From NCBI GenBank assembly GCA_025463135.1, contig JAOAPY010000048.1:124001-188000 (forward strand): 64,000 nt of DNA, given 5' to 3'. This document shows positions 1 through 64,000 of this stretch, in pieces (the first letter of the stretch is position 1; each line of letters starts with the position of its first letter). The notes under the pieces were generated by a model. That model was given only the letters and a program-made list of their open reading frames with translations. It made no database searches and was not told where the DNA came from. Origin of the DNA: Acidobacteriota bacterium. GTDB taxonomy: Bacteria > Acidobacteriota > Blastocatellia > Pyrinomonadales > Pyrinomonadaceae. A program made the position numbers and the translations under genes.

Positions 1-726
1 CCAGCCGATAACGAGGATGCCGAGCAAAAGCAGTGCACAGGAAATGATGACTGTGCCCGCCAAACCCAATGACGGCGACAAGGTGATACCCGCGGCCACC
101 AGCGGAGTGCCCGCGATCACCCCCAGCACGACCAAAGCGAACAGTCGCTGAACGCTGACGGACTGATGCACAAGTACTCGACCGGCAAGTCCACTGAGAA
201 TCGGGGCCGCGAATCCTGCATAGTGAAAATGGACCGCCGTCAGCAATACGATGGTATCGCCAAAGCCGAGCGGTTGAATCCCCAGCCGTGACATGATTAA
301 CCAGCCGCTGCCAACCGACAGGTAAATGAGCCCCGCACTGATCGACACCTCCTCAAACACGCGCAGTTTGGGGGACAGCAAACGCGACAGGCCGTGCAAT
401 GAGAGTAACCCCGCAACAACCAACCAGGCTGAAGAGAAAAGCGCTGCGGCAATTCCCTGCTTTAGAAAAAAGGAAACCACAACAGCGGCGGCCCCAATGG
501 GCTGGGCAAATATTGCCAGACGAAATAAAAGTGAATTCTCTTCCTCTTGATCCGTCGCGGCCAGGCTTAGACCCAGGGGCACGATGACGAGCACCGCCAG
601 CAGCAATACTTTGTTGATTAACTCCGTCTCGATCAGCGTCGAGCTGTGCGAGAAGAATCCCAATTCCCAAATAACTGTTCCGGCAAGCGCGCTGGCTCTC
701 GAGAGTTTTGGCGGACTAATCGGCAT
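1..726 (-). CDS. YndJ-family integral membrane protein, 3' end outside window
   Basis: Reading the minus strand from ATG at 726 gives an open frame of 242 codons that runs off the left edge without a stop. The product is strongly hydrophobic, with about seven predicted membrane segments. It contains the stretch HFHYAGFAAPILSG near residue 173, which I recognise from YndJ-type proteins (Bacillus subtilis YndJ; biochemical role not established). The start lies 11 nt after the stop of the dioxygenase remnant, so the two may be co-transcribed. No strong Shine-Dalgarno is seen. The frame is free of stops throughout and hydropathy is continuous, so the gene itself is secure; the family name rests on one motif and topology. 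Confidence 0.72.
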   Translation of the reverse strand, partial: MPISPPKLSRASALAGTVIWELGFFSHSSTLIETELINKVLLLAVLVIVPLGLSLAATDQEEENSLLFRLAIFAQPIGAAAVVVSFFLKQGIAAALFSSAWLVVAGLLSLHGLSRLLSPKLRVFEEVSISAGLIYLSVGSGWLIMSRLGIQPLGFGDTIVLLTAVHFHYAGFAAPILSGLAGRVLVHQSVSVQRLFALVVLGVIAGTPLVAAGITLSPSLGLAGTVIISCALLLLGILVIGW

Positions 727-736
727 CTTGTTACCT

Positions 737-1072
737 TCAGCGTTCTTCACTTAGCAGAACTGACATGTTTATTTGACGGGAGCGCGGCCAGGCGCCGAGC
801 GCATGAAAGAGCGTCTTAGCTGGGTCAGTCGATTCGTTCGCATGATACTCGCAAAAGAATTTATTGCCGGGATTTGCCGGGTCAGTAAATTGGTCAAGCC
901 CTGCTCCCAAGGCTTCAACCTGATCGTCGGTGAAACACCCGTTGGCCTCGTAGAATGCGATTTGCTCGGCACTCAAGCGGTAACGATTCCATTCGCGCGT
1001 GGCTGTGGGTGACGCAAAGGGACTGTCGATGGGCAGGTGATGTTTTGAAAGGTCCTCGATCATGAAACCCAC
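737..1072 (-). pseudogene. Truncated phytanoyl-CoA dioxygenase-like gene
   Basis: 111 codons from GTG at 1072 (or ATG at 1063). Residues 31-93 (RLSAEQIAFYEANGCFTDDQ through LFHALGAW) match the start of PhyH-type Fe(II)/2-oxoglutarate oxygenases, normally 250-300 residues. After GAW the frame continues with about 15 unrelated residues and stops. The metal-binding HxD...H and 2-oxoglutarate-binding parts are missing and do not reappear before yndJ at 726. This is therefore an internal deletion remnant, very unlikely to be an active oxygenase. An alternative is a short independent protein, but the family match stopping mid-motif argues against that. Confidence 0.65.
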
Positions 1073-1420
1073 TCTCGCGCCCTTAACTGCAAAGCCACAA
1101 GTTTCACTAATTCGCAGCGGGCTGTAGACTCAAGTGGACACCTGAGCTGCCCGGCGTCGCCAACTATAGACGCTTTTATCTTCAAGATGGAGTTTGCATT
1201 TCAAATTCATCTTGAGAACGACCCGGCACGTTGATTGCTGTCGCAGAAGTCCTCTCGCCACTCACTACGGCACCCGGGAGACTTCCCACCCAGAGCAGAC
1301 AACGCTAGTCTTCTCCTGCTGAGGTGCCGGCAACCAAGCGGGCTACAGAGACAACTCGGGCGAGGCGGTTTCGGACGTTGTTGTCTTTAAGAAGATCCGC
1401 TTACACCTTAGGAGGACAGC
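1073..1420. other. Gene-free stretch between divergent genes
   Basis: About 350 bases separating the minus-strand remnant from the plus-strand gene at 1421. It must hold promoters for both directions, but I see no convincing -35/-10 pair. Nothing else was recognised apart from the ribosome binding site TAGGAGGA just before 1421. Confidence 0.4.
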
Positions 1421-1969
1421 ATGCCTACGCGAAAAATAGAGAACACGAAATCACCGGCCGACATCAAGCGTGCGATCGAGACGATCGAGGCCGAGGTTGA
1501 GAAAGAAAAGAAGAAGCGGGAAAAGAGCGGTGAAACGTTCACTTCACTAACACGCGAACAACTCGACGAGAAGTTACGTCGCGCAGAGTCCCCCATGATT
1601 GTCTGGCAGAGTTGGAACAATACCGCGCCCATCGGTGGATTAATCAATTACAGTGTCGGGGTGATGAATCCCGATCCATTTGCCTGGGGAACCCTCGCCG
1701 TTGCGGTGTCGGTCGGAAATCGAAATCCGATCACGAGCTCTGACATCTTCTTGTCCGACTTTGACAGACGCTTTCCCACGCTGGCGCAGCCGGCGACTAT
1801 CGGCTTCTCGCTTGGCCCGGGAGCCTCCACCTCTTTTAGCTTCGCGCTGCGAATCCCGGCCGGCGTGGAAAAGACGGGCTACTTCGGCAACTCAGTACTG
1901 CAGCAGATCAGTTTTCACGATGTCGGAAAGTACCTCGACCGCGGCGTTTTCTTCTTCGGCGTTGTTTGA
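1421..1969 (+). CDS. Hypothetical protein with charged helix and beta-rich domain
   Basis: 182 residues; ATG preceded by a near-perfect Shine-Dalgarno (TAGGAGGA, 6 nt spacing), so it is very likely translated. Residues 10-56 are highly charged (KKKKREK, EQLDEKLRRAE) and likely form a helix or short coiled coil. Residues 58-182 are rich in G, S, T, V and aromatic residues in a pattern suggesting a beta-sandwich. There is no signal peptide or membrane segment. I do not recognise the family. It stands alone: the neighbours are on the opposite strand, so context gives no functional hint. Being cytoplasmic with a beta-sandwich, it might be a binding or structural protein, but that is a guess. Confidence 0.7.
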   Translation: MPTRKIENTKSPADIKRAIETIEAEVEKEKKKREKSGETFTSLTREQLDEKLRRAESPMIVWQSWNNTAPIGGLINYSVGVMNPDPFAWGTLAVAVSVGNRNPITSSDIFLSDFDRRFPTLAQPATIGFSLGPGASTSFSFALRIPAGVEKTGYFGNSVLQQISFHDVGKYLDRGVFFFGVV

Positions 1970-2125
1970 CAACGACGGCAGAAAATCGTCCCGATTAGGG
2001 ACAATAAGCGCCTCTGACCACACGCAGAGGTCCACCTTCTGAAGGCTAAGCCCGCCCGATGATCGCCAACATCTGGCGGGCAAAGTCAATTCAACAGTCT
2101 CGATGTTGAATGGGACAGCCTCCCT

Positions 2126-3094
2126 TCACCTGACATTCCTAAATCCCTCAATCACAACCTTCGCCACGGTCGGAATGATTTCGCGTTCGTTTGCATGATC
2201 CGTCGTGAAGGTGACCAGCACAAATTTTGAGCCGTCAGGCATTTCCAGATAGGCCGCGTCGTGACGCGTCGTGCTGGTCCATCCGGCTTTGGACCACAAG
2301 CGCGCGCCTTCGACACCTTGTAACGCGATCGCGGTGAAGCCGTGGGCCTGGTCGTCAGCGTCTTTGCTCGAGCCCGAATAGTCACGCTTCAACAGATCCA
2401 TCATCTGTCCGCTGCGTTCGGGCGTTACAGTCTGGCGTGTCACGATCTCTGCCAGGAGCCGCCCGGTTGCCTCCGTCGTAAGCTTGTTCCGGTTCTCGCC
2501 GTTGGCGCCGCGCGAAACTTTCTCGCGCCCATAGGCATCTTCACAAAACGTCTTTTGATTGACGTTGATGTTTGAATATTTCAACGAAGCAAAATAGCGA
2601 TTCACGACGTTTCGCTTTGCCTGCCATTCCTTCATCTCGTTCGGAGGCAGCTCGTAGCCGCCCGTGGTATGGGTGAGCACATCTACAACATACTGAGTTG
2701 CCTCGTTGGAAGAATCAACGATCATATCGCGCAATGCGCGCCGCAGTTCCGGTGTATCTTCGATTTTCTTGTCTTCGAGCCAGCGGTGCGCCGCAGCCAG
2801 ATAAAAGAGCTTCACCACACTCGCCGGATAGATGCGTTCATTGCCACGAAAGCCGGCACTTACCGGATGCTGGGGCGAGCGAAGATCGATGAGTGTGATG
2901 GAAAGGTTTTCGTCCTTCAGTCCCTTCTCTTTGAATTTTTCGAGCGTCGTTTTCGCAGCTTTGTCGACCAGTTCCTGAAGCGACAACTGCGACGCGGACG
3001 CCGGCGTAACCGCATTCTGTGCCGGCGCCGTAACTGCGCAGAGCACCAACAACGGGACGGCGAAGAGAAATTTGCGCGCGATGAATCGGTTCAT
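2126..3094 (-). CDS. Secreted class A beta-lactamase-like serine hydrolase
   Basis: 322 residues from ATG at 3094, preceded by AAGGA on the minus strand; a longer frame to 3325 has no signal peptide, so the 3094 start is preferred. Residues 1-25 form a signal peptide (ARKFLFAVPLLVLCAVTAPAQ). S92-V-V-K95 fits the active-site SxxK and S128-S-N130 fits the SDN element; SKAGWTS near residue 270 occupies the KTG position. I see no clear Glu166 equivalent, so true beta-lactam hydrolysis is uncertain. The family also includes uncharacterised periplasmic hydrolases. It probably acts in the periplasm on beta-lactams or peptidoglycan-like substrates. Monocistronic by spacing. Confidence 0.8.
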   Translation of the reverse strand: MNRFIARKFLFAVPLLVLCAVTAPAQNAVTPASASQLSLQELVDKAAKTTLEKFKEKGLKDENLSITLIDLRSPQHPVSAGFRGNERIYPASVVKLFYLAAAHRWLEDKKIEDTPELRRALRDMIVDSSNEATQYVVDVLTHTTGGYELPPNEMKEWQAKRNVVNRYFASLKYSNINVNQKTFCEDAYGREKVSRGANGENRNKLTTEATGRLLAEIVTRQTVTPERSGQMMDLLKRDYSGSSKDADDQAHGFTAIALQGVEGARLWSKAGWTSTTRHDAAYLEMPDGSKFVLVTFTTDHANEREIIPTVAKVVIEGFRNVR

Positions 3095-3353
3095 ATTGTC
3101 CTTTCTAGTTTCAGTATGGTTGGAGTACCAAAGGTTAGTATGAACGGGATAGTGTCGCAAGCACAGAACTTCAGACAGCCTGTTCTTTCGCTCCGGAGGA
3201 GCAAAATGTTTATAGCCTGGGCGACCGCAACGCATTAATCCAAGCTCCAGAGGAGAGAAACAGCCCAGCCTGGATTTCGTCCCCATGGGACTAAAAGCGA
3301 CTAAAGCAAACCAAGCGTTCGGCAAGTAAGCAGATCGCGATCATTGGCACTCA

Positions 3354-3371
3354 CACAGACTAAAGTCTGTG
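3354..3371. repeat. Short hairpin repeat (family H)
   Basis: CACAGACTAAAGTCTGTG, a hairpin with 7-bp arms and a TAAA loop, 15 nt before the chosen start of the permease. The rest of 3095-3385 holds no gene I can support. Such hairpins recur in acidobacterial intergenic DNA as far as I know; only one copy is seen here. Confidence 0.55.
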
Positions 3372-3385
3372 CTACTTTACAGCGC

Positions 3386-4687
3386 ATGTCCAAACCTCCC
3401 TTCAAAGGCCTGGTGCGCGGCATACATCGTTGGGATCTGGTTGCGATCACCATCAACGGTATCATCGGCGCAGGTATCTTTGGACTACCGGCGAAAGTCT
3501 TTGCGCTCATCGGGGCCTACAGTCTTTTCGCGTTCGTTGCCTGCGCTCTGGTCGTCACGCTAATCATTCTTTGCTTTGCCGAAGTCAGCAGCCGCTTTGA
3601 CCAGACTGGCGGTCCATATCTGTATGCGCGCGAAGCGTTCGGGCCTACCGTCGCCTTCGAAGTCGGCTGGCTCATCTGGTTGGCGCGGCTGACAGCTTTC
3701 GCAGCCAATTGCAATCTGCTGGTCAGCTACCTTGGTTACTTTTGGCCGGGCGCAAGCAGTGGCACCTGGCGCCCGATAATCATCGCCGTCGTGGTTGTCT
3801 CGCTGGCCGGCGTTAACATCCTCGGCGTTAGACAAGCGGCGATTGCCGGCAACTTTTTCACCGTCGGAAAATTGATTCCCATGATCCTGTTTGTTGTGGC
3901 CGGGCTCTTCTTTTTGAATCCTCACGCCTACAGCCTCGGCCCGGTCCCTTCATCGGGGGCCTTCTCTCAGTCGGTGTTGCTGTTGATCTATGCGTTCACA
4001 GGATTTGAGATGGCAGCGATCCCGGCCGGTGAAGTACACAATCCTCAAAAACATTTACCACGGGCCCTGCTCATCGCCATCGCGGTGGTGGCGCTGCTCT
4101 ATATTCTTATCCAGGTTGTTTGCGTGGGTACGCTGCCGGAACTGGCGCAATCACAAAAGCCGCTTGCTGATGCGGGAACCCGCTTTATGGGGGCCGCGGG
4201 CGGTGCGCTCATTTCTGCCGGAGCCATAATTTCAATTACCGGCAACCTCAACATCGTGTTGCTTTCCGGATCGCGTGTACCGTTCGCTATGGCAGAACAG
4301 CGCCAGTTGCCGGCCCTGATTGGCAAAGTGCATTCGCGATTTTTCACACCACACATAGCGATACTGTGCACGGCCGCTGTTATGTTTGTGCTCACACTCA
4401 AACAGAGTTTTGTGCAGGCCCTGACTATCAGCGCCATCGCGCGCTTACTAACTTACGCGGCAACCTGCGCGGCTTTGCCGGTGTTGCGTCGAACCAACGC
4501 GCCGGCGCCGTTATTTCGCCTGCGCGGCGGCACAATCATTTCCGTTCTGGCGCTGCTGTTATCCGGATGGCTGCTGCTCAACAGCACGCTAAAAGAGGCA
4601 ATCACCGCCGCGATCGTGGCCGGTATCGGATTGCTGGTCTATCTTGCCTACAGGCTCCTGAGAAGCAACGACCCTGACAACAGCTAG
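3386..4687 (+). CDS. APC-family amino acid permease
   Basis: 433 residues from ATG at 3386; an upstream in-frame start at 3344 would put coding sequence across a repeat hairpin and is less likely. About twelve hydrophobic segments are visible, and the first carries the family signature GIIGAGIFGLP (residues about 26-36) that binds the amino-acid backbone. Further typical elements are the E-x-S-x-R-F loop after helix 2 (FAEVSSRF) and the FTGFEMAAIPAGE stretch in the middle. It is an inner-membrane transporter for amino acids or polyamines, probably proton-coupled; the substrate cannot be read from sequence. Neighbours give no pathway link, and downstream lies a palindromic repeat. Confidence 0.88.
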   Translation: MSKPPFKGLVRGIHRWDLVAITINGIIGAGIFGLPAKVFALIGAYSLFAFVACALVVTLIILCFAEVSSRFDQTGGPYLYAREAFGPTVAFEVGWLIWLARLTAFAANCNLLVSYLGYFWPGASSGTWRPIIIAVVVVSLAGVNILGVRQAAIAGNFFTVGKLIPMILFVVAGLFFLNPHAYSLGPVPSSGAFSQSVLLLIYAFTGFEMAAIPAGEVHNPQKHLPRALLIAIAVVALLYILIQVVCVGTLPELAQSQKPLADAGTRFMGAAGGALISAGAIISITGNLNIVLLSGSRVPFAMAEQRQLPALIGKVHSRFFTPHIAILCTAAVMFVLTLKQSFVQALTISAIARLLTYAATCAALPVLRRTNAPAPLFRLRGGTIISVLALLLSGWLLLNSTLKEAITAAIVAGIGLLVYLAYRLLRSNDPDNS

Positions 4688-4701
4688 TGCTGGCTTGATG
4701 T

Positions 4702-4802
4702 GGAGTGCGGTGACCTGCGCCGTTTTGGCCCGCGGCGGCTCGGCGCCTGGCTTCGTGCTGAGGCCTCTTGGGACTCTTGCTGTGACCTGTCGCCGCACTC
4801 TA
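4702..4802. repeat. Palindromic intergenic repeat (family E)
   Basis: Arms GAGTGCGGTGACCTG (from about 4703) and its imperfect inverse TGACCTGTCGCCGCACTC (ending 4800), separated by a GC-rich centre. It fills most of the space between the permease and glcDE. It might act as a terminator-like hairpin for the permease, but it has no T-tract. Confidence 0.6.
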
Positions 4803-4901
4803 AATTAAGACAGTACTTAAGAATGCACCATACTGCCTTGTAGTGGCCGCGTAGTGTATCATTGGCATCCGACTCGATAGAATTTCTCCTGCCCAAAACT
4901 T

Positions 4902-7661
4902 GTGGATCAACTTATCGAAAACCTGCGTGCGATCGTTGGCCGCGATGGTGTCCTGGCGGACGCCGACGAGTTGATCGTCTACGAATGTGATGGCCTCCCA
5001 CAGCATAAATACCGGCCGCGCGCCGTTGTCTTTCCCTCTTCGACCGAAGCGACAGCTGAGATTCTGCGCCTGCTGGCAAAGGAGCGCGTGCCTTTCACGC
5101 CGCGTGGCGCCGGCACCGGTCTTTCGGGTGGCGCCCTGGCCTTGACCGAAGGGGTCGTGATTGAACTCGCGCGCATGCGCCAGATCCTGAGAGTCGATCC
5201 CCACAATCGTCTGGCGGTGGTCCAAACAGGCGTTGTAAATGCTCATGTCTCCATGGCCGCCGCACCGTTTGGTCTGCACTACGTTCCCGACCCGTCGAGC
5301 AACTCCACCTGCACCATCGGCGGAAACATCGCCGAAAATGCCGGTGGTATTCATTGTTTGAAGTACGGAACGACAACCGACCATGTGCTGGCTGCGCGCG
5401 TGGTCTTATCAAGCGGCGCGATTATCGATTTGGGCGGCGGCGGCCCGGAACAAGCGGGTTACGATCTGCTCGGAATTTTTGTGGGGTCCGAAGGGACGTT
5501 TGGTATCGCCACCGAGGCGACGTTGCGTCTGGTTCCGGTGCCACCGGCTGTGCGCACCCTGCTCGCAGACTTTTTGGAAGTAAACGACGCCAGCCACGCA
5601 GTCTCGGCAATCATTGCCGCCGGCGTGATGCCCGCGGCGCTCGAGATGATGGACCATGCGATCATACAGGCGGTGGAAGCGAGTGTCTTTGCCGCAGGCT
5701 TGCCCATCGATGCGGGCGCGGCGCTCTTAATCGAATTGGACGGAATCGAAGCCGACATCAATGAAGAAGCCGAGCGAGTCAAAAATATTTGCCTGCAACA
5801 GGGCGCGCGAACCTGTCGCCTGGCGCGCGACGACAACGAGCGAAAAAAACTTTGGGCCGCGCGCAAGGGCGCCTTTGGCGCTATCGGCAGAATTGCACCC
5901 GACTCGATGATTCAGGATGCAGTGGTGCCGCGCTCGCGTTTACCGGAGGTGCTGGCAGATGTCTATCGCATTGCCGCGAAGTATCAATTGCGCATCGCGA
6001 ATGTCTTTCATGCGGGCGATGGGAATCTGCATCCGCTGATCTGTTTTGACTCACGCTCGCCCGACGAAGTCCGCAACGTCAAGGAAGCCGGGCGCGAATT
6101 AATGGAAACCTGCGTGCGGGCCGGCGGCAGCATTAGCGGCGAACATGGCGTCGGTTTTGATAAGCGCGAACTGCTGCCTTTGATTTTTTCCGATGATGAT
6201 ATGGAGGCCATGCTGCAGGTGCGTGCGGCTTTTGATCCACTGGGTCTAATGAATCCCGGAAAGATCATTCCGCTGCTGCGCGGTTGCGGCGAAGGGCGAG
6301 CCGTCGCCAGTCTCGCAAGTAATGGTGATGGTGACAGAGTCAACGCAGCGCCAATACTTCCAATGGTCCTTGCCGAAAATAGCAGCGCTGCTGCCTTGAA
6401 TTCGCCCACCGTCAGTTCTCAGAAACTTCGGTACGAGCCTTCTGCATTCTCGACGGCGCGGCAGGTCGCGCCCAGTTCGACTGAAGAATTTTGCGAAGTT
6501 ATGCGGCATGCTTTCGCCGAGAAGCTGTCCGTTGTGCCTGCCGGCGCCGGCACATGGTTAGAAGTCGGCAATCGTTCAAGACGAACAGACCTGGTGCTTC
6601 AAACCACGCGTTTGCATCGCATCATCGAACACGAACCAGCGGACCTGATTGCCTCGGCCGAAGCCGGAGTAACGCTCCATGAATTCAACTCAGAACTTGC
6701 CAAGCGAGGACAGTGGCTGCCCCTGGATCCACCCGACGATCTGCACAGCACTTTGGGTGGCATCATCGCCACCGGGTTGGCCGGGCCACAACGCTATGGC
6801 TATGGACCACCGCGCGCGTTCGTCATTGGCATGCAGTTCATCCGCGCAGATGGACGGACGATCAAAGCCGGCGGACGCGTAGTTAAGAACGTGGCCGGCT
6901 ATGATCTCTGCAAGTTGTTGACAGGCAGCTACGGGACACTTGGGTTGATTACCAGGCTGACATTCAAACTGCGTCCCCTTCCCGAAATGACCAGGACGGT
7001 AATTGCCTATGGCACGGTCGCGGACCTAATCTGCGGGGCGCAGTGCCTCATTGAATCTCGATTATTTCCGGTGGCGATTGAATTACTGTCGCCGGAATTA
7101 GCGAACACGGCGGAGTTTAGCAATGGCAAGGAAGCGGTCTTACTAATCAGGTTCGCAGATTCGGAAACAGCAATTGACTACCTGACTTCGCGCGCGATAG
7201 ATGTACTCAAGAGCAAGAGTGGCTGGGTCGGCCCGCTCAAGGGACACGACGCCGAGGTTTGGCGCATCCTGGGTGCGTTGCCTTTGCGCTTCAGCGAAAG
7301 ATGCATCTGGCGAGCGAGCGTTAATCCCACGGATTTGGGAGGCTTTCTTGGATCCCTGAAACCAGTTGAAGACCATCCAGACGTTGCTCCACGAATGTGG
7401 CATGCGAGCGTGGCTGATGGGCGCGTTAGAGTCATCGAGGCGGCGAACATCGATACGCCGCAACTGGTCAAGGCTCTACAGAACTTAAGAGTGGAAGCAC
7501 AAAGTTTAGGTGGGTCACTGATAATCGAGACGGCAGCGGCGGACATCAAGAGTAGAATCGACGCCTGGGGAGATCTCGGAGCGCGCGGCGAAGTGATGCG
7601 GCGCATCAAGCAACAACTTGATCCGGACAATCTTCTCTCGCCGGGAAGATTCGCGTTGTAG
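4902..7661 (+). CDS. Fused glycolate oxidase subunits GlcD-GlcE (FAD-linked)
   Basis: 919 residues from GTG at 4902. Residues 1 to about 453 are a complete GlcD-type flavoprotein: an FAD-binding PCMH domain (PRGAGTGLSGGA, then PDPSSNSTCTIGGNIAENAGG) followed by the FAD-linked oxidase C domain (NVFHAGDGNLHP, GEHGVG, NPGKIIP). After a linker of about 60 residues, residues about 512-919 are a second, GlcE-like FAD-binding module (PAGAGTWLEVG, STLGGIIATGLAGPQRYG, GGRVVKNVAGYDL). In E. coli these are separate proteins working with the Fe-S subunit GlcF, here encoded at 10001. It probably oxidises glycolate (or a related 2-hydroxyacid such as D-lactate) at the membrane. A sequencing error joining two genes is unlikely because the linker is long and open. 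Confidence 0.88.
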   Translation: MDQLIENLRAIVGRDGVLADADELIVYECDGLPQHKYRPRAVVFPSSTEATAEILRLLAKERVPFTPRGAGTGLSGGALALTEGVVIELARMRQILRVDPHNRLAVVQTGVVNAHVSMAAAPFGLHYVPDPSSNSTCTIGGNIAENAGGIHCLKYGTTTDHVLAARVVLSSGAIIDLGGGGPEQAGYDLLGIFVGSEGTFGIATEATLRLVPVPPAVRTLLADFLEVNDASHAVSAIIAAGVMPAALEMMDHAIIQAVEASVFAAGLPIDAGAALLIELDGIEADINEEAERVKNICLQQGARTCRLARDDNERKKLWAARKGAFGAIGRIAPDSMIQDAVVPRSRLPEVLADVYRIAAKYQLRIANVFHAGDGNLHPLICFDSRSPDEVRNVKEAGRELMETCVRAGGSISGEHGVGFDKRELLPLIFSDDDMEAMLQVRAAFDPLGLMNPGKIIPLLRGCGEGRAVASLASNGDGDRVNAAPILPMVLAENSSAAALNSPTVSSQKLRYEPSAFSTARQVAPSSTEEFCEVMRHAFAEKLSVVPAGAGTWLEVGNRSRRTDLVLQTTRLHRIIEHEPADLIASAEAGVTLHEFNSELAKRGQWLPLDPPDDLHSTLGGIIATGLAGPQRYGYGPPRAFVIGMQFIRADGRTIKAGGRVVKNVAGYDLCKLLTGSYGTLGLITRLTFKLRPLPEMTRTVIAYGTVADLICGAQCLIESRLFPVAIELLSPELANTAEFSNGKEAVLLIRFADSETAIDYLTSRAIDVLKSKSGWVGPLKGHDAEVWRILGALPLRFSERCIWRASVNPTDLGGFLGSLKPVEDHPDVAPRMWHASVADGRVRVIEAANIDTPQLVKALQNLRVEAQSLGGSLIIETAAADIKSRIDAWGDLGARGEVMRRIKQQLDPDNLLSPGRFAL

Positions 7662-7707
7662 TTCACGGTTTGGATTTCAACCATCGTTGAGCAGGTCGTA
7701 ACCACAA

Positions 7708-7730
7708 CGCAGACTAACAGTTTGGTTTAC
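7708..7730. repeat. Half palindrome of repeat family B
   Basis: CGCAGACTAACAGTTTGGTT-type arm, one mismatched copy of the family B right arm, just before the ggt ribosome binding site. Confidence 0.6.
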
Positions 7731-7741
7731 AGGGGACTCTT

Positions 7742-9514
7742 ATGAAACACAATCACATCAATCTGGCACTGCGGTTCACTCTGGTGTTCTTCCTGACTGT
7801 AGGGTCCTTCGCCGGCTATGGATTCCACCATTTTCAGGGGGCAGGTGAACTAACTGTTACTGCTGCTTCCCGCGGTCCGGTACGCGCGCCGCACGGCATG
7901 GTGGCCTCGACCAGCAGCATCGCTTCGCAAGTCGGAGTCGACATTCTCGAGCGCGGCGGTAACGCAGTCGATGCCGCAATCGCAGTCGCTTTTGCCGAAG
8001 CCGTCACACATCCCGCGGCCGGCAACATCGGCGGCGGTGGTTTCATGATGATCCGGTTGAAGAACGGAAAAGCTACGGCCATCGATTATCGCGAGATGGG
8101 GCCGGCGGCTGCCAATCGCAATGTGTATCTCGACCAAGACGGTAATCTAATCAAAGGCGAAGGCTCGTCCACGATTGGTTACCGCGCCGCGGGCGTACCC
8201 GGAACAGTGCGCGGCATGGAACTGGCCCTTAAGAAGTATGGTTCCGGAAAATTGACCTGGGCACAACTGACTGAGCCGGCGCGGCGGCTGGCCGCAGAAG
8301 GGTTTCCGCTCAGCCATTCCTACGCCGCGAGCCTGCGCGGCAACAGCGATCTGCTTGCGCCTTATGAAGACAGCAAACGCATCTTTCTTAATAACGGAAA
8401 GTTTTTTAAAGAGGGCGAGTTGCTGCGTCAGCCTGAACTCGCGGCCACGTTTGCGCGTTTACAAAAGTACGGACCGAACGAGTTTTACGAAGGCGAAACT
8501 GCGCGCCTGATCGCCCAGGACATGAAGCGGCACAACGGGCTCATCACTCTGGCGGACATGCACAATTACGTCGCCAAAGAACGCGAACCGTTGCGCTCGA
8601 CTTATCGCGGTCACGAGATCATCTCGATGCCCCCACCTTCTTCCGGCGGCGCGGTTTTGATCGAGATGCTCAACATCCTGGAGGGCTATGACCTGAAATC
8701 GTTTGGCTGGTCGTCAGCGGATAGATATCACCTGATGACTGAAGCGATGCGGCGCGCGTTTGCGGACCGGGCGGAGTTTATGGGCGACACTAATTTTGTG
8801 AAAGTCCCCGTCGCCGGAATGATCGACAAGAAATATGCCGCCAGCCTGCGACAAACAATCGCGACGGACCATGCCTCGACCAGTGCGGAAGTGCGTGCGG
8901 GCAAACCACCGGGTTATGAATCAGAAGAGACGACGCACTTCACTGTCGTCGATAAGGACGGCAACGCGGTGGCCAACACTTACACCTTGAATGGCGGCTA
9001 TGGCTCAGGCGTTACCGCCAAAGGCACCGGCATTCTGCTCAATAACGAGATGGATGATTTTGCCGCGAAGCCAGGAACGCCGAACGCCTATGGCCTGATT
9101 CAGGGAGAGAACAACGCAGTGGCCGCGCGCAAGCGCCCGCTCTCGGCCATGACGCCGACGTTCGTACTGCGCAAGGACGGCTCGCTTTGGTTTGCGATCG
9201 GCAGTCCCGGCGGCCCGACGATCATCAACACGGTACTGCAGGTCATTACCGACATTGTCGACTATGACATGAATATTCAGCAGGCGGTTGATGCGCCGCG
9301 TATTCATCATCAATGGTTGCCGGACGAGATTGCTTACGAGCCTTATGGACTCTCTAGCGATACAAAACACGCGCTTGAAGCGCTCGGTCATAAGCTGGTT
9401 TCGAAGCCGCGCTACATGGGTGACGCCGAAGGGATAATGATCGAAGAAAAGACCGGAGTACGTTTGGGCGCCAGCGACCCGCGTGGTGGGGATAGCGCAG
9501 CGATAGGATATTGA
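7742..9514 (+). CDS. ggt: Gamma-glutamyltransferase precursor
   Basis: 590 residues, ATG after AGGGGAC. It has an N-terminal signal/anchor (residues about 9-26), so the enzyme is periplasmic. It is made as a precursor that cuts itself before T397 (sequence EETTHFTVVD) to give large and small subunits; T397 is then the catalytic nucleophile. The large subunit shows ERGGNAVDAAIA and HPAAGNIGGGGFM; the small subunit shows IGSPGGPTIINT, the oxyanion/glutamate pocket. It transfers or hydrolyses the gamma-glutamyl group of glutathione and related peptides. Full length for the family. It sits between glcDE and hicAB/glcF, with no obvious metabolic link to glycolate oxidation. Confidence 0.93.
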   Translation: MKHNHINLALRFTLVFFLTVGSFAGYGFHHFQGAGELTVTAASRGPVRAPHGMVASTSSIASQVGVDILERGGNAVDAAIAVAFAEAVTHPAAGNIGGGGFMMIRLKNGKATAIDYREMGPAAANRNVYLDQDGNLIKGEGSSTIGYRAAGVPGTVRGMELALKKYGSGKLTWAQLTEPARRLAAEGFPLSHSYAASLRGNSDLLAPYEDSKRIFLNNGKFFKEGELLRQPELAATFARLQKYGPNEFYEGETARLIAQDMKRHNGLITLADMHNYVAKEREPLRSTYRGHEIISMPPPSSGGAVLIEMLNILEGYDLKSFGWSSADRYHLMTEAMRRAFADRAEFMGDTNFVKVPVAGMIDKKYAASLRQTIATDHASTSAEVRAGKPPGYESEETTHFTVVDKDGNAVANTYTLNGGYGSGVTAKGTGILLNNEMDDFAAKPGTPNAYGLIQGENNAVAARKRPLSAMTPTFVLRKDGSLWFAIGSPGGPTIINTVLQVITDIVDYDMNIQQAVDAPRIHHQWLPDEIAYEPYGLSSDTKHALEALGHKLVSKPRYMGDAEGIMIEEKTGVRLGASDPRGGDSAAIGY

Positions 9515-9543
9515 TATGGCGAACGACTTCTATTGGTTGAATC

Positions 9544-9746
9544 ATGAAGTTTAGTGAACTCATTCGCCTCCTTGAGCAAAATGGTTTTAAACTAACTAAG
9601 GAGAAAGCTCTATCCGCTATTATCGCAAGTTTGGTCATGACAAGTTGATTCGTGTCGACTACCATGGTGCGAAAGAGATTCCTACTGGTACATGTCACGC
9701 GATTCTAAAAGCCGCGGGGATAAGTGGTGGAGGTAAACGATCATGA
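9544..9746 (+). pseudogene. hicA: Frameshifted HicA-type toxin gene
   Basis: From ATG 9544 the frame reads MKFSELIRLLEQNGFKLTKE, a typical HicA start, then derails near 9605. In another frame the rest follows: SIRYYRKFGHDKLIRVDYH, then KEIPTGTCHAILKAAGIS, ending at TGA 9744-9746. The total of 203 nt is one base short of a whole number of codons, consistent with loss of a single G in the KEKGSIRYY region. HicA is a small double-stranded-RNA-binding mRNA nuclease whose catalytic His lies in the K-G-S-H/x-R motif; here that motif sits at the break. The stop overlaps the hicB start (ATGA), the usual translational coupling. It could also be an assembly error. Confidence 0.75.
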
Positions 9747-9991
9747 TCGATTTAAAGTATTCGCTGGTGATTGAGGCCACCGAGGATCCGACCTTCTTCG
9801 GTTTTTATTCTCCAGAACTGGAGGGTTTCACTGGTATCGGACATTCCATCGAAGACTGCTTATACAAAGCCAAGTGGGGAATGGAAGAGCATCTCGCCCT
9901 GATAAGCGAACAGAATCTTCCGATTCCAACACCAAATTTGAACCCGACGGTCATCGTGCAAAACGATGGAACCATCGCCTCCGCCGCTTAG
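9743..9991 (+). CDS. hicB: HicB-family antitoxin
   Basis: 82 residues starting at ATG 9743 inside the end of the hicA remnant. The sequence (YSLVIEATEDPTFFGFYSPE, then LEGFTGIGHSIEDCLYKAK) has the degenerate RNase H-like fold pattern of HicB: two beta strands, the G-x-G-x-S/T-x-E loop, then the amphipathic helix. No C-terminal helix-turn-helix is present, as in the short HicB class. In an active pair it would neutralise HicA and may autoregulate the operon. Its toxin partner is frameshifted, so it may be an orphan antitoxin now. It ends 9 nt before the glcF start and may be co-transcribed with it. Confidence 0.8.
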   Translation: MIDLKYSLVIEATEDPTFFGFYSPELEGFTGIGHSIEDCLYKAKWGMEEHLALISEQNLPIPTPNLNPTVIVQNDGTIASAA

Positions 9992-10000
9992 GCACCTCGC

Positions 10001-11377
10001 TTGGCATCACAACTTAACACCACACTCGCGGCAGAGGAAGACAAACTACTCGCCTGCATTCATTGCGGCCTTTGTCTCGAAGCCTGCCCGACTTATATCG
10101 CGACTGGCGACGAGAACGATAGCCCCCGCGGACGCATTTACCTTATGCGTGCAGTTGCGGAAGGAAGACTCGCGAGCACCGCGAATTCGTTTCGGCTCCA
10201 TATCGATCGCTGTCTTGGATGTCGCGCCTGTGAGCCGGTATGTCCAGCCGGCGTTGAATATGGCCAGCTGTTGGAAGGCGCGCGCGCGGAACTGCACATC
10301 AACGCGACGAGGCTTAGCTTCACACAACGGGCGTTGCGCTTTGCCTTGCGCCATATCTGGCTCAGCGCCGCACGACTGAATTTCGTATTCAGTTGCGCCC
10401 GCCTGGCGCGCGACAGCGGACTGGTGCGCCTGTTATTGAAATCCAAACTGGCGCCGCTGCTTTCGAGGCAATTCGAGTTTGGCTTAGCGCTGCTCGAAAG
10501 TTCAAGACCACAACAGGCTCTGTCAGTACCACCTGCGTCAGCGGGTGGGTCCACTGGTCCCCCCGCAACGTTAAGGACCGATGAAATAACGCACCCGCTC
10601 ACGCAGGTGGTACTAACAAGCCGGCGCGAACCAGTTTTATTGTTCAAAGGCTGCGTGACCGAAGGCCTCTTCAGCCGCGTGAATCAGGCTACGGCTCGAG
10701 TTCTTGCGGTCAACGGCTGTACCACCAGCATTCCGGCAAAGCAAACGTGTTGTGGTGCGCTTCATGCTCATGCCGGCGACCTCGATGGCGCCCGCCAACT
10801 AGCTCAACAAAACATTGAAGCCTTTACCGATACCGGCGACGCCCCGATCATCACCAACGCCGGTGGCTGTGGCGCGATGCTCGTTTCTTATGCGCATCTT
10901 TTTGCCAATAACGAACAAATGGCGCCGCAGGCGCGCCGGTTCAGCAATCGAGTACGCGACGTCAGCCAGCAGCTGGCAGTAACTGGAATCAAAATGGGCG
11001 AAGGCATTGGCTCAGACAAGATTACTTACGATGCGTCGTGCCATCTGATCAATGGCCAACACGCCGGTGATGCCCCATTGCGCCTGCTTGAAGCGATTCC
11101 CGATCTGAAGTTTGTTCCGCTTGCCGGCAGCGATCGATGTTGCGGAGGTGCGGGCGTTTACAACCTCATGGAACCGGAGCTATCAGGTCAGGTACTGGCA
11201 GAGAAGCTGGAACACGTCCGAGGGACTGAAGCGGGAACGTTGGCTACCGGAAACCCCGGCTGTCATATGCAGATTCGCGCCGGCGCAATGCTGGCTGGTG
11301 ATTCACTTCGTGTTTGTCATCCCGTGGAGCTTCTCGATGAGTCGTACCGCCGGGCCGGCTTTTACATAGAAAGTTAG
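10001..11377 (+). CDS. glcF: Glycolate oxidase iron-sulfur subunit, with repeat-derived insert
   Basis: 458 residues from TTG at 10001. Two [4Fe-4S] ferredoxin motifs are seen: C19xxC22xxC25xxxC29P and C71xxC74xxC77xxxC81P. Two later cysteine-rich CCG domains follow (TCCGALHAHAG, RCCGGAGVYNL), the quinone-reductase-like part shared with heterodisulfide reductase subunit B. It passes electrons from the GlcDE flavins to the respiratory chain. Odd point: residues about 174-206 (PPASAGG through THPLTQVV) are encoded by a palindromic repeat element at 10522-10617 that keeps the frame open and lies in a linker before LLFKGCVTEG. The gene is separated from glcDE by ggt and hicAB. Confidence 0.9.
   Translation: MASQLNTTLAAEEDKLLACIHCGLCLEACPTYIATGDENDSPRGRIYLMRAVAEGRLASTANSFRLHIDRCLGCRACEPVCPAGVEYGQLLEGARAELHINATRLSFTQRALRFALRHIWLSAARLNFVFSCARLARDSGLVRLLLKSKLAPLLSRQFEFGLALLESSRPQQALSVPPASAGGSTGPPATLRTDEITHPLTQVVLTSRREPVLLFKGCVTEGLFSRVNQATARVLAVNGCTTSIPAKQTCCGALHAHAGDLDGARQLAQQNIEAFTDTGDAPIITNAGGCGAMLVSYAHLFANNEQMAPQARRFSNRVRDVSQQLAVTGIKMGEGIGSDKITYDASCHLINGQHAGDAPLRLLEAIPDLKFVPLAGSDRCCGGAGVYNLMEPELSGQVLAEKLEHVRGTEAGTLATGNPGCHMQIRAGAMLAGDSLRVCHPVELLDESYRRAGFYIES
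10522..10617. repeat. Family A palindromic element inside glcF
   Basis: Left arm GTCAGTACCACCTGCGT... at 10522-10550; right arm at 10593-10617 is its inverse with two mismatches over 25 bases. The element is 96 bp (32 codons) and preserves the glcF frame. Other copies are at 39448-39544 and 63852-63966, with a single arm at 44489-44519. Confidence 0.85.
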
Positions 11378-11547
11378 GGCGGCCGGGAATAAAGAACGCG
11401 GAGCCGTAGCGACAGGATGCTGCCCCTCAATGTCGAGTCCACGGTCCGTCGCAACCCCAGGGCCAGTCGGGCTAGTGACCCCGGTCGGCTTCCGGTTCTA
11501 TAACCAGTGCTCCAGGTGAGGATCAGCGTGACTCAGAAGTCCGCGTT

Positions 11548-12768
11548 CTAAACGAGGGTTTCGAATTGTCCGCCAACCATGGTGAACTGAACCTTTCCTT
11601 CCCGATTCAACCCAACCAGGTCGGCTCGCTTTCCTTCCTCAATAGCACCGCAATCCTGATCAATACGCAGGAGCCGGGCGGGATTCGTGGCTGCCATGCG
11701 GGCCGCCTCGACCTCTGAAACGCCAAGGGAAAGCATCATGCGCACGGCGTCCAACATGGTAATTACAGAGCCGGCAATACTGCCATGTGCATTTTGCGTC
11801 CGACCGCGCGACACGGAAATCGTCTCACCCCAGATCTGATAATCGCCGTCACCCAATCCCGCCGCCGCGATAGCGTCGCTAATCAGCGTTAGCCGCTCCG
11901 GCGACTTTATCTGGAGCAGCAAACGCAGCATCAGCGGATCCAAGTGCACTCCATCGGCGATGATGTCGCAACTCACATCATTCCGCGATAACCCCCAGCC
12001 CACCGGCCCCGGGTTTCGGTGATGCAATTGAGGCATGGCATTCATAAAGTGCGTCAGGTGCCGCGCTCCTGCTGTAAATGCCTGATCGAGCACCGCAAGT
12101 GAAGCACGCGTATGTCCCAGCGACACGACCCACTCGTTCGCGGTGAGCTCACGCACCAGATCAACGCCGCCGGCAATTTCGGGAGCAACTGTCATCATCT
12201 TCACGCTTCCGTTGATGTTGGGAACTTGAAGCGCGGTGAGATCGTCGGCGGTTGAATACTCCCTGAAGAAATTCGTATGCAATGCTCCGCATTGGGCGTC
12301 GCTAACGAACGGTCCTTCGTAATGCAGGCCCAACACGCGCGCGCCATTTTCCCTGGTATCGGCCGCGCCGCTGGGAGATTGTCCGTCTGCCTGCACTCGC
12401 ATCAAGCCTTCGATGGATCGCACCGCACTTGCATACTGCGCTGCCTCAGCAGGCACCAGAGTTGGCAGCCAACCAGTAACACCCTGACTAGCCAAATACT
12501 TTGACACGCGCAGGAGATCGTCGGCACGGGCGTTCATCGTGTCGACTCCGGCGGCGCCATGGATATGTACGTCAATGAGTCCCGGCCAGAGCGTCAGATC
12601 CTTACAATCGCGCTCAAGCGCATCGCCGCCAATGCGTGCGGCTTCGCCTTCCAAGACCTGCGAAATCTTGCCGCCTTCCACCAGCAACGCGCCACGCTCA
12701 ACGATCTTATCCCGCGTAATAATCCGCGCGTTATCTAACAGGATTCTCTTTGGTGCTAACGAGGTCAT
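11548..12768 (-). CDS. nagA: N-acetylglucosamine-6-phosphate deacetylase
   Basis: 406 residues from ATG at 12768 (a TTG at 12783 is an alternative; neither has a good Shine-Dalgarno). Amidohydrolase fold: metal site DVHIHG near the N-terminus, the GLHYEGPF glutamate, SLGHTRAS and HLTHFMNAM histidines, and the catalytic aspartate in LISDAIAAAG. It removes acetate from GlcNAc-6-phosphate to give GlcN-6-phosphate, in the cytoplasm. It would complete the MurNAc salvage route encoded at 25-34 kb, which makes GlcNAc-6-phosphate through MurQ. No nagB is seen nearby. It lies downstream of a large TonB-type receptor in the same direction, with a hairpin between them. Confidence 0.93.
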   Translation of the reverse strand: MTSLAPKRILLDNARIITRDKIVERGALLVEGGKISQVLEGEAARIGGDALERDCKDLTLWPGLIDVHIHGAAGVDTMNARADDLLRVSKYLASQGVTGWLPTLVPAEAAQYASAVRSIEGLMRVQADGQSPSGAADTRENGARVLGLHYEGPFVSDAQCGALHTNFFREYSTADDLTALQVPNINGSVKMMTVAPEIAGGVDLVRELTANEWVVSLGHTRASLAVLDQAFTAGARHLTHFMNAMPQLHHRNPGPVGWGLSRNDVSCDIIADGVHLDPLMLRLLLQIKSPERLTLISDAIAAAGLGDGDYQIWGETISVSRGRTQNAHGSIAGSVITMLDAVRMMLSLGVSEVEAARMAATNPARLLRIDQDCGAIEEGKRADLVGLNREGKVQFTMVGGQFETLV

Positions 12769-12806
12769 GGGACTATTAAGCAATAATTGATCAGATAATG
12801 TAAGCG

Positions 12807-12839
12807 AATGCCCGCAACGTTGGTGACGTTGCGGGCATT
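12807..12839 (-). terminator. Stem-loop after the TonB-type receptor gene
   Basis: AATGCCCGCAACGT-tggtg-ACGTTGCGGGCATT: 14-bp perfect arms with a 5-nt loop, 30 bases after the receptor stop codon. The T-tract is short in both directions, so it could terminate or attenuate transcription into nagA. Confidence 0.6.
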
Positions 12840-12868
12840 TCGCGGAATACGAACTGGCAGCCGTCGGC

Positions 12869-15800
12869 CTAGAAATAAAGCTTCACGCCGAATTGCATGA
12901 TTCGTGGATCGCGGAACGAAGTGACCGTGCCGAATCCCGAACATCCGGCTGTCCCGGCTGTACAGATCGTTTCATTCGCAATCGACCTGGCAGTGCTGAG
13001 GTTTCTAAAGTTCGTATGGTTGAAGACGTTAAAAGCTTCCGCCCGAAGTTGTATGCCGACGTTTTCTCCGAACCGGATTCGCTTGGAAAGGGTAAAGTCG
13101 ACACGCTTGGTTGGCGGTCCATCGACGGCTCCTCGTGATGCAGTTCCGGGGACGTTGGGAACGCCCGTCACTCCAGCTGCAGTCTGTCTGGCGAAACAGG
13201 CTGTATTGAACCATTGGTCGACGGTATGTGGAGCGTTAGCATTTGGATCGCAAAGAAGCAAAGGTCTGCCACCGGCCACGATCGCAGGGATGAAGCCGAT
13301 GCCCGCAGTATCGTAGGTCGCACTTGCTACTGTAAACGGCAACCCCGTGTAGTAGCTGCCAATTCCCGACACCTGCCAGCCTCCCAATACCTTGCCTACC
13401 AAGTCCTTCTGCTCCTTGAAAAACGGCAGTTCATAAATGTAGTTCACGCTAAGTACGTGACGCCGATCAAGAATCGCCCTGCCATATTCCGCTCTGATGT
13501 TGAAAGCGTCCTGTGGCGCGGCGTTCAGCGAAGACGTTTGATTGTCGGTAAGGTTCTTCGACCAGGTGTAGGACAAGTTCGCCTGGGACGCACCCGAAAA
13601 ACGGTGCTGGGCGGAAACTTGTAGACTATGGTAGTTGGAGTTGTAGCGGGTCTCGAGCACATTGATCGAACGATAACCGCGGTATGGTCGAATCTGATCA
13701 AGAATGCCGGGAGTTGCCGTAAATGGCGTCCCCGCCGCCATGCAGGGCACCGTTACTACGCCGGGATCCTGCAGGGTGCTGGTGCCAGTTGCGCACTGGC
13801 TTGAAAGAGCTTTGCCCACTTGCAGATCGTTGATCTCGGTGTTGCCATTCAGGTGCGTTCCCTTGGACCCATAATAGCCCACGGTAACGATCGTGTCCTT
13901 ACCAAACGTGTGTTGTACATCCAAAGACCACTGTTGCGTGTACGGCGTCAGAAAGTTCGGCTGGATGGCGCGAATGTTCGGAGGTGTTCCTGACGCGACC
14001 ACGGGAATCGAAGCTCCGGTGGGGATTGGTTGATCCAATCGGGTCAATGTCTGCGTGGCAGTTTGTAAGTAGGGAGGATTCAAAGACAGGAGTTCGGCCG
14101 CGCTTAGGGAAACCTGTTCGTGGTAGATTCCATACCCCATGCGAACCGACGTCGTGCCCTTACCGAACGGATCCCAGGCCAGACCCACTCGCGGTGCAAA
14201 ATTATTCTTCTGCGCCTTATAAACATACTTGCCATAGGGTGAGGCGGTTGGCGTGCAATTGAAGGCTGGCGGACCCGTTTGAAAGTTTTGGGCGTTGACT
14301 ATCATTCCGTTACAAAAATTGCCCGTTCCCGGAACACGGACATCGGTCGACGTTGTAGCACTAGCTCCGGTCACTCGGGGCGCACTTCCCGCGTTCCAGA
14401 GGCCGGGAATGAAGTTGCTCAGCAAGCCGTTCTTATCGTAAGGCGGACCAAAGTAGGAATACCGCACGCCATAACTCAGCGTCAGGTTTTTTCTAAACCG
14501 CCACTCGTCCTGAGCGAACCCCTCAAGCGATTTCTGCCGGAAGTCGACCATCAAATCGAGATTTGCCTGACTGAAAGTGACGTTATTCCCCAGCAGAAAG
14601 CAAGCCCAGTTTTGATAAAGCGTATTGAGGGCCGACGCGGCGACCCCTGTGGCCCGAGTGCACCCCTGCGAGCTCCCGGTCGTAAGGGTGTTTTGGAAGG
14701 TGCTAAACGATCCTTGATTCGTGCCCGACAGCGCATTTTCCGTTTTGGTGTTCCGCGAATAAACGCCACCGAACTTCATAGTGTGATTGCCATGAAGCAA
14801 GACCATGCTGCCACTAAAATTCAGTTTGGAAGATGGATCGATGTAATTGCTGAAACCCGTCAACGAATTGAAGCCCGAGACAGTGAGCACCGGAACAACG
14901 TCACGCACGCTCGCGTAGGGGAGATTGACCGCGATTGGAGATACAGACTTGGCGAGCAGTCCGGTTGTATGCGTGTAGATAGCGCCATAACCGTAAGTGG
15001 CTCGGCCTTCAAAGATGGTACTTGAGTTCAGCGAATAGGTGGCTTGGAACGTGTGTGCGCGCCCAGGTGAATCCGACTGCATCTGGTTCACAAACGGAAT
15101 TCCGGAGCGCGTACCGATTGAGCCGTCGGCGTCAAGTGTCGGGATTGTATCCCGCTCGTAGCGGTAGAAGAGGGATAAGTGATCCGAAAGCGTATGATCC
15201 AGGCGAACGATTTCCTGACGAAACTTTGCAACGTTCAGCGTTGGGAAATTAAGAGCCAGCGTCGCCGGCGTGGTTGGTTCGGGAATCTTGCTCCAAATTT
15301 GATTTACGTATTGCTGTGCCACACTACTGACAGGAGTAACCGAGCTGAGTGGCGTTCCGGCATTCAGTGTCGAAGTGCAAACGGTCGAACTTGTAGCGCT
15401 CAAACAGATCGGGATTGGAAAGATTCCCGCCTTCATCGCATTCGTAGGAACAACTGATGTTAGCGTGGGATAGCGGGTATCGCGGCGCTGTTCTTCGGAA
15501 AAGAAGAAAAAGGTCCGCGCAAGTTTGCTGACCATTCTTCCTGTTCCTTCACCAAAGTTTGGCACGTAGACCGGCCCACCGATAACAAAACCGTAGTTGT
15601 TATAACGGAACGGTTTTCTCTTGAGCTTGCCATTCGAATCCCGGCCCAGCGTCGTAGCGAGGGACGGTGTTTTGTTTGAGAGAAAGTCGTTTGCATTAAA
15701 AGCCTCGTTGCGTATGAATTCGAAACCTGCGCCGTGAAACTTGTCAGAGCCCGAACGCGTTACAACGTTCACTTGCCCGCCTCCGCTCCGGCCCGACTCG

Positions 15801-16525
15801 GCGGGATAGAGACTGCGCAGCACCTGAAACTCACCGATTGAATCGACACTCGGATAAGCCTGGATCGTCAGATTAGAGCCGCGATCCGTGACGTCTGCTC
15901 CGTCTACAGTAAAGGTATTCTGCGTGCTCCGCGCCCCGTTAACTGAAATCAAGGTTCTGTTGACAACTTGAGTATCGGGATTGTTTGTGCCGGTAAACAC
16001 CAGGTCATCAAGATCGTTTGATACACCCGGAGCAAGGGTTACGAGTTGAACGAAATTGCGATTATTGATCGAGAGTTCGCGCACTTGGTTGCCGTTTATT
16101 ACCGTCGAGACGCTTGGCGATGTAAGTTGAACAGCGACAGGGGTCGCCTCGACCGTTACGACCTCGGTAATATTACCGGGCTCCAATGCAACATCGACGG
16201 TACGGCGCGCGCCCACATCAACCTTAACGCCGTTTTCCTCATGCTTCTTGAAACCTGCAGCTTCAACCGTAAGGTTGTAGGTCGCTGATAAGAGATTCGG
16301 CGCGGAAAAATCGCCATCATCATTAGTCGATGCGGTGCGAACGACGACCTTTTTTTGCGCATCAGTAATTGTTATTGTCGCACCCTTGACCGCCGCGCCC
16401 GTCGAGTCCTTAACGCTACCGTTGATGCTGCCTGTAACTTCCTGACCAAAGGTCAGACCACTCAAGCTCAGGCAAAGCGCGACTGCCAGGAGCGTAATTC
16501 GAATTGGTATCTGTAGATGTCTCAT
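12869..16525 (-). CDS. Oar-like TonB-dependent outer-membrane receptor
   Basis: 1218 residues from ATG at 16525, preceded by AAGGAAG; a longer frame to 16657 would bury the signal peptide (residues about 9-25, LLAVALCLSLSGLTFG). Residues 26-110 form a carboxypeptidase-regulatory beta-sandwich (GSINGSVKDSTGAAVKGATI). The plug follows (SPSVSTVINGNQVRELSINN, then FTVDGADVTDRGSN and SGRSGGGQVNVVTRSGSDKF), then a barrel of about 900 residues ending in phenylalanine (MQFGVKLYF), the outer-membrane insertion signature. Known members import or bind large ligands, often saccharides or peptides; the ligand here is unknown. It precedes nagA in the same direction, which hints at amino-sugar use, but a hairpin lies between them. 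Confidence 0.9.
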   Translation of the reverse strand: MRHLQIPIRITLLAVALCLSLSGLTFGQEVTGSINGSVKDSTGAAVKGATITITDAQKKVVVRTASTNDDGDFSAPNLLSATYNLTVEAAGFKKHEENGVKVDVGARRTVDVALEPGNITEVVTVEATPVAVQLTSPSVSTVINGNQVRELSINNRNFVQLVTLAPGVSNDLDDLVFTGTNNPDTQVVNRTLISVNGARSTQNTFTVDGADVTDRGSNLTIQAYPSVDSIGEFQVLRSLYPAESGRSGGGQVNVVTRSGSDKFHGAGFEFIRNEAFNANDFLSNKTPSLATTLGRDSNGKLKRKPFRYNNYGFVIGGPVYVPNFGEGTGRMVSKLARTFFFFSEEQRRDTRYPTLTSVVPTNAMKAGIFPIPICLSATSSTVCTSTLNAGTPLSSVTPVSSVAQQYVNQIWSKIPEPTTPATLALNFPTLNVAKFRQEIVRLDHTLSDHLSLFYRYERDTIPTLDADGSIGTRSGIPFVNQMQSDSPGRAHTFQATYSLNSSTIFEGRATYGYGAIYTHTTGLLAKSVSPIAVNLPYASVRDVVPVLTVSGFNSLTGFSNYIDPSSKLNFSGSMVLLHGNHTMKFGGVYSRNTKTENALSGTNQGSFSTFQNTLTTGSSQGCTRATGVAASALNTLYQNWACFLLGNNVTFSQANLDLMVDFRQKSLEGFAQDEWRFRKNLTLSYGVRYSYFGPPYDKNGLLSNFIPGLWNAGSAPRVTGASATTSTDVRVPGTGNFCNGMIVNAQNFQTGPPAFNCTPTASPYGKYVYKAQKNNFAPRVGLAWDPFGKGTTSVRMGYGIYHEQVSLSAAELLSLNPPYLQTATQTLTRLDQPIPTGASIPVVASGTPPNIRAIQPNFLTPYTQQWSLDVQHTFGKDTIVTVGYYGSKGTHLNGNTEINDLQVGKALSSQCATGTSTLQDPGVVTVPCMAAGTPFTATPGILDQIRPYRGYRSINVLETRYNSNYHSLQVSAQHRFSGASQANLSYTWSKNLTDNQTSSLNAAPQDAFNIRAEYGRAILDRRHVLSVNYIYELPFFKEQKDLVGKVLGGWQVSGIGSYYTGLPFTVASATYDTAGIGFIPAIVAGGRPLLLCDPNANAPHTVDQWFNTACFARQTAAGVTGVPNVPGTASRGAVDGPPTKRVDFTLSKRIRFGENVGIQLRAEAFNVFNHTNFRNLSTARSIANETICTAGTAGCSGFGTVTSFRDPRIMQFGVKLYF

Positions 16526-16744
16526 GTTTGCTTCCTTTTCGTTTTCAAGAAACATTTTGCTGAATTCAAAGATTCCGGAAGCTGCGCTCAAAATCATGCG
16601 ACAGAGACCGTCCGGACGGGAAGAAGAGCGAACTGTTGTGACTGCTTTTTTCTGCAAAGACGAACCGCTGGAATGATGTCAAGATTTATACACCGCCGTC
16701 CTCTATGTAGCAAGCATTCCCGCGAATCGGTAGTGGCTTGATTT

Positions 16745-16851
16745 GTAACGCGAACTGTTGGTTGGCGATGATTGAATGGCATTCAACGCACCCGCAAGCC
16801 CGGGGTCCCAGCGGAGCAGTTCCGCTGAGGTGGTCTTACTGCTTGCGTTAC
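16745..16851. repeat. Family B palindromic element
   Basis: Left arm GTAACGCGAACTGTTGGTTG, conserved inner palindrome TTGAATGGCATTCAA (16772-16786), and a right end reading CTTGCGTTAC. The centre carries an additional GC-rich hairpin (GCGGAGCAGTTCCGCTGAGG). Confidence 0.65.
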
Positions 16852-17047
16852 AACAAACCTTTCACAGCGTGAACAACCGAATGCACGCTGACCGTGTGAC
16901 ACTCTCAGTGCGATAAAGCACCTGGAGGCTAAACTTTCAGCTTCATTCGAGTTAAGCAGAATGTCGAAATAAAAGATTCGCGATACGGAACTCTCTTCGG
17001 ATGTACATTCTATTGAAGAACCGACCAACAAGAAAAGCTAAAAGATT

Positions 17048-17062
17048 TTATCAATCCGATAA
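17048..17062. promoter_or_regulatory. Candidate LysR-type operator upstream of pabBC
   Basis: TTATC-AATCC-GATAA within AAAAGATTTTATC context. It fits the T-N11-A rule of LysR-type regulators and closely resembles the palindrome at 33844-33858 before the LysR gene, including the flanking AAAAGATT. Confidence 0.4.
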
Positions 17063-17189
17063 GGACGAGTGATGGGGAAGAGGTTTCATCTATTGGGTGG
17101 AGTCTATTGGAATTTTGAAAATACAGTGAGTATGCAGAACCGATCACCGTCCCGTGCCACTTCCCTGGTTTCCCAATATACTTTGCCGC

Positions 17190-18956
17190 ATGGTGCGCGT
17201 GATATTTGGACAAACAAACGCGGCCACTACTCACGATGACTGGCGCCTCCACTCTGAGTCACCAACCAGGGTCCTTTGTGCCCATAAGATCGAAGAAGTA
17301 TTGCCCTTGTTGAATGCCGTCGACGAAGCTGCCACCTCCGGCGCCTGGGCGGTCGTGATGCTGAGTTACGAAGCGGCCCCTGCTTTCGATCGCGCGTTCG
17401 AGGCACACCCACCTGATGATTTTCCGGTGGCGTGGGCAGCGATCTTTGATGACCTCGATACAGTTCCCCTTCAGGATTCAACCGAACACTTCAAGACCGG
17501 TGCGTGGCGTCCTTTAGTCGAGCGCACGCAATTCGATGCCGCGATCAAAGGAATCCGCGAGCGGATCGCGACTGGGCACACCTACCAGGTCAACTATACT
17601 TTTCCTTCGGTTTGCGACTTTGAGGGAAACGCCCTGGCGTGGTATCGCAAGCTCAGTGCTGCTCAGAATGCCGGCTACTCAGTCTATCTTGATCTGGGCC
17701 GGTTTCAGGTGTTGTGTTTTTCCCCCGAGCTATTCTTCGCGCGAAAAGGCAATCGGCTCACCACCCGACCGATGAAGGGCACCGGTGAGCGCGGGCGCTG
17801 GCTTGCCGAAGACCGGCAGTTTGCAAAGCGCCTGTACCAATCAGAGAAGGACCGCGCCGAGAATGTGATGATTGTGGATCTGCTGCGAAACGATCTGGGC
17901 AAGATCTCAAAACCGGGAAGCGTGCAAGTTACAAAGCTGTTTGCATTAGAGCGCTACAACACCATGTGGCAAATGACTTCCACCGTTGAATCGGAAATCA
18001 ATCCGCAAACCGGTCTGGCTGAGTTGATAAGAGCTCTCTTTCCCTGCGGCTCGATCACAGGCGCTCCCAAGATTCGCACGATGAAGATCATTCGCGAGCT
18101 GGAGCCGTTTCCCCGTCGCGTATTCACCGGCACTATCGGTCTCGTTCGCCCGGGTGGAGATTGTTGCTTCAATGTGGCGATTCGAACGGTGGTGCTCGAC
18201 TCGGCCAGCGGCCAGGCAACCTTTGGAGTCGGCGGTGGGATCACGTTTGGTTCGACGCCGCAAGGCGAATATGCCGAGTGTCTTGTCAAAGCCGCATTTC
18301 TAACTCAGGAAGTCCATGAATTTGAACTCCTTGAATCGATGCTTCTTGAACAGGGAGAATTCTTTCTGCTCGAACGACATCTGGAGCGGCTTCGCGAGTC
18401 GTCAGAGTATTTTGGGTTTGAATGCGATGAAGATCACGTGCTTGCTTTATTGCGGCAAACAGCCGCGCACCATCGCCGAGGCTGCTGGAAGGTTCGGCTA
18501 ACGCAAGATAGAAACGGAGTCGTGGAACTTGAGGTTTTGCCGCTGCCCTGTGAATCTGTCAGTGAGTTCCCCGCCGGTAAAACGCTTCCACTTCACATCA
18601 AGTTGGCGCCTTCGCCCGTCGATGTCAATGATCGGTTCCTGTTTCACAAGACCACACAGCGCTCGCGCTATCAACAGGCGTTGAATATGACACCCGATTG
18701 CGATGACGTGATTCTCTGGAATGAAGCCGGAGAAGTCACCGAATCCAGTATTGCAAACGTTGTTGTGCCGCTGGACGGCCAACTGTTTACGCCTCTGCGA
18801 GAGTCAGGCCTGTTGGGCGGAACTTTCCGCGCCGAGCTATTGCACGCGGGAACAATCCGGGAGCGCCGAATTTTCAAGCATGAACTGCAAGCCGCGCCCT
18901 CGTTCTACCTCATCAATTCCGTGCGCAAGTGGATGCCGGCACTACTCGCAGACTAG
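17190..18956 (+). CDS. Aminodeoxychorismate synthase component I fused to ADC lyase (PabB-PabC)
   Basis: 588 residues from ATG 17190. Residues 1 to about 375 are the chorismate-binding PabB part: RPMKGT near residue 193, whose lysine is the nucleophile typical of PabB (anthranilate synthase has Ala there), DLLRNDLGKI, and CGSITGAPKIRTM. Residues about 390-588 are a PLP-dependent class IV lyase: probable PLP lysine K487 in FHKTTQRSRY, then NEAGEVTESSIANVVV and GLLGGTFRAELL. Together they make p-aminobenzoate for folate from chorismate, with glutamine amidotransferase PabA supplied from elsewhere. The fusion is known in several phyla. Regulation may involve the palindrome 140 bases upstream. 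Confidence 0.92.
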   Translation: MVRVIFGQTNAATTHDDWRLHSESPTRVLCAHKIEEVLPLLNAVDEAATSGAWAVVMLSYEAAPAFDRAFEAHPPDDFPVAWAAIFDDLDTVPLQDSTEHFKTGAWRPLVERTQFDAAIKGIRERIATGHTYQVNYTFPSVCDFEGNALAWYRKLSAAQNAGYSVYLDLGRFQVLCFSPELFFARKGNRLTTRPMKGTGERGRWLAEDRQFAKRLYQSEKDRAENVMIVDLLRNDLGKISKPGSVQVTKLFALERYNTMWQMTSTVESEINPQTGLAELIRALFPCGSITGAPKIRTMKIIRELEPFPRRVFTGTIGLVRPGGDCCFNVAIRTVVLDSASGQATFGVGGGITFGSTPQGEYAECLVKAAFLTQEVHEFELLESMLLEQGEFFLLERHLERLRESSEYFGFECDEDHVLALLRQTAAHHRRGCWKVRLTQDRNGVVELEVLPLPCESVSEFPAGKTLPLHIKLAPSPVDVNDRFLFHKTTQRSRYQQALNMTPDCDDVILWNEAGEVTESSIANVVVPLDGQLFTPLRESGLLGGTFRAELLHAGTIRERRIFKHELQAAPSFYLINSVRKWMPALLAD

Positions 18957-19003
18957 CCATGGCGGCAACGTCTCTAATCCGTTTCCGACAACGTCTCTGT
19001 CCC

Positions 19004-19026
19004 GTTTAGAGAGCCGACTTGTCCGC
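19004..19026. repeat. Family D repeat arm
   Basis: GTTTAGAGAGCCGACTTGTC, one arm matching the fuller palindrome at 55271-55350; its partner arm is degenerate. Confidence 0.5.
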
Positions 19027-19452
19027 CACGAGCAGGGGTACAAGGGCCTCCCCAAAACGAAGGGGCCTCATGATGGTTCAAAAAAATGGAGTAGTGTTCA
19101 TTTTTTTGAAGACAAACCCTGAGCTTTGCGCTAACATCCTCGGTCATCACGCCATTGGAAATCGTTGAAACATTAAGTTAGCAAAGATTCGTTGGCTCTC
19201 AGCGCGTCAACGGCTTTTCACAAAGCCGCCTCGGCTCATCGATTGCGTTGAAAGTTTTTGAAGCACTGACAGACAAATAAGATCGTTTTCATTGCAAGGC
19301 ATCACTCATTGCGGTCGTGGTTTCCTTAATAGTTCGCTCGCCTTTTCTTTCAAGTACTAATACCTGTTGCACTGCCGAACCAAGGTAGTCGTTTAATCCT
19401 TAGCTATTTTGATTTGCTTCTTCCCGATTAGATCCGCCTCGAAGGGGATCTA

Positions 19453-19481
19453 TTGACAGGAACCTTGCGCGGAATTCTATC
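19453..19481 (+). promoter_or_regulatory. Candidate sigma70-like promoter of the second receptor gene
   Basis: Perfect -35 TTGACA, 17-nt spacer, weak -10 TCTATC. The position gives a leader of about 40 bases ahead of the AGGAGG ribosome binding site. Confidence 0.35.
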
Positions 19482-19525
19482 TACCTCTGCGCGTACTTGA
19501 CCTTCAAAACAAATAGGAGGGAAAC

Positions 19526-22500
19526 ATGATTGCTCGCACACTCGGCCGTATCTTCTTGCTGCTCCTGGTCATGCTCTTGCCGGTTATCGTATCGGCTCAG
19601 GTTACCACCACGGGCCGACTCACTGGTGTCGTCACCGACTCGAAAGGCGCTCTGGTCCCCAAAGCCGAGATAGTTGCCACTCAGGTCGAGACCAAGGCAG
19701 CATTCAAAACCAGCGCCAACAATGAAGGGAGCTGGGTAATTCCCTCGGTACCGATCGGCACTTATTCGATCACCGCTACCGCACCGAACTTCAAGACAAC
19801 TGTCGTCACCGGCGTCGAGGTCAATGCCGGACAGGTGGCCAGCGCCAATTCTGTGCTTGAACCCGGAGGCGCCAACGAGCAGGTGGTGGTTGCGGGAGGC
19901 GGCGAAATTCTTCAGACCGAGTCCGCCAACGTTTCCACTACAATCGTCGGCCGCCAGATTGTAGAACTTCCCTTTGTCACTCGGGATGCATTGCAGTTGG
20001 TGCTCACGTTACCGGGCGTGCAAACGCCTGGTGTACCACGCACTTCGTCAATCAATGGCTTGCCCAAGGGGTCTGTTAACCTGACATTGGACGGCGCCAA
20101 CATTCAGGATAACTTCCTGCGCAGCTCTGACGGATTCTTCACTCAAGTTCAGCCCAAGTCCGATGCCGTTTCAGAAGTCACGGTTTCGACGGCCGTGCCG
20201 GGAGCCGAAAGCGCCGGTGAAGGCGCCGTGCAGGTCCGCTTCACCACAAAGTCCGGCACACCTGAGTTCCACGGAGGCGTCTTTTGGCAATATCGCTCAC
20301 CCAACTTCAATTCCAATTACTATTTCAACCAGATCGACGGCCTGCCTCGGGACAGTCTGTTTCTGCGACAATTCGGAGGACATATCGGTGGACCGATTAT
20401 CATTCCCAAGTTGCTAAAAGATCGGAACAAAGCGTTCTTCTTTTTGAACTATGAGGAATTTCGATTGCCGCAAACTTATCCTTCGGGACAAGTCCTGGCC
20501 TTAACCGGTGACGCACGAAGCGGAGTCTTCACTTATAAGAACACGGCGGGAACTGTAGTCAGCAAGGACATCCTGGCGCTGGCCCTGTCCAAAGGCTTTC
20601 CCGGCGCAGTCGATCCGAAAGTTGCGGCCGGTCTGGCGCTCGTCGATACCGGCGTACATAGTAGTGGCTCGCTCAAGAGCCGCATTGCTTCGGCAAGTGA
20701 TTACAATCGGCTGGAATATAATTTCCAGGATCCCGGCACCAACATTCGCCGCTTCCCGACTGCTCGCTTTGACTGGAACATAAATAAGAGCCAGCACCTT
20801 GAGTTCATTCACAATTACCAGTTTTACTTTTCCGATCCCGACGGCGTTAACACGCAGCTCGATGTCGCCGGCCCGGGAACCGGAATTGTGATTGGCAAAC
20901 CAAATGTCACTGGTTCCATTTATCGTGATTCGTTTTCCTATGTGATGGCCCATCGCTGGACGATCAGCAATAACCTGGTTAACGAAATTCGGGCCACGTC
21001 CGGAGGGAACGGCACCTCAACTTTCACAAGAGAGTTCGGACCGGGGCTGTTTGATTTCTGGGGCGGCTATGCGGTCACCGGCGGTACGTACCTGGGCAAT
21101 CAGCCTTTGGGCACCGGCGCTTTTTACAATCGCCGCTCAACGTCACGTCGCAATACTCCTACCAAGGGAATTAGCGACAACATGACTTACGTCACGGGGA
21201 CCCACACGCTTAACTTTGGCGCGTCGTTCCTGCGCATCAATTCGTTTACCTCGGCGGCGAGCACGCAACTTGCTCCTCAGGTAGTGTTCGGACTAGCCAG
21301 TGGTGACCCGGTCGTCACCGGCAGCACCAACATCTTCACAACCACGAACTTCCCCGGGGCCAACAGCACGCAACTGGGCCAGGCCCAATCGCTTTATGCT
21401 TACCTGGTTGGTCGCGTCAGCTCCATCGCGCGCTCGGCCTCGCTCCAGGGCGACACGCAAAAGTATGCGTTCGATAACTTCAACGAGCTCAATCATCAAA
21501 ACGAATGGGCCTTCTTCGGCCAGGACTCGTGGAAATTCAAACCAAACCTGACCGTCAATTTCGGACTGCGTTGGGAATTCGAGCCATCGCCCATCAACGA
21601 TAACAACGTCTATACCAGGAACACATTTCCGGGTCTGTACGGTGTTTCCGGCACGGGCAATCTATTTCGCCCGGGAACCTTCAGTGGACAGCCGACGCAA
21701 TACCGTCTGTTGGCCAAAGGTGAAGCTGGATTTCCACTGCGTAAGCATGACTTCGCACCGTCGTTCGGCTTTGCCTACAGTCCGAATTTCAAGAAAGGTG
21801 TACTGCGCCGGCTGACCGGCGATAGCGGACGCACGGTCATTCGCGGTGGTTACTCAATAGCTTACACACGCGAAGGCTTCAACGCGTACACCTCGATGTT
21901 TGGCGCCAATGAAGGCGGCACGGTCACGCTTAGCGTCAGCCCGTCATTGACGCCGGGAATATTTCCGGCGGGCGGCGTGATGTTCAACTCGGGAAGGGGT
22001 ACGACTTGTTTGGGGACGCCGGTGGTTTGCACCACCGGGCTTCCGGGTATCGCACCGCCGGCTGATACCAGCAAGTATCCTTTTACACCGGTCGCCGGCA
22101 GCGCGGGCGGAGCAAACGATTTCGATGCACACCTCAAAGGTGGTTACACCCAGTCATACTCGTTCGGACTACAAAGGGAGCTGAGCAAGGACACCGCTAT
22201 TGAGATCCGCTTTGTGAGGACGCGCGGCACGCACTTGTGGCGCCAGGAAGACTTGAACGAAGTGAACATCTTCGAAAACGGATTCCTCACTGAGTTCAAT
22301 AACGCCGCGAAGAACATGCAGATCTATGCCGCCGCTAATCCGACCTTATGCTCGATATCTTCGACCGGCCAAATCACCGGCACCTGCAACTATGGTAATA
22401 GTGGACTGCCCGGCCAGGTGAATGTAAACATCCTGACTACTTCCATAGCCTCGAGCACAGACCTGACCACCGCCACCCGAATAGCGCAGGGACAAGCGGG

Positions 22501-23566
22501 CTCGGTGGCCAACAGCATCGCCTTCAATCTAACTCGTATGAATCGCCTGATCCTTGCTAACGGTGGCGTTGGTCTAATTCCCTTCACCAGCCTTCCGACC
22601 AGCTCTGGTTGCGATAACTCCTTGACCACAAACCAAACCTGCAGGTTGTCGAACTATTTCATTCTCAACCCGCAAACAACCGGCGGCGCCTTCCTGATGA
22701 CGCAGGGAACCGACACGTCATTCAATGCCCTGCAAATTGAATTGCGCCGCAGACTGTCGGCCGGTCTTCTGATTCAGGCCAGCTACCAGTTTGGAAAAGC
22801 CCTTTCGAATGCTTACGTATCTTCCTCCTCAGTCTTCTCGCAACCGAGGACCCTGCGGAACCCGCAAGCAGACAAAACCAACTCTCCCTGGGACATAAGG
22901 CATTCGCTGAAGTTTGATTACATCTATGAATTGCCGTTCGGCCCCGGAAAGCGTTGGGCGAAATCCAGTAACCCCTTCGTCAGTCGGGCGCTGGGTCACT
23001 GGCAGATTGGCGGCGTCACGCGCATTCAGTCGGGCACACCGGCACTGTTGACCAGCGGTGGCCGCGCCACTTTCAATCAAAACGATGCGGGTTTGGTTCT
23101 GCGTAACATCACCAAGAAGCAATTGCAGGATCTGGTGAAGATTCGCAAGGACCCGAGTGGTATCGTTTACTGGTTGCCACAGACTCTTATCAACAACACG
23201 CTGGCCGCATTTGGGACCAGCGGCACACTGGATCCGAGTAGTGCGTACATTGGACCACCGACGACGGCCGGGCAGCTCGGTGACCGCATCGTATTGTTCG
23301 GCCCCTGGACTGCTCGCTTTGATTTCAATGTGCTCAAACGCATTCCAGTCACCGAGCGCGTCAATGTAGAAGGCCGTGTGAGTTTCCTGAACGCCTTCAA
23401 TCGCCCGAACTTCTACCTCGGCGCTCCGACTAATGACACGAATGGTTTAAGTGCCGCCTCGGCCAGCTTTGGCCAAACACGCGCCGCCTATCGCGACATT
23501 ACGGTATCCGGCACGAACGATCCGGGAGGTCGCTTGATCGAGTTTCAATTGCGCTTGAATTTCTAA
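19526..23566 (+). CDS. Oar-like TonB-dependent outer-membrane receptor, large
   Basis: 1346 residues; ATG after a strong AGGAGG. Signal peptide at residues 1-25 (LLLLVMLLPVIVSAQ), carboxypeptidase-regulatory domain at about 28-115 (GRLTGVVTDSKGALVPKAEI), plug region at about 130-240 (NLTLDGANIQDNF, AGEGAVQVRFTTKSGTPEFH), then a beta-barrel of over 1000 residues ending LQLRLNF. A single outer-membrane protein of this size is typical of Acidobacteriota. The transported or bound ligand cannot be inferred. It is only loosely similar to the receptor at 12869, so this is not a recent duplication. It ends before a strong terminator. Confidence 0.9.
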   Translation: MIARTLGRIFLLLLVMLLPVIVSAQVTTTGRLTGVVTDSKGALVPKAEIVATQVETKAAFKTSANNEGSWVIPSVPIGTYSITATAPNFKTTVVTGVEVNAGQVASANSVLEPGGANEQVVVAGGGEILQTESANVSTTIVGRQIVELPFVTRDALQLVLTLPGVQTPGVPRTSSINGLPKGSVNLTLDGANIQDNFLRSSDGFFTQVQPKSDAVSEVTVSTAVPGAESAGEGAVQVRFTTKSGTPEFHGGVFWQYRSPNFNSNYYFNQIDGLPRDSLFLRQFGGHIGGPIIIPKLLKDRNKAFFFLNYEEFRLPQTYPSGQVLALTGDARSGVFTYKNTAGTVVSKDILALALSKGFPGAVDPKVAAGLALVDTGVHSSGSLKSRIASASDYNRLEYNFQDPGTNIRRFPTARFDWNINKSQHLEFIHNYQFYFSDPDGVNTQLDVAGPGTGIVIGKPNVTGSIYRDSFSYVMAHRWTISNNLVNEIRATSGGNGTSTFTREFGPGLFDFWGGYAVTGGTYLGNQPLGTGAFYNRRSTSRRNTPTKGISDNMTYVTGTHTLNFGASFLRINSFTSAASTQLAPQVVFGLASGDPVVTGSTNIFTTTNFPGANSTQLGQAQSLYAYLVGRVSSIARSASLQGDTQKYAFDNFNELNHQNEWAFFGQDSWKFKPNLTVNFGLRWEFEPSPINDNNVYTRNTFPGLYGVSGTGNLFRPGTFSGQPTQYRLLAKGEAGFPLRKHDFAPSFGFAYSPNFKKGVLRRLTGDSGRTVIRGGYSIAYTREGFNAYTSMFGANEGGTVTLSVSPSLTPGIFPAGGVMFNSGRGTTCLGTPVVCTTGLPGIAPPADTSKYPFTPVAGSAGGANDFDAHLKGGYTQSYSFGLQRELSKDTAIEIRFVRTRGTHLWRQEDLNEVNIFENGFLTEFNNAAKNMQIYAAANPTLCSISSTGQITGTCNYGNSGLPGQVNVNILTTSIASSTDLTTATRIAQGQAGSVANSIAFNLTRMNRLILANGGVGLIPFTSLPTSSGCDNSLTTNQTCRLSNYFILNPQTTGGAFLMTQGTDTSFNALQIELRRRLSAGLLIQASYQFGKALSNAYVSSSSVFSQPRTLRNPQADKTNSPWDIRHSLKFDYIYELPFGPGKRWAKSSNPFVSRALGHWQIGGVTRIQSGTPALLTSGGRATFNQNDAGLVLRNITKKQLQDLVKIRKDPSGIVYWLPQTLINNTLAAFGTSGTLDPSSAYIGPPTTAGQLGDRIVLFGPWTARFDFNVLKRIPVTERVNVEGRVSFLNAFNRPNFYLGAPTNDTNGLSAASASFGQTRAAYRDITVSGTNDPGGRLIEFQLRLNF

Positions 23567-23589
23567 ATCGCAACTGAACTCTTCGGAAA

Positions 23590-23633
23590 GCAAAGAGGGA
23601 TGCGCGTCACTTCGCATCCCTCTTCCTTTCATA
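23590..23633 (+). terminator. Intrinsic terminator of the second receptor gene
   Basis: AAGAGGGATGCG-cgtcactt-CGCATCCCTCTT followed by CCTTTC. A 12-bp perfect stem about 25 bases after the stop codon with a pyrimidine-rich tail. Confidence 0.8.
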
Positions 23634-23702
23634 ACGCAACTGTTAGTTTGCGCTGCGTCACCCCACCCTTCAACGTCTCCGCAAACTAACAGTCTGCGGT
23701 AC
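23632..23702. repeat. Family B palindromic element
   Basis: TAACGCAACTGTTAGTTTGC and its inverse CGCAAACTAACAGTCTGCGG around a short centre. It lies between the terminator and the end of the convergent TPR gene. Confidence 0.75.
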
Positions 23703-23712
23703 AACGAGCGCG

Positions 23713-24927
23713 TTACTCGTTATTAACCGCCCCCTTCAGCTTTTCAATCTCCGCCTTAATCAGCGCCGAGTTTGGCGCCGCGGGAACATCTCTCAAGTAT
23801 TGTTCAAAGGCCCGCAAGGCCGCCGAAGGATTCCGCTGCATCAGGTACAGTTGACCCAGAAACATTTGCGCGCTTCCGACCTGGCCTCCACCCAACTCAT
23901 AGGCTCGCACCAGTTCCCTTTCGGCCTCCGGCAATCGATTGAGTTGCAGAAAACTGCCACCCAGCAAGAGGTGCACGTTGGCAGCTTTCGGATCAAGAGT
24001 GAGTGCCTTTTCGAGCTCAGGAACAGCATCAGCGAAACGATCCTGTCGATTCAAAACCAGGCCCAGTTTGAAATGAATATCGAGCTGCGAGGATTGATCC
24101 GGGGCTGCGCCGGTCAATGCCGCGCGCAGAACTTTTTCTGCCTTCACAATCTGACCCGTGCCCAATAAGGCGTCAGCATAGGAAACCGGCAGGCCTCGCA
24201 GCGTCGTATTCTCTTCATAGAGAGTCCCGAGCACTTCTGACGCTTTTTTGAAGTTGCCCTTTAGATTCAGCACGACTCCCAGGTTCAAGCGGGCAAACGG
24301 GAATCGCGTATTAATCTTCACAGCCTGCTCAAAGATCGCCGCGGCCTCGTCCAGCCGGCGTAACTGCAAGTATAGAACGCCCAGATCATTCATCGCGCGC
24401 AGGTATTGGGGATAGAGTTTGATGGCCGTTTTGAAGTGAGTAATCGCCTGCTCGGTCTGCGCGCTGTCAACGGCTTTCATTCCTTCGTCATAGGCTGCGC
24501 GGGCAGCGGCCGGCACCGCGGTGTCGAGACTGGCCACGTCAATCGCTGCGGGCGGCGGCTTTGGCTTGCCTCTAAAGGCCGGCAAAAAAACTGTAGCGTA
24601 AACAGGCTGATTGCGCATGATGCGAAAGCTGGTTGAGGCCGCGTCGAATGTTAGACCATCGCTGTCAACTGTAACGACGTACTCGGATTCACGAATCAAA
24701 TCGAGGGTGAACTGGTACTTCCCTTTCGTATCGGTAAACAGGGTTTCGATGCGGCCATCGCTGCGGGTCAGGGTGAAGCGGATCGGGCGCGGCGGCAGGC
24801 TGCCGTCCGGCATGAACATTTGGATCGAACACGGAGCCTGGGCTGAAATAGCGGGCGCCAGCGCGAGCAGACCAGGTATTACGAACCAGAGAGCCGCGAA
24901 ATGGGACCAGCGCAGACGTCGCCGCAT
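23713..24927 (-). CDS. Secreted tetratricopeptide-repeat protein
   Basis: 404 residues with a signal peptide (residues about 12-30, LWFVIPGLLALAPAISAQA). Residues 33-120 form a small beta domain resembling carboxypeptidase-regulatory folds (RFTLTRSDGRIETLFTDTKG). After a proline-rich linker (KPKPPPAAIDV), residues about 143-395 hold six or more TPR units (for example AMNDLGVLYLQLRRLDEAAA and HLLLGGSFLQLNRLPEAERE). It is probably a periplasmic scaffold for protein contacts. It is convergent with the large receptor, with no operon partner. I see no catalytic motif. Confidence 0.82.
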   Translation of the reverse strand: MRRRLRWSHFAALWFVIPGLLALAPAISAQAPCSIQMFMPDGSLPPRPIRFTLTRSDGRIETLFTDTKGKYQFTLDLIRESEYVVTVDSDGLTFDAASTSFRIMRNQPVYATVFLPAFRGKPKPPPAAIDVASLDTAVPAAARAAYDEGMKAVDSAQTEQAITHFKTAIKLYPQYLRAMNDLGVLYLQLRRLDEAAAIFEQAVKINTRFPFARLNLGVVLNLKGNFKKASEVLGTLYEENTTLRGLPVSYADALLGTGQIVKAEKVLRAALTGAAPDQSSQLDIHFKLGLVLNRQDRFADAVPELEKALTLDPKAANVHLLLGGSFLQLNRLPEAERELVRAYELGGGQVGSAQMFLGQLYLMQRNPSAALRAFEQYLRDVPAAPNSALIKAEIEKLKGAVNNE

Positions 24928-24984
24928 GGCCGGAGCTTAACTCCAATGACAAATGAAAGGCAATGTTCGATTCCTGGTCTTGAA

Positions 24985-25376
24985 AGTCCGACAAACTTCA
25001 GCTTGTCGATCTTTCCCAGGAATGTCTTGAGTACTGTAACAACAAACTGAAGGAAGCTCTGAACAACTCGGCATTAAGCCTCGTGGGAGTTGTAACGTAG
25101 GCTAGCGTGCGATTCTCGACAACGCTTAAGGCCGAAGGGCCGGCATTCAATAGCCACGTCCGTAAGGGCGTTGGAATGATGTTCTAAGAATTTAGGGAGC
25201 GCTGTAGGTACGGAATCAGCAGGAAGTGTCGGCCCTTCGGGCCTCAGACCATCAGAACGCGAGGGCTGTCAATAAACTGTCAGTGATACGAGATCTGTTG
25301 AAAGCTTGCTTCAGTTGTCAATCCTTCCAACAAGGTCCCTTGATTACATTAACGACAAACTGAAGTTCGTCGGACT
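24985..25376. repeat. Nested palindromic element (family G), about 390 bp
   Basis: Outer inverted arms AGTCCGACAAACTTCAGC... (24985-25008) and ...CTGAAGTTCGTCGGACT (25353-25376) match at 22 of 24 positions. An inner pair reads GGCCGAAGGGCCGGCA (about 25131-25146) against TGTCGGCCCTTCGGGCC (about 25226-25242). No open frame of note lies between. This fills the gap between the TPR gene and the NamZ fusion gene and resembles one repeat inserted in another, or a small non-autonomous element. Confidence 0.65.
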
Positions 25377-25382
25377 ACTTCC

Positions 25383-27872
25383 TCACTCATAAATCAAAAA
25401 GCGCCGGCGCGCGCGCAGAAACTGTTCGAGGCCGGGACGCCAGGCGCGCGCGATCTCTTCAGCAGTTTCCCCGCGTTTAACTTTCGCGAGCGCGTCTGCG
25501 TTAGCCAACAAGCGCAGGTAATCGTCAACCTTCCAATCCTGTGGATAAAGGCGGCGCAAAGCCACCGCAATTTCCAAACCTGCAAGCACGGGACGAAACT
25601 GACTGCGATTGGTAATGATTATGTTGATGCCGCTGCATTCCACTGCTTTGAAAACCGAGCTCTGCGGCGTGAACCTGACCGGCACGAACCGCACGCCTGC
25701 GATCTGCCGGTCATTCAAATAAGCCGCAAGCTCTGGCCCCTTGATCCAAGGGGCGCCAACAACTTCGAACGGCGTGTCCGTACCACGACCCACGGAAACA
25801 TTCGTCGTCTCCAGCAAACCGATTCCCGGATACAGAGTTGCCTCAGTCAAACTTCGCATGTTCGGCGAGGGATTGATCCAGGTGAGATTGGTTGAGTCGA
25901 ACCAGTAGGTCCGTCGCCACCCTTCCATTCTAATAACCCGCAAGTCACAACCAAGCCGGCGCTGCTCATTATAAAGCTGTGCCAGTTCGCCGATAGTCAT
26001 TCCATGCCGCACCGGAATCGTGTGATATGAAGTGAATGATAACTTGTCCGCATCCGCCACCGGACCCTCTACCTCCACACCACCGATCGGGTTTGGGCGA
26101 TCGAGAACATACACCGGCAGGTGGGCCCTGGCCGCTTCTTCCATGACATAGCCGAGAGTGGAAATGTAAGTGTAGAACCGCGTGCCGACGTCCTGAATGT
26201 CATACACAATCGCATCCAGATCCTTTAACTGTTCAGGCCGCGGCCGGCGCGTATCGCCGTAAAGCGAAAATATCGGCAGGCCGGTCCGTTCATCCTTCGC
26301 ATCAGAAACGTTTTCATCGGCGCCGCCACGGATTCCATGTTCCGGCGAAAAGAGTGCGACCAGTCGCACACCCGGCGCCGCACGTAGTACATCAATGGTC
26401 TGCCGGCCATCCCGATCGCGTCCGGTATGATTGGTTACCAGTCCTATGCGCAAGCCTGACAATTGTTTGAAACCGTCCCGCTTCAGCACGTCGATGCCGG
26501 TCATGATCCTTGCGCCGGCCCTGCTGATATCGGAAGCTGTCGCGGCGAACACTCCTATATTCTTTACCATCTCAGCGTAATAAGTTCCCAGGCGCAGCCG
26601 CGCGCGCGATACTGCCGCGCCATCCTCAACTGCCGCAGCCACAATCGATGCGACGCGCGCGCGCAGGGGCCCGACATCGCCCTTCCCGTCCGGATGCACT
26701 CGATTACTGAGAAAGATTACGAATGTCTCACTGGCCGGATCGATCCAGATTGAAGTTCCGGTAAAGCCTGTGTGGCCAAAGGATCCGAGCGGAAACAAAT
26801 CACCGCGATTAGTGGAAAAGCTGGTGTTAATGTCCCAGCCTAATCCTCGCGTCCAGCCCTGCTCCGAAACCAGACGAGGCCTGGTCATCTCGGCCACGGC
26901 CAGGGGACTAAGGATCCGCACACCGTTGTATTGACCGCCGTTAAGAATCATCTGGGCATAGATGGCAAGATCGTCCGCAGTGGAAAACAGCCCGGCATGG
27001 CCCGCGACGCCATCCATGCGATAAGCGGTAGGATCATGAACTTCGCCGCGCAGCCACTGCTCCCCTTCGGCCCCGGCATTGGTGCTGGTATCTCCGAGAT
27101 AACTGAGTTGACCACGACGTCGTTCGGTGGGAGCAATGCGATCTTTAAGCGCAGCAGCCGGCCGGAATCCGGTATCGTGCATGCCCAACGGGATGAAAAT
27201 GTTTCGTCGCGCAAACTCATTGAGCGGTAGGCCACTGGCGCGACGAACCACTTCACCGAGCGCAATATAATTGATGTCGCTGTAAAGAAAACGCGCGCCG
27301 GGCTGATTGCGCAATGGTTCCTTGATGAGTCGCTTGATCGCTTCGTCGTAACCGATCCAGCGTTCCTTCAGATCAAAATCAGGAGCGTAACCCGCACGGT
27401 GCGTCAGGAGTAATTCAATTGTGATTCGTTCCCGCCCGTCCCCTTTGAGCTCCGGAATGTATTGCGATAACGGATCGCTCAAACGCACCTTACCGCGCTC
27501 AACCAGGAGCATGATGCTGGTAGCCGTGGCCATGACTTTCGTGAGACTCGCCAGATCAAAGATCGTATCCGGCATCATGGCTTCGTGCTTTGGTTCGATT
27601 GCTCGCTCTCCGTAAGCTTTGCGCCACACCACCCGACCTTTGCGCGCTACCAACACCACCGCGCCCGGCAATTGATGTTTAGCAATCGAGTCCGCGATCA
27701 GCTGATCCATTTGACCGAGGCGGTTGGCCGAAAGTCTGACGGTTGCCGGGATAGATCTCGGAAGCTGACTGGAAAATGTCTGCGGGCAGATAGAAAACAA
27801 AAGTAGCAGAGCCGAGGCAAGGCGAACCTTCGCCGACCTGATCATTGAAGAACGAAAGGAAAATTGATTCAT
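25383..27872 (-). CDS. Fused beta-lactamase-fold hydrolase (AmiE-like) and NamZ-type exo-muramidase
   Basis: 829 residues from ATG 27872 (ATG 27845 is an alternative; neither has a good Shine-Dalgarno). Signal peptide at about 14-35. Residues about 45-415 are a serine beta-lactamase/PBP4*-type domain with S109-L-T-K112 and Y197-S-D, and GHTGFTG at the third box. Residues about 455-829 are a DUF1343/NamZ domain (GLVTNHTGRD, FSPEHGIRG, YDIQDVGTRFYTY, DRPNPIGG, INPSPNMRS). NamZ of B. subtilis removes non-reducing-end MurNAc from peptidoglycan; its operon partner AmiE, a beta-lactamase-fold protein, cleaves the MurNAc-peptide bond. The fusion would do both steps in the periplasm; the amidase role is inferred from context. 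Confidence 0.88.
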   Translation of the reverse strand: MNQFSFRSSMIRSAKVRLASALLLLFSICPQTFSSQLPRSIPATVRLSANRLGQMDQLIADSIAKHQLPGAVVLVARKGRVVWRKAYGERAIEPKHEAMMPDTIFDLASLTKVMATATSIMLLVERGKVRLSDPLSQYIPELKGDGRERITIELLLTHRAGYAPDFDLKERWIGYDEAIKRLIKEPLRNQPGARFLYSDINYIALGEVVRRASGLPLNEFARRNIFIPLGMHDTGFRPAAALKDRIAPTERRRGQLSYLGDTSTNAGAEGEQWLRGEVHDPTAYRMDGVAGHAGLFSTADDLAIYAQMILNGGQYNGVRILSPLAVAEMTRPRLVSEQGWTRGLGWDINTSFSTNRGDLFPLGSFGHTGFTGTSIWIDPASETFVIFLSNRVHPDGKGDVGPLRARVASIVAAAVEDGAAVSRARLRLGTYYAEMVKNIGVFAATASDISRAGARIMTGIDVLKRDGFKQLSGLRIGLVTNHTGRDRDGRQTIDVLRAAPGVRLVALFSPEHGIRGGADENVSDAKDERTGLPIFSLYGDTRRPRPEQLKDLDAIVYDIQDVGTRFYTYISTLGYVMEEAARAHLPVYVLDRPNPIGGVEVEGPVADADKLSFTSYHTIPVRHGMTIGELAQLYNEQRRLGCDLRVIRMEGWRRTYWFDSTNLTWINPSPNMRSLTEATLYPGIGLLETTNVSVGRGTDTPFEVVGAPWIKGPELAAYLNDRQIAGVRFVPVRFTPQSSVFKAVECSGINIIITNRSQFRPVLAGLEIAVALRRLYPQDWKVDDYLRLLANADALAKVKRGETAEEIARAWRPGLEQFLRARRRFLIYE

Positions 27873-27898
27873 GATCTATAAATCGGTTGCGGGTGTTT

Positions 27899-28090
27899 TT
27901 AACGCCGAGGGCGTTCGCCAATTCCAGCCCAGGGTAACCACCCTGGGACGGCCGATTCATTATTAATTTCAGAACACTGAAGGTGTTGGTAAAGCAACGG
28001 ACCACGATTTTCGCAAACCCTTTCAGGGTAGCAAATCAAAGGTACTCAGGGTGTTACCCTGGGCTGGAATGTGCCAACACCTTCGGCGTT
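27899..28090. repeat. Family C nested palindrome inside the salvage cluster
   Basis: Outer arms AACGCCGAGGGCGTTCGCC and GTGCCAACACCTTCGGCGTT; inner hairpins CCCAGGGTAACCACCCTGGG and CCCAGGGTG..ACCCTGGGCT. It lies between nagZ and the amidase-NamZ gene. A second copy is at 42495-42704 between xylG and xylH. Confidence 0.8.
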
Positions 28091-28152
28091 AATTTCAGTT
28101 CTAGTTGCTCTCATTCGGCCCCGCGTTGATCTGGCAAGGTCCGATTCGAAGA

Positions 28153-30030
28153 CTACTGCTTCTTCAACTGTATTCCCGTCCCGCGCGGGTAAAGTCCAGG
28201 CAACGAAATAGGCAGCTTTCCCGTGATGTCGATTTGCCCTAACACCGACCGGGCCGCCGCTTCCTGCAGGCTGGGCATATCACCATAGGCCACGAGATAG
28301 GTTCGCAGTTGCGGGAAACTCATCAACAAGTATGGATTACCAAAACTGATAGCCACGATTCGGGTCTTTTTTTCCAACAGAGCCGAAAGCGCACCTCTTC
28401 CTGGCCCGGGAAGATCGACGCTACGCTTTTCACCTGAACGCACACGTCCATACAGCGAGACGATGATCACCTCGGCTTCCATGGCACGGTCCACGGCTTT
28501 GAGTATCTCTGGCACGGTTGAGCGGTCGTCCAGCACCATGGTATCTATTTTATAGCCGGCGCGAGTCATCGTCCCAACAAAAGCGTTCGCCACAAATAGG
28601 CGATCATCACCATTCGTGATCGCCAGGTTAAAGATGCGACTTTCCGGTTTGAGATTCTTGAGCGGTAATAACTTATCTTCGTCGCGCACCAGCGTGATCG
28701 CATGCTCCGCCGTCTCGCGCGCCAGATCGAGAACGTCACGACTGCCGACTATGCGGTCGATCTGGTCCAATGGGGTGATGCGATTCTTTTCCAATCCCAG
28801 GTCATACTTCGCCGCCAGCAGCTTGCGAGCCGAATCCTCAATTCGTTTTTCAGAAAGACGCCCCGACTGCACTGCGGTACGCACACCACGTAAGGCAGCA
28901 TCCGCATCTGCCGGCTTTAGCAGCAGATCGGCGCCGGCCTCGAGCGCCCGCACGGCCGCTTCTTCCTGCGTGAAATAAATGGTCAAACCACTCATGCTCA
29001 AAGCGTCAGTAACAATCATACCGTTGAAGTGGAGATCGTTGCGCAAGATGCCGCCGATGACCGGAGACATTGTCGCCGGCATTGTTCCCTGCCCTTCGAT
29101 CTCACCTGCTTCAGTCGTATCCGTGGGTTTGCCCTTAACGTTTTTTGGCAGCGGCTTGACGACTGTTGGATCCACTTGCGGCAGGCCGATGTGTCCCATC
29201 ATCACGGCTCCCACGCCCACATCCACTGAGGCGCGAAAAGGAACCAGCTCGACACTGTTCAGCCGTCCGCGGTTGACATCTATTTCCGGCAGGCCGCGGT
29301 GGGAATCTACTGCCGTGTCTCCGTGTCCGGGAAAGTGTTTCGCGGTGGCGATGACGCCGCCGCGCTGTGCACCTTCAGTGAATGCCGCTGCAAAGCGCGC
29401 TACGTCTTCCGGATCTTCTCCATAAGAGCGAACATTAATTACCGGGTTGGCTGCGTTGTTGTTGACGTCAACTACGGGCGCGTAAATCTGCTGGATCCCG
29501 AGAGCTCGTGCTTCGCGAGCAGTTAACTCGCCCTGTCGCCGGGCAAAGTCAGAATTTCCCGTGGCGCCTACTGCCATGTTCCAGGGGAAGTTGACTGTGT
29601 CGTCAAAACGCATTCCCGAGCCGGCTTCCAGGTCGGCCGAAACCAGCAGCGGATAGCGAGCCTGTTCCTGCATGCGGTTGACCAGCATCACCGACTCGTA
29701 GACAGGCCCACGGAAAAGAATGATGCCGCCGACATGATTGTCCACTACCTGATGTCGCAGGGCCCGATAAGCGTCGCTGTCCTGATTCAGGAAAGTCGCG
29801 TTGATGCCAACCGAGATCAGCTGCCCAATCTTCTCGTCGAGTGACATGCGATGCAGTTGTTTGTTGGCCCACTTAATTGCAGCCTTGCTCGGTGTCGACG
29901 AATAGGGTTTGACTTCTCTACTTTTGGCGTAGGCCGGATCATCGATCTTAAAAAGCGGCACCACCAGGAGGGCCGCCATCAACAAAACCGAAATGGCGCG
30001 GACTTTCCTCCTAATGATTTCTGACCTCAT
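28153..30030 (-). CDS. nagZ: Beta-N-acetylglucosaminidase, GH3
   Basis: 625 residues from ATG 30030; the longer frame to 30138 overlaps the symporter gene, and the signal/anchor (residues about 10-27, VRAISVLLMAALLVVPLF) begins naturally at this start. GH3 NagZ signature K231-HFPGHGDTAVDSH244, with the D242/H244 acid-base dyad, and nucleophile D342 in IVTDALSMSG. A C-terminal domain (about 430-625) follows, as in the two-domain B. subtilis enzyme. It cleaves GlcNAc from the non-reducing end of GlcNAc-MurNAc units, giving ends that NamZ can then attack. It is exported, unlike the cytoplasmic enterobacterial NagZ. The gene follows the symporter after 31 nt. Confidence 0.92.
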   Translation of the reverse strand: MRSEIIRRKVRAISVLLMAALLVVPLFKIDDPAYAKSREVKPYSSTPSKAAIKWANKQLHRMSLDEKIGQLISVGINATFLNQDSDAYRALRHQVVDNHVGGIILFRGPVYESVMLVNRMQEQARYPLLVSADLEAGSGMRFDDTVNFPWNMAVGATGNSDFARRQGELTAREARALGIQQIYAPVVDVNNNAANPVINVRSYGEDPEDVARFAAAFTEGAQRGGVIATAKHFPGHGDTAVDSHRGLPEIDVNRGRLNSVELVPFRASVDVGVGAVMMGHIGLPQVDPTVVKPLPKNVKGKPTDTTEAGEIEGQGTMPATMSPVIGGILRNDLHFNGMIVTDALSMSGLTIYFTQEEAAVRALEAGADLLLKPADADAALRGVRTAVQSGRLSEKRIEDSARKLLAAKYDLGLEKNRITPLDQIDRIVGSRDVLDLARETAEHAITLVRDEDKLLPLKNLKPESRIFNLAITNGDDRLFVANAFVGTMTRAGYKIDTMVLDDRSTVPEILKAVDRAMEAEVIIVSLYGRVRSGEKRSVDLPGPGRGALSALLEKKTRIVAISFGNPYLLMSFPQLRTYLVAYGDMPSLQEAAARSVLGQIDITGKLPISLPGLYPRGTGIQLKKQ

Positions 30031-30061
30031 TTGTTTTGAAGAGTAAGCTCGAGAGTTTGCG

Positions 30062-31663
30062 TTACCTCGGCGACAGTTCGTCCTGACGTTCGACCGGGGT
30101 GGGCGCAAAGGCATACCCGGCCAGCCAGGCAACCACAAAAGTGATTATGCTGCCCAGCAACACGTACCAGGTCCAGGCGATGGGCGTCCAAAAACGTATA
30201 TAGAGCATGACGACAATGCTGACAATCATGCCAATGAGCGCCGGCGGCTCGCTCACCTTTCGCAAAAAAGTCCCTACTAAAAATACCCCGAGCACCGGGC
30301 CATTGATCAGTGAAGCAATCGATAAAGCCTGATCCAAAGCCGATCGATTCTGTCGCATAGCTAAGAGGGCCACTCCGATTTGCAAGACTCCCCAAAGGAG
30401 CGTCAACCAGTGGGACACTCGCAGATAGTGTTTGTCATCACGTTTCGGCCTGAATGGTTTATAGAGATCATTGACCGCCGTCGCGGCAATGGAATTGAGC
30501 GAGGACGAAAGTGCCGCGGCGAAAATCGCTGCTACTACCAAACCAGACAGACCCGTAGGCATGAACTTGGTAATAAAGTCAGGAAATACGCGATCGCCGC
30601 CAACCGCCTGGAACACGCCACCCACGGGCAGCGTGGCGACGCCCGATCCCAGCGCAGCGTATCCCGGGTCAGTCTGCGGTCCATAAAACGCAAACAGCAG
30701 CACGCCGATAAACAAAAAGCCGACAAACTGCGCAAACACAACCGCGCCGCTGGACAAAAGGGCCGCGGCCGCGCGTCGCGGTTTGTCGGTGCACAAATAA
30801 CGCTGTACCAGATACTGATCGGTCCCGTGCGTGCTCATTGTCAAGAAACAGCCGCCGAGGAGGCCCGCCCAGAACGTATAGGTCTTAGTCAAATCGATCG
30901 GCAACGTAAAATTTAACGCGCCGTCGGTGAACGGCGCCTTAAAAGCGTAGACCGTCGGCCTGATGCCGAAATCAATGAAGTTGAATTTATGGTATTGCTC
31001 GCCCAGCGCAATCGCTTGCGGCCAGCCGCCTTTGATGGCCATGATCAGCACCACTCCGGCCATGGCCGCGCCCGCCAGATAGATCCCCAACTGCACGACC
31101 TCGACCCAAATTACCGCCTCCATGCCGCCAAAATACGTAAAGATAATCATCACCACGCCCAGCAGCACGACGGACCCAATAACAATTGTTTCGGTATTCG
31201 CCTGCGGTTGAAAAGCGGTGTAAACCGCGGCCAGAACGAATGCCGTCAAGAGCAGACGTATGCCGTCGGCGATGTTGCGCATCACCACGAAAAGTGAGGC
31301 CGCGAGCATTTTGATGCGATTGCCAAAGCGCCGCTCGAGCAGCTGATAGACCGTCAGCAACTCGCCACGAAAATACGAAGGGATAAAAAGCAGCGAGATG
31401 ACCACGCGGCCCAGCATGTATCCCAGCACAAGCTGCAGGAACTCAAAATTGCCGCCGCGTGCGAAAGCGATCCCCGGTACGGAGATGAAAGTAATCGTGG
31501 AAGTCTCAGTGGCGACAATCGACGCGGCGATGGCCCACCACGGTACGGTGCGATCGCCAAGAAAATAATCACGCGTCGTTTCCTGCTTGCGCGAGAACCA
31601 AACGCCGAACAACGTGATACCAATCAAGTAGCCAAAGATGATTACCAGATCGAGTGGCTTCAT
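30062..31663 (-). CDS. Sodium/solute symporter, probable amino-sugar uptake
   Basis: 533 residues with about 13 hydrophobic segments, starting LDLVIIFGYLIGITLFGVWF and containing TRDYFLGDRTVPWWAIAASI, the usual first cytoplasmic loop of the SSS family (SGLT/NanT-like). Its ATG overlaps the murQ stop (ATGA), so it is translationally coupled to murQ. In E. coli and B. subtilis MurNAc enters by the PTS protein MurP; here no PTS gene is seen and a kinase is present. The parsimonious inference is that this symporter takes up free MurNAc and/or GlcNAc with sodium. Substrate specificity is not visible from sequence. Confidence 0.87.
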   Translation of the reverse strand: MKPLDLVIIFGYLIGITLFGVWFSRKQETTRDYFLGDRTVPWWAIAASIVATETSTITFISVPGIAFARGGNFEFLQLVLGYMLGRVVISLLFIPSYFRGELLTVYQLLERRFGNRIKMLAASLFVVMRNIADGIRLLLTAFVLAAVYTAFQPQANTETIVIGSVVLLGVVMIIFTYFGGMEAVIWVEVVQLGIYLAGAAMAGVVLIMAIKGGWPQAIALGEQYHKFNFIDFGIRPTVYAFKAPFTDGALNFTLPIDLTKTYTFWAGLLGGCFLTMSTHGTDQYLVQRYLCTDKPRRAAAALLSSGAVVFAQFVGFLFIGVLLFAFYGPQTDPGYAALGSGVATLPVGGVFQAVGGDRVFPDFITKFMPTGLSGLVVAAIFAAALSSSLNSIAATAVNDLYKPFRPKRDDKHYLRVSHWLTLLWGVLQIGVALLAMRQNRSALDQALSIASLINGPVLGVFLVGTFLRKVSEPPALIGMIVSIVVMLYIRFWTPIAWTWYVLLGSIITFVVAWLAGYAFAPTPVERQDELSPR

Positions 31664-32601
31664 TTGTCGTCTTTGGGATTGGTCACGCGATGAATTTCAG
31701 CGGCGCGATTTACCACCCCTCCCGAAGCAGCGAGGGCCCGTTCCGCCGCTGTCAGCGAACAGCCCTCTTTCGCCATCAACAAAGCCGCCGGCAGGCTGCC
31801 ATTGGCCCTTGCCAGACTTTCGCCGGCGGCGCGTTCATCAATTCCGAGTTCGGCCATGATTATTCGCAAAGCGCGCGCGCGCAGTTTTGCATTGCGGGTT
31901 TGCATGTTGGTCATGCGGTTCCCGGTGACATAACCTAATTTCACCATCGTGGCGGTCGATAACATGTTCAGTACCATCTTCTGCGCCGTTCCGGCTTTCA
32001 AACGCGTCGAACCGGCCACTACTTCCGGGCCAACCACGGGAACAATACTCACCTGAGCCGCCGCTACAATAGGAGATTCAGGTGTGCAGGTGAGCGCGAT
32101 CGTAAAGGCGCCCAAAGAACGAGCATAAGATAGCGCGCCGATCGTGTATGGCGTCCGCCCTGAAGCGGCGATTCCCACCAAGGCATCATCTCTCGTAAAA
32201 CCCCGCGCCCTCAGATCATTCTGACCCGCCTCCGCGTCATCTTCCGATGCCTCTACTGCACGATAACACGCTTCATAACCACCGGCGATGACGGCCTGGA
32301 CCATATCCGGAGAAACACCAAAGGTTGGCGGACATTCAGCCGCATCAAGTACGCCCAAGCGGCCTGATGTGCCCGTGCCCACATAAAACAATCTGCCCGT
32401 GTCGCGTAGCCGGCTCACTATTCCTTCGACGGCCTGCGCCACTGCGGGTAAAACGCTTTTGACCGCACCGGCCACCAATGCATCCTCGTCATTCATGACG
32501 CTGACGATTTCTGCAATGGAGAGTGAGCTAAGATTGGTTGTGCGCGGATTTTCTTGTTCGGTAATAGGAAGCGGATCTGAGCTTAAGTAAATGTTATCCA
32601 T
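31660..32601 (-). CDS. murQ: N-acetylmuramic acid 6-phosphate etherase
   Basis: 313 residues. SIS-domain signature YVGTGTSGRLGVLDAAECPP with E89, and SEDD with E120. The 31-residue spacing equals that of catalytic E83 and E114 in E. coli MurQ. It splits the lactyl ether of MurNAc-6-phosphate to give GlcNAc-6-phosphate and D-lactate. The C-terminal helix bundle with VTGNRMTNMQTRNAKLRARA is present, and length is normal. A family B repeat separates it from the upstream kinase gene; the downstream symporter overlaps by 4 nt. D-lactate formed here could feed an FAD-linked oxidase such as GlcDE, but that is speculation. Confidence 0.95.
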   Translation of the reverse strand: MDNIYLSSDPLPITEQENPRTTNLSSLSIAEIVSVMNDEDALVAGAVKSVLPAVAQAVEGIVSRLRDTGRLFYVGTGTSGRLGVLDAAECPPTFGVSPDMVQAVIAGGYEACYRAVEASEDDAEAGQNDLRARGFTRDDALVGIAASGRTPYTIGALSYARSLGAFTIALTCTPESPIVAAAQVSIVPVVGPEVVAGSTRLKAGTAQKMVLNMLSTATMVKLGYVTGNRMTNMQTRNAKLRARALRIIMAELGIDERAAGESLARANGSLPAALLMAKEGCSLTAAERALAASGGVVNRAAEIHRVTNPKDDK

Positions 32602-32631
32602 GCGAATTCTGCGTTGTTCTCAAAAGAGTAG

Positions 32632-32728
32632 TGCCCTAACTTCTTTTGTAACGCAAACTGTTAGTTTGCGAAGATTGAATGGCATTCAACGGGGCCGCAA
32701 ACTAACAGTTTGCGTTACAACTTAGGGC
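32632..32728. repeat. Family B element, best-preserved copy
   Basis: GTAACGCAAACTGTTAGTTT... (32648-32670) and its perfect inverse (32696-32718), with inner palindrome TTGAATGGCATTCAA. Flanking GCCCTAA...TTAGGGC extends the inverted symmetry to 32632-32728. It sits between the kinase gene and murQ. Confidence 0.85.
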
Positions 32729-32747
32729 GGAAATCTGAAGAAAGCAA

Positions 32748-33740
32748 TCAAACTGCCAGAGCGACACTACTGTTGTGCTCTCGCGCCATCCGGGCCGCGG
32801 CAACTGCCGGACTGAATCGCGGCGGCGCCAGGTAGGCTTTCGGAGCGATACGCTCAACTTCACGCCTAAGTGGCTCGAGCACCAGTTCGCCCGCCGCAAA
32901 TACGCCTCCCACAAAGGCTACCTGGAAACGTTCCTGCTCCATTTTCAATCCGCGAATCACAGCAGCAGCGGCAATTCCCAGCTCCCTTCCTGCGGCCGTG
33001 ATGATCTCCCGCGCCACCTGATCGCCTTCTTTGGCCGACTCGATTACCAGTTTCGCAAATCCCGCAATCCGGTCGTTGGTCATCGTCGGCGCATAAAGCG
33101 CGGTGGACAGATCGTCAGCTGTCGTCACGTGGAAATAGGAACATGCGGCGGCGGTCAGCGACGTCCCGGGCCCGCGACCGTCCGCCGCGTGCGCAATCGC
33201 GCTCAAGGCCCGGCGCGCAATCCAGGAACCGCCACCCTCATCGCCGGCCATGGGCCCCCAGCCGCCCGCGCGCAAGCATCGGTGGCGCGCGTTAATTCCG
33301 CAACTGACTGACCCGGTGCCGGAAATCACCACCACACCCGGCTCGCCATCCGTGGCGCCAAACAAGGCGATCTCTGCATCACCAACTACCTCGAGCTCAC
33401 GGATGCCCAGGTTGCGCAACGCTTCTGCCATACGCGCACTCAACTCTTTGCGGCGGGCGCCCGCTACACCAATTACAATCGCCACGATCTCGGATCTTCT
33501 GATGCGGGCCGCGGCACAGGCCCGATCGATGGCCTCTCGGATCGCGGCCGCCGCCACCGTGATGCCTACTCGTAAAGGATTCGAAGGACCAGCGTCGCCC
33601 TCGCCCAGGATATTGTCCTCCGCGTCGATCACCACCGCGTGCGTCTTGGTCCCGCCACCGTCAACGCCCGCAAAAATTTCGCGTGGTTGAATCCGTCGCG
33701 TTGCTACCAAATCCGCTGACCGCTGGGCGGTAGTTGCCAT
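32748..33740 (-). CDS. BadF/BadG-type amino-sugar kinase (GlcNAc/MurNAc kinase-like)
   Basis: 330 residues of the ASKHA fold: phosphate-1 loop FAGVDGGGTKT (residues 24-33), adenosine/phosphate-2 stretch VVISGTGSVSCG, and the sugar-kinase hallmark GGWGPMAGDEGGGSWIARRA. This family includes eukaryotic N-acetylglucosamine kinase and bacterial MurK, which phosphorylates both MurNAc and GlcNAc at O6. First gene of the minus-strand salvage cluster, followed by murQ, so MurNAc (and probably GlcNAc) is the likely substrate. It has a divergent promoter region shared with a LysR gene. Glucosamine kinase is the main alternative. Confidence 0.86.
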   Translation of the reverse strand: MATTAQRSADLVATRRIQPREIFAGVDGGGTKTHAVVIDAEDNILGEGDAGPSNPLRVGITVAAAAIREAIDRACAAARIRRSEIVAIVIGVAGARRKELSARMAEALRNLGIRELEVVGDAEIALFGATDGEPGVVVISGTGSVSCGINARHRCLRAGGWGPMAGDEGGGSWIARRALSAIAHAADGRGPGTSLTAAACSYFHVTTADDLSTALYAPTMTNDRIAGFAKLVIESAKEGDQVAREIITAAGRELGIAAAAVIRGLKMEQERFQVAFVGGVFAAGELVLEPLRREVERIAPKAYLAPPRFSPAVAAARMAREHNSSVALAV

Positions 33741-33797
33741 AATAGGAGTACCGAATCGGCTGCTGATTCGAGGCTAACGATTAAGCTATAGCTACTC

Positions 33798-33828
33798 TTG
33801 ATTATTCTAGGTAAGCGTGACGTATAAT
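33798..33828 (+). promoter_or_regulatory. Candidate promoter of the LysR-type gene
   Basis: TTGATT-N19-TATAAT, with a perfect -10 at 33823-33828. On the other strand a weaker TAGAAT (33804-33809) could serve the kinase gene. Transcription would start near 33835, before the palindrome at 33844. Confidence 0.42.
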
Positions 33829-33843
33829 GGAAACTAAAAGATT

Positions 33844-33858
33844 TTATCGTTACGATAA
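33844..33858. promoter_or_regulatory. Candidate LysR-type operator between kinase and regulator genes
   Basis: TTATCG-TTA-CGATAA is a perfect 6-bp inverted repeat and contains T-N11-A, the LysR-type binding rule. It lies about 25 bases before the LysR start codon. It would overlap the start of the regulator transcript (autorepression) and lie upstream of a kinase promoter (activation). Confidence 0.55.
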
Positions 33859-33883
33859 TCGTGTGTAATAGGATGGCTGGTCC

Positions 33884-34846
33884 ATGGAAATCAGACAACT
33901 GAGGGCGTTCGTCGCCATAGCTGAGTCGGGAACGTTTACTGCCGGGGCGGTCCGGGTGCACGTCACCCAAGCCGCGGTCAGCATGCAAATCCGTCAACTC
34001 GAGAATGAAGTTGGCGCCAAGCTTTTTATTCGCGCGCCCCGCAATGTGATTCTCACGGAAGCGGGCGAGAAACTGCTCGAACGCGCCCGCCATATTCTGA
34101 TCGAGCACGATGCGGCCCTGGAAGAAATTGCCGAACTCGCCGGAGCGCGGCGTGGTCGTTTGCGTATCGGCAGCGCCTCAGCCGGCGTAACCTCTGATCT
34201 GCTGCCGCGAATCCTGAAGGGAATGCGCAGGGAATATGCCAACGCTGATATCTCAGTCACTTCGGGCACCAGCGATGCTCTGGTCCAACAGATTCTCACT
34301 GCCGAAATCGATATCGCATTTGTCTCGCTGCCGGTCGAGGCCCGCGGCATTCACACTGAGCGGTTGAATGAAGATCAGCTGGTAGCGATCGCCTCGCCGC
34401 GGCACGCGCAGGCCCGCCAGCGCACCGTCAGTGCCTACGCGCTGGCCGGTGAAAGACTGATCCTGGGCGAACGCGGTGGCAATACGCGGCGTTTGATTGA
34501 CGAATTTTTTGCCCAGGCGGGAGTAAAACCTACGGTCGCGATGGAACTCAGTCGCCAGGCCGCGATCAAGCGCATGGTCGAGGAAGATATGGGAGTGGGC
34601 GTTGTTCCGCTACAGTCCGTGCGAGATGAAGTGGACAAGGGGCGCCTGGTGCGCTGGTGGATTGAAGGCGCGCAGATTAACTGGCAACTGGGATTAGCAC
34701 GACTCTCAGGCGGGTACGAGTCGCCAATGCTTGAGGGTTTCATTCGTCTTTGTCATAAGTATTTTGCCGTTAAGGCGGAAGAGAATGTAGCGCGGAAACC
34801 AAAGACTCCGGCAAAGCAGAAAGGTAAGACAAAGTCGTCGCGTTAG
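33884..34846 (+). CDS. LysR-family transcriptional regulator
   Basis: 320 residues. N-terminal winged helix at residues 1-60 (MEIRQLRAFVAIAESGTF, then VHVTQAAVSMQIRQLENEVG, typical of LysR), effector domain at about 90-295, and a lysine-rich tail (KPKTPAKQKGKTKSSR) that is unusual and probably disordered. It is transcribed away from the kinase-murQ-symporter-nagZ-namZ genes with 143 bases between, the classical layout for a LysR protein controlling the divergent operon. The nearest functional analogue is AmpR, a LysR protein sensing wall fragments. B. subtilis and E. coli use RpiR-type MurR instead. Control of the salvage cluster is inferred. Confidence 0.9.
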   Translation: MEIRQLRAFVAIAESGTFTAGAVRVHVTQAAVSMQIRQLENEVGAKLFIRAPRNVILTEAGEKLLERARHILIEHDAALEEIAELAGARRGRLRIGSASAGVTSDLLPRILKGMRREYANADISVTSGTSDALVQQILTAEIDIAFVSLPVEARGIHTERLNEDQLVAIASPRHAQARQRTVSAYALAGERLILGERGGNTRRLIDEFFAQAGVKPTVAMELSRQAAIKRMVEEDMGVGVVPLQSVRDEVDKGRLVRWWIEGAQINWQLGLARLSGGYESPMLEGFIRLCHKYFAVKAEENVARKPKTPAKQKGKTKSSR

Positions 34847-34996
34847 TAATGCATGCTGCTTGTACGACCGGCTGCCGGCCTGTCGAAGTCGGGTTAGCAC
34901 GCTCCATGCGCCGCATCTGCAAGCCGCCAGCCGGCAGTAGAAATGCGTCGCCAGTCTTTTGTTGCGAGACTTGGAGACTACGGCCTCATACACAGA

Positions 34997-35019
34997 CGCA
35001 AACTAACAGTTTGCTTTAC
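34997..35019. repeat. Family B arm forming the end of the aminotransferase gene
   Basis: CGCAAACTAACAGTTTGCTT-type arm. The minus-strand reading TGT AAA GCA AAC TGT TAG supplies the last five residues and stop codon of the class V aminotransferase. Confidence 0.7.
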
Positions 35020-36124
35020 ATTGTCTGAGCGCCGTGAGCAGTAGCTCAATATCCGACTCGTCATTGAAGAAGTCAGTTGCCACGCGTATGCCCTGAGGTT
35101 TTTCCGTCACCACAACTCCGTACTGCGCCAGTTCCGCCACGACACGGGCCGGATCGTCAACTGCAACCAGCGTCTCCGCGGAACGAAACCCTTCCTCGCG
35201 CAATGGTGATAGCACACGATAGCCGGACTCGGTCAGGCTCTCAGTCAAACGCCTGTTTAGCGAGAGTGCTCGCTCCTCAATATTATTTCTGCCGATTTCG
35301 CTCATCAGCTTGATCGAAGCGCCTAATGCAAACATGCCGGCAAAGTGCGGACAACCTAATTCTGTTCGCGCTGCCGCATCCGGTCGCAAATGAATTTCGC
35401 TGTTTCGCATCGCATAGGGATCTTCGACGCTCAGCCAGCCAATCGCCCTGGGCCGCGATCGTGCCTGCAATTCCCTGCTCAGGTAAACAAATCCGGAACC
35501 GTATCCTGACAACATCCATTTGTGGCCAGTGGCGCACAGAGCGTCGATCTTCATGCGCTTGACGTCGATCTCAAAAACGCCTGCCGACTGGCTCGCGTTG
35601 ACAACCAGATAATGGTTTTTCTTAATTTGACTCAGCGCATCAAGATCGATCCGAAAACCATTTGAGAACTGAACGTGACTGAGCGAAATGACACGGGTCT
35701 TTTCAGACATGGCCCTGCTTATGTCTTCAAAGCGCACTTCGCCGGCGACGGCTTGCACCAGTTTCACGGGGATCTGTCGATGCATCCAGCAGATAGTTGA
35801 GACAGGAAATTCCAACTCGCAGGAGATGACTTCGCCTCGCCCTTCGAGGGCGTCTACAATCACGTTCATGCCCGAAGAGGTGTTTGTGGTCAGACCAATT
35901 TCATCCGGCTCAGCATTGATGAAACCCGCGACTTGCTTTCTAACCTCCTCGCGTTGGGCCAGCCATTCATCCCAATGCTGATCGGCAGCTTCAGTCATCT
36001 GGCGGTAATAGCTGGTCGCCGCTTCCATCGTGGCCCGCGCCAAAGGCCCAGCGGCTGCGGCATTCAGGTACGCGACTTTCTCAGTAACAGGAAACTGCTG
36101 GCGGATTTCTTCCCAGTTGATCAT
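35003..36124 (-). CDS. Class V aminotransferase / cysteine desulfurase-like PLP enzyme
   Basis: 373 residues from ATG 36124 (a longer frame to 36283 adds 53 residues without family features). Fold-type I PLP enzyme: NTSSGMNV phosphate-side loop, SLSHVQFSNGFRID, and PLP lysine K202 in ATGHKWMLSGYGSGF. It is closest in style to isopenicillin-N epimerase/NifS-like members; the substrate is unknown. Odd point: the residue that normally is Asp and contacts the pyridine nitrogen (V-D-x-x-Q-S) is Asn here (VVNASQSAG, N176), which would change cofactor chemistry. The C-terminal residues CKANC come from a repeat arm. No operon partner. Confidence 0.84.
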   Translation of the reverse strand: MINWEEIRQQFPVTEKVAYLNAAAAGPLARATMEAATSYYRQMTEAADQHWDEWLAQREEVRKQVAGFINAEPDEIGLTTNTSSGMNVIVDALEGRGEVISCELEFPVSTICWMHRQIPVKLVQAVAGEVRFEDISRAMSEKTRVISLSHVQFSNGFRIDLDALSQIKKNHYLVVNASQSAGVFEIDVKRMKIDALCATGHKWMLSGYGSGFVYLSRELQARSRPRAIGWLSVEDPYAMRNSEIHLRPDAAARTELGCPHFAGMFALGASIKLMSEIGRNNIEERALSLNRRLTESLTESGYRVLSPLREEGFRSAETLVAVDDPARVVAELAQYGVVVTEKPQGIRVATDFFNDESDIELLLTALRQCKANC

Positions 36125-36545
36125 TGATTCGCAAGATACACGATGCTTGGCGTCGTAGCCAAAGTCATGTGATGGCAGGACTGCTCTAATTTTGCACAGG
36201 TGTTTAGGGTTCAGTCTTGCAGGCGGGCTTTTGGCTGATGGAAAAACCCGACTGAAGTCGGTACTCTGAACGCTTGTCGCCAAACCCAGGCACTACCCCG
36301 TGGCGAAATATTTAGAGAAGCATCAACCAAAAGATTTCCCGAACTCCCACGGAGCGAAATAATGTTTCCGCCGAGCCCTATGTGCGCTGAGTGTTGCGAA
36401 GAAGCGCTAACACCTTTCCCTTCAGCACCACGCTCCACACCGCTATGGATCTATTCCAAAATTATGGCGTGTTAACGGAATCAATGGGCTTGGGTTCCAT
36501 AAAAGAGGTCTTGAATCAAGTCTCGATTAGGCGGATAATCCAAGC
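36125..36545. other. Gene-free stretch with repeat remnants (family I)
   Basis: 421 bases. At 36199-36275 there is TGTTTAGGGTTCAGTCTTG followed by CCCGACTGAAGTCGGTACTC, the second a hairpin with CCGACT/AGTCGG arms. A similar arrangement is at about 49036-49115 before rsmD. The remainder holds no feature I recognise. Confidence 0.5.
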
Positions 36546-37052
36546 GTGAGTGAAGAAAATACAAAAAGCATTGACGGCGGTCGGACATTTGAGGAGCGAG
36601 TCTTTGCCCGCTTTGACGCGATGGATGTTCGCTTTGACGCGATGGATGTTCGCTTCAACGCGGTTGATGCGCGCTTTGACGCGATGGATATTCGCTTTGA
36701 TGGGGTTGATGCGCGCTTTGATGCAGTTGATGCGCGCTTCAACGCGGTTGACGCGCGCTTTAATACCGTCGACTCGGCCATTCGCAATGTGGATTCCCGG
36801 CTGCAAACTTTGGAGGTTGGTGCTAATGACACGAATTCGCGACTGGAAAGGCTGGAGATTCGCTCGTACGACACCAAGCCAATTTGGGAACAGGCTCTTA
36901 AAGAGATTGTCGACACCAGGCGCGAGATTCTTGAAACCAGGCGAGAAGTATCTAAACGCTTAGATCGAATCGATGCCGTTATGCTCGAAAACCGGGCCGA
37001 CATCCGAGATGCCGAAGATCGCATCGATAAGTTGGAATCGAAACCAACCTAA
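36546..37052 (+). CDS. Heptad-repeat coiled-coil protein
   Basis: 168 residues from GTG 36546. Residues 21-76 are eight tandem heptads of the form A/V-R-F-D/N-A-M/V-D, followed by two degenerate ones (SAIRNVD, SRLQTLE); the DNA is a 21-bp tandem repeat (36606-36773). F and M/V alternate at the core positions of a parallel coiled coil, with R and D outside. Residues about 110-165 form a second charged helix (IVDTRREILETRREVSKRLD). There is no signal peptide or membrane segment, so it is a cytoplasmic rod, perhaps trimeric. The family is not recognised. Repeat number is likely to vary among strains by slippage. Both reverse-strand frames here are mirror artefacts of the repeat. Confidence 0.75.
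   Translation: MSEENTKSIDGGRTFEERVFARFDAMDVRFDAMDVRFNAVDARFDAMDIRFDGVDARFDAVDARFNAVDARFNTVDSAIRNVDSRLQTLEVGANDTNSRLERLEIRSYDTKPIWEQALKEIVDTRREILETRREVSKRLDRIDAVMLENRADIRDAEDRIDKLESKPT
36606..36773. repeat. 21-bp tandem repeat, eight units
   Basis: Units of the type CGCTTTGACGCGATGGATGT with changes mainly at codon positions that switch D/N, M/V and A/V/I. It encodes the heptads of the coiled-coil protein. Confidence 0.9.
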
Positions 37053-37142
37053 TACTCTCCAAAGTCACCTGGTGGCGAAGTATTTCTGGAACGCGAGAAC
37101 ACCCCCGTCAATTTTTGCTCCTCCAGCGGAAGATCCCGTGCT

Positions 37143-39434
37143 TCATAAAACCGGCGCCTCAAACCACATCGTCGCCAGCGGCGGCAGCGTAATCGCAGCG
37201 GAATAGTCGAGACCATGCATCGGAATCTCTTCCGCGGTGATGCTCTCGACGACTCCAAAGCCGCCACCACAATATTTCTCCTGATCGGTGTTCAGGAGTT
37301 GCCGGTACGCGCCTGCGCGTGGCAAGCCCACGCGGTGGCCTTCGCGAATAACGGGTGAGAAGTTGCCGATGCAAATGATCTCTCTGCCGGTCGATGGCGC
37401 GATGCGACTAAACGAGATAATGTTCTCGGCGGCATTGTCCACTTCGATCCAGCGAAAACCCGCCGGTTCGCCATCAGCTTCCCACAACGCGGCATGATTT
37501 ATGTAGAGGTCATTCAGATCATCGATAAGAGTGTGGATGCCCTTGTGCACCGGCTTTTCCAGCAGGTGCCAATCCAAACTTTGCGTTTCATTCCACTCGC
37601 GCCATTGGCCGAACTCGCCACCCATGAACAGCAACTTTTTACCGGGATGCGCCCACATGTAGCCATACAGCGCGCGCAGGTTCGCGAACTTCTGCCACTC
37701 GTCGCCCGGCATCTTGTTCAGCAGCGCGCCCTTCATGTGCACCACTTCATCGTGGGAAAACGGCAGGATAAAGTTCTCGCTCCAGGCGTACAGCAAACCA
37801 AAGGTGAGCGCGTTGTGATTGCCCACTCGAAACAGCGGATCGGTTTGAAAGTACTTCAACGTATCGTGCATCCACCCCATGTTCCATTTGAAGTCGAACC
37901 CGAGGCCGCCCGCATAGACCGGGTGGGTAACCTGCGGCCACGAAGTCGACTCTTCCGCGATCATCATGACGCCGGGACAATCGCGATGGACCACCTCATT
38001 CAATTCCTTGAATAGCGTGATGGCGTCCAGGTTCTCGCGCCCGCCAAACTCGTTTGGCACCCATTCTCCTTCCTTGCGGCTGTAGTCCAGATAGAGCATT
38101 GACGCCACTGCATCGACGCGCAGGCCATCGACGTGAAACTCTTTGCACCAATAGATGGCATTCGCCAACAGGAAATTGCGGACTTCGTTGCGTCCATAGT
38201 TGAAGATATAGGTGCCCCAGTCGGGATGCTCGCCTTTGCGCGGATCGAGATGCTCGTAAAGCGCGGAACCATCAAAGCGTGCCAAGGCAAAGGCATCTTT
38301 CGGGAAATGCGCCGGCACCCAATCCATGATCACGCCGATGCCGCGCCGGTGCAGATAGTCGATCAGATAGCGAAGATCGTCGGGTCTGCCATAGCGCGCT
38401 GAAGGAGCAAAGTAATTGCTGACCTGATAGCCCCATGATGGTCCATACGGATGCTCTTTGAGCGGCAGAAACTCGACATGCGTAAATCCCAGCTCGAGTA
38501 CATAGTCGGCCAAGGCTGGAGCCATCTCGCGGTATTGCAGCGCACGATTTTCCTCGTCGGCGATGCGGCGCCAGGAGCCAAAGTGAACTTCATAAATCGA
38601 GAGTGGTTGGCGATAGTGTTCCCGAGCGGCTCGAGCAGTTATCCATTTCGCATCGCGAAACTTGTAGGTTGAGTCGTAAACGATGGATGAAGTGTTCGGG
38701 GGCGCCTCTGTGAAGTTCGCATAAGGGTCGGCTTTCAGGAAGGGTAAACCGCGCCGGCCGCGAATCTCGTATTTGTAAAGCGAGCCAGGGGCCAGATCCG
38801 GAATAAAAAGTTCCCAAACACCTGATCCTCCCAAGCGACGCATCTGATGCAGTCGTCCGTCCCAGCCATTGAAATCGCCGACCACGCTGACTCCCGCTGC
38901 GTTGGGCGCCCAAACCGCAAACCCCACCCCTCGAACGCCGGCGAACTTGCGCGCATGAGCGCCCAGTTTTTCATAAACATTCGCGTGCTTGCCCTCTGCA
39001 AAAAGATGAAGGTCAAGATCGCCAAGCGTGGGAAGAAACGCGTACGGATCACGCTGGATGAAGATATTGTCGTTCGGGTAGTGGACCTTCAGGCGATAGG
39101 AAGGAATCTCGGTAAGATTTGGCAGCCCAAGTTCAAACAATCCCGCGTTGTGAATCATGTTCATCGCTTGCGGTTTTTTCTTGCCAATCAGCACTTCGAT
39201 CTTTTCGGCGTCCGGACGTAGGGCCCGGATCACGATGCCGCCTTCGACAAAATGTGCGCCCAGGATCGAATGTGGATCGCCGTGCTTGAGTGTCAGTAGA
39301 GATTTCAGATCAGCGCGGTCGAGCGGTGGGATCGTTAGCAGGACAGTCTCCTCTTTTGGAGCGGCCGCGCGTTTCCGTATGGCTGAAGTTGGCCCAGCGG
39401 TCCTGGATTTCTTGCGGGGCGGATCTTTCTTCAT
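37143..39434 (-). CDS. glgB: 1,4-alpha-glucan branching enzyme
   Basis: 763 residues from ATG 39434; an in-frame GTG at 39458 lies inside a repeat arm and is unlikely. Order: lysine-rich leader (1-40), N-terminal branching-enzyme module (HGDPHSILGAH), CBM48 (WAPNAAGVSVVGDFNGWDG), and GH13 barrel with nucleophile Asp in GLRVDAVASMLY (about 437), acid/base Glu in MMIAEEST (about 491) and FSHDEVVH (about 559), then the C-terminal beta domain. It makes alpha-1,6 branches in glycogen. It is adjacent to a GH57 gene, itself from a family linked to alpha-glucan processing. No other glycogen genes are in the window. Confidence 0.94.
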   Translation of the reverse strand: MKKDPPRKKSRTAGPTSAIRKRAAAPKEETVLLTIPPLDRADLKSLLTLKHGDPHSILGAHFVEGGIVIRALRPDAEKIEVLIGKKKPQAMNMIHNAGLFELGLPNLTEIPSYRLKVHYPNDNIFIQRDPYAFLPTLGDLDLHLFAEGKHANVYEKLGAHARKFAGVRGVGFAVWAPNAAGVSVVGDFNGWDGRLHQMRRLGGSGVWELFIPDLAPGSLYKYEIRGRRGLPFLKADPYANFTEAPPNTSSIVYDSTYKFRDAKWITARAAREHYRQPLSIYEVHFGSWRRIADEENRALQYREMAPALADYVLELGFTHVEFLPLKEHPYGPSWGYQVSNYFAPSARYGRPDDLRYLIDYLHRRGIGVIMDWVPAHFPKDAFALARFDGSALYEHLDPRKGEHPDWGTYIFNYGRNEVRNFLLANAIYWCKEFHVDGLRVDAVASMLYLDYSRKEGEWVPNEFGGRENLDAITLFKELNEVVHRDCPGVMMIAEESTSWPQVTHPVYAGGLGFDFKWNMGWMHDTLKYFQTDPLFRVGNHNALTFGLLYAWSENFILPFSHDEVVHMKGALLNKMPGDEWQKFANLRALYGYMWAHPGKKLLFMGGEFGQWREWNETQSLDWHLLEKPVHKGIHTLIDDLNDLYINHAALWEADGEPAGFRWIEVDNAAENIISFSRIAPSTGREIICIGNFSPVIREGHRVGLPRAGAYRQLLNTDQEKYCGGGFGVVESITAEEIPMHGLDYSAAITLPPLATMWFEAPVL

Positions 39435-39447
39435 AGCTTGCGATCCG

Positions 39448-39544
39448 GTCAGAACCACCTGCGGTAGCGGGTGAGTTCTCGTTTGCTTGTCAGGTCGAGC
39501 CGCCCATGGTTGCAGACCCGCCCGCTACCGCAGGTGGTTCTGAC
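39448..39544. repeat. Family A palindromic element at the end of the GH57 gene
   Basis: Left arm GTCAGAACCACCTGCGGTAG... at 39448-39476, right arm ...CCGCAGGTGGTTCTGAC at 39516-39544; near-perfect inverse over 24 bases with a 40-base centre. On the minus strand it encodes the last residues of the GH57 protein (SEPPAVAGGSATMGGST) including the stop. Confidence 0.88.
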
Positions 39545-41037
39545 AAGATCGGTCGTTCGGCAAGACGCTGGTAGATATTCGCGCCATTCCCCAGCTCGCG
39601 GACGTTACTGGGAGCCTCGGCCAGCATTTCCAGAAAGCGCGCGCGTGGTGCGGAGAGTCCCAACCCTTCGGTCAATTCAATAACCCGCGCAGCATACCGG
39701 AGGATCTGCACCGTCTCGATGCCCGACAATTCCGAAAAGAACCAGCCACAGCTCGTATACATCAGCACGGCGAATTTTTGTATCTCGAGCAATGTCAGGG
39801 CTCGGGTTTCATCCCCCGGCGTCAAAGAACGCTTTGCCTGCGCGGCAAGAAAATCGGTTCGTGAACGGCCGTGGTTAAGAATTACTTCAATGTAAGCGTT
39901 GCGCGCACGCCATGGGGCCGCGAACAAATCAGCCCCGACAGATTCGAACTGGCCGGCCACATGATCGCGGAGCAGATCCAGTGCGGCACGCAATGGACCA
40001 CGCCAACGCTGGTTCCAACCCGGCTCGCCTCCGGTGTGGCAACCACAATCGCGCTGCCATCGTCCGACTCCATGCGCGCAACTCCACGAGCTGCCTGCGC
40101 CATCGGGACCGTTGTTGAGCTCGACCTCCCACTCCGGAGGCTGCTGATCGAGAAACTCACCATAGTTTGTTACCCGCAGCCCCTGATCGCCGGCTTCGAT
40201 TTCCAGCGCATGGGCCAACGCCAGATCTCCAAACTTGAAATGATGGCCGTAAGTTTCACCATCGGTGGCAACGTTAACCAGCGGACCACGTTCGGCTGCC
40301 TGCTTAATCATGCCAACCAGCAATTCGCTCGAGCGCAGAATGTTTTCAAAGGCAATCGCCTGCGCCAGGGCACCATCATAAAAAAAGACCGCCAGTGACC
40401 GATCTGGTTGCTGTCGATGTACATAACGATAAGGACGACTGGTGTCGATGCCGGTGCCATTTACCTCCTGCCAGGTACCTGCAGGCTTACGAAACCGTCC
40501 GGCCTGGGCGGGCGCGAGAATGACATAACGCATTCCCTGCTCTATCAATGAGTCGAGCGTAGCATTGTTACAAGCGGTTTCGGGCAGCCACAGGCTTTCC
40601 GGTTCACGGCCGAAGCGTAAACGAAAATCGGCGATGCCCCATAACACCTGAGTCAGTTGATCGCGGTCGTTACAGAGGGGCAGAATCGCATGTCCATACG
40701 CCTGGGCGATGGCGTTGCCATGACCACCTCTTCCGGCGGCACTCTCTTTATCGGCATCAAGAATACGCTGATAGGTTGCCGGGTGTTGCGACTCAAGCCA
40801 GGTCAACAACGTGGGTCCAAAATTAAAACTGATATTCGCGTAATTATTGACTACCTCTTCGAGCCCGTCAGCACGCGTGCCTCTGTGGACAAAAGCGTTT
40901 GGCCCATAGCACTCAGCGTGAATGCGCTCGTTCCAATCATGAAAGGGATGGGCGCCAGGCTGTCTTTCGATAATGCCGGTCCAGGGGTTTTCGCGCGGTG
41001 GTTGATAAAAGTGTCCGTGGATAATTAATGCAGTCAT
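39490..41037 (-). CDS. GH57-family glycoside hydrolase with shortened DUF3536 region
   Basis: 515 residues from ATG 41037. Starts ALIIHGHFYQPPRENPW and continues with WNERIHAECY, typical of GH57. Candidate nucleophile Glu in SLWLPETACNN and acid/base Asp in NVATDGETYGHH are intact. Residues about 320-495 begin a DUF3536 region (GWFFSELSGIETVQILRYAA). As far as I know DUF3536 members run to about 800 residues; here the protein ends soon after NIYQRL with PPAVAGGSATMGGST, which is coded by a family A repeat. The catalytic domain may still fold, but about 300 C-terminal residues look lost. The role would be alpha-glucan modification, in line with glgB next door. Confidence 0.8.
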   Translation of the reverse strand: MTALIIHGHFYQPPRENPWTGIIERQPGAHPFHDWNERIHAECYGPNAFVHRGTRADGLEEVVNNYANISFNFGPTLLTWLESQHPATYQRILDADKESAAGRGGHGNAIAQAYGHAILPLCNDRDQLTQVLWGIADFRLRFGREPESLWLPETACNNATLDSLIEQGMRYVILAPAQAGRFRKPAGTWQEVNGTGIDTSRPYRYVHRQQPDRSLAVFFYDGALAQAIAFENILRSSELLVGMIKQAAERGPLVNVATDGETYGHHFKFGDLALAHALEIEAGDQGLRVTNYGEFLDQQPPEWEVELNNGPDGAGSSWSCAHGVGRWQRDCGCHTGGEPGWNQRWRGPLRAALDLLRDHVAGQFESVGADLFAAPWRARNAYIEVILNHGRSRTDFLAAQAKRSLTPGDETRALTLLEIQKFAVLMYTSCGWFFSELSGIETVQILRYAARVIELTEGLGLSAPRARFLEMLAEAPSNVRELGNGANIYQRLAERPILSEPPAVAGGSATMGGST

Positions 41038-41187
41038 CTGCGATTTGATTTGCAATCTTCAATTTGAGATCTAACCTTGTACGACAGGGTGGCCGCCTGC
41101 AGTACGAAAGCGTCCTTGGTCTTCTTGTCGCGCGACACTTTAAGCAGGACAGTAGTTACTGTCTGAATGCCCGGCCGCCTCACGACC

Positions 41188-42414
41188 TCACGAACGCTTT
41201 CTACCCGCCATGTCCAGACCTACGGCCGCCACCAGGATCGCGCCTTTGATGATGTTCTGCATGTACGGTTCGACATTTTTGAGGGACATGCCGTTATCCA
41301 GGCTGGCCATGATCAGCGCGCCCAGAATTGCACCGAACACGGTCCCGCGACCGCCCATCAAACTGGTGCCGCCAATCACACAGGCTGCGATGGCGTCGAG
41401 TTCGAGCAATGCACCTGCATCGGGCGAGGCGCTGCCAACGCGCGCTGTGTAGATGATGGCGGCCACACCAGTCAACGCGCCCATGATCATAAAGACCGCG
41501 AGCACGTGTTTACGCAAACTTATTCCCGACAGTCGTGCCGCATCAGGATTCCCGCCGATGGCATAGAGATAACGACCAAACGTGGTGTTCTGGGTGAGGA
41601 ATGCGCCGGCCAGGGCCACGACCAGCAATATCAAGACTGGAATCGGGATTCCGGAATAGGAGTTCATCATGTAGATGAAGCCAACGATCACCAGAGATGG
41701 AAACAAAATTCCAACCATCGTCTTGCCCAGGCCGAGCGCGCCTAAACCGTGTTGCTTTCGGCCGCGGATGCGCGCCACGTTCATCCAGATCACGGCGAGC
41801 ACTGCCAGCCCCGCCAATGTCCAGCCAACCATCGGCCCGACATAGTCCTGGCCAATGGATTTGAAGGCCTGCAACCTTAGCGGAATCGTCTCACCTTTAC
41901 TTAAGCCCAAAATCACCCCGCGCCAGGCAAGGTACCCGCCCAGCGTCACGATGAAGGCCGGAATGTTTACATAAGCGACCAACGATCCATGGAAGGCGCC
42001 GATTAAGACACCCGCGCCAATACCTGCCAACAGGGAAGGAGCCAACCCCCAGCCAAGCCATCCCTGGGCAATCGCTGCGATGCCTCCGGCAAGTCCCACT
42101 ACCGAACCCACGGAGAGATCTATGTTGCCGGTGACAATCACCATCAACATGCCCACCGCAAGTACGCCGGTGACGGACGTCTGTCGCATCAGATTCGAGA
42201 AGTTGCGCGGTTCAAAAAAGATGCGTCCGGTTGAATAGTGAAAGAAGGCCCAGATCGCGATCAGGGCAAAGACCATGGTGTAAGCGCGCAGCACGTCGGT
42301 GGAGATTTTGAAGTTTCCTATCTTCGTTTGCCGCACCACGGATGCGTCAGTCGTGGTGAGATCGGCGTTAGTGGGTGGGCGATCGATCGCGGGCTCGTTT
42401 GCTTGCTGGCTCAT
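41188..42414 (-). CDS. xylH: Sugar ABC transporter permease (XylH-like)
   Basis: 408 residues; ATG preceded by GAGGGT. About ten membrane segments, with the BPD_transp_2 signature [35 protein letters not shown], and the ABC-contacting loop [14 protein letters not shown]. Length and the extra periplasmic segment ([20 protein letters not shown]) fit XylH/MmsB-type permeases. It should pair with the ATPase at 42730 and the binding protein at 44539 to import xylose or a related sugar. No xylA/xylB is present, so specificity is unproven. A 315-base gap holding a family C repeat separates it from the ATPase gene. Confidence 0.88.
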
Positions 42415-42494
42415 TTAACCCTCACAAGGCTATTGACGTTAACCTCAACTCCCATTGGACTACTGAGGTTTTATGAAAATGCGCGCCGCGGCTA

Positions 42495-42704
42495 TTTACG
42501 CCAAAGGCGTTCGACAATTGCAGCCCAGGGTTGCTTCAACCCTGGGATCGGATTCTCAATAGAAGCTGAACTCTGAAAAAGTTCGCCAGCTTTTTTCATT
42601 CTCAGGATTCGCCAACGCTTTCAGCGTTGCACTTTGCTTGTGTCTACGAAAACCCAGGGTTGAAGCAACCCTGGGCTGCAATTGTCGAACGCCTTCGGCG
42701 TAAA
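42495..42704. repeat. Family C nested palindrome between xylG and xylH
   Basis: Outer arms TTTACGCCAAAGGCGTTCGA and TCGAACGCCTTCGGCGTAAA; next layer CAATTGCAGCCCAGGGTTG and its inverse; inner hairpin CCCAGGGTTGAAGCAACCCT. With its flanks it accounts for the whole gene-free stretch 42415-42729. Confidence 0.85.
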
Positions 42705-42729
42705 AACTGGAAACCGCTAACTTTTTCGT

Positions 42730-44268
42730 TTACGCCGCCTGTTGTTTATGACCGGTAGCACACGCCATGACCTTTTCAGGAGTGGCGGTCGCGCGCAGAA
42801 ACTCGCCGGTCAAGCGCCCCTCGTGCAGAACCATGATGCGATCTGCCAGGCCCAGAACTTCAGGCAGCTCCGACGAAACCAGCACAATCGCCAAACCACT
42901 CTTTGCCAGGCGGTTGATCAGCGCATAGATTTCCTGCTTGGCGCCCACATCGATGCCGCGAGTGGGTTCGTCAAGAAACAGCACGCGCGGGTTGGTCAAT
43001 AACCACTTCGCCAATACGACCTTCTGCTGATTGCCGCCGGACAGCGTATTCGCGATTGTAAAAACAGAGTTGGCCTTGACGCGCAGCTCTTTCATTGAGC
43101 GCTCGCCCGCGGCCGACTCCGCGCCCAGGCTGGTAACGAAGCGACCGGAAATCCTCTTCAAGCCTGCGAGGGTCATGTTGTTGAGAATGCTCTGGTCCAA
43201 TACCAGGCCAAAACGTTTCCTGTCTTCGGTGACAAACCCGATGCCCTGCTTTATCGCATCCGCCGGACTGGTAATGCGTGCCGGCTTTCCGTCGATTAGG
43301 ATCTCGCCGGAAACGCGACCCGCGTGCGCGCCAAAAACTCCCATCAATAAGTCACTGCGGCCCGCGCCCATCAACCCGGCAATGCCCAGCACCTCACCAC
43401 GCCTGACAGAGAAACTTATATCTTTAACGATCTTTTTTCCCGGGATGGCGGGATCTTCGACACTAAGGTTACGCACCTCAAACACGACCTCGCCCTGTTC
43501 ATGATCCACTGCGGGGAAAATGTCTCCGACCTCGCGCCCTACCATGCGAGAAATCACCTGCGCTTCGTCAAGCTCGATGGTCGCATTGGTACCGACGGTG
43601 CGGCCGTCACGCAGAACCGTGATGCGATCGCTGATCGTGAAAACCTCCTCCAACTTGTGCGAAATGTAGATCATGCCGACGCCGCGCGCGCGCAATTTCT
43701 TGAGAATGCCAAAGAGTGTGGCGACTTCCGCATCAGTCAGCGCAGCGGTGGGCTCGTCGAGCACCAGGATGCGCGCCTCGTGCGAGAGAGCTTTGGCAAT
43801 TTCCACTAACTGCTGTTGGCCAATGCCAAGACTACGAATCGGTGTGTGCGGATCGATTGCCAGGTGAACATCGTCAAGCAACTGTTGCGCGCGGCGGTAC
43901 AACTCCTGCCAACGTATGACGCCGAAGCTGCGCGGTTCGCGACCAAGAAAAATGTTTTCACCCACGCTCATTTCCTTAATCAGCGAAAGCTCTTGAAAAA
44001 TCACTGCGATACCGGCGCGCTCGGCATCGCGCACGCCACTAAACTGGCGCACCTGGCCTTCGATAACTATCTCTCCCCCATAGTGGGGATGCGGATAAAC
44101 GCCGCCGAGAATTTTCATCAGCGTTGATTTACCCGCGCCATTCTCGCCCACGAGCGCATGCAGTTCGCCGCGGTGTAGGTCGAAGGACACTCCGTCAAGA
44201 GCGCGAACACCCGGAAAGGTCTTCGTAATCCCGCGCATTTCGAGGAATGGGGTGGTTGATGGAGGCAT
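42730..44268 (-). CDS. xylG: Sugar ABC transporter ATP-binding protein (XylG-like)
   Basis: 512 residues from ATG 44268; the longer frame to 44388 would translate a simple-sequence tract (KNKGPKTKDRSPKTKVQTP) and is not believed. Two ATPase halves: the first has Walker A GENGAGKST, signature LGIGQQQLVEIAKAL and Walker B ILVLDEPTAAL; the second has degenerate GLMGAGRSD, signature LSGGNQQKVVLAKWL and VLFLDEPTRGID. This tandem layout is the rule for pentose/galactose importers (XylG, RbsA, MglA). It drives uptake with XylH and the binding protein. Confidence 0.92.
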   Translation of the reverse strand: MPPSTTPFLEMRGITKTFPGVRALDGVSFDLHRGELHALVGENGAGKSTLMKILGGVYPHPHYGGEIVIEGQVRQFSGVRDAERAGIAVIFQELSLIKEMSVGENIFLGREPRSFGVIRWQELYRRAQQLLDDVHLAIDPHTPIRSLGIGQQQLVEIAKALSHEARILVLDEPTAALTDAEVATLFGILKKLRARGVGMIYISHKLEEVFTISDRITVLRDGRTVGTNATIELDEAQVISRMVGREVGDIFPAVDHEQGEVVFEVRNLSVEDPAIPGKKIVKDISFSVRRGEVLGIAGLMGAGRSDLLMGVFGAHAGRVSGEILIDGKPARITSPADAIKQGIGFVTEDRKRFGLVLDQSILNNMTLAGLKRISGRFVTSLGAESAAGERSMKELRVKANSVFTIANTLSGGNQQKVVLAKWLLTNPRVLFLDEPTRGIDVGAKQEIYALINRLAKSGLAIVLVSSELPEVLGLADRIMVLHEGRLTGEFLRATATPEKVMACATGHKQQAA

Positions 44269-44277
44269 TGGTGTTTG

Positions 44278-44540
44278 GACTTTGGTCTTTGGACTTCGGT
44301 CTTTGGTCTTTGGTCCTTTGTTCTTGGTTCTTGCTGTTCTTGCGGTTTTCTTTTTCCTAGTCTCTGATCTCAGATCATCCAATCTCAAATCTCAGATCTC
44401 AGATCTCAGATTTGAGATCTGAAACTTACAAAACCTCCTGCCTTCTGCCTTCTGCCTACTGCCTTCCGCCTTCCGCTTCCCGCCGCCAACCCCCCCCCGC
44501 TAACGCAGGTGGTACTGACCTGTTCTTCATCCTTCCCCTC
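44278..44540. repeat. Simple-sequence tracts between xylF and xylG
   Basis: Three adjoining low-complexity blocks: GGTCTTTGGACTT-like units (about 44278-44340), CTCAGAT/TCAAATC units (about 44365-44420) and CTTCTGCCTTCTGCCTACTG units (about 44438-44485), then nine C residues and a single family A arm (44489-44519, CTAACGCAGGTGGTACTGAC). Confidence 0.8.
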
Positions 44541-45621
44541 ACGGCTTGGGACATTTGTCGGGCGGCACGGTGGCGCAGATTTCCGCCAGGGTGTGATAAC
44601 CATCCTTGACGACAGTGTTAACCAGATTATTCCGATCGACCGCAACGGGTTCCAACAGGATCGAGGGCACAGCCTTTCGTCCGTTGTCGATGGTGTCAAC
44701 GGTATCGACCTTTTCGCCATGAGCAAACTTGATCGCCGCATCCACGGCCGCATTAGCCAACGGCTGAATGGATTTGTAAACAGTCATCGTCTGTTTGCCG
44801 AGCACGATCAAAGTCAAGGAAGCAAGATCCGCGTCCTGGCCGGACACCAGCACTTTTCCCGCCAGGTTCTGGCCTTCAAGTGCCTGAATAGCGCCGCGAG
44901 CCGTGCCATCGTTTGAGGCAACCACTGCATCGACCTGGTTATTGGCCTGGGTCAAGGCATTTTCCACGATGTTCAAGGCAGCGCTGGCCTGCCACTCTTT
45001 CGCGTATTGATCAGTGACTATCTTCACGTCACCGCGGGCGACCGCCGGTTGCAGAATGTTCATCTGGCCCTTGTGCAGCAATAGGGCGTTGTTATCAGTT
45101 GGCGAGCCACCGACGATGACAAAGTTCGCGGGTTTCTTGCCTACGTGGTCGAGCAGGTATTTCGCCTGCATCTCACCCATCTTCACGACTTGATGCGAGA
45201 CGTATAAATCGACATCGGCATTCTTGATCAGGCGATCATAACTAATGACCGGCACGCCCTGACGGTGGGCGGCTTCGACGATTGAGGCGGCTACTTCACC
45301 GTTATGTGGAGCTACGATCAGGACGTCGACACCCTGAGTAAGCAAATTTTCGGCCTGCTTGATCTGTAAACTATCGTCACCATTGGCGACCTGGATATTG
45401 ACCGTCGCCCCAACTTCTTTGGCGCGTTTCTCTACCAGTTCCTTATCCTTCTGCCAACGTTCTTCCTTCAGCGTGTCCATGGAAAAGCCAATCACCACCG
45501 GTTCGTTCGGCCCCTTTTTCTTTTTCGCTCCTCCATTGCCGGTCTGCGTCCCCGTGACACAAGCAGAACCAAGACACAAAGCAACCAGCAGGCACACCAG
45601 CATTATTTTTCCATGTCGCAT
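44539..45621 (-). CDS. xylF: Periplasmic sugar-binding lipoprotein (XylF-like)
   Basis: 360 residues with a lipoprotein-type signal (residues 1-21, LLVALCLGSAC; C21 the probable lipidated cysteine, though Gly at -3 is atypical). Periplasmic-binding-protein type I fold: VVIGFSMDTLKEERWQKDKE, DVLIVAPHNGEVAA, GVPVISYDRLI, and ASNDGTARGAIQAL are close to the pattern of XylF. It would capture sugar and deliver it to XylH/XylG encoded downstream. A mild ribosome binding site (AAGGGGA) precedes the ATG. The ligand is called xylose only by resemblance. Confidence 0.88.
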   Translation of the reverse strand: MRHGKIMLVCLLVALCLGSACVTGTQTGNGGAKKKKGPNEPVVIGFSMDTLKEERWQKDKELVEKRAKEVGATVNIQVANGDDSLQIKQAENLLTQGVDVLIVAPHNGEVAASIVEAAHRQGVPVISYDRLIKNADVDLYVSHQVVKMGEMQAKYLLDHVGKKPANFVIVGGSPTDNNALLLHKGQMNILQPAVARGDVKIVTDQYAKEWQASAALNIVENALTQANNQVDAVVASNDGTARGAIQALEGQNLAGKVLVSGQDADLASLTLIVLGKQTMTVYKSIQPLANAAVDAAIKFAHGEKVDTVDTIDNGRKAVPSILLEPVAVDRNNLVNTVVKDGYHTLAEICATVPPDKCPKP

Positions 45622-46060
45622 AGTTTATCGATCCCCTTCTTTGGCGAGTTCGGAACAAAGTAAACCAAACTGTTAGTTTGCGGTCTGACCCCGGACGATT
45701 CAACCGGATCAGCAACCTGCTCCAGGCGTCCGGCGCTTTGGCATTCAGCGTCGCTCGCAAGTTCGGGTTACTCCTGTCCGGAGAGACCAGCTAAACTACA
45801 TTCTGATCGTGAGGCCTAAGCTTACCAGAGTCTCGCTGGAAATAATATTGAAGATTAACGGCTGGTCCCGGAGATAACGTTGGATGCTTTTCGCCCGCGT
45901 GACCTCGATGGAACAGGGGCCAGACGGCCGGAGTCAGAGGCAGAAAAAAGTTGAGGTGTTTCAGGGGCAGCAGTCGCTAACGCGAAGCATGCACGCAGGA
46001 TCCCTACGGTCCCGGGCGGCGGTAATAAGGTGAACTTTCAGTGTGCTATCATCGCGCGAA
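45622..46060. other. Divergent intergenic region between xylF and recG
   Basis: 439 bases. A half copy of repeat family B (GTAAACCAAACTGTTAGTTT, 45660-45683) lies 40 bases before xylF. The rest has no gene I can support; promoters for both directions must lie here, but none is clear. Confidence 0.45.
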
Positions 46061-48355
46061 ATGTCGACGCCGATAACCCTCAACACTCCCGTCAACGAGC
46101 TTCACCTGCATGGCATTGCTCGCCTGGGGCAAAAGACGTCGGCGAAACTTGCTCAGGCGTTAAGCGGTACTGCTACCAGGAAGACTGCGGCTGAAGTCAA
46201 TGTCGAAGACCTGTTGGGCTACCTGCCAATGCGCTATGAGGACCGGTCGAACCTGGCGCGGATTAGCGATTTGCAGGAAGGCATGGAGGCGTCGCTGGAA
46301 CTTTATGTCAAGCTCGCCGGCGGATATCAGGTCAGGAACAAACGTTCCTTTCGTCAGCGATTATTCATTTTTGAAATTTCCGCCACCGACCTTGAACGCA
46401 CCGGCCGGCCGGTCGTTGTCTGGACTTTTCTTTCGGGCCCGCATGCTCAACAGATCGTTACCAACTACACCAGGCGTTTCGAGCGCGGCGTGCGCTTCGT
46501 CGCCTTTGGCAAGTGGGAATGGGACCCGCGCCGCGCAACGTTTGCATTGCGTCTTAATAAGCCGGATGAGATCGAGGTGCTGCCCGTAGTATCAGGCAAT
46601 CAAGAGGTGGCGGCCGCAACCGCGAACGGCGACTCCACTGATTCAATTGCCCAGGATTTCCAAAGCGATCCGGCGCTGGCCGCGATCCATGTGGGCCGGC
46701 GCGTACCGGTTTATCGCAAGCTGGGCGAGCTGCGCCCCAAACATCTGCGGGAAATAATTCATGCCACGCTCCATTCACTTCCGGAAGACTCATTCGCAGA
46801 GACTTTGCCGGCCGACTTAAGAAGAAGGCTCGCTCTTGTCGATCGCTCGAAAGCTTTTCATCAGATTCATTTTCCGCCTGAGACGGCATCGTTGGACCAG
46901 TACGAGGAAGCGCGCAGTCCGGCACACTTGCGCTTGATCTTTGAGGATTTCTTTTGGCTGGCCTTTGGTTTGTTATTGAAGCGGGGCCAGCGGCGCAAGG
47001 AAGCGAAGGGCGCCGCGATAAAGATCGACCAGGCGATGAAACTGCGCATAGGATCCGTTCTTCCTTTCAAGCTCACCGCCGCCCAACGTCGTGTGGTTGT
47101 CGAGATCTTCAAAGACATGCAATCCGACGCGCCGATGAATCGCCTGTTACAAGGCGACGTTGGCAGCGGCAAAACAATTGTCGCGCTGATCGCGATGCTG
47201 GCAGCGATGGAGAACGGCTATCAAACAGCCCTGATGGCGCCGACCGAAATACTCGCCGAACAGCATGCCCGGAACATCAAACGACTGCTCGCCAAGACTC
47301 CTTTTCGCGTTGAGCTTTTGACCGGGTCGGTCCGGAGTGCTGAGAAGCGCAGGCTTCATGCAGACCTTGCCACCGGAGAAATTCACGCCTGCATCGGGAC
47401 CCAGGCGCTGATTCAGGAAGCCGTTTCATTTCAGAAGCTGGGCCTGGTGATCATTGACGAACAGCATCGCTTTGGCGTCGTGCAACGCGCCGAACTGCGC
47501 GCGCGCGGCTTGAACCCGGATGTCCTCGTCATGACCGCCACGCCGATTCCACGCTCGCTGGCCATGACGGTTTATGGCGACCTGGATGTTTCGATTATCG
47601 ACGAACTGCCCCCGGGTCGAACGCCCGTCGAGACTTTGGTCTTCGGAGACAACCCAGACGATCGCAAAGAAGTAAAGAAAGTAATCGATAGAGAGTTGCG
47701 TGCCGGGCGCCAGATTTATGTTGTCTATCCCCTGGTGGAAGAGTCAGAGAAAATCGACCTGAAGGATGCGACCCAACGATATGAATATCTGCGCGACAAA
47801 GTATTTCCAGGACTGAGTATCGGCCTGGTCCATGGTCGTCTGAAACCGGCTGATAAAGAGGACGTCATGCGTCGCTTCGTAACCGGGGAGATAAGAATCC
47901 TGGTTTCGACCACCGTGATTGAGGTAGGCGTCGATGTTCCCAATGCGTCGGTAATGATCGTCGAGCACGCGGAGCGCTTCGGCCTTTCGCAGCTTCATCA
48001 ACTCCGCGGCCGGGTCGGCAGGGGTGCAGAAAAGAGTTATTGCCTGCTCTTGAGCTCTGAGAAGAGGACCAGCGTCGCCGAAGAGCGGCTGGGCATCATG
48101 GAAAAGACCACGGATGGGTTTATCATCGCCGAAAAAGACATGGAATTGCGCGGCGCCGGTGAATTGCTGGGCACAAGGCAATCAGGCCTGCCTGAATTTC
48201 GCGTCGGCAATCTGTTTAGGGATATGCAGATCCTGGAGTTGGCGCGAAAGGAAGCCGAGCTCTACTTAAGCAAGCGCGAGAAATCAGTCGATACAAAGAG
48301 AATGATCCAGCGCGTTCGTGAGGATCCGCGCTTTGGCCTTGCGGCTGTTGGATGA
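46061..48355 (+). CDS. recG: ATP-dependent DNA helicase RecG
   Basis: 764 residues from ATG 46061. N-terminal wedge/OB domain (LLGYLPMRYEDRSN, then residues binding branched DNA), Walker A GDVGSGKT near residue 366, DEQHR box near 465, TATPIPRSLAMTVYGDLDVS, and the C-terminal motifs VSTTVIEVGVDVPNA and QLRGRVGRG with the TRG element GAGELLGTRQSG. It reverses stalled replication forks and processes Holliday junctions. The insert VSGNQEVAAATANGDSTDSI at about residues 180-200 is a small non-conserved loop. It stands alone upstream of a lipoprotein gene. Confidence 0.95.
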   Translation: MSTPITLNTPVNELHLHGIARLGQKTSAKLAQALSGTATRKTAAEVNVEDLLGYLPMRYEDRSNLARISDLQEGMEASLELYVKLAGGYQVRNKRSFRQRLFIFEISATDLERTGRPVVVWTFLSGPHAQQIVTNYTRRFERGVRFVAFGKWEWDPRRATFALRLNKPDEIEVLPVVSGNQEVAAATANGDSTDSIAQDFQSDPALAAIHVGRRVPVYRKLGELRPKHLREIIHATLHSLPEDSFAETLPADLRRRLALVDRSKAFHQIHFPPETASLDQYEEARSPAHLRLIFEDFFWLAFGLLLKRGQRRKEAKGAAIKIDQAMKLRIGSVLPFKLTAAQRRVVVEIFKDMQSDAPMNRLLQGDVGSGKTIVALIAMLAAMENGYQTALMAPTEILAEQHARNIKRLLAKTPFRVELLTGSVRSAEKRRLHADLATGEIHACIGTQALIQEAVSFQKLGLVIIDEQHRFGVVQRAELRARGLNPDVLVMTATPIPRSLAMTVYGDLDVSIIDELPPGRTPVETLVFGDNPDDRKEVKKVIDRELRAGRQIYVVYPLVEESEKIDLKDATQRYEYLRDKVFPGLSIGLVHGRLKPADKEDVMRRFVTGEIRILVSTTVIEVGVDVPNASVMIVEHAERFGLSQLHQLRGRVGRGAEKSYCLLLSSEKRTSVAEERLGIMEKTTDGFIIAEKDMELRGAGELLGTRQSGLPEFRVGNLFRDMQILELARKEAELYLSKREKSVDTKRMIQRVREDPRFGLAAVG

Positions 48356-48451
48356 TCCCTGGCTTTCTCGTGTATCATGCCGCAGCTCTATCTATTTCTT
48401 TTGCTCTTCTTTGCGATTTAGACCCCAATCGCAATTTCTGGAGGACCCGAC

Positions 48452-48844
48452 ATGATCAAGACAATCCTGATAACGTGCTGTCTGCTGAGTATGTTCTTAT
48501 TGGCTTGCAGCAAGACTGAAACGACTACACCAACGAGCAGCGCAACTCCGGCAACAAAGGCTCCGGCGGCTTCAACCCCGTCGGGCGCAGCGACGGCGAG
48601 CACGACTGCTGGAAAGGTTGGCGTCGCCGAGTGTGACGCGTTCATCGAAGCATATGAGAACTGCGTAAACAACAAAGTCCCCGCAACGATGCGCCCGCAA
48701 TTCAACGCCGGTTTGGCGTCGTGGCGCAAGCAGTGGCACGATCTGGCTGCAAATCCCCAAACAAAGCCGACTCTCGTGCAAGTGTGCAAGACTCAGTTGG
48801 AAACCGCCAAAACTTCGATGAAAGCTTACGGCTGCGCGTTCTGA
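48452..48844 (+). CDS. Small lipoprotein of unknown function
   Basis: 130 residues, ATG after CTGGAGGA. Signal with a good lipobox LLAC, C19 lipidated. Residues 20-55 are a Thr/Ala/Pro/Ser-rich linker (TPTSSATPATKAPAASTPSG), probably spanning the periplasm. Residues 56-130 are a compact helical domain with four cysteines (ECDAF, ENCVN, QVCKTQ, YGCAF) that may form two disulfides, somewhat like CHCH twin-cysteine helices. The family is not recognised. It lies alone between recG and rsmD. Confidence 0.75.
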   Translation: MIKTILITCCLLSMFLLACSKTETTTPTSSATPATKAPAASTPSGAATASTTAGKVGVAECDAFIEAYENCVNNKVPATMRPQFNAGLASWRKQWHDLAANPQTKPTLVQVCKTQLETAKTSMKAYGCAF

Positions 48845-49124
48845 TAAATCCGGGTACCGGGAATTAGACATCGTGTGGGCCGAGGTCGTGACTTAGCGCT
48901 GAATCGTTATTCAAACCCAGATGATGTCTATTCCCGGAATCGCCTTCACCCCAAATAGGCGGGCAGTGTCTTTTCTTCATCTATTAAGCGATTGCTCCTT
49001 CCCGAGATCATCTCCCTTCCTAACAAAAGACTGCTGTGTTTAGGGTGCACTCTTTGGTCGACCTTTCTTCACGATTCGCAACAACCCCACTGGAAAACGG
49101 CAGTCTGAACGCCCGGTAATCAAA

Positions 49125-49691
49125 GTGCGAATAATAGCCGGACAATATCGCGGTCGTAATTTAAAGAGTCCGCCATCGCTCGACACTCGGCCGACTTCGG
49201 ATCATCTGCGCGAGACGTTGTTCAACGTTATTGCGCCGCGGATTCGGGGCGTGCGGTTTCTGGATCTTTGCGCAGGGTCGGGGGCGGTGGGAATCGAGGC
49301 GCTGTCGCGCGGCGCAGCACATGCAACGTTTGTCGATCGCTCGCGTCTGATGTGCCGGTTGATCGAAGCCAATCTCGATCTTTGTCGCGTACCCGAAGAT
49401 GCGGTGGCGGTGGTGACCTCTGACGCATTGGAGTTCCTACGTAAGGCAGTTAAGCGCAAGGTCCAGGCCTGGGAAGTTGTTTACTTCGATCCGCCGTATG
49501 CCGATGACTATCTCCCTGTGCTGGACGCTGTGAGTGGTTTTGCGTCGGAGCTGGTGAGTCCCGGCGCTCTGCTGATAGTCGAGCACTTTCACAAGAATGT
49601 ACTGCCGGACGAGATCGGCAACCTCACGCGGCAGCGAGTCCTGAAACAAGGCGATTCGGCGTTGAGTTTTTACGAGCAGAAGGAAAGGTAG
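49125..49691 (+). CDS. rsmD: 16S rRNA (guanine-N2)-methyltransferase RsmD
   Basis: 188 residues from GTG 49125. RsmD hallmarks are MRIIAGQYRGRNLKSPPS, RPTSDHLRETLFN, SAM-binding FLDLCAGSGAVGIEALSRGA and catalytic DPPY (VYFDPPYADDY). It methylates G966 (E. coli numbering) of 16S rRNA in the assembled small subunit. Its stop codon TAG overlaps the first bases of a palindromic repeat (family F). tsaD follows 114 bases later in the same direction. Confidence 0.93.
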   Translation: MRIIAGQYRGRNLKSPPSLDTRPTSDHLRETLFNVIAPRIRGVRFLDLCAGSGAVGIEALSRGAAHATFVDRSRLMCRLIEANLDLCRVPEDAVAVVTSDALEFLRKAVKRKVQAWEVVYFDPPYADDYLPVLDAVSGFASELVSPGALLIVEHFHKNVLPDEIGNLTRQRVLKQGDSALSFYEQKER

Positions 49692-49762
49692 GCGCGGATC
49701 TGTGTGTCCGCCCCGGGCGTTTAGAATTTTCGATGCGAGCGGACACGCAGGTCCGCCCCTAC
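49688..49762. repeat. Family F palindromic element between rsmD and tsaD
   Basis: GTAGGCGCGGATCTGTGTGT... and the inverse ...ACGCAGGTCCGCCCCTAC, 21 of 24 positions matching; the rsmD stop is formed by its first bases. A stem of this size could end or attenuate the rsmD transcript. Confidence 0.75.
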
Positions 49763-49805
49763 CTACGCGCAAAGGTTGTTTGTTTTTAGTAAGATTAACA
49801 TCAAC

Positions 49806-50882
49806 ATGCTGGTACTTGGAATCGAAACGTCTTGTGATGAAACCGCGGCCGCGATTGTGCGCGAGGGGCGCGAGATCCTTTCGTCCGTCATAGCTTCACA
49901 GATCGAAACTCACAAACGCTTTGGCGGTGTCGTGCCTGAGATCGCCTCACGCGAACATCTGGACAAAATCGTATCCATTGTCAGCGAAGCTTTCACACAG
50001 GCGAATGTATCCCAGGACGAACTGGATGGTATTGCCGTTACCATTGGTCCGGGATTGGTGGGCTCGCTATTGGTTGGCGTCTCTTATGCCAAGGCGATGG
50101 CCTTTGCGCTCGACAAGCCACTCGTGGGAGTGAATCACATCGAGGGCCATGTCTATTCGGTCGCATTTGAAAATCCACCCATCGAACACCCCGCCCTGGC
50201 CTTAATCGTTTCCGGTGGTCACACAAATCTTTTCTTTGTGCCCGAGGCCGGCAAATATAAAGTCGTGGCGCGTACGCGCGACGATGCGGCTGGTGAAGCG
50301 TTCGATAAAGTCGCCAAGCTGCTGGGCCTGGGTTATCCGGGTGGTCCAGTCATTGAGCGATTGGCACGCCAGGGAAATCCGCTCGCCGTAAAGTTTTCGT
50401 TGCCACGCATGGGCGATGGGCGGCCGGACTTCAGCTTTAGCGGTTTGAAAACAGCAGTGACAAAGTACGTGCGCGAGTCCGGCTTGCAACCGTTGACCAA
50501 CGGCGAGGAACCTTCGCAGGCGATCAAAGATCTGGCCGCCAGCTTCCAGAGTATTGTGGTGCGTTCACTGGTGGGCACGATGGAACGTTTGGCTGAAGAG
50601 TATGCTCCGAAGACTTTGATCGTGGCCGGAGGAGTGGCCTGCAATGGCGCGTTGAGAGATGCGTCCCGCGCGGCGGCGACACGACTCGGTCTTCCCGTCT
50701 ACTTCCCTTCACCACAACTATCCACCGACAACGCGGCGATGATCGCGGCCGCCGGCACAGTGAAGTTGCTGGCAGGCGAGCGCGCTGGTCTGGACTTGAA
50801 CGCCGACGTCACCTTGAGACTACAAAATATCGAGGTTGAAGATGCAGAGCTAAGGCGAGCCGGCGTGCGATACAAGCTATGA
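49806..50882 (+). CDS. tsaD: tRNA N6-threonylcarbamoyladenosine synthase subunit TsaD
   Basis: 358 residues from ATG 49806. [15 protein letters not shown] at the start, the metal site H111-I-E-G-H115 ([10 protein letters not shown]), [10 protein letters not shown] and SFSGLKTAV are all in place. With TsaB, TsaC and TsaE it forms t6A37 in ANN-decoding tRNAs, an essential modification. Partners are not in this window. Length is normal. The convergent TIR gene begins downstream on the other strand. Confidence 0.95.
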
Positions 50883-50920
50883 AGACGTCGCTGAGGAGCA
50901 CGCGACGAACCGATGGGCCA

Positions 50921-52597
50921 TCAGGCGCGCGGTTGCTGGATTCTTTTCTGAATTCGACCCTCAATGACCTGCAGACCGTTCAAAAAACCATTCCCTGACA
51001 GATCGAGACAATCATCCTTGTAACCATCGAGTATCGACTTGATGCGCTCGTCATTGCGTAAAGCATCCGAGGAGCCGGACGAACTATAGAGCACAGGCAA
51101 TAGTAATGGATCCGAAGGCTTTCCCGTTCTGCGGCGGCGAAAGCGTTCCAGTTCGGCCAAACAATTATTCGACTGCAGGAAGCCCTGTGTAATGAGCGCC
51201 AGGAAGATGTTGGCATGGTCGATACCAGAGATTACGTGGGGTTGCCAGGCTTCTTCGTCTCGACCCATAACGTCCCAGGAATACCAAACACCAATGGCCT
51301 CTGACTCAATTTGAGATTTCAGGCCGGTTGCCAGTCGTCTATGATCATTTGAAAAGCTCAGAAAGACAGGTCTGTAATGACGTGAAGAATCTACGGAACC
51401 TCTTTTGCGAAGTCGGCGCTTTCTTCCAAAGGTCGCCAATTTTCTCATCTTTTCCACCAGCTTAAAATAATTTGGTGGTTTGCCAATACCGACGGCGCCG
51501 GCTTTTATGGCTTGTTCCAGGTCTCCTTCTGTACCCGAGATCGCTATTATTGAAGAGGGAACCATTTGATCAGTGAGCTTCTTAATGAGTTCAAGTCCCT
51601 GCATCTTCCCACCCTTCAGGTGCAGGTCAACCACAAATAAATCAGGCGCACTCCGCGACCGATCATCTCCGTAGAGTTTATCGGAAGCTTTTTCAGCCTC
51701 AGTGAAGGCTTCGACATCAAAATCGGCCAGGGGCAAAGAACCTGCCAGGAGCTTGTTGACCTGTTCATCGTCGTCAATGATGAAGACGCGCAGTTTGTCA
51801 GGTGGTGCATTATCTACTGCGAGTATGTCCGGCTCGTTATACTCATTAAAAGCCCGGGCGGGTGTGACGTCCACCGACGAACTGGCTTGTTCGGGAGGGA
51901 CCCTCCCGCTAGTCAGGTTGATATGCTCTGCCAAAGTCTTTATGAAGTTATCGTCGAACCGACACCGATTTCGTTTGTCGTCCTCGTTGGATGTTTCAGT
52001 TGCCGGCCCCTCCCACAGGTGAAATGGATTGGAGACTTCGTGTGCCGGCGGCAACGAATCCAAACGAGGAAGAGTGGCGTTAGCCGCCATCTCCAGAATT
52101 TGATTAGCCAGGGTCTTTACGAAGTGGGCGTATTCGCCTAAGAACTGGCCCGACGCCTTCAACATGGTGAGGACCGTTCGTTGCTGATAGATGTGATCCG
52201 GATTAGCGAGCATTTCGCTGATGACTCTGGGGACAGGACCGTGCCAGGGCATCCAGGAGACCGGAGTAATGACTTCTGCCAAACCGAGCGCCAGAGTTCC
52301 TTCCAGTGCAGCAGGCTGGCTCTTACGCATTTCAAAGATCTGCCACTCCCTGCCGGCCTGCTCATCATGAAAATAAGCAGGCGAGAGCAGGGATACCAGC
52401 GCGCGACTGGTTTGCAAGGCATCGCTCGACCGGGCATCCCATGCCGGGCGCGATCTTATCTCTTCGTAAAAACCAACTATTTCGCTACGTGGCAGGCCGG
52501 CTGTGATCCGGATGGTATCGCAGAGATCTTCAAAAAACTTCTTCACCAGAGGACTGCTGTCAGCTCGCGCATAGCTTAGGAAAAAATGAGGGGGCAT
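50921..52597 (-). CDS. TIR-like / receiver / TIR three-domain protein
   Basis: 558 residues from ATG 52597, preceded by GGTGAG; a TTG seven codons upstream is an alternative. Domain 1 (1 to about 170) is a TIR-like domain of the FxsC type: HFFLSYARADSSPLVKKFF, LVSLLSPAYFHDEQAGREW, with E84 at the NADase glutamate position. Domain 2 (269-390) is a response-regulator receiver with D275-D277, phosphoacceptor D324 (FVVDLHLKGG), S354 and K373 all present. Domain 3 (409 to about 530) is a second TIR (VFLSFSNDHRRLATGLKSQI, CLAELERF with C479 and E482). There is no DNA-binding output domain and no kinase gene nearby. TIR domains cleave NAD or make signalling nucleotides in many bacterial immune systems; phosphorylation control of TIR activity is inferred. 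No adjacent effector gene is visible. Confidence 0.85.
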   Translation of the reverse strand: MPPHFFLSYARADSSPLVKKFFEDLCDTIRITAGLPRSEIVGFYEEIRSRPAWDARSSDALQTSRALVSLLSPAYFHDEQAGREWQIFEMRKSQPAALEGTLALGLAEVITPVSWMPWHGPVPRVISEMLANPDHIYQQRTVLTMLKASGQFLGEYAHFVKTLANQILEMAANATLPRLDSLPPAHEVSNPFHLWEGPATETSNEDDKRNRCRFDDNFIKTLAEHINLTSGRVPPEQASSSVDVTPARAFNEYNEPDILAVDNAPPDKLRVFIIDDDEQVNKLLAGSLPLADFDVEAFTEAEKASDKLYGDDRSRSAPDLFVVDLHLKGGKMQGLELIKKLTDQMVPSSIIAISGTEGDLEQAIKAGAVGIGKPPNYFKLVEKMRKLATFGRKRRLRKRGSVDSSRHYRPVFLSFSNDHRRLATGLKSQIESEAIGVWYSWDVMGRDEEAWQPHVISGIDHANIFLALITQGFLQSNNCLAELERFRRRRTGKPSDPLLLPVLYSSSGSSDALRNDERIKSILDGYKDDCLDLSGNGFLNGLQVIEGRIQKRIQQPRA

Positions 52598-52695
52598 TTT
52601 GATCTCACCAATAGTCAAACGTCGGCACGTCCAAAGACCGGAGCAGGGCTTGAGTTGCCCGGGACAGGCGTAATTAAGCTGTTAAGAGCAAAGTC

Positions 52696-52724
52696 AGGGT
52701 AGACTGGGCCTTAACAACTGTCAA
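52696..52724 (-). promoter_or_regulatory. Candidate promoter of the TIR-receiver-TIR gene
   Basis: Minus-strand TTGACA (52719-52724), 17-nt spacer, TACCCT (52696-52701). About 100 bases upstream of the ATG, it suggests the gene is transcribed separately from the YARHG gene. Confidence 0.42.
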
Positions 52725-52840
52725 TTTTTTGGGGCGGCCTTTTGGAGGAACTAGCCCCTTAGCTGGTCAGCCCTCAGCTTGTTTCTGACTGGATTTTGAA
52801 TTTGGTTTGGTCTCGGCCCGCGAGACCCGGTGTGGCCTTA

Positions 52841-54001
52841 TCAACCTTCGATGACGTCCATCGCGCTTTTGGCCTTTTTTTCATAAGCCGCGATGGTGGC
52901 GATGTTTTGCTTTTCCACCGCGCTCAACTGCGCATCGGCAAAAGTTGGGTTGGCTTTGTACCAGGCAAAGCTGGCAAAGTAAGTCTGAAACCAGGGTTCT
53001 TTGGTGAAAACCTTTCCACGACGCGCATAGATTTCCTGCCGCATCTTGGCAGCATCTTCAACAAACAAGCCGTCGAGCAAGCTGCGCGTGATTACCTTGC
53101 GACCAAGATCATCGTGGATCTTGTTTTCATAAGCGACGATCGTTTCCACGTTCTGTTTATCAAAGCCGGATAGTTCGTCGTCCTTGAAATTGTCGTCAGG
53201 AACGTACCAGGGCTGGCTGAAGAAATACTGTGACAGCCAGGGCGCCTGAAATTGGCGCCCGTGACGTGCATACACTTCATTTCGCAGCAAGCGAAGCTCA
53301 TTGAGACTCAAGCCGTGCAGCATGGGAACCGAGATCGGTTTATTTTCAAAAAGCTCCATGTCGCCAGGCGCCAGTGCGATCTTGCGTGATCGCTTTTGCG
53401 CGTCGGCAAGTATCAACAGGTTCTTTTGTTCGAGCGCCGAAAGCAGCTTTGGCTTGAATTGATCATTCGGTTTATACCAATACCGTTCGTCGAAATATTT
53501 TTGCAGCCACGGTTCTTCAAATCGCTTGCCGTGGATGGCTTCAACTTCAGAACGCAGCACCAGCCATTCAGCCCCACTGTGCGTGCCGAGCTTTTTCACA
53601 GTCAGCATTCGCGTTCTCCAGAAGCGCATATCGCCGGGCTGCACGGTGGCGTGCTTACTCGCTTCGGCATCGCGAATAACATCCAGGTTGCGACGTTCGA
53701 CGCTATTCAGATCGTCATTACTGAAGTTTGGATTGGTCTTAAACCAGTCCTGCGATTCCAGGTAGTTCTTGATTTCGGCGTCTTTGAAAATGCGGCCATG
53801 CCTGCCAAATACCATCCCGCGCAATAGCTTAAGATTATCCAACGGGACGCTCGCGATATCGGCAGCCGTCAGCGCGGATTTCGCGAAGTCAAAACTCTGC
53901 CAGCGCTCCATGCCGTCCTGGGCGGAGACTGTGAAGGCACCGGCAATGATCAGGATCGCGATGAGAAAGAGGCGTGAGCCAAATCGGGGGAAATACTTCA
54001 T
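52841..54001 (-). CDS. Secreted protein with four YARHG repeats
   Basis: 386 residues with a signal peptide (residues 9-27, SRLFLIAILIIAGAFTVSA). Four evenly spaced YARHG domains start at residues about 60, 150, 240 and 320: LLRGMVFGRHGRIF, LRSEVEAIHGKRF, LRNEVYARHGRQF and MRQEIYARRGKVF, each followed by a W-Y/F-K/V-x-N/D motif and N-L/V-x-x-I. Repeats 1 and 2 have drifted from the consensus. YARHG domains occur in extracellular proteins of many bacteria and have no established activity. It is probably periplasmic or surface-exposed. Monocistronic between dnaJ and the TIR gene. Confidence 0.85.
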   Translation of the reverse strand: MKYFPRFGSRLFLIAILIIAGAFTVSAQDGMERWQSFDFAKSALTAADIASVPLDNLKLLRGMVFGRHGRIFKDAEIKNYLESQDWFKTNPNFSNDDLNSVERRNLDVIRDAEASKHATVQPGDMRFWRTRMLTVKKLGTHSGAEWLVLRSEVEAIHGKRFEEPWLQKYFDERYWYKPNDQFKPKLLSALEQKNLLILADAQKRSRKIALAPGDMELFENKPISVPMLHGLSLNELRLLRNEVYARHGRQFQAPWLSQYFFSQPWYVPDDNFKDDELSGFDKQNVETIVAYENKIHDDLGRKVITRSLLDGLFVEDAAKMRQEIYARRGKVFTKEPWFQTYFASFAWYKANPTFADAQLSAVEKQNIATIAAYEKKAKSAMDVIEG

Positions 54002-54017
54002 AGCTACTCCGCGCTGT

Positions 54018-54087
54018 GAAACAAGCTGTTAGCTTGCGATTGAGGTTGAATGCCAGCGCGACTACGCAAACTAACAGTTTGCGTTAC
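54018..54087. repeat. Family B palindromic element between the YARHG gene and dnaJ
   Basis: Left arm GAAACAAGCTGTTAGCTTGC, right arm CGCAAACTAACAGTTTGCGT with GTTAC; it ends 11 bases before the dnaJ stop. Confidence 0.78.
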
Positions 54088-54098
54088 GAGTTACGCGT

Positions 54099-55214
54099 TC
54101 AGCCGAAAATATCGCGCACCTTATCCACCAGACCCTTGTCTTCCAGATCCTTGTTCTCGACATTCGCCAGTTGCTCCAGCAATCGCCGTTGCTCCCGAGT
54201 CAGACTCGTAGGTGTAACAACCGTAACGGCGACGAAGAGGTCGCCTTTGCCGCGACCGCCAAGCACCGGCATGCCCTGCCCTTTCACGCGAAACACCGTG
54301 CCGGTTTGCGTGCCCACGGGAATCTTCAGAGACTGTTCACTATCGAGAGTCTTAACCGCAATCTCTGCTCCCAGCGCGGCCTGCGCAAAAGTGATCGGAA
54401 CAGAAGAGTAGAGATTGCCGCCCTGCCGTTCGAATTGTTCGTGCTCGGCGACATGAATCACAACATAAAGGTCGCCCGCGGGACCACTATTCGCACCCGA
54501 CTCTCCTTCGCCCTGAACGCGCATACGAGAACCAGTCTCGACGCCGGCGGGAATCTTCACTTCCAACGACTTTTCACGTTCGATGCGACCGGCCCCCTTG
54601 CAATCTTCACACGGTGTGCCGATCACTCGGCCGGCGCCCCGACAGACATGGCAGGTTCTGGCTACGGAGAAGAAGCCCTGCTGATAGCGCACCTGGCCGG
54701 TGGCGCCACAGGTCTGACAATTCTCCGGATTAGTACCCGGAGCAGCGCCAACGCCCTTACACTTTTCGCAGCTTTCCAATCGCGGGATGCGCAACTGCGC
54801 CGTCATCCCGGCAGCGGCTTCTTCAAGTGTAATTTCCAGATCGTATCGGAGGTCCGCACCGCGCTGCGCCGTTGAACGGCGCGCGCCGGAACGGGCCCCG
54901 CCAAAGACGTCGCCGAAGCCAAACAGATCGCCGAGAATGTCTTCGATACCACCAAAGCCTGGCGCGCCCCAACTGGCCCCCGCGCTGCTCGCGACGCCCG
55001 CATGACCGAAACGATCGTACCGCCGGCGTTGCTCTCCGTCTGAAAGGACAGCATAAGCCTCGGCCACTTCCTTGAATTTTGCTTCAGCGCCTTCGTCGGT
55101 TTGATTCACGTCCGGATGGTGGCGCCTGGCCAATCCGCGGTAAGCGCTTTTAATTTCCTGGTCCGTCGCCGTACGACTCACGCCCAGAACTTCATAATAG
55201 TCTCGCTTGCTCAT
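54099..55214 (-). CDS. dnaJ: Chaperone protein DnaJ
   Basis: 371 residues: J domain with H33-P-D35, G/F-rich linker (GAPGFGGIEDILGDLFGFGD), four CxxCxGxG zinc repeats (CEKCKGVG, CQTCGATG, CHVCRGAG, CEDCKGAG), then substrate-binding and dimerisation parts. It stimulates the DnaK ATPase and delivers unfolded proteins. It is the last gene of hrcA-grpE-dnaK-dnaJ and is separated from dnaK by 165 bases that hold a palindromic repeat, so it could have lower expression or its own promoter. Confidence 0.96.
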   Translation of the reverse strand: MSKRDYYEVLGVSRTATDQEIKSAYRGLARRHHPDVNQTDEGAEAKFKEVAEAYAVLSDGEQRRRYDRFGHAGVASSAGASWGAPGFGGIEDILGDLFGFGDVFGGARSGARRSTAQRGADLRYDLEITLEEAAAGMTAQLRIPRLESCEKCKGVGAAPGTNPENCQTCGATGQVRYQQGFFSVARTCHVCRGAGRVIGTPCEDCKGAGRIEREKSLEVKIPAGVETGSRMRVQGEGESGANSGPAGDLYVVIHVAEHEQFERQGGNLYSSVPITFAQAALGAEIAVKTLDSEQSLKIPVGTQTGTVFRVKGQGMPVLGGRGKGDLFVAVTVVTPTSLTREQRRLLEQLANVENKDLEDKGLVDKVRDIFG

Positions 55215-55270
55215 TCCTGAATTCTTATGAACCTTTCTCTCTGGTAAATATTTCTTCCTAGCAATTCTCG

Positions 55271-55350
55271 ATTAGAGAGCGCACTTGTGCGCCGGTTTTG
55301 ACATTGGAATTGCTGCCGGCGCGCAACGCGGACAAGTCCGCTCTCTAAAC
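55271..55350. repeat. Family D palindromic element between dnaK and dnaJ
   Basis: ATTAGAGAGCGCACTTGTGC... and inverse GCGGACAAGTCCGCTCTCTA; arms of about 23 bases around a 33-base centre. A second, partial copy is at about 19004. Confidence 0.75.
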
Positions 55351-55379
55351 GGACTCACAAATAACCGTGAAACTCGGCC

Positions 55380-57221
55380 TTAACTCTTTTCTCCCACTTC
55401 AGAGGTCGCATCCTCATTTTCCGGTTTCATCATCGCCATGGTGAGTTCAGCCGCTACGCGTTCAAGTTTTCCGAGGACCGCGGTGATCTCCTGAAGACTA
55501 TTCTGGTGTACGGCAACCTCGCTTTCGGTAAAAACACCTTCGGCGATTTTTTGATCGTTGCTCGAGAGCAATCCGCCGAACTTCGTGAAGGACTTTTGCG
55601 TGTTGCGCAACAGGGTCTCGAGCTTGTTCCGCAGGACAACTGCTTCTTTTGTCTGGCGGTCGGTTTCCGCCGACTCTTCCGCGTCCTTGATTAGCCGGTC
55701 AATCTCGTCCGGAGGCAAGCCGGAACTGGGAGTTATCCTCATCTGTTGAGCGCGGCCCGTGGCCTTGTCCTGCGCCGAAACTGAAACAATGCCGTTGGCA
55801 TCGACTTCAAAAGAGACTTCGATCTGAGGAACGCCCCGGGGGTTCGGAGGAATTCCCACGAGCTCAAATCTGCCCAGCGAGCGGTTGCCTTCAGCTAAAT
55901 CGCGTTCGCCTTGAAGTATGTGAATCTCAACTGATGACTGGTTATCGACGACCGTGGTGAAAGTCAGGCTGTTGCGCAGGGGGATGGTTGAATTGCGCTC
56001 GATGATTTTAGTAAACAAACCGCCGCGCGTCTCCAGTCCCAGGCTCAGCGGCAGCACATCCAGCAGCACAATGTCCTTAACTTCGCCGGTGAGCACTCCA
56101 CCCTGGATGGCCGCCCCCATCGCCACCACTTCATCGGGATTGATTTCAGCCGAAGGCTTTTTGCCAAAAATCTCCGCGACCGTGCGCTCAACAATCGGCG
56201 AACGGGTCTGTCCACCCACCAGGATCACTTTATCGATGTCGTTGGGTTGCAGCTTGGCGTCCTTCAATGCTTGCCGGCAGGGCTCAATCGTCTGCGTAAT
56301 CAGATCACCTACCAGGGCTTCGAACTGGTCGCGAGATAATGTCTTGTTAAAATGCTTCGGGCCACTCGCATCGGCGGCTATGAACGGCAGGTTAATAGTC
56401 GTCTCGGTCGCGGACGAGAGTTCGCATTTGGCGCGTTCCGCGACTTCCTTTAGCCGTTGTAACGCCAGGCGATCCTGGCGTAGATCGATACCCGCGTCGG
56501 TGAAGAACTGGTCAGCCATCCAGTTCATGATTCGCTCGTCAAGATCTTCGCCACCGAGGAACGTGTTGCCCGAAGTCGAGAGTACTTCAAAAACACCGTC
56601 GTTCATTTCGAGGATCGAAATATCGAACGTTCCACCACCCAGATCGTAGACCGCGATACGTTCCATCCCGGATTTACCCAGGCCGTAAGCCAGGGCCGCC
56701 GCAGTGGGCTCATTGATTATTCGTTCAACTTTAAGTCCTGCAATTTTGCCGGCATCTTTGGTCGCTTGTCGCTGTGAATCGTCAAAGTAAGCGGGTACGG
56801 TGATGATGGCATCGGTGACCGGCTCTCCCAGAAAATCTTCGGCGGCCGCTTTCAAACGCTGCAAGACAATTCCTGACAATTCAGGCGGGCTGTAACTCCG
56901 TCCCTGTACACGCACACGCGCATCGCCATTGGGCGAGTCCACGATCTCAAAGGCAGAGGTCTCGCGGGTGCGCTCCACTTCAGGAGAATTGAATTTGCGA
57001 CCAATCAGGCGCTTGACCGCATAGACGGTATTCGAGGCGTTGGTAACGGCCTGCCGTTTGGCGATCTGGCCTACCAAACGCTCACCCTTATCGGTGAATC
57101 CGACCACGCTCGGAGTCGTGCGGCCGCCTTCCTTGTTAGGAACGATCTGCACCGCGCCGCCTTCCAAAACGCAAACGCAGCAATTAGTCGTTCCCAGGTC
57201 TATGCCTATCGCTTTTCCCAT
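55380..57221 (-). CDS. dnaK: Chaperone protein DnaK (Hsp70)
   Basis: 613 residues. ATPase domain: [45 protein letters not shown]; substrate domain [16 protein letters not shown] and the [20 protein letters not shown] strand, then the helical lid. The pair of cysteines after DLGTTN and the end SEVGEKS (no EEVD-like tail) are ordinary variation. It folds proteins with DnaJ and GrpE. It follows grpE after 55 bases in the same direction. Confidence 0.97.
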
Positions 57222-57276
57222 GAATCCTTAAGGTCAACTTTTTGAATTGTGGCCGGATGAATGAACATCACAACCT

Positions 57277-58026
57277 CTACTTTTTTACCGCCACCTTTAC
57301 CAATGCGGGACGCAACAATTTGTCGCCAAGGCGATAGCCTCGAACAATTTCCTGCAGCACAGTATCGGGTTCGTGCTCGTCCGTCTCTTCGGTGACGACA
57401 GCTTCGTGAACGTGCGGGTCGAAAGGTTGCCCTACCGACGGCACCGTCTTTACTCCAAGCGTTTCCAGCAAGCCGCCCAATTGCTTGTAAATCAAATCGA
57501 CTCCACTGAGAAAATGCCGAAACTCATCGGATTCGCTCGCTTCCTTTGAAGCCTCGGTAACGAGGGCGCGGCCCAGGTTATCGAGCACCGGCAGCAGCTT
57601 CGTCACCAGCTCAGCGGTCGCTCGATTGTAGGTTTCCGACCGCTCGCGCTCAACGCGTTTGCGAAAATTCTCAAAGTCCGCCTGCCGGCGCGCGAACTTG
57701 TCCCGCAAATCGTTTACTTCCGCTTCCTTCCTCTTTAGTTCGGCGCGCGTTGCCAGTAGCTCCGCGAATACGGGTCCAGACGCTTCGTTGCCTACCCGGT
57801 CCCGCGGGTCCCGGTCAGCCTCCCACCCGGATAAGCTCCCGGTGTCAATCTCGTCGGCTTGGGCGACGCTGTCGAGGACATCATCAACCGAGTCAGCTCT
57901 CCCGGAATCCGGATCGCCGGTAAACGAAGTGTCATCCGCGGGTGCTGATGCAGCTTCCTCTCCGGACGATTCCGAAAAGCGGATCGGGATGCGCCCCCAT
58001 CGTCTCTCTTTTTTTTCTGACGTCAT
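57277..58026 (-). CDS. grpE: Nucleotide exchange factor GrpE
   Basis: 249 residues, longer than the common 180-200 because of an acidic disordered N-terminus (residues 1-75, rich in D, E and S). The coiled coil (residues about 85-150) contains DFENFRKRVERE, and the beta-wing has GQPFDPHVHEAVV and GYRLGDKLLRPALVKV. It exchanges ADP for ATP on DnaK. It sits 59 bases after the hrcA stop and probably belongs to one operon with it. Confidence 0.95.
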   Translation of the reverse strand: MTSEKKERRWGRIPIRFSESSGEEAASAPADDTSFTGDPDSGRADSVDDVLDSVAQADEIDTGSLSGWEADRDPRDRVGNEASGPVFAELLATRAELKRKEAEVNDLRDKFARRQADFENFRKRVERERSETYNRATAELVTKLLPVLDNLGRALVTEASKEASESDEFRHFLSGVDLIYKQLGGLLETLGVKTVPSVGQPFDPHVHEAVVTEETDEHEPDTVLQEIVRGYRLGDKLLRPALVKVAVKK

Positions 58027-58085
58027 CGATTTTGTGTAGTTTCGCGGTGGCTCTTGCGGTTCAGGGGTCAGATCCGGAAAGAATC

Positions 58086-59204
58086 CTAAAGCGTTGCCTC
58101 TTCAGTAAGCCGGCGTTCAATCAGCCGGGCCATGTAGTTTACCATAGCCATCATTCGTGAATACTCAATTCTCATTGGCCCCACCACGCCAATCGTGCCG
58201 ACGCCTTCATCGCAGCGAACTCGATACGGTGCAGTGATCAAGGCGCAGTTTTGCATTGATGGCGCCAGATGTTCGCGGCCGATTACGATATGCACATTGC
58301 CGGGAGCCGCAGGATCCCTGGATATGCATTCATTCAAAATCCTGATCAAGCGGGACTTTTCTTCGAAAGTCCGAAACAATTCGCGCATCCGCTCGATATC
58401 GACAAAATCCGTCTTGGCCAGAATATTCGAGGCGCCATCGACATAAACGTTGGGACTTTCAACCCCCTCTCCCTCGAGGCTCATATCGCACAACAAGATG
58501 GCATTGCGCAGTAAGCGATCGTAAAGCGCTTTTTCTTCGCCCATGAGTTCCAGGATCTTTGCCCGAATGGTCATCAGGCTCTTTCCTGAAAACTCTGTGT
58601 TGAGATAGCGCGCGGTGCGATCCAGTTCGTCCTGCGCCAGTGCTTCGTCGATGCGAATTATCTTGTTGTGGATGATGTTGGATGACGACACCAGGACAAC
58701 CAGTATCCGCTTGTCAGCTAACTGCACAAACTCGATATGCTTGAGACGATTCTCAGCCAATGAAGGAGAGATTACTATACCGACGTTGTCTGACAGGGCA
58801 GACAGCGCGTGCGAAGCTCTCTCCATTAATCGGTCTGGCCCGGCTCCCGCATCGAGGACGCCCGCATAAACAAGGTCGTCAATTGCCTTCAGGTCTGTCT
58901 CTGAAAGCCGCGCCTCGCCCATCATGTTATCCACGTAATACCGATATCCCTTGTCAGTCGGTATGCGACCCGCCGAAGTATGGGGTTGTTCAACCAGTCC
59001 CGACTCCTCAAGCGCCGACATCACATTGCGAATGGTAGCTGAACTCCAGCCGGTGGCATGCTCAAAACGGTCAGAAAGCACGCGCGACCCGACCGCCTCG
59101 CCAGTGACGAGGTGTTCCTTGATAATCGCAGCCAGAACAGCCTGACCTCGGGCATCAGGGACGTTCTTTTCCGCGGTATTTGAAGTCGAAACGCGACGGG
59201 GCAT
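58086..59204 (-). CDS. hrcA: Heat-shock repressor HrcA
   Basis: 372 residues from ATG 59204; the frame up to 59279 adds residues without homology. N-terminal winged helix (GSRVLSDRFEHATGWSSATI, then LEESGLVEQPHTSAGRIPTD) and the GAF-like C-domain with the HrcA-specific VGPMRIEYSRMMAMVNYMA. It normally represses by binding the CIRCE inverted repeat and needs GroEL for folding. I see no CIRCE (TTAGCACTC-N9-GAGTGCTAA) upstream of hrcA, grpE, dnaK or dnaJ in this window, so its target here is unclear; groESL elsewhere is the likely one. Confidence 0.94.
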   Translation of the reverse strand: MPRRVSTSNTAEKNVPDARGQAVLAAIIKEHLVTGEAVGSRVLSDRFEHATGWSSATIRNVMSALEESGLVEQPHTSAGRIPTDKGYRYYVDNMMGEARLSETDLKAIDDLVYAGVLDAGAGPDRLMERASHALSALSDNVGIVISPSLAENRLKHIEFVQLADKRILVVLVSSSNIIHNKIIRIDEALAQDELDRTARYLNTEFSGKSLMTIRAKILELMGEEKALYDRLLRNAILLCDMSLEGEGVESPNVYVDGASNILAKTDFVDIERMRELFRTFEEKSRLIRILNECISRDPAAPGNVHIVIGREHLAPSMQNCALITAPYRVRCDEGVGTIGVVGPMRIEYSRMMAMVNYMARLIERRLTEEATL

Positions 59205-59660
59205 TAGATGAAAGTGGGAGCTTCGGGGCTCGTCCTTGTCTGCCGACCGGCGAGTTGATAAGCGTAAATTGCTCGCCAATCTCCACCACTAGGGCAGGTC
59301 GCAGTATAAGGTATTGATGAAGAGGGCTGCAAACAGTTCATCCTCGCGCCTGCCAACTCGCTGCGCTTTGATCTCGGTATTCCAGAATGGCTTGGCGCCC
59401 GCGCCAAAAACCGGCTAACTGTTCACAGGAAACGGCTTTGGACCATGCCCTATAATGCATCAGCTGTGGCCACTTGGCATTGAGCTCGCATTCCCTTTCA
59501 ATTCAATGACTTACGGGTAGCTGACGGAGAACAATTGACTCAGACCATGGCGCGTCCTTAAGATTCACCTGACAGTTTGGCCACGGCAATCAGATCGCTT
59601 TCCGAAGATTCTGAAATCCAGTCCAATAGAGATCGCAGACATGTAGATGAGTGAAGCCAA
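59205..59660. other. Gene-free stretch between hrcA and the SprT-like gene
   Basis: 456 bases. A perfect -10 box TATAAT lies at 59451-59456 on the plus strand, with only a weak TTCACA 23 bases before it. No CIRCE element, repeat family or RNA gene was recognised. Confidence 0.4.
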
Positions 59661-60383
59661 GTGAATTCTGATCTGGAGAAATTGTTTACTGAAGCCTTCC
59701 GCCTTCTGGGAGGGACGCGACCGATCCCGCCGGTCGAGGTTCGCTTCTATCCTTATGCCGGCTTGCATCACACGATCAGATTACGTTCAGGCCGCGCCTA
59801 TGTACGCCTGTCAGACATTTGCAGGGACAGCCCGGCAGACGTGCAACGGGCGCTGGCTTTTGTTTTGGTGGCGAGGTTGCTTTCAAAGCGGATACCTGCG
59901 GCTCATGAAAAATTGTACCGAGAGTATTCGTTGAAGCCGGAGATCCAGCGAGCATCCGACATAGCTCGACGACGACGCGGGCGAAAGATGGTGTCCTCGG
60001 CGCAGGGGAGCGTGTACGATCTCGACCGCATGTTTGCGCGTTTGAATCGTCGCTACTTCCAGGGCGAGCTGCCGACGCCGACGCTTACCTGGTCGCAACG
60101 ACGCACGCGCCGCATACTCGGACATCACGATCGGGTTTACGAGACGATCACAATTAGTAAAACGCTTGATTCCCCTGAGGTGCCTGAGTGGTTCACTGAA
60201 TACATCATGTACCACGAGATGCTCCACATTAAGCATCCGGCGCGGGTAATGAATGGCCGGCGCTATTACCACACCGGCGCTTTTCGTTCGGACGAGCGCC
60301 GCTTTCCCCATTACGATGAGGCGCAACGCTGGCTCGAACGCGTCGCTCGACAGCGCCGTACTTCACGCGCACGAGCGGCTTGA
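59661..60383 (+). CDS. SprT-like zinc metalloprotease domain protein
   Basis: 240 residues from GTG 59661. Residues 118-240 look like the SprT/Wss1-type minigluzincin fold: LDRMFARLNRRYFQGELPTP, then zinc motif H185-E-M-L-H189 in YIMYHEMLHIKHP, and H204 or H217 as the possible third ligand. The N-terminal half (1-115) is basic toward its end (IARRRRGRKM) and has no recognised domain. Human SPRTN and yeast Wss1 degrade DNA-protein crosslinks; bacterial SprT is poorly known. DNA association fits the high basic content but is inference. No operon partner. Confidence 0.8.
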   Translation: MNSDLEKLFTEAFRLLGGTRPIPPVEVRFYPYAGLHHTIRLRSGRAYVRLSDICRDSPADVQRALAFVLVARLLSKRIPAAHEKLYREYSLKPEIQRASDIARRRRGRKMVSSAQGSVYDLDRMFARLNRRYFQGELPTPTLTWSQRRTRRILGHHDRVYETITISKTLDSPEVPEWFTEYIMYHEMLHIKHPARVMNGRRYYHTGAFRSDERRFPHYDEAQRWLERVARQRRTSRARAA

Positions 60384-60722
60384 AGTTGTTTACGTCAACT
60401 ACATGCGAAGAAGCAACATCGACTTTGGGAACTTAATTATTTCAGGAACGTTTAAGCAAACGAGGTAGATGGGCTCCTCAAAAAAGGCGGCCCGCATCGG
60501 GAACCATCAAGTTTCCGGTGCGGGCCGTCCTTTTTAGTGGAGGGTGTAGGGGTTAGGTGTCGTATCGCAGATGCTGAGCCCGCAACCATCCCGACACCCC
60601 ACGCCCTGCGTCGTCCGCTGGACAAGGTTCGGCGCAAATCGCTAGACTAACGGGTTTTCCGACAGCCTCTGCGGGCGTCCTTAGTACACAATCAAAAATA
60701 CCAGCGGAGATCGATTCTTATT
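60384..60722. other. Intergenic region upstream of efp
   Basis: 339 bases. It holds a strong terminator (60485-60535) and then a stretch to 60722 with no recognised feature; the efp promoter must lie between 60540 and 60722 but is not clear. Confidence 0.45.
60485..60535 (+). terminator. Intrinsic terminator
   Basis: GGCGGCCCGCATCGGGAA and its inverse TTTCCGGTGCGGGCCGTC around ACCATCAAG, followed by CTTTTTAG. It lies about 100 bases after the SprT-like gene. Confidence 0.82.
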
Positions 60723-61286
60723 ATGGCAATTTCTGCAACCCAGATCCGGCGCGGGATGGTGATAGTATTCGAAGGCGCACCTTGCAAAGTAGTAGAGTTC
60801 CGTCATCACACTCCCGGAAATCTGCGCGCGATGGTGCAAACAAAACTGCGGAATATCCGCACCGGCGCATCGTTTGAGCATCGTTTTCGCTCGGCTGATA
60901 CGATTGAGCGTGCCTCTCTGGAACAACATGAAATGGAGTATCTCTATTCGGATGGTTCGCATCATCATTTCATGAATACCGAGAACTACGAACAGATAGA
61001 GCTGAGTGAGGATGAATTAGGCGATGCTACGCAATGGCTTTCACCCGGTCTCAAACTTCAGACAGAGTTTTATGAAGGAGCACCCATCGGCATCGACTTA
61101 CCTCCTTCAATGGAATTGACGGTGGTCCAGACTGAACCTCCGATGAAAGGCGCCACAGTTTCGAACGTCAACAAACCTGCCACCCTGGAGAATGGAGTGA
61201 CCATCCAGGTCCCGCCATTCGTAAACGAGGGTGATCGAATTCGTGTCGACCCCAGCGAGGGCCGCTACATCGAACGCGCTAAATAG
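60723..61286 (+). CDS. efp: Elongation factor P (variant tip residue)
   Basis: 187 residues: KOW-like domain I ([20 protein letters not shown]), OB domains II and III ([40 protein letters not shown]). It relieves ribosome stalling at polyproline. In E. coli the domain I loop carries K34 (PGKGQAF), which is beta-lysylated by EpmA; in others Arg is rhamnosylated by EarP. Here the loop is [10 protein letters not shown] with N33 at the tip and R35 two residues on, so the usual modification routes may not apply. Neither epmA nor earP is in this window. The stop is 39 bases from waaA. Confidence 0.92.
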
Positions 61287-61325
61287 CGGTAACCGATCCT
61301 CGCTTGTCTATGTATCCGTCTCTCT

Positions 61326-62636
61326 ATGTACTTAATCTATAGCCTTCTGCTCGGGCTTGGGTTTGTGCTGATGCTTCCCAGGCTCCTGCTGGATGCGTGG
61401 CGACATGGAAAGTACATTTCCGGACTGGGCGAGCGTCTGGGCAACCTTGAAGAATTCGACCACCATCGACCTGTAATCTGGCTTCACTGCGTTTCGGTAG
61501 GCGAAGTTCAGGCCGCACGCCCACTCTTCCAGGCACTTCGCCGCGAGTTTCCCAATTACTCAATCGCTGTTTCGACCGTCACTGTCACCGGTCAGCGTCT
61601 AGCCCGTGAACTCTTTCAAAATGAAGGCGGGAAGGTCTTTTATTTTCCCCTTGATTGGCGTTGGACCGTGCGGCGCGTCCTGAGAAACGTAAGGCCAGCG
61701 CTGGTGCTGATCATGGAGACAGAATTGTGGCCTAATTTTCTGTTTGAGTGTCGCGAACAGGCAACACCGATTGCCATAGTCAACGGCCGGCTGTCTGAAC
61801 GGTCATTCAAGCGTTACAAATTAGTCCGTCGCTTCATTGCCAGGGTGCTTGACTGTCTGGACCTTGCGGTGATGCAGACGGAAGCTGACGCCGCTCGCCT
61901 GCGCTCTCTCGGTTTGCAGTCCGAGCGAGTTCTGGTTTCAGGCAATATGAAGTTTGACGCCGGCACGACGGATCAGACGAACTCGTTAACCAAAGAATTA
62001 GCGGCGCGCTTTCAGCTTGGAGATGGTCAACTCGTCCTGCTGGCGGCTAGTACTCACGAACCGGAAGAGCGGATTGTCCTGGAAGTTTTCAATTGTTTGC
62101 GTTCGAGCATGGACCTGGCGACACTTCGCCTGATTATTGCTCCTCGTCATCCCGAACGTTTTGCCATAGTGGCCGGCCTCCTGGACGGATCCAATCTTTC
62201 CTGGTGTCTCCGTTCGGCGGCGCCCGCTCCTGCGGATAATGAAGTGGATGTGATCCTGCTCGACTCAATCGGTGAGTTGAAATCGCTTTTCCCTCTGGCT
62301 TCGTTGGTTTTTGTAGGCGGCAGCATTGCCCCGATTGGAGGTCATAACGTTCTGGAGCCGGCGGCGGCCGGTGCCGCCATCGTGACCGGACCATACACCC
62401 AGAATTTTGATGAGATCGTCAGAACGTTTACCGCCAAAGGCGCCCTCATTCAGATCACACCGGCAAATGATAATGAGATGGTCTCCCTGTTGTCCGATGT
62501 TTGTGCGAAACTGTTGCGCGATCCGGAACGAAGACGGGAACTGGCAGTGCGCGCCGCTATCTTGGTCGAAGAGAATCGAGGAGCAACGGCACGGACCATG
62601 CAAATTCTCAAGACCATGCTGAAAATTGGGTCGTAG
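61326..62636 (+). CDS. waaA: 3-deoxy-D-manno-octulosonic acid transferase
   Basis: 436 residues. N-terminal membrane anchor (LIYSLLLGLGFVLMLP), catalytic glutamate E60 in HCVSVGEVQAARP, METELWPNF, and the C-terminal donor-site GGSIAPIGGHNVLEPAAAGA. GT30 family. It transfers Kdo from CMP-Kdo to lipid A precursor on the inner face of the inner membrane. Next to lpxK, with which it shares the pathway; the gap between them is 65 bases. This shows the organism makes lipopolysaccharide. Confidence 0.95.
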   Translation: MYLIYSLLLGLGFVLMLPRLLLDAWRHGKYISGLGERLGNLEEFDHHRPVIWLHCVSVGEVQAARPLFQALRREFPNYSIAVSTVTVTGQRLARELFQNEGGKVFYFPLDWRWTVRRVLRNVRPALVLIMETELWPNFLFECREQATPIAIVNGRLSERSFKRYKLVRRFIARVLDCLDLAVMQTEADAARLRSLGLQSERVLVSGNMKFDAGTTDQTNSLTKELAARFQLGDGQLVLLAASTHEPEERIVLEVFNCLRSSMDLATLRLIIAPRHPERFAIVAGLLDGSNLSWCLRSAAPAPADNEVDVILLDSIGELKSLFPLASLVFVGGSIAPIGGHNVLEPAAAGAAIVTGPYTQNFDEIVRTFTAKGALIQITPANDNEMVSLLSDVCAKLLRDPERRRELAVRAAILVEENRGATARTMQILKTMLKIGS

Positions 62637-62701
62637 GTTCCCGCCGGCACTGCCACAATGCACAGCTCTGACAGTCACCAATTGCGACAAGTGAACCTCA
62701 G

Positions 62702-63760
62702 ATGACGAGGGAGTCTTCAATCATTCTGGCCCCCATGGCGGCGCTCTATGGAGCTATCACTGAGACGCGTCTGGCCCTCTATCGCCGCGGCATCCTGAAG
62801 ACCGCCGAGCTTAAAGCGCCCGTCATAAGTGTTGGGAATATCACGACTGGAGGTACCGGCAAGACTCCCCTGGTTGAATTCATCGCGCGCACCGCCGCGG
62901 CAGACGGGCACAACGTGTGCATCCTGACGCGTGGATACGGACGAGAAAATCCTGAGCAACGAGTGCTCGTTTCCGATGGACACACCGTAATGGCAAATGC
63001 GAGGTCGGCCGGAGACGAGCCCCGACTGCTGTCGGAGAACCTGCTGGGCATTGCTGCTGTGATCAGCGACGCCAATCGTTTCGCAGCCGGCCAGTGGGCA
63101 ATTGCCGAGCTTGGTTCAGAAGTCTTCATTCTTGATGACGGTTTCCAGCATCTCCAGTTGGCGCGAAATCTCAATGTGGCCACAATCGACGCGACAAATC
63201 CGTGGGGCGCCGGACATTTGCTTCCACGCGGGCGCCTGCGCGAAAGTCGTCGGGGGTTGTCACGGGCTGACTGCATAGTGATTACCCGCGCCGACCAGGT
63301 TGAGGATCTCGATTCAATAATATTGGAAATACGGAAGGTCACTGGGGACCGTCCCCTTTTCATTTCAAGTATGCGGGTGAGGGCGCTAAGTCAACTCGAC
63401 AAGAACTCTATCCAACCTGGCGGACTGGCAGTCGGCACGCAAGTCGCGACCTTCTCGGCCATTGGCAACCAACGATCCTTCAAAACGCTTTTGCAAAAGC
63501 AGGGTTACGATGTGGTGGCTGTTTCGGAGTTTCCCGATCATCATCGATATGCCCAACGCGATGTCAAAAATATTATTCAAGAGGCGAAAGCCGCGGGAGC
63601 CAAGGCATTGATCACGACCGCAAAAGATGCCGTAAAACTGCGCGAGCTTTCTTTTGAGCTACCCTGCTATGTACTGGAGATCGAGCTGTGCCTGGAAGAG
63701 GATGCAGCCTTCGTCGCAATGATACGTGCTGCTATTGCCTTATTCCGAACTCCCGTTTAG
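62702..63760 (+). CDS. lpxK: Tetraacyldisaccharide 4'-kinase
   Basis: 352 residues. N-terminal amphipathic helix (LAPMAALYGAITETRLALYR), P-loop TTGGTGKT at residues 48-55, LTRGYGRE, FILDDGFQHLQLARN and TTAKDAVKL are all LpxK marks. It phosphorylates the 4' position of the lipid A disaccharide at the membrane, making lipid IVA, the substrate of WaaA encoded just upstream. The order waaA-lpxK is common. Length is normal. It is followed by 240 bases without a gene. Confidence 0.95.
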   Translation: MTRESSIILAPMAALYGAITETRLALYRRGILKTAELKAPVISVGNITTGGTGKTPLVEFIARTAAADGHNVCILTRGYGRENPEQRVLVSDGHTVMANARSAGDEPRLLSENLLGIAAVISDANRFAAGQWAIAELGSEVFILDDGFQHLQLARNLNVATIDATNPWGAGHLLPRGRLRESRRGLSRADCIVITRADQVEDLDSIILEIRKVTGDRPLFISSMRVRALSQLDKNSIQPGGLAVGTQVATFSAIGNQRSFKTLLQKQGYDVVAVSEFPDHHRYAQRDVKNIIQEAKAAGAKALITTAKDAVKLRELSFELPCYVLEIELCLEEDAAFVAMIRAAIALFRTPV

Positions 63761-63851
63761 GAGAGCAATCAGAAAGCCAATTCAAAAGAATTGAGAGTCG
63801 GATCCGATCGCTACCGAGACCGTGTGGAAACTCCGACTACCGTGTCATGAA

Positions 63852-63966
63852 GTCAGTACCTAGCGGGTGGGTAAGTGATGGAGCAGCTATGACGCCGAGA
63901 CGATCTGGTTGTGCCCAGCGATCTTGTTGGGAGCAGACCCACCCGCTACCGCGTGGTGGTACTGAC
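63852..63966. repeat. Family A palindromic element after lpxK
   Basis: Left GTCAGTACC-TAGCGGGTGG (shortened by deletion of about 8 bases), right ACCCGCTACCGCGTGGTGGT ending ACTGAC at 63966. It is the intergenic counterpart of the copies in glcF and the GH57 gene. Confidence 0.8.
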
Positions 63967-64000
63967 CTCATACTGCCGATCCGACGGACCTCACGACCCG

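Follow-up and report, generated by a model that had tools for sequence, protein, structure and literature searches.

The minus-strand genes murK, murQ, an SSS symporter gene, nagZ and an amiE:namZ fusion, together with a receptor-nagA pair elsewhere in the window (the whole 64,000-nt stretch of DNA that was analysed, on whose numbering all coordinates are given), likely form a regulon for breaking down peptidoglycan sugars in which no PTS permease takes part. This reading was drawn from gene families, gene order, conservation, co-occurrence, the absence of AnmK and EIIC and a repeated promoter element, and all substrates and the direction of transport are predicted from these; on the same grounds, MurNAc salvage by the cluster is well supported. 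The remains of bacterial walls make up a large reservoir of soil carbon and nitrogen, and soils are rich in Acidobacteriota.

Gene order and conservation

The five genes were found in the positions and order, and on the one strand, that a sequence-only reading of the window had claimed, including the 4-nt overlap between murQ (stop at 31660) and the symporter gene (start at 31663); the gap between murK and murQ is 146 nt. The genome is that of a soil-type acidobacterium, and its closest named relatives are Pyrinomonadaceae. For comparison, 40 related genomes were used (G and L labels denote genomes and loci of relatives; co-occurrence counts are raw and ignore kinship). The murK-murQ-SSS-nagZ-fusion order recurs in seven of them (G002, G007, G010, G014, G015, G018 and G022; some of these carry an additional ORF), and the arrangement is therefore not due to chance; the sequence-only reading had named lack of conservation as evidence against itself, and the cluster proved to be conserved. 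A gene for a TPR protein (23713..24927, minus strand; TPR families), possibly the last of the operon, lies 3' of the fusion, as it does in L069. The earlier label of a 'complete' cluster within 25383-33740 goes too far, as nagA and the receptor gene lie outside and a nagB-like gene is found on a different contig. The AmiE-like half of the fusion, the constant divergent LysR partner and the receptor gene beside nagA had been overlooked.

Etherase and kinase

The murQ gene (31660..32601, minus strand) encodes a MurNAc-6-phosphate etherase (TIGR00274, 348.9 bits, cut-off 302), the sole match above cut-off to this model in its genome. MurQ was detected in 30/40 genomes, 29 times above cut-off and once below it (G017, 299.9 bits). 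MurK is present in exactly these 30, 29 times at ≥230 bits and in G001 as contig-end fragments; six MurQ-positive genomes encode a further BadF-type kinase with lower scores (104-146 bits). With E. coli as positive control, AnmK was found in none of the 40 genomes, PTS EIIC (PF02378) neither in the genome of the window nor in more than one of 40 overall (G026, without MurQ), and RpiR (PF01418) likewise not in this genome and in 10/40 overall. Because AnmK and EIIC are thus missing, MurK is the only recognised source of MurNAc-6P left, which fits the earlier claim of a MurNAc route without PTS permease in an acidobacterium.

MurK (32748..33740, minus strand) is a BadF/ASKHA-type kinase (PF01869, 153.9 bits). 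The best PDB chain for a profile of 20 relatives was C. acetobutylicum MurK 8zo3 (243.5 bits), which carries the name MurNAc/GlcNAc kinase and also ranked first when an AF2 model of the kinase (pLDDT 89) was searched with Foldseek, and Tannerella MurK 8oqw reached 37.4 bits with the same profile. On this difference in bits, an assignment as orthologue of Tannerella MurK with a Ser-Pro-Leu lactyl pocket was rejected. The scores point to a clade other than that of Tannerella MurK and appear compatible with MurNAc as substrate. The GGWG stretch of the kinase here (RAGGWG) also occurs in C. acetobutylicum MurK and human NAGK, and the kinase sequence alone does not tell MurNAc and GlcNAc apart; the enzyme is predicted to act on MurNAc and probably on GlcNAc as well.

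Exported hydrolases and symporter

The nagZ gene (28153..30030, minus strand) encodes a two-domain GH3 beta-N-acetylglucosaminidase (PF00933, 280.8 bits). The ORF as listed starts at TTG 30138, and ATG 30030 lies 3' of the symporter stop and leads to an N-terminus that, judged by eye, is signal-peptide-like. Residues 81-653, nearly the whole length, align with B. subtilis YbbD/NagZ 3bmx (235.2 bits); two GH3 chains scored higher (6k5j, 259.2 bits; 3sql, 239.6 bits), with the best stretch covering the first domain only. The exported fusion (25383..27872, minus strand; PF00144, PF07075 and PF20732) comprises PF00144 at residues 56-403, NamZ_N at 476-675 and NamZ_C at 680-828, namZ being the counterpart of ybbC. 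Its best NCBIfam relative is PRK03642 (PBP4B, presumably YfeW) with 203.9 bits, under the cut-off of 385, and the PF00144 half may thus be described as an AmiE/YfeW-like serine hydrolase with a putative AmiE identity. The fusion was found in 28/30 MurQ-positive genomes, 24 times whole and four times cut by a contig end (two of these with one domain only), and in 1/10 MurQ-negative genomes. The NagZ, PF00144 and NamZ (NamZ_N + NamZ_C) families are thus all encoded with murQ, like the muropeptide rescue set of Bacillus.

The SSS-family symporter (30062..31663, minus strand; PF00474; TIGR00813, 208.4 bits, cut-off 184) is predicted to import MurNAc in a MurT-like role. Its best PDB relative is the sialic acid symporter SiaT (5nv9, 168.6 bits), of which Ser60 and Thr63 are retained; Gln82 and Arg135 match in the pairwise and differ in the multiple alignment, a result that depends on the alignment. 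The symporter gene adjoins murK in G025, G027 and G036, lies one gene from it in G031 and about 1.5 kb off in G035, with MurQ encoded elsewhere in all five. As at least two SSS clades occupy the symporter slot among the relatives, the MurNAc label rests on context. G032, which has neither MurK nor MurQ, retains the symporter, the fusion and the receptor, and these three can therefore serve another route; MurK, MurQ and LysR are present in G009 and G017, from which the fusion and a close symporter are absent.

That the cluster is mainly a route for GlcNAc or chitooligosaccharides, with GlcNAc as substrate of kinase and symporter and MurQ mopping up muramic acid, would be in line with matches of the kinase profile to human NAGK (153.3 bits) and the putative bacterial GlcNAc kinase 1zc6 (122.4 bits), with GlcNAc as the product of NagZ, with a nagA common to both sugars and with the TonB receptor and nagA in a Caulobacter GlcNAc cluster (excerpt of PMC13046382). 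We consider this improbable, as MurK and MurQ occur in the same 30 genomes, all without AnmK and EIIC, so that MurQ would have no recognised source of substrate unless MurK makes one, and as amiE:namZ tracks MurQ. The best-matching kinase being named for both sugars, the GlcNAc and MurNAc readings partly merge.

LysR gene and 36-nt elements

A divergent LysR-type regulator gene (lysR, 33884..34846, plus strand; PF00126 + PF03466) lies beside murK in 21/21 family-f1 genomes with MurK. Operator-like element 1 upstream of murK (33823..33858, minus strand; inverted repeat TTATCGTAACGATAA plus AATCTTTTAGTTTCCATTATA) precedes a -10-like TAGAAT at 33809-33804 and is kept in 20 of these 21 genomes, and G017 lacks it; with a matrix built without it, it scored 51.6, compared with 4.2 for the best of 100 resampled windows. 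The weaker operator-like element 2 (17027..17062, minus strand), upstream of the receptor-nagA pair, scored 29.0, or 29.3 when the window's training site was left out; its last six bases are CTTGTT in place of ATTATA, and a -10-like TAGAAT follows at 17012-17007. Beyond these two, no matrix hit >5 was detected in the window, and scans of 397 kb from its genome and of 1.14 Mb from other loci gave none. In four relatives (G022, G012, G018 and G002), receptor genes likewise have a copy upstream. The TTAT-N7-ATAA dyad is common to the murK and receptor-nagA promoters, as a LysR-type regulon would have, and fits the T-N11-A pattern typical of LysR boxes. Because copies precede receptor-nagA here and receptor genes in four relatives, nagA and the outer-membrane receptor are probably in one LysR regulon with the murK operon; we infer both the binding of LysR to the elements and its effector.

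A simple core promoter for the divergent genes, conserved through common ancestry, might produce a similar picture, given the near-fixed spacing of TAGAAT, the ATTATA that on the opposite strand reads as -10-like TATAAT for lysR, and the relatedness of the genomes with the element. Its return at a second, non-homologous promoter of the window and at receptor genes of relatives, its rarity in the same genome and its agreement with the LysR box make this explanation unlikely compared with a LysR operator. The LysR gene beside murK, the conserved element, its second copy in the window and the copies at receptor genes in relatives are new here.

Receptor, nagA and accessory genes

The gene at 12869..16657 (minus strand) encodes a TonB-dependent-receptor-type outer-membrane protein with OMP_b-brl_4 (612.5 bits) and CarboxypepD_reg above cut-off and Plug unmatched; Plug is above cut-off in L035, L200 and L202. 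The GlcNAc-6-phosphate deacetylase gene nagA (11548..12783, minus strand; TIGR00221, 303.2 bits, cut-off 225.65) follows after 85 nt on the same strand. In G018 (L206), a receptor homologue with 70% identity is flanked by an operator-like site and nagA, and L063 and L064 have homologues with 55-57% identity that are flanked by amiE:namZ and nagA. Directly 3' of the fusion and on its strand, a receptor-type gene was found in G007, G008, G012, G021, G023, G025, G032, G036, L063 and L064 (called by Pfam in G007, G008, G012 and G023, by BLAST only in the rest), followed by nagA in L063 and L064. As the regions examined contain more than one receptor-type protein of this class, in fact several, proximity alone is a weak argument; the receptor is a predicted importer of wall fragments and a putative member of the regulon. 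The earlier suggestion that nagA at 11548 finishes the route gains from the operator-like site and the synteny. Among the literature matches listed (titles and abstract openings), no outer-membrane importer for MurNAc was described.

The genes might instead recycle the cell's own turnover products, as B. subtilis recovers its own MurNAc with the same enzyme set, mostly in transition and stationary phase (excerpt of PMC5061867), and as the E. coli-type anhydro-MurNAc route cannot run as known without AnmK. We give this a lesser though appreciable chance than feeding on foreign walls, to which the probably co-regulated receptor-type protein points by suggesting uptake from outside, as does the lack of MurQ and MurK in 10/40 relatives, as for an optional nutrient route.

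Two candidate accessory genes encode an FAD-linked D-2-hydroxyacid (glycolate/D-lactate) oxidase (4902..7661, plus strand; FAD_binding_4 + FAD-oxidase_C), a possible sink for MurQ-derived D-lactate, and a GlcF-like iron-sulfur subunit (10001..11377, plus strand; PRK11274 GlcF, 267.7 bits, under the cut-off of 333). Oxidase homologues lie near murK or nagA genes in only 3/138 loci searched (L046 of G002, L206 of G018 and L230 of G009); L046 and L206 also have a homologue of the GlcF-like subunit close to the cluster.

Proposed route

Wall fragments would cross the outer membrane, probably via the receptor encoded beside nagA. In the periplasm, NagZ would remove GlcNAc, the AmiE-like domain would cut off the stem peptide, and MurNAc, released by the NamZ part of the fusion, would be imported by the SSS symporter. 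MurK would phosphorylate MurNAc (probably GlcNAc too), MurQ would remove D-lactate to give GlcNAc-6P, and NagA would deacetylate this before the NagB-like enzyme encoded elsewhere finishes the route. The divergent LysR may bind the two 36-nt elements and so activate the murK operon and the receptor-nagA pair jointly.

In its fullest form, which we put forward tentatively and at somewhat under even chances, a LysR sensing a wall-derived sugar would run an entire outside-to-inside peptidoglycan-eating regulon in Acidobacteriota, with TonB-type muropeptide import, amidase and exomuramidase in a single polypeptide, interchangeable SSS symporters, a kinase for both MurNAc and GlcNAc, MurQ, NagA and a D-lactate oxidase. 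We know of no earlier MurNAc regulon under LysR with a dedicated wall-sugar outer-membrane receptor, and this one, if the full reading is true, would be the first to our knowledge. The route may help to explain the recycling of dead bacterial walls; if true, murK, murQ, amiE:namZ and the LysR element would together serve as markers of feeding on wall sugars, and the 36-nt element would lead directly to further members of the route such as an outer-membrane importer.

Comparison with known systems

The E. coli mur genes, in the order murR/murQ-murP-yfeW, share MurQ with the cluster, and among NCBIfam models PBP4B comes closest to the hydrolase part of the fusion; unlike here, E. coli has PTS uptake, an RpiR regulator and the AnmK route. 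A PF00144 + DUF1343 combination (DDPept-DUF1343) has one entry in a 2008 survey (PMC2605481), DUF1343 being the former name of PF07075, and Rhodothermus RmNag3 is a NagZ-type enzyme fused to a beta-lactamase domain (PMC6987092); the excerpts of these accounts describe no amidase-exomuramidase fusion in a MurNAc operon. AmpR, according to the excerpt of PMC13046382, is a muropeptide-sensing LysR-type regulator and thus also a member of this family tied to wall fragments, but its target is beta-lactamase; no AmpR model was among the 25 of 55 NCBIfam matches listed. The Caulobacter GlcNAc clusters in the same excerpt (TonB receptor, PTS, nagA and nagB) likewise encode a TonB receptor with nagA, but are GlcNAc-specific, with a PTS and a GntR-type regulator in a genome without MurQ.

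The B. subtilis operon murQ-murR-murP-amiE-nagZ-ybbC (excerpt of PMC5061867) shares the hydrolase set outside the cytoplasm and the MurQ chemistry, whereas here a symporter, a kinase and LysR stand in for the MurP PTS and MurR (RpiR), the AmiE-like and NamZ parts are fused and an outer-membrane receptor is present. Closest in principle is murTKQ of T. forsythia, a MurNAc auxotroph that can channel MurNAc into its own wall (PMC5790795), in which MurNAc uptake by the sodium symporter superfamily, a cytosolic ATP kinase and MurQ are encoded together without PTS (PMC5790795, PMC10465942 and PMC7670621, citing Ruscitto 2016; all in excerpt). The non-PTS principle is therefore not new, and of the earlier claim that uptake and phosphorylation are split between symporter and kinase, the gene content stands and the newness does not. 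An SSS-family importer, a cytosolic BadF/ASKHA kinase and MurQ encoded together without PTS are common to both systems, but the operon here adds nagZ, amiE:namZ, a divergent LysR and the linked receptor-nagA pair, and its kinase has C. acetobutylicum MurK as its closest match. On this reading, a symporter and a kinase would have taken the place of the PTS in both Bacteroidota and Acidobacteriota, the kinases coming from clearly different clades.

The MurNAc gene cluster and its products

Gene coordinates as well as Pfam and NCBIfam naming bear out the five MurNAc salvage genes that the sequence-only reading had placed on the minus strand, namely murK (32748-33740), murQ (31660-32601), an SSS symporter gene (30062-31663), nagZ (28153-30030) and an amiE:namZ fusion (25383-27872), whose products are named as a BadF-type kinase, MurQ (over the curated cut-off), an SSS symporter, a GH3 enzyme and a fused protein. 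The 4-nt overlap of murQ and the symporter gene also follows from the coordinates, and the symporter gene is separated from nagZ by 31 nt if the latter starts with the ATG at 30030, which leads to a signal-like N-terminus; residues 81-653 of NagZ align with B. subtilis NagZ/YbbD. Scanning for promoters and terminators gave no clear excess compared to shuffles. The fused protein consists of PF00144 (residues 56-403) followed by NamZ_N and NamZ_C (residues 476-828). The NCBIfam model nearest to its first half is PBP4B (PRK03642; E. coli YfeW), with a score below the cut-off of this model. AmiE of B. subtilis is of the same beta-lactamase-like class as this half, and ybbC of B. subtilis presumably corresponds to namZ. 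The AmiE gene there adjoins nagZ and ybbC (PMC5061867). As such fusions are known from papers of 2008 and 2020 (PMC2605481, PMC6987092; accessible parts), no novelty is claimed for the fusion itself. Among the 80 loci kept, Pyrinomonadaceae (best segment with 71%, locus L069) and other Acidobacteriota contributed the closest fusions. Genes for a TPR protein (23713-24927, minus strand) and a second receptor-type outer-membrane protein (19526-23566, plus strand) lie beside the fusion, an arrangement also seen in L069 (72% and 58% identity).

Gene order and co-occurrence among relatives

Conservation was analysed in 40 genomes, counting the window's own genome (6.48 Mb, 56 contigs), and the MurQ neighbourhoods were extracted from the 29 other MurQ-bearing genomes. 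The order LysR<>murK-murQ-SSS-nagZ-amiE:namZ was found again in seven of them (G002, G007, G010, G014, G015, G018, G022), some with an extra ORF. The fusion is located on the far side of lysR in G008, G021 and G023, and in G025 and G036, members of a different family, the operon consists of murK-SSS-amiE:namZ-receptor, murQ being located on a separate contig. Genes for TonB_C, SIMPL, HAD, glycosyltransferase and haem-oxygenase-like proteins, which interrupt or adjoin the cluster, were rejected as constant parts, being confined to single relatives or pairs of relatives. A HAD-type phosphatase gene, a candidate for a MupP-like role, follows murQ immediately in two relatives (L045:3822-4499, L058:3318-4118), and a large gene 3' of murQ in L042, considered as receptor candidate, turned out to encode a sensor kinase. 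In seven loci from Acidobacteriota records (L074, L080, L086, L113, L125, L131, L140), amiE:namZ has genes for an SSS symporter and for an amino acid permease in its vicinity; within the stretch covered, only L131 shows murQ and a weak murK match, the other six neither of them.

MurQ was detected over the cut-off in 29 genomes and with 299.9 bits in G017, resulting in 30/40, and MurK (at least 230 bits in 29 genomes, contig-end fragments in G001) occurs in exactly these 30. By our own arithmetic the odds of this perfect match are 1 in 847,660,528 for independent genomes, and its true weight is lower because the genomes are related. Phylum-wide, MurQ was found in 35 of 99 genomes at E values up to 1e-60. 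As AnmK was found in 0/40 genomes (the same search was positive in 5/14 control genomes) and PTS EIIC only in G026, which has no MurQ, no recognised source of MurNAc-6P other than MurK is left for MurQ. A complete lack of the PTS had to be rejected: PTS enzyme I scored over the cut-off in 37/40 genomes, the window's own included. The cell is thus not devoid of PTS proteins altogether, and it is the sugar permease that is absent. In six MurQ-positive genomes there is an additional BadF-type kinase with a lower score (104-146 bits).

The amiE:namZ fusion was found in 28/30 MurQ-positive versus 1/10 MurQ-negative genomes (24 of the 28 whole and four cut at contig ends, with G004 and G024 among the latter showing one domain only), and a close symporter (E <= 1e-60) in 26/30 versus 1/10; a more distant symporter adjoins murK in G036. 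Some genomes speak against the MurNAc reading: G009 and G017 possess MurK, MurQ and LysR without the fusion, and the MurQ-negative exception for the fusion, G032 (locus L229), lacks both MurK and MurQ but has an operon of the order symporter-amiE:namZ-receptor, which would imply either that MurNAc has a different fate there or that the substrate is a different one. Most of the 40 genomes, MurQ-positive and MurQ-negative, also have separate NamZ domains that lack the hydrolase domain (e.g. G006, G011, G020, G026, G028, G030, G034, G038).

Kinase and symporter

A profile built from 20 MurK proteins scored highest with C. acetobutylicum MurK (8zo3, named MurNAc/GlcNAc kinase; 243.5 bits), followed by S. 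tokodaii hexokinase (174.6) and human NAGK (153.3). Foldseek with an AlphaFold2 model of the kinase (mean pLDDT 89) led to the same best match, 8zo3 (TM 0.83), with S. tokodaii hexokinase as a close second (0.80). MurNAc kinases are described to require small residues at a site where most homologues have Glu or His (PMC10465942, accessible part). The corresponding stretch here is RAGGWG, small as in NAGK, which allows MurNAc as substrate but is no proof of it. A dual kinase would also handle the GlcNAc freed by NagZ.

The nearest PDB relative of the symporter is the sialic acid symporter SiaT (5nv9, 168.6 bits), of which Ser60, Thr63 and Arg135 are assigned to carboxylate binding in the accessible part of PMC5931594. 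The match of SiaT residues was considered as possible proof of an acidic sugar substrate; this would be backed by the pairwise alignment, in which Ser60, Thr63, Gln82 and Arg135 coincide with identical residues, but by the multiple alignment only for two of the four (Ser60 and Thr63), almost all sequences having Glu in place of Thr58. In a tree of 37 symporters (L070 left out as a fragment; arbitrary rooting, SiaT on a very long branch), those between murQ and nagZ form at least two clades, which starred branches separate, and it seems that the transporter was exchanged in place while the other genes stayed. Three residues are missing in 19 of the 37 aligned symporters (that of the window, L036, L039, L040, L046, L051, L057-L060, L063, L065, L069, L160, L162, L163, L164, L166 and L168) within the stretch of the SiaT Na2/Na3 serines (FAAAL---SSSLNS versus FAAAMSTLSSSLNS). 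Its recurrence in many genomes argues against an assembly error, and the gap may alter sodium coupling.

LysR and an operator-like element

A lysR gene (33884-34846, plus strand) is divergent from murK, as in 21/21 genomes of family f1 with MurK (17 and a further four), and the intergenic region holds a strongly conserved stretch (element 1, 33823-33858, minus strand). Within it, TTATCGTAACGATAA is a perfect inverted repeat, and it fits the T-N11-A pattern. A 23-nt core with up to three mismatches matched at 35 places in the 40 genomes, including 20 at murK (20/21 f1 genomes with MurK); the entire own genome has a single match, at murK. The reversed pattern as control gave 10 matches (G005, G019, G022, G023, G024), and therefore lone matches with three mismatches are close to what chance would give there. 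A 36-nt matrix built from the 20 murK sites revealed a second site in the window (element 2, 17027-17062, minus strand; score 29.0), absent from the core search because of four mismatches to the core. When the window's own site was left out of the matrix, elements 1 and 2 scored 51.6 and 29.3, compared to a best score of 4.2 among 100 resampled windows, and neither 397 kb of the own genome nor a further 1.14 Mb from L066-L141 (minus three cluster-bearing loci) gave a match above 5. Both elements end 13-14 nt ahead of TAGAAT.

The receptor-nagA unit and a possible D-lactate branch

Approximately 370 nt downstream of element 2 is the listed start of a gene for a receptor-type outer-membrane protein (12869-16657, minus strand), and nagA (11548-12783, minus strand) begins 85 nt past the end of this gene. 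Matrix scoring covered ten of the 15 non-murK core matches, those with loci: four scored above 30 (G022, G012, G018, G002), each correctly oriented upstream of a gene of this receptor class, and six at most 16.9. In G018 the site precedes a receptor of 70% identity, with nagA next in line, L063 and L064 show the order amiE:namZ-receptor-nagA (receptors 57% and 55% identical to that of the window), and G009 shows murK-murQ-one gene-receptor (33%)-nagA. By operator-like site and by synteny, the receptor gene and nagA are thus probably part of the MurNAc set. A nagB-like match (PF01182, 261.7 bits) lies on a different contig from the cluster, in a family which also includes 6-phosphogluconolactonases.

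MurQ releases D-lactate. Near nagA, 4902-7661 codes for a FAD-linked hydroxyacid oxidase and 10001-11377 for a GlcF-like subunit. These genes are a lead for a D-lactate sink, with glycolate or D-lactate as candidate substrates. Oxidase matches were detected in three of 138 overlapping, often short loci (L033-L141, L205-L233), adjoining the murK cluster in G002 and nagA in G018, whereas in G009 some 7 kb separate it from nagA. The two oxidase genes of the window enclose a gamma-glutamyltranspeptidase gene (7742-9514, plus strand), also present in L046 and L230, for which a peptide-side role is possible since wall peptides contain gamma-D-Glu bonds.

Comparison with known systems

Among the matches listed in the open-licence literature, judged by titles and abstract starts, none described a LysR-controlled MurNAc operon, a TonB receptor for MurNAc or MurNAc use by Acidobacteriota. 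As far as we can tell, the link of a LysR regulator to the operator-like element and the receptor-nagA unit would thus be new, as would the pairing of MurNAc genes with a kinase of this type and the apparent exchange of symporters in place. From the non-PTS layout proposed on sequence grounds, the missing EIIC sugar permease stands, but the principle is not new, as murTKQ of T. forsythia likewise allows PTS-free MurNAc use (PMC5790795, accessible part). MurK of T. forsythia is nevertheless far from the kinase described here, with 37.4 bits in the profile search compared to 243.5 bits for MurK of C. acetobutylicum.
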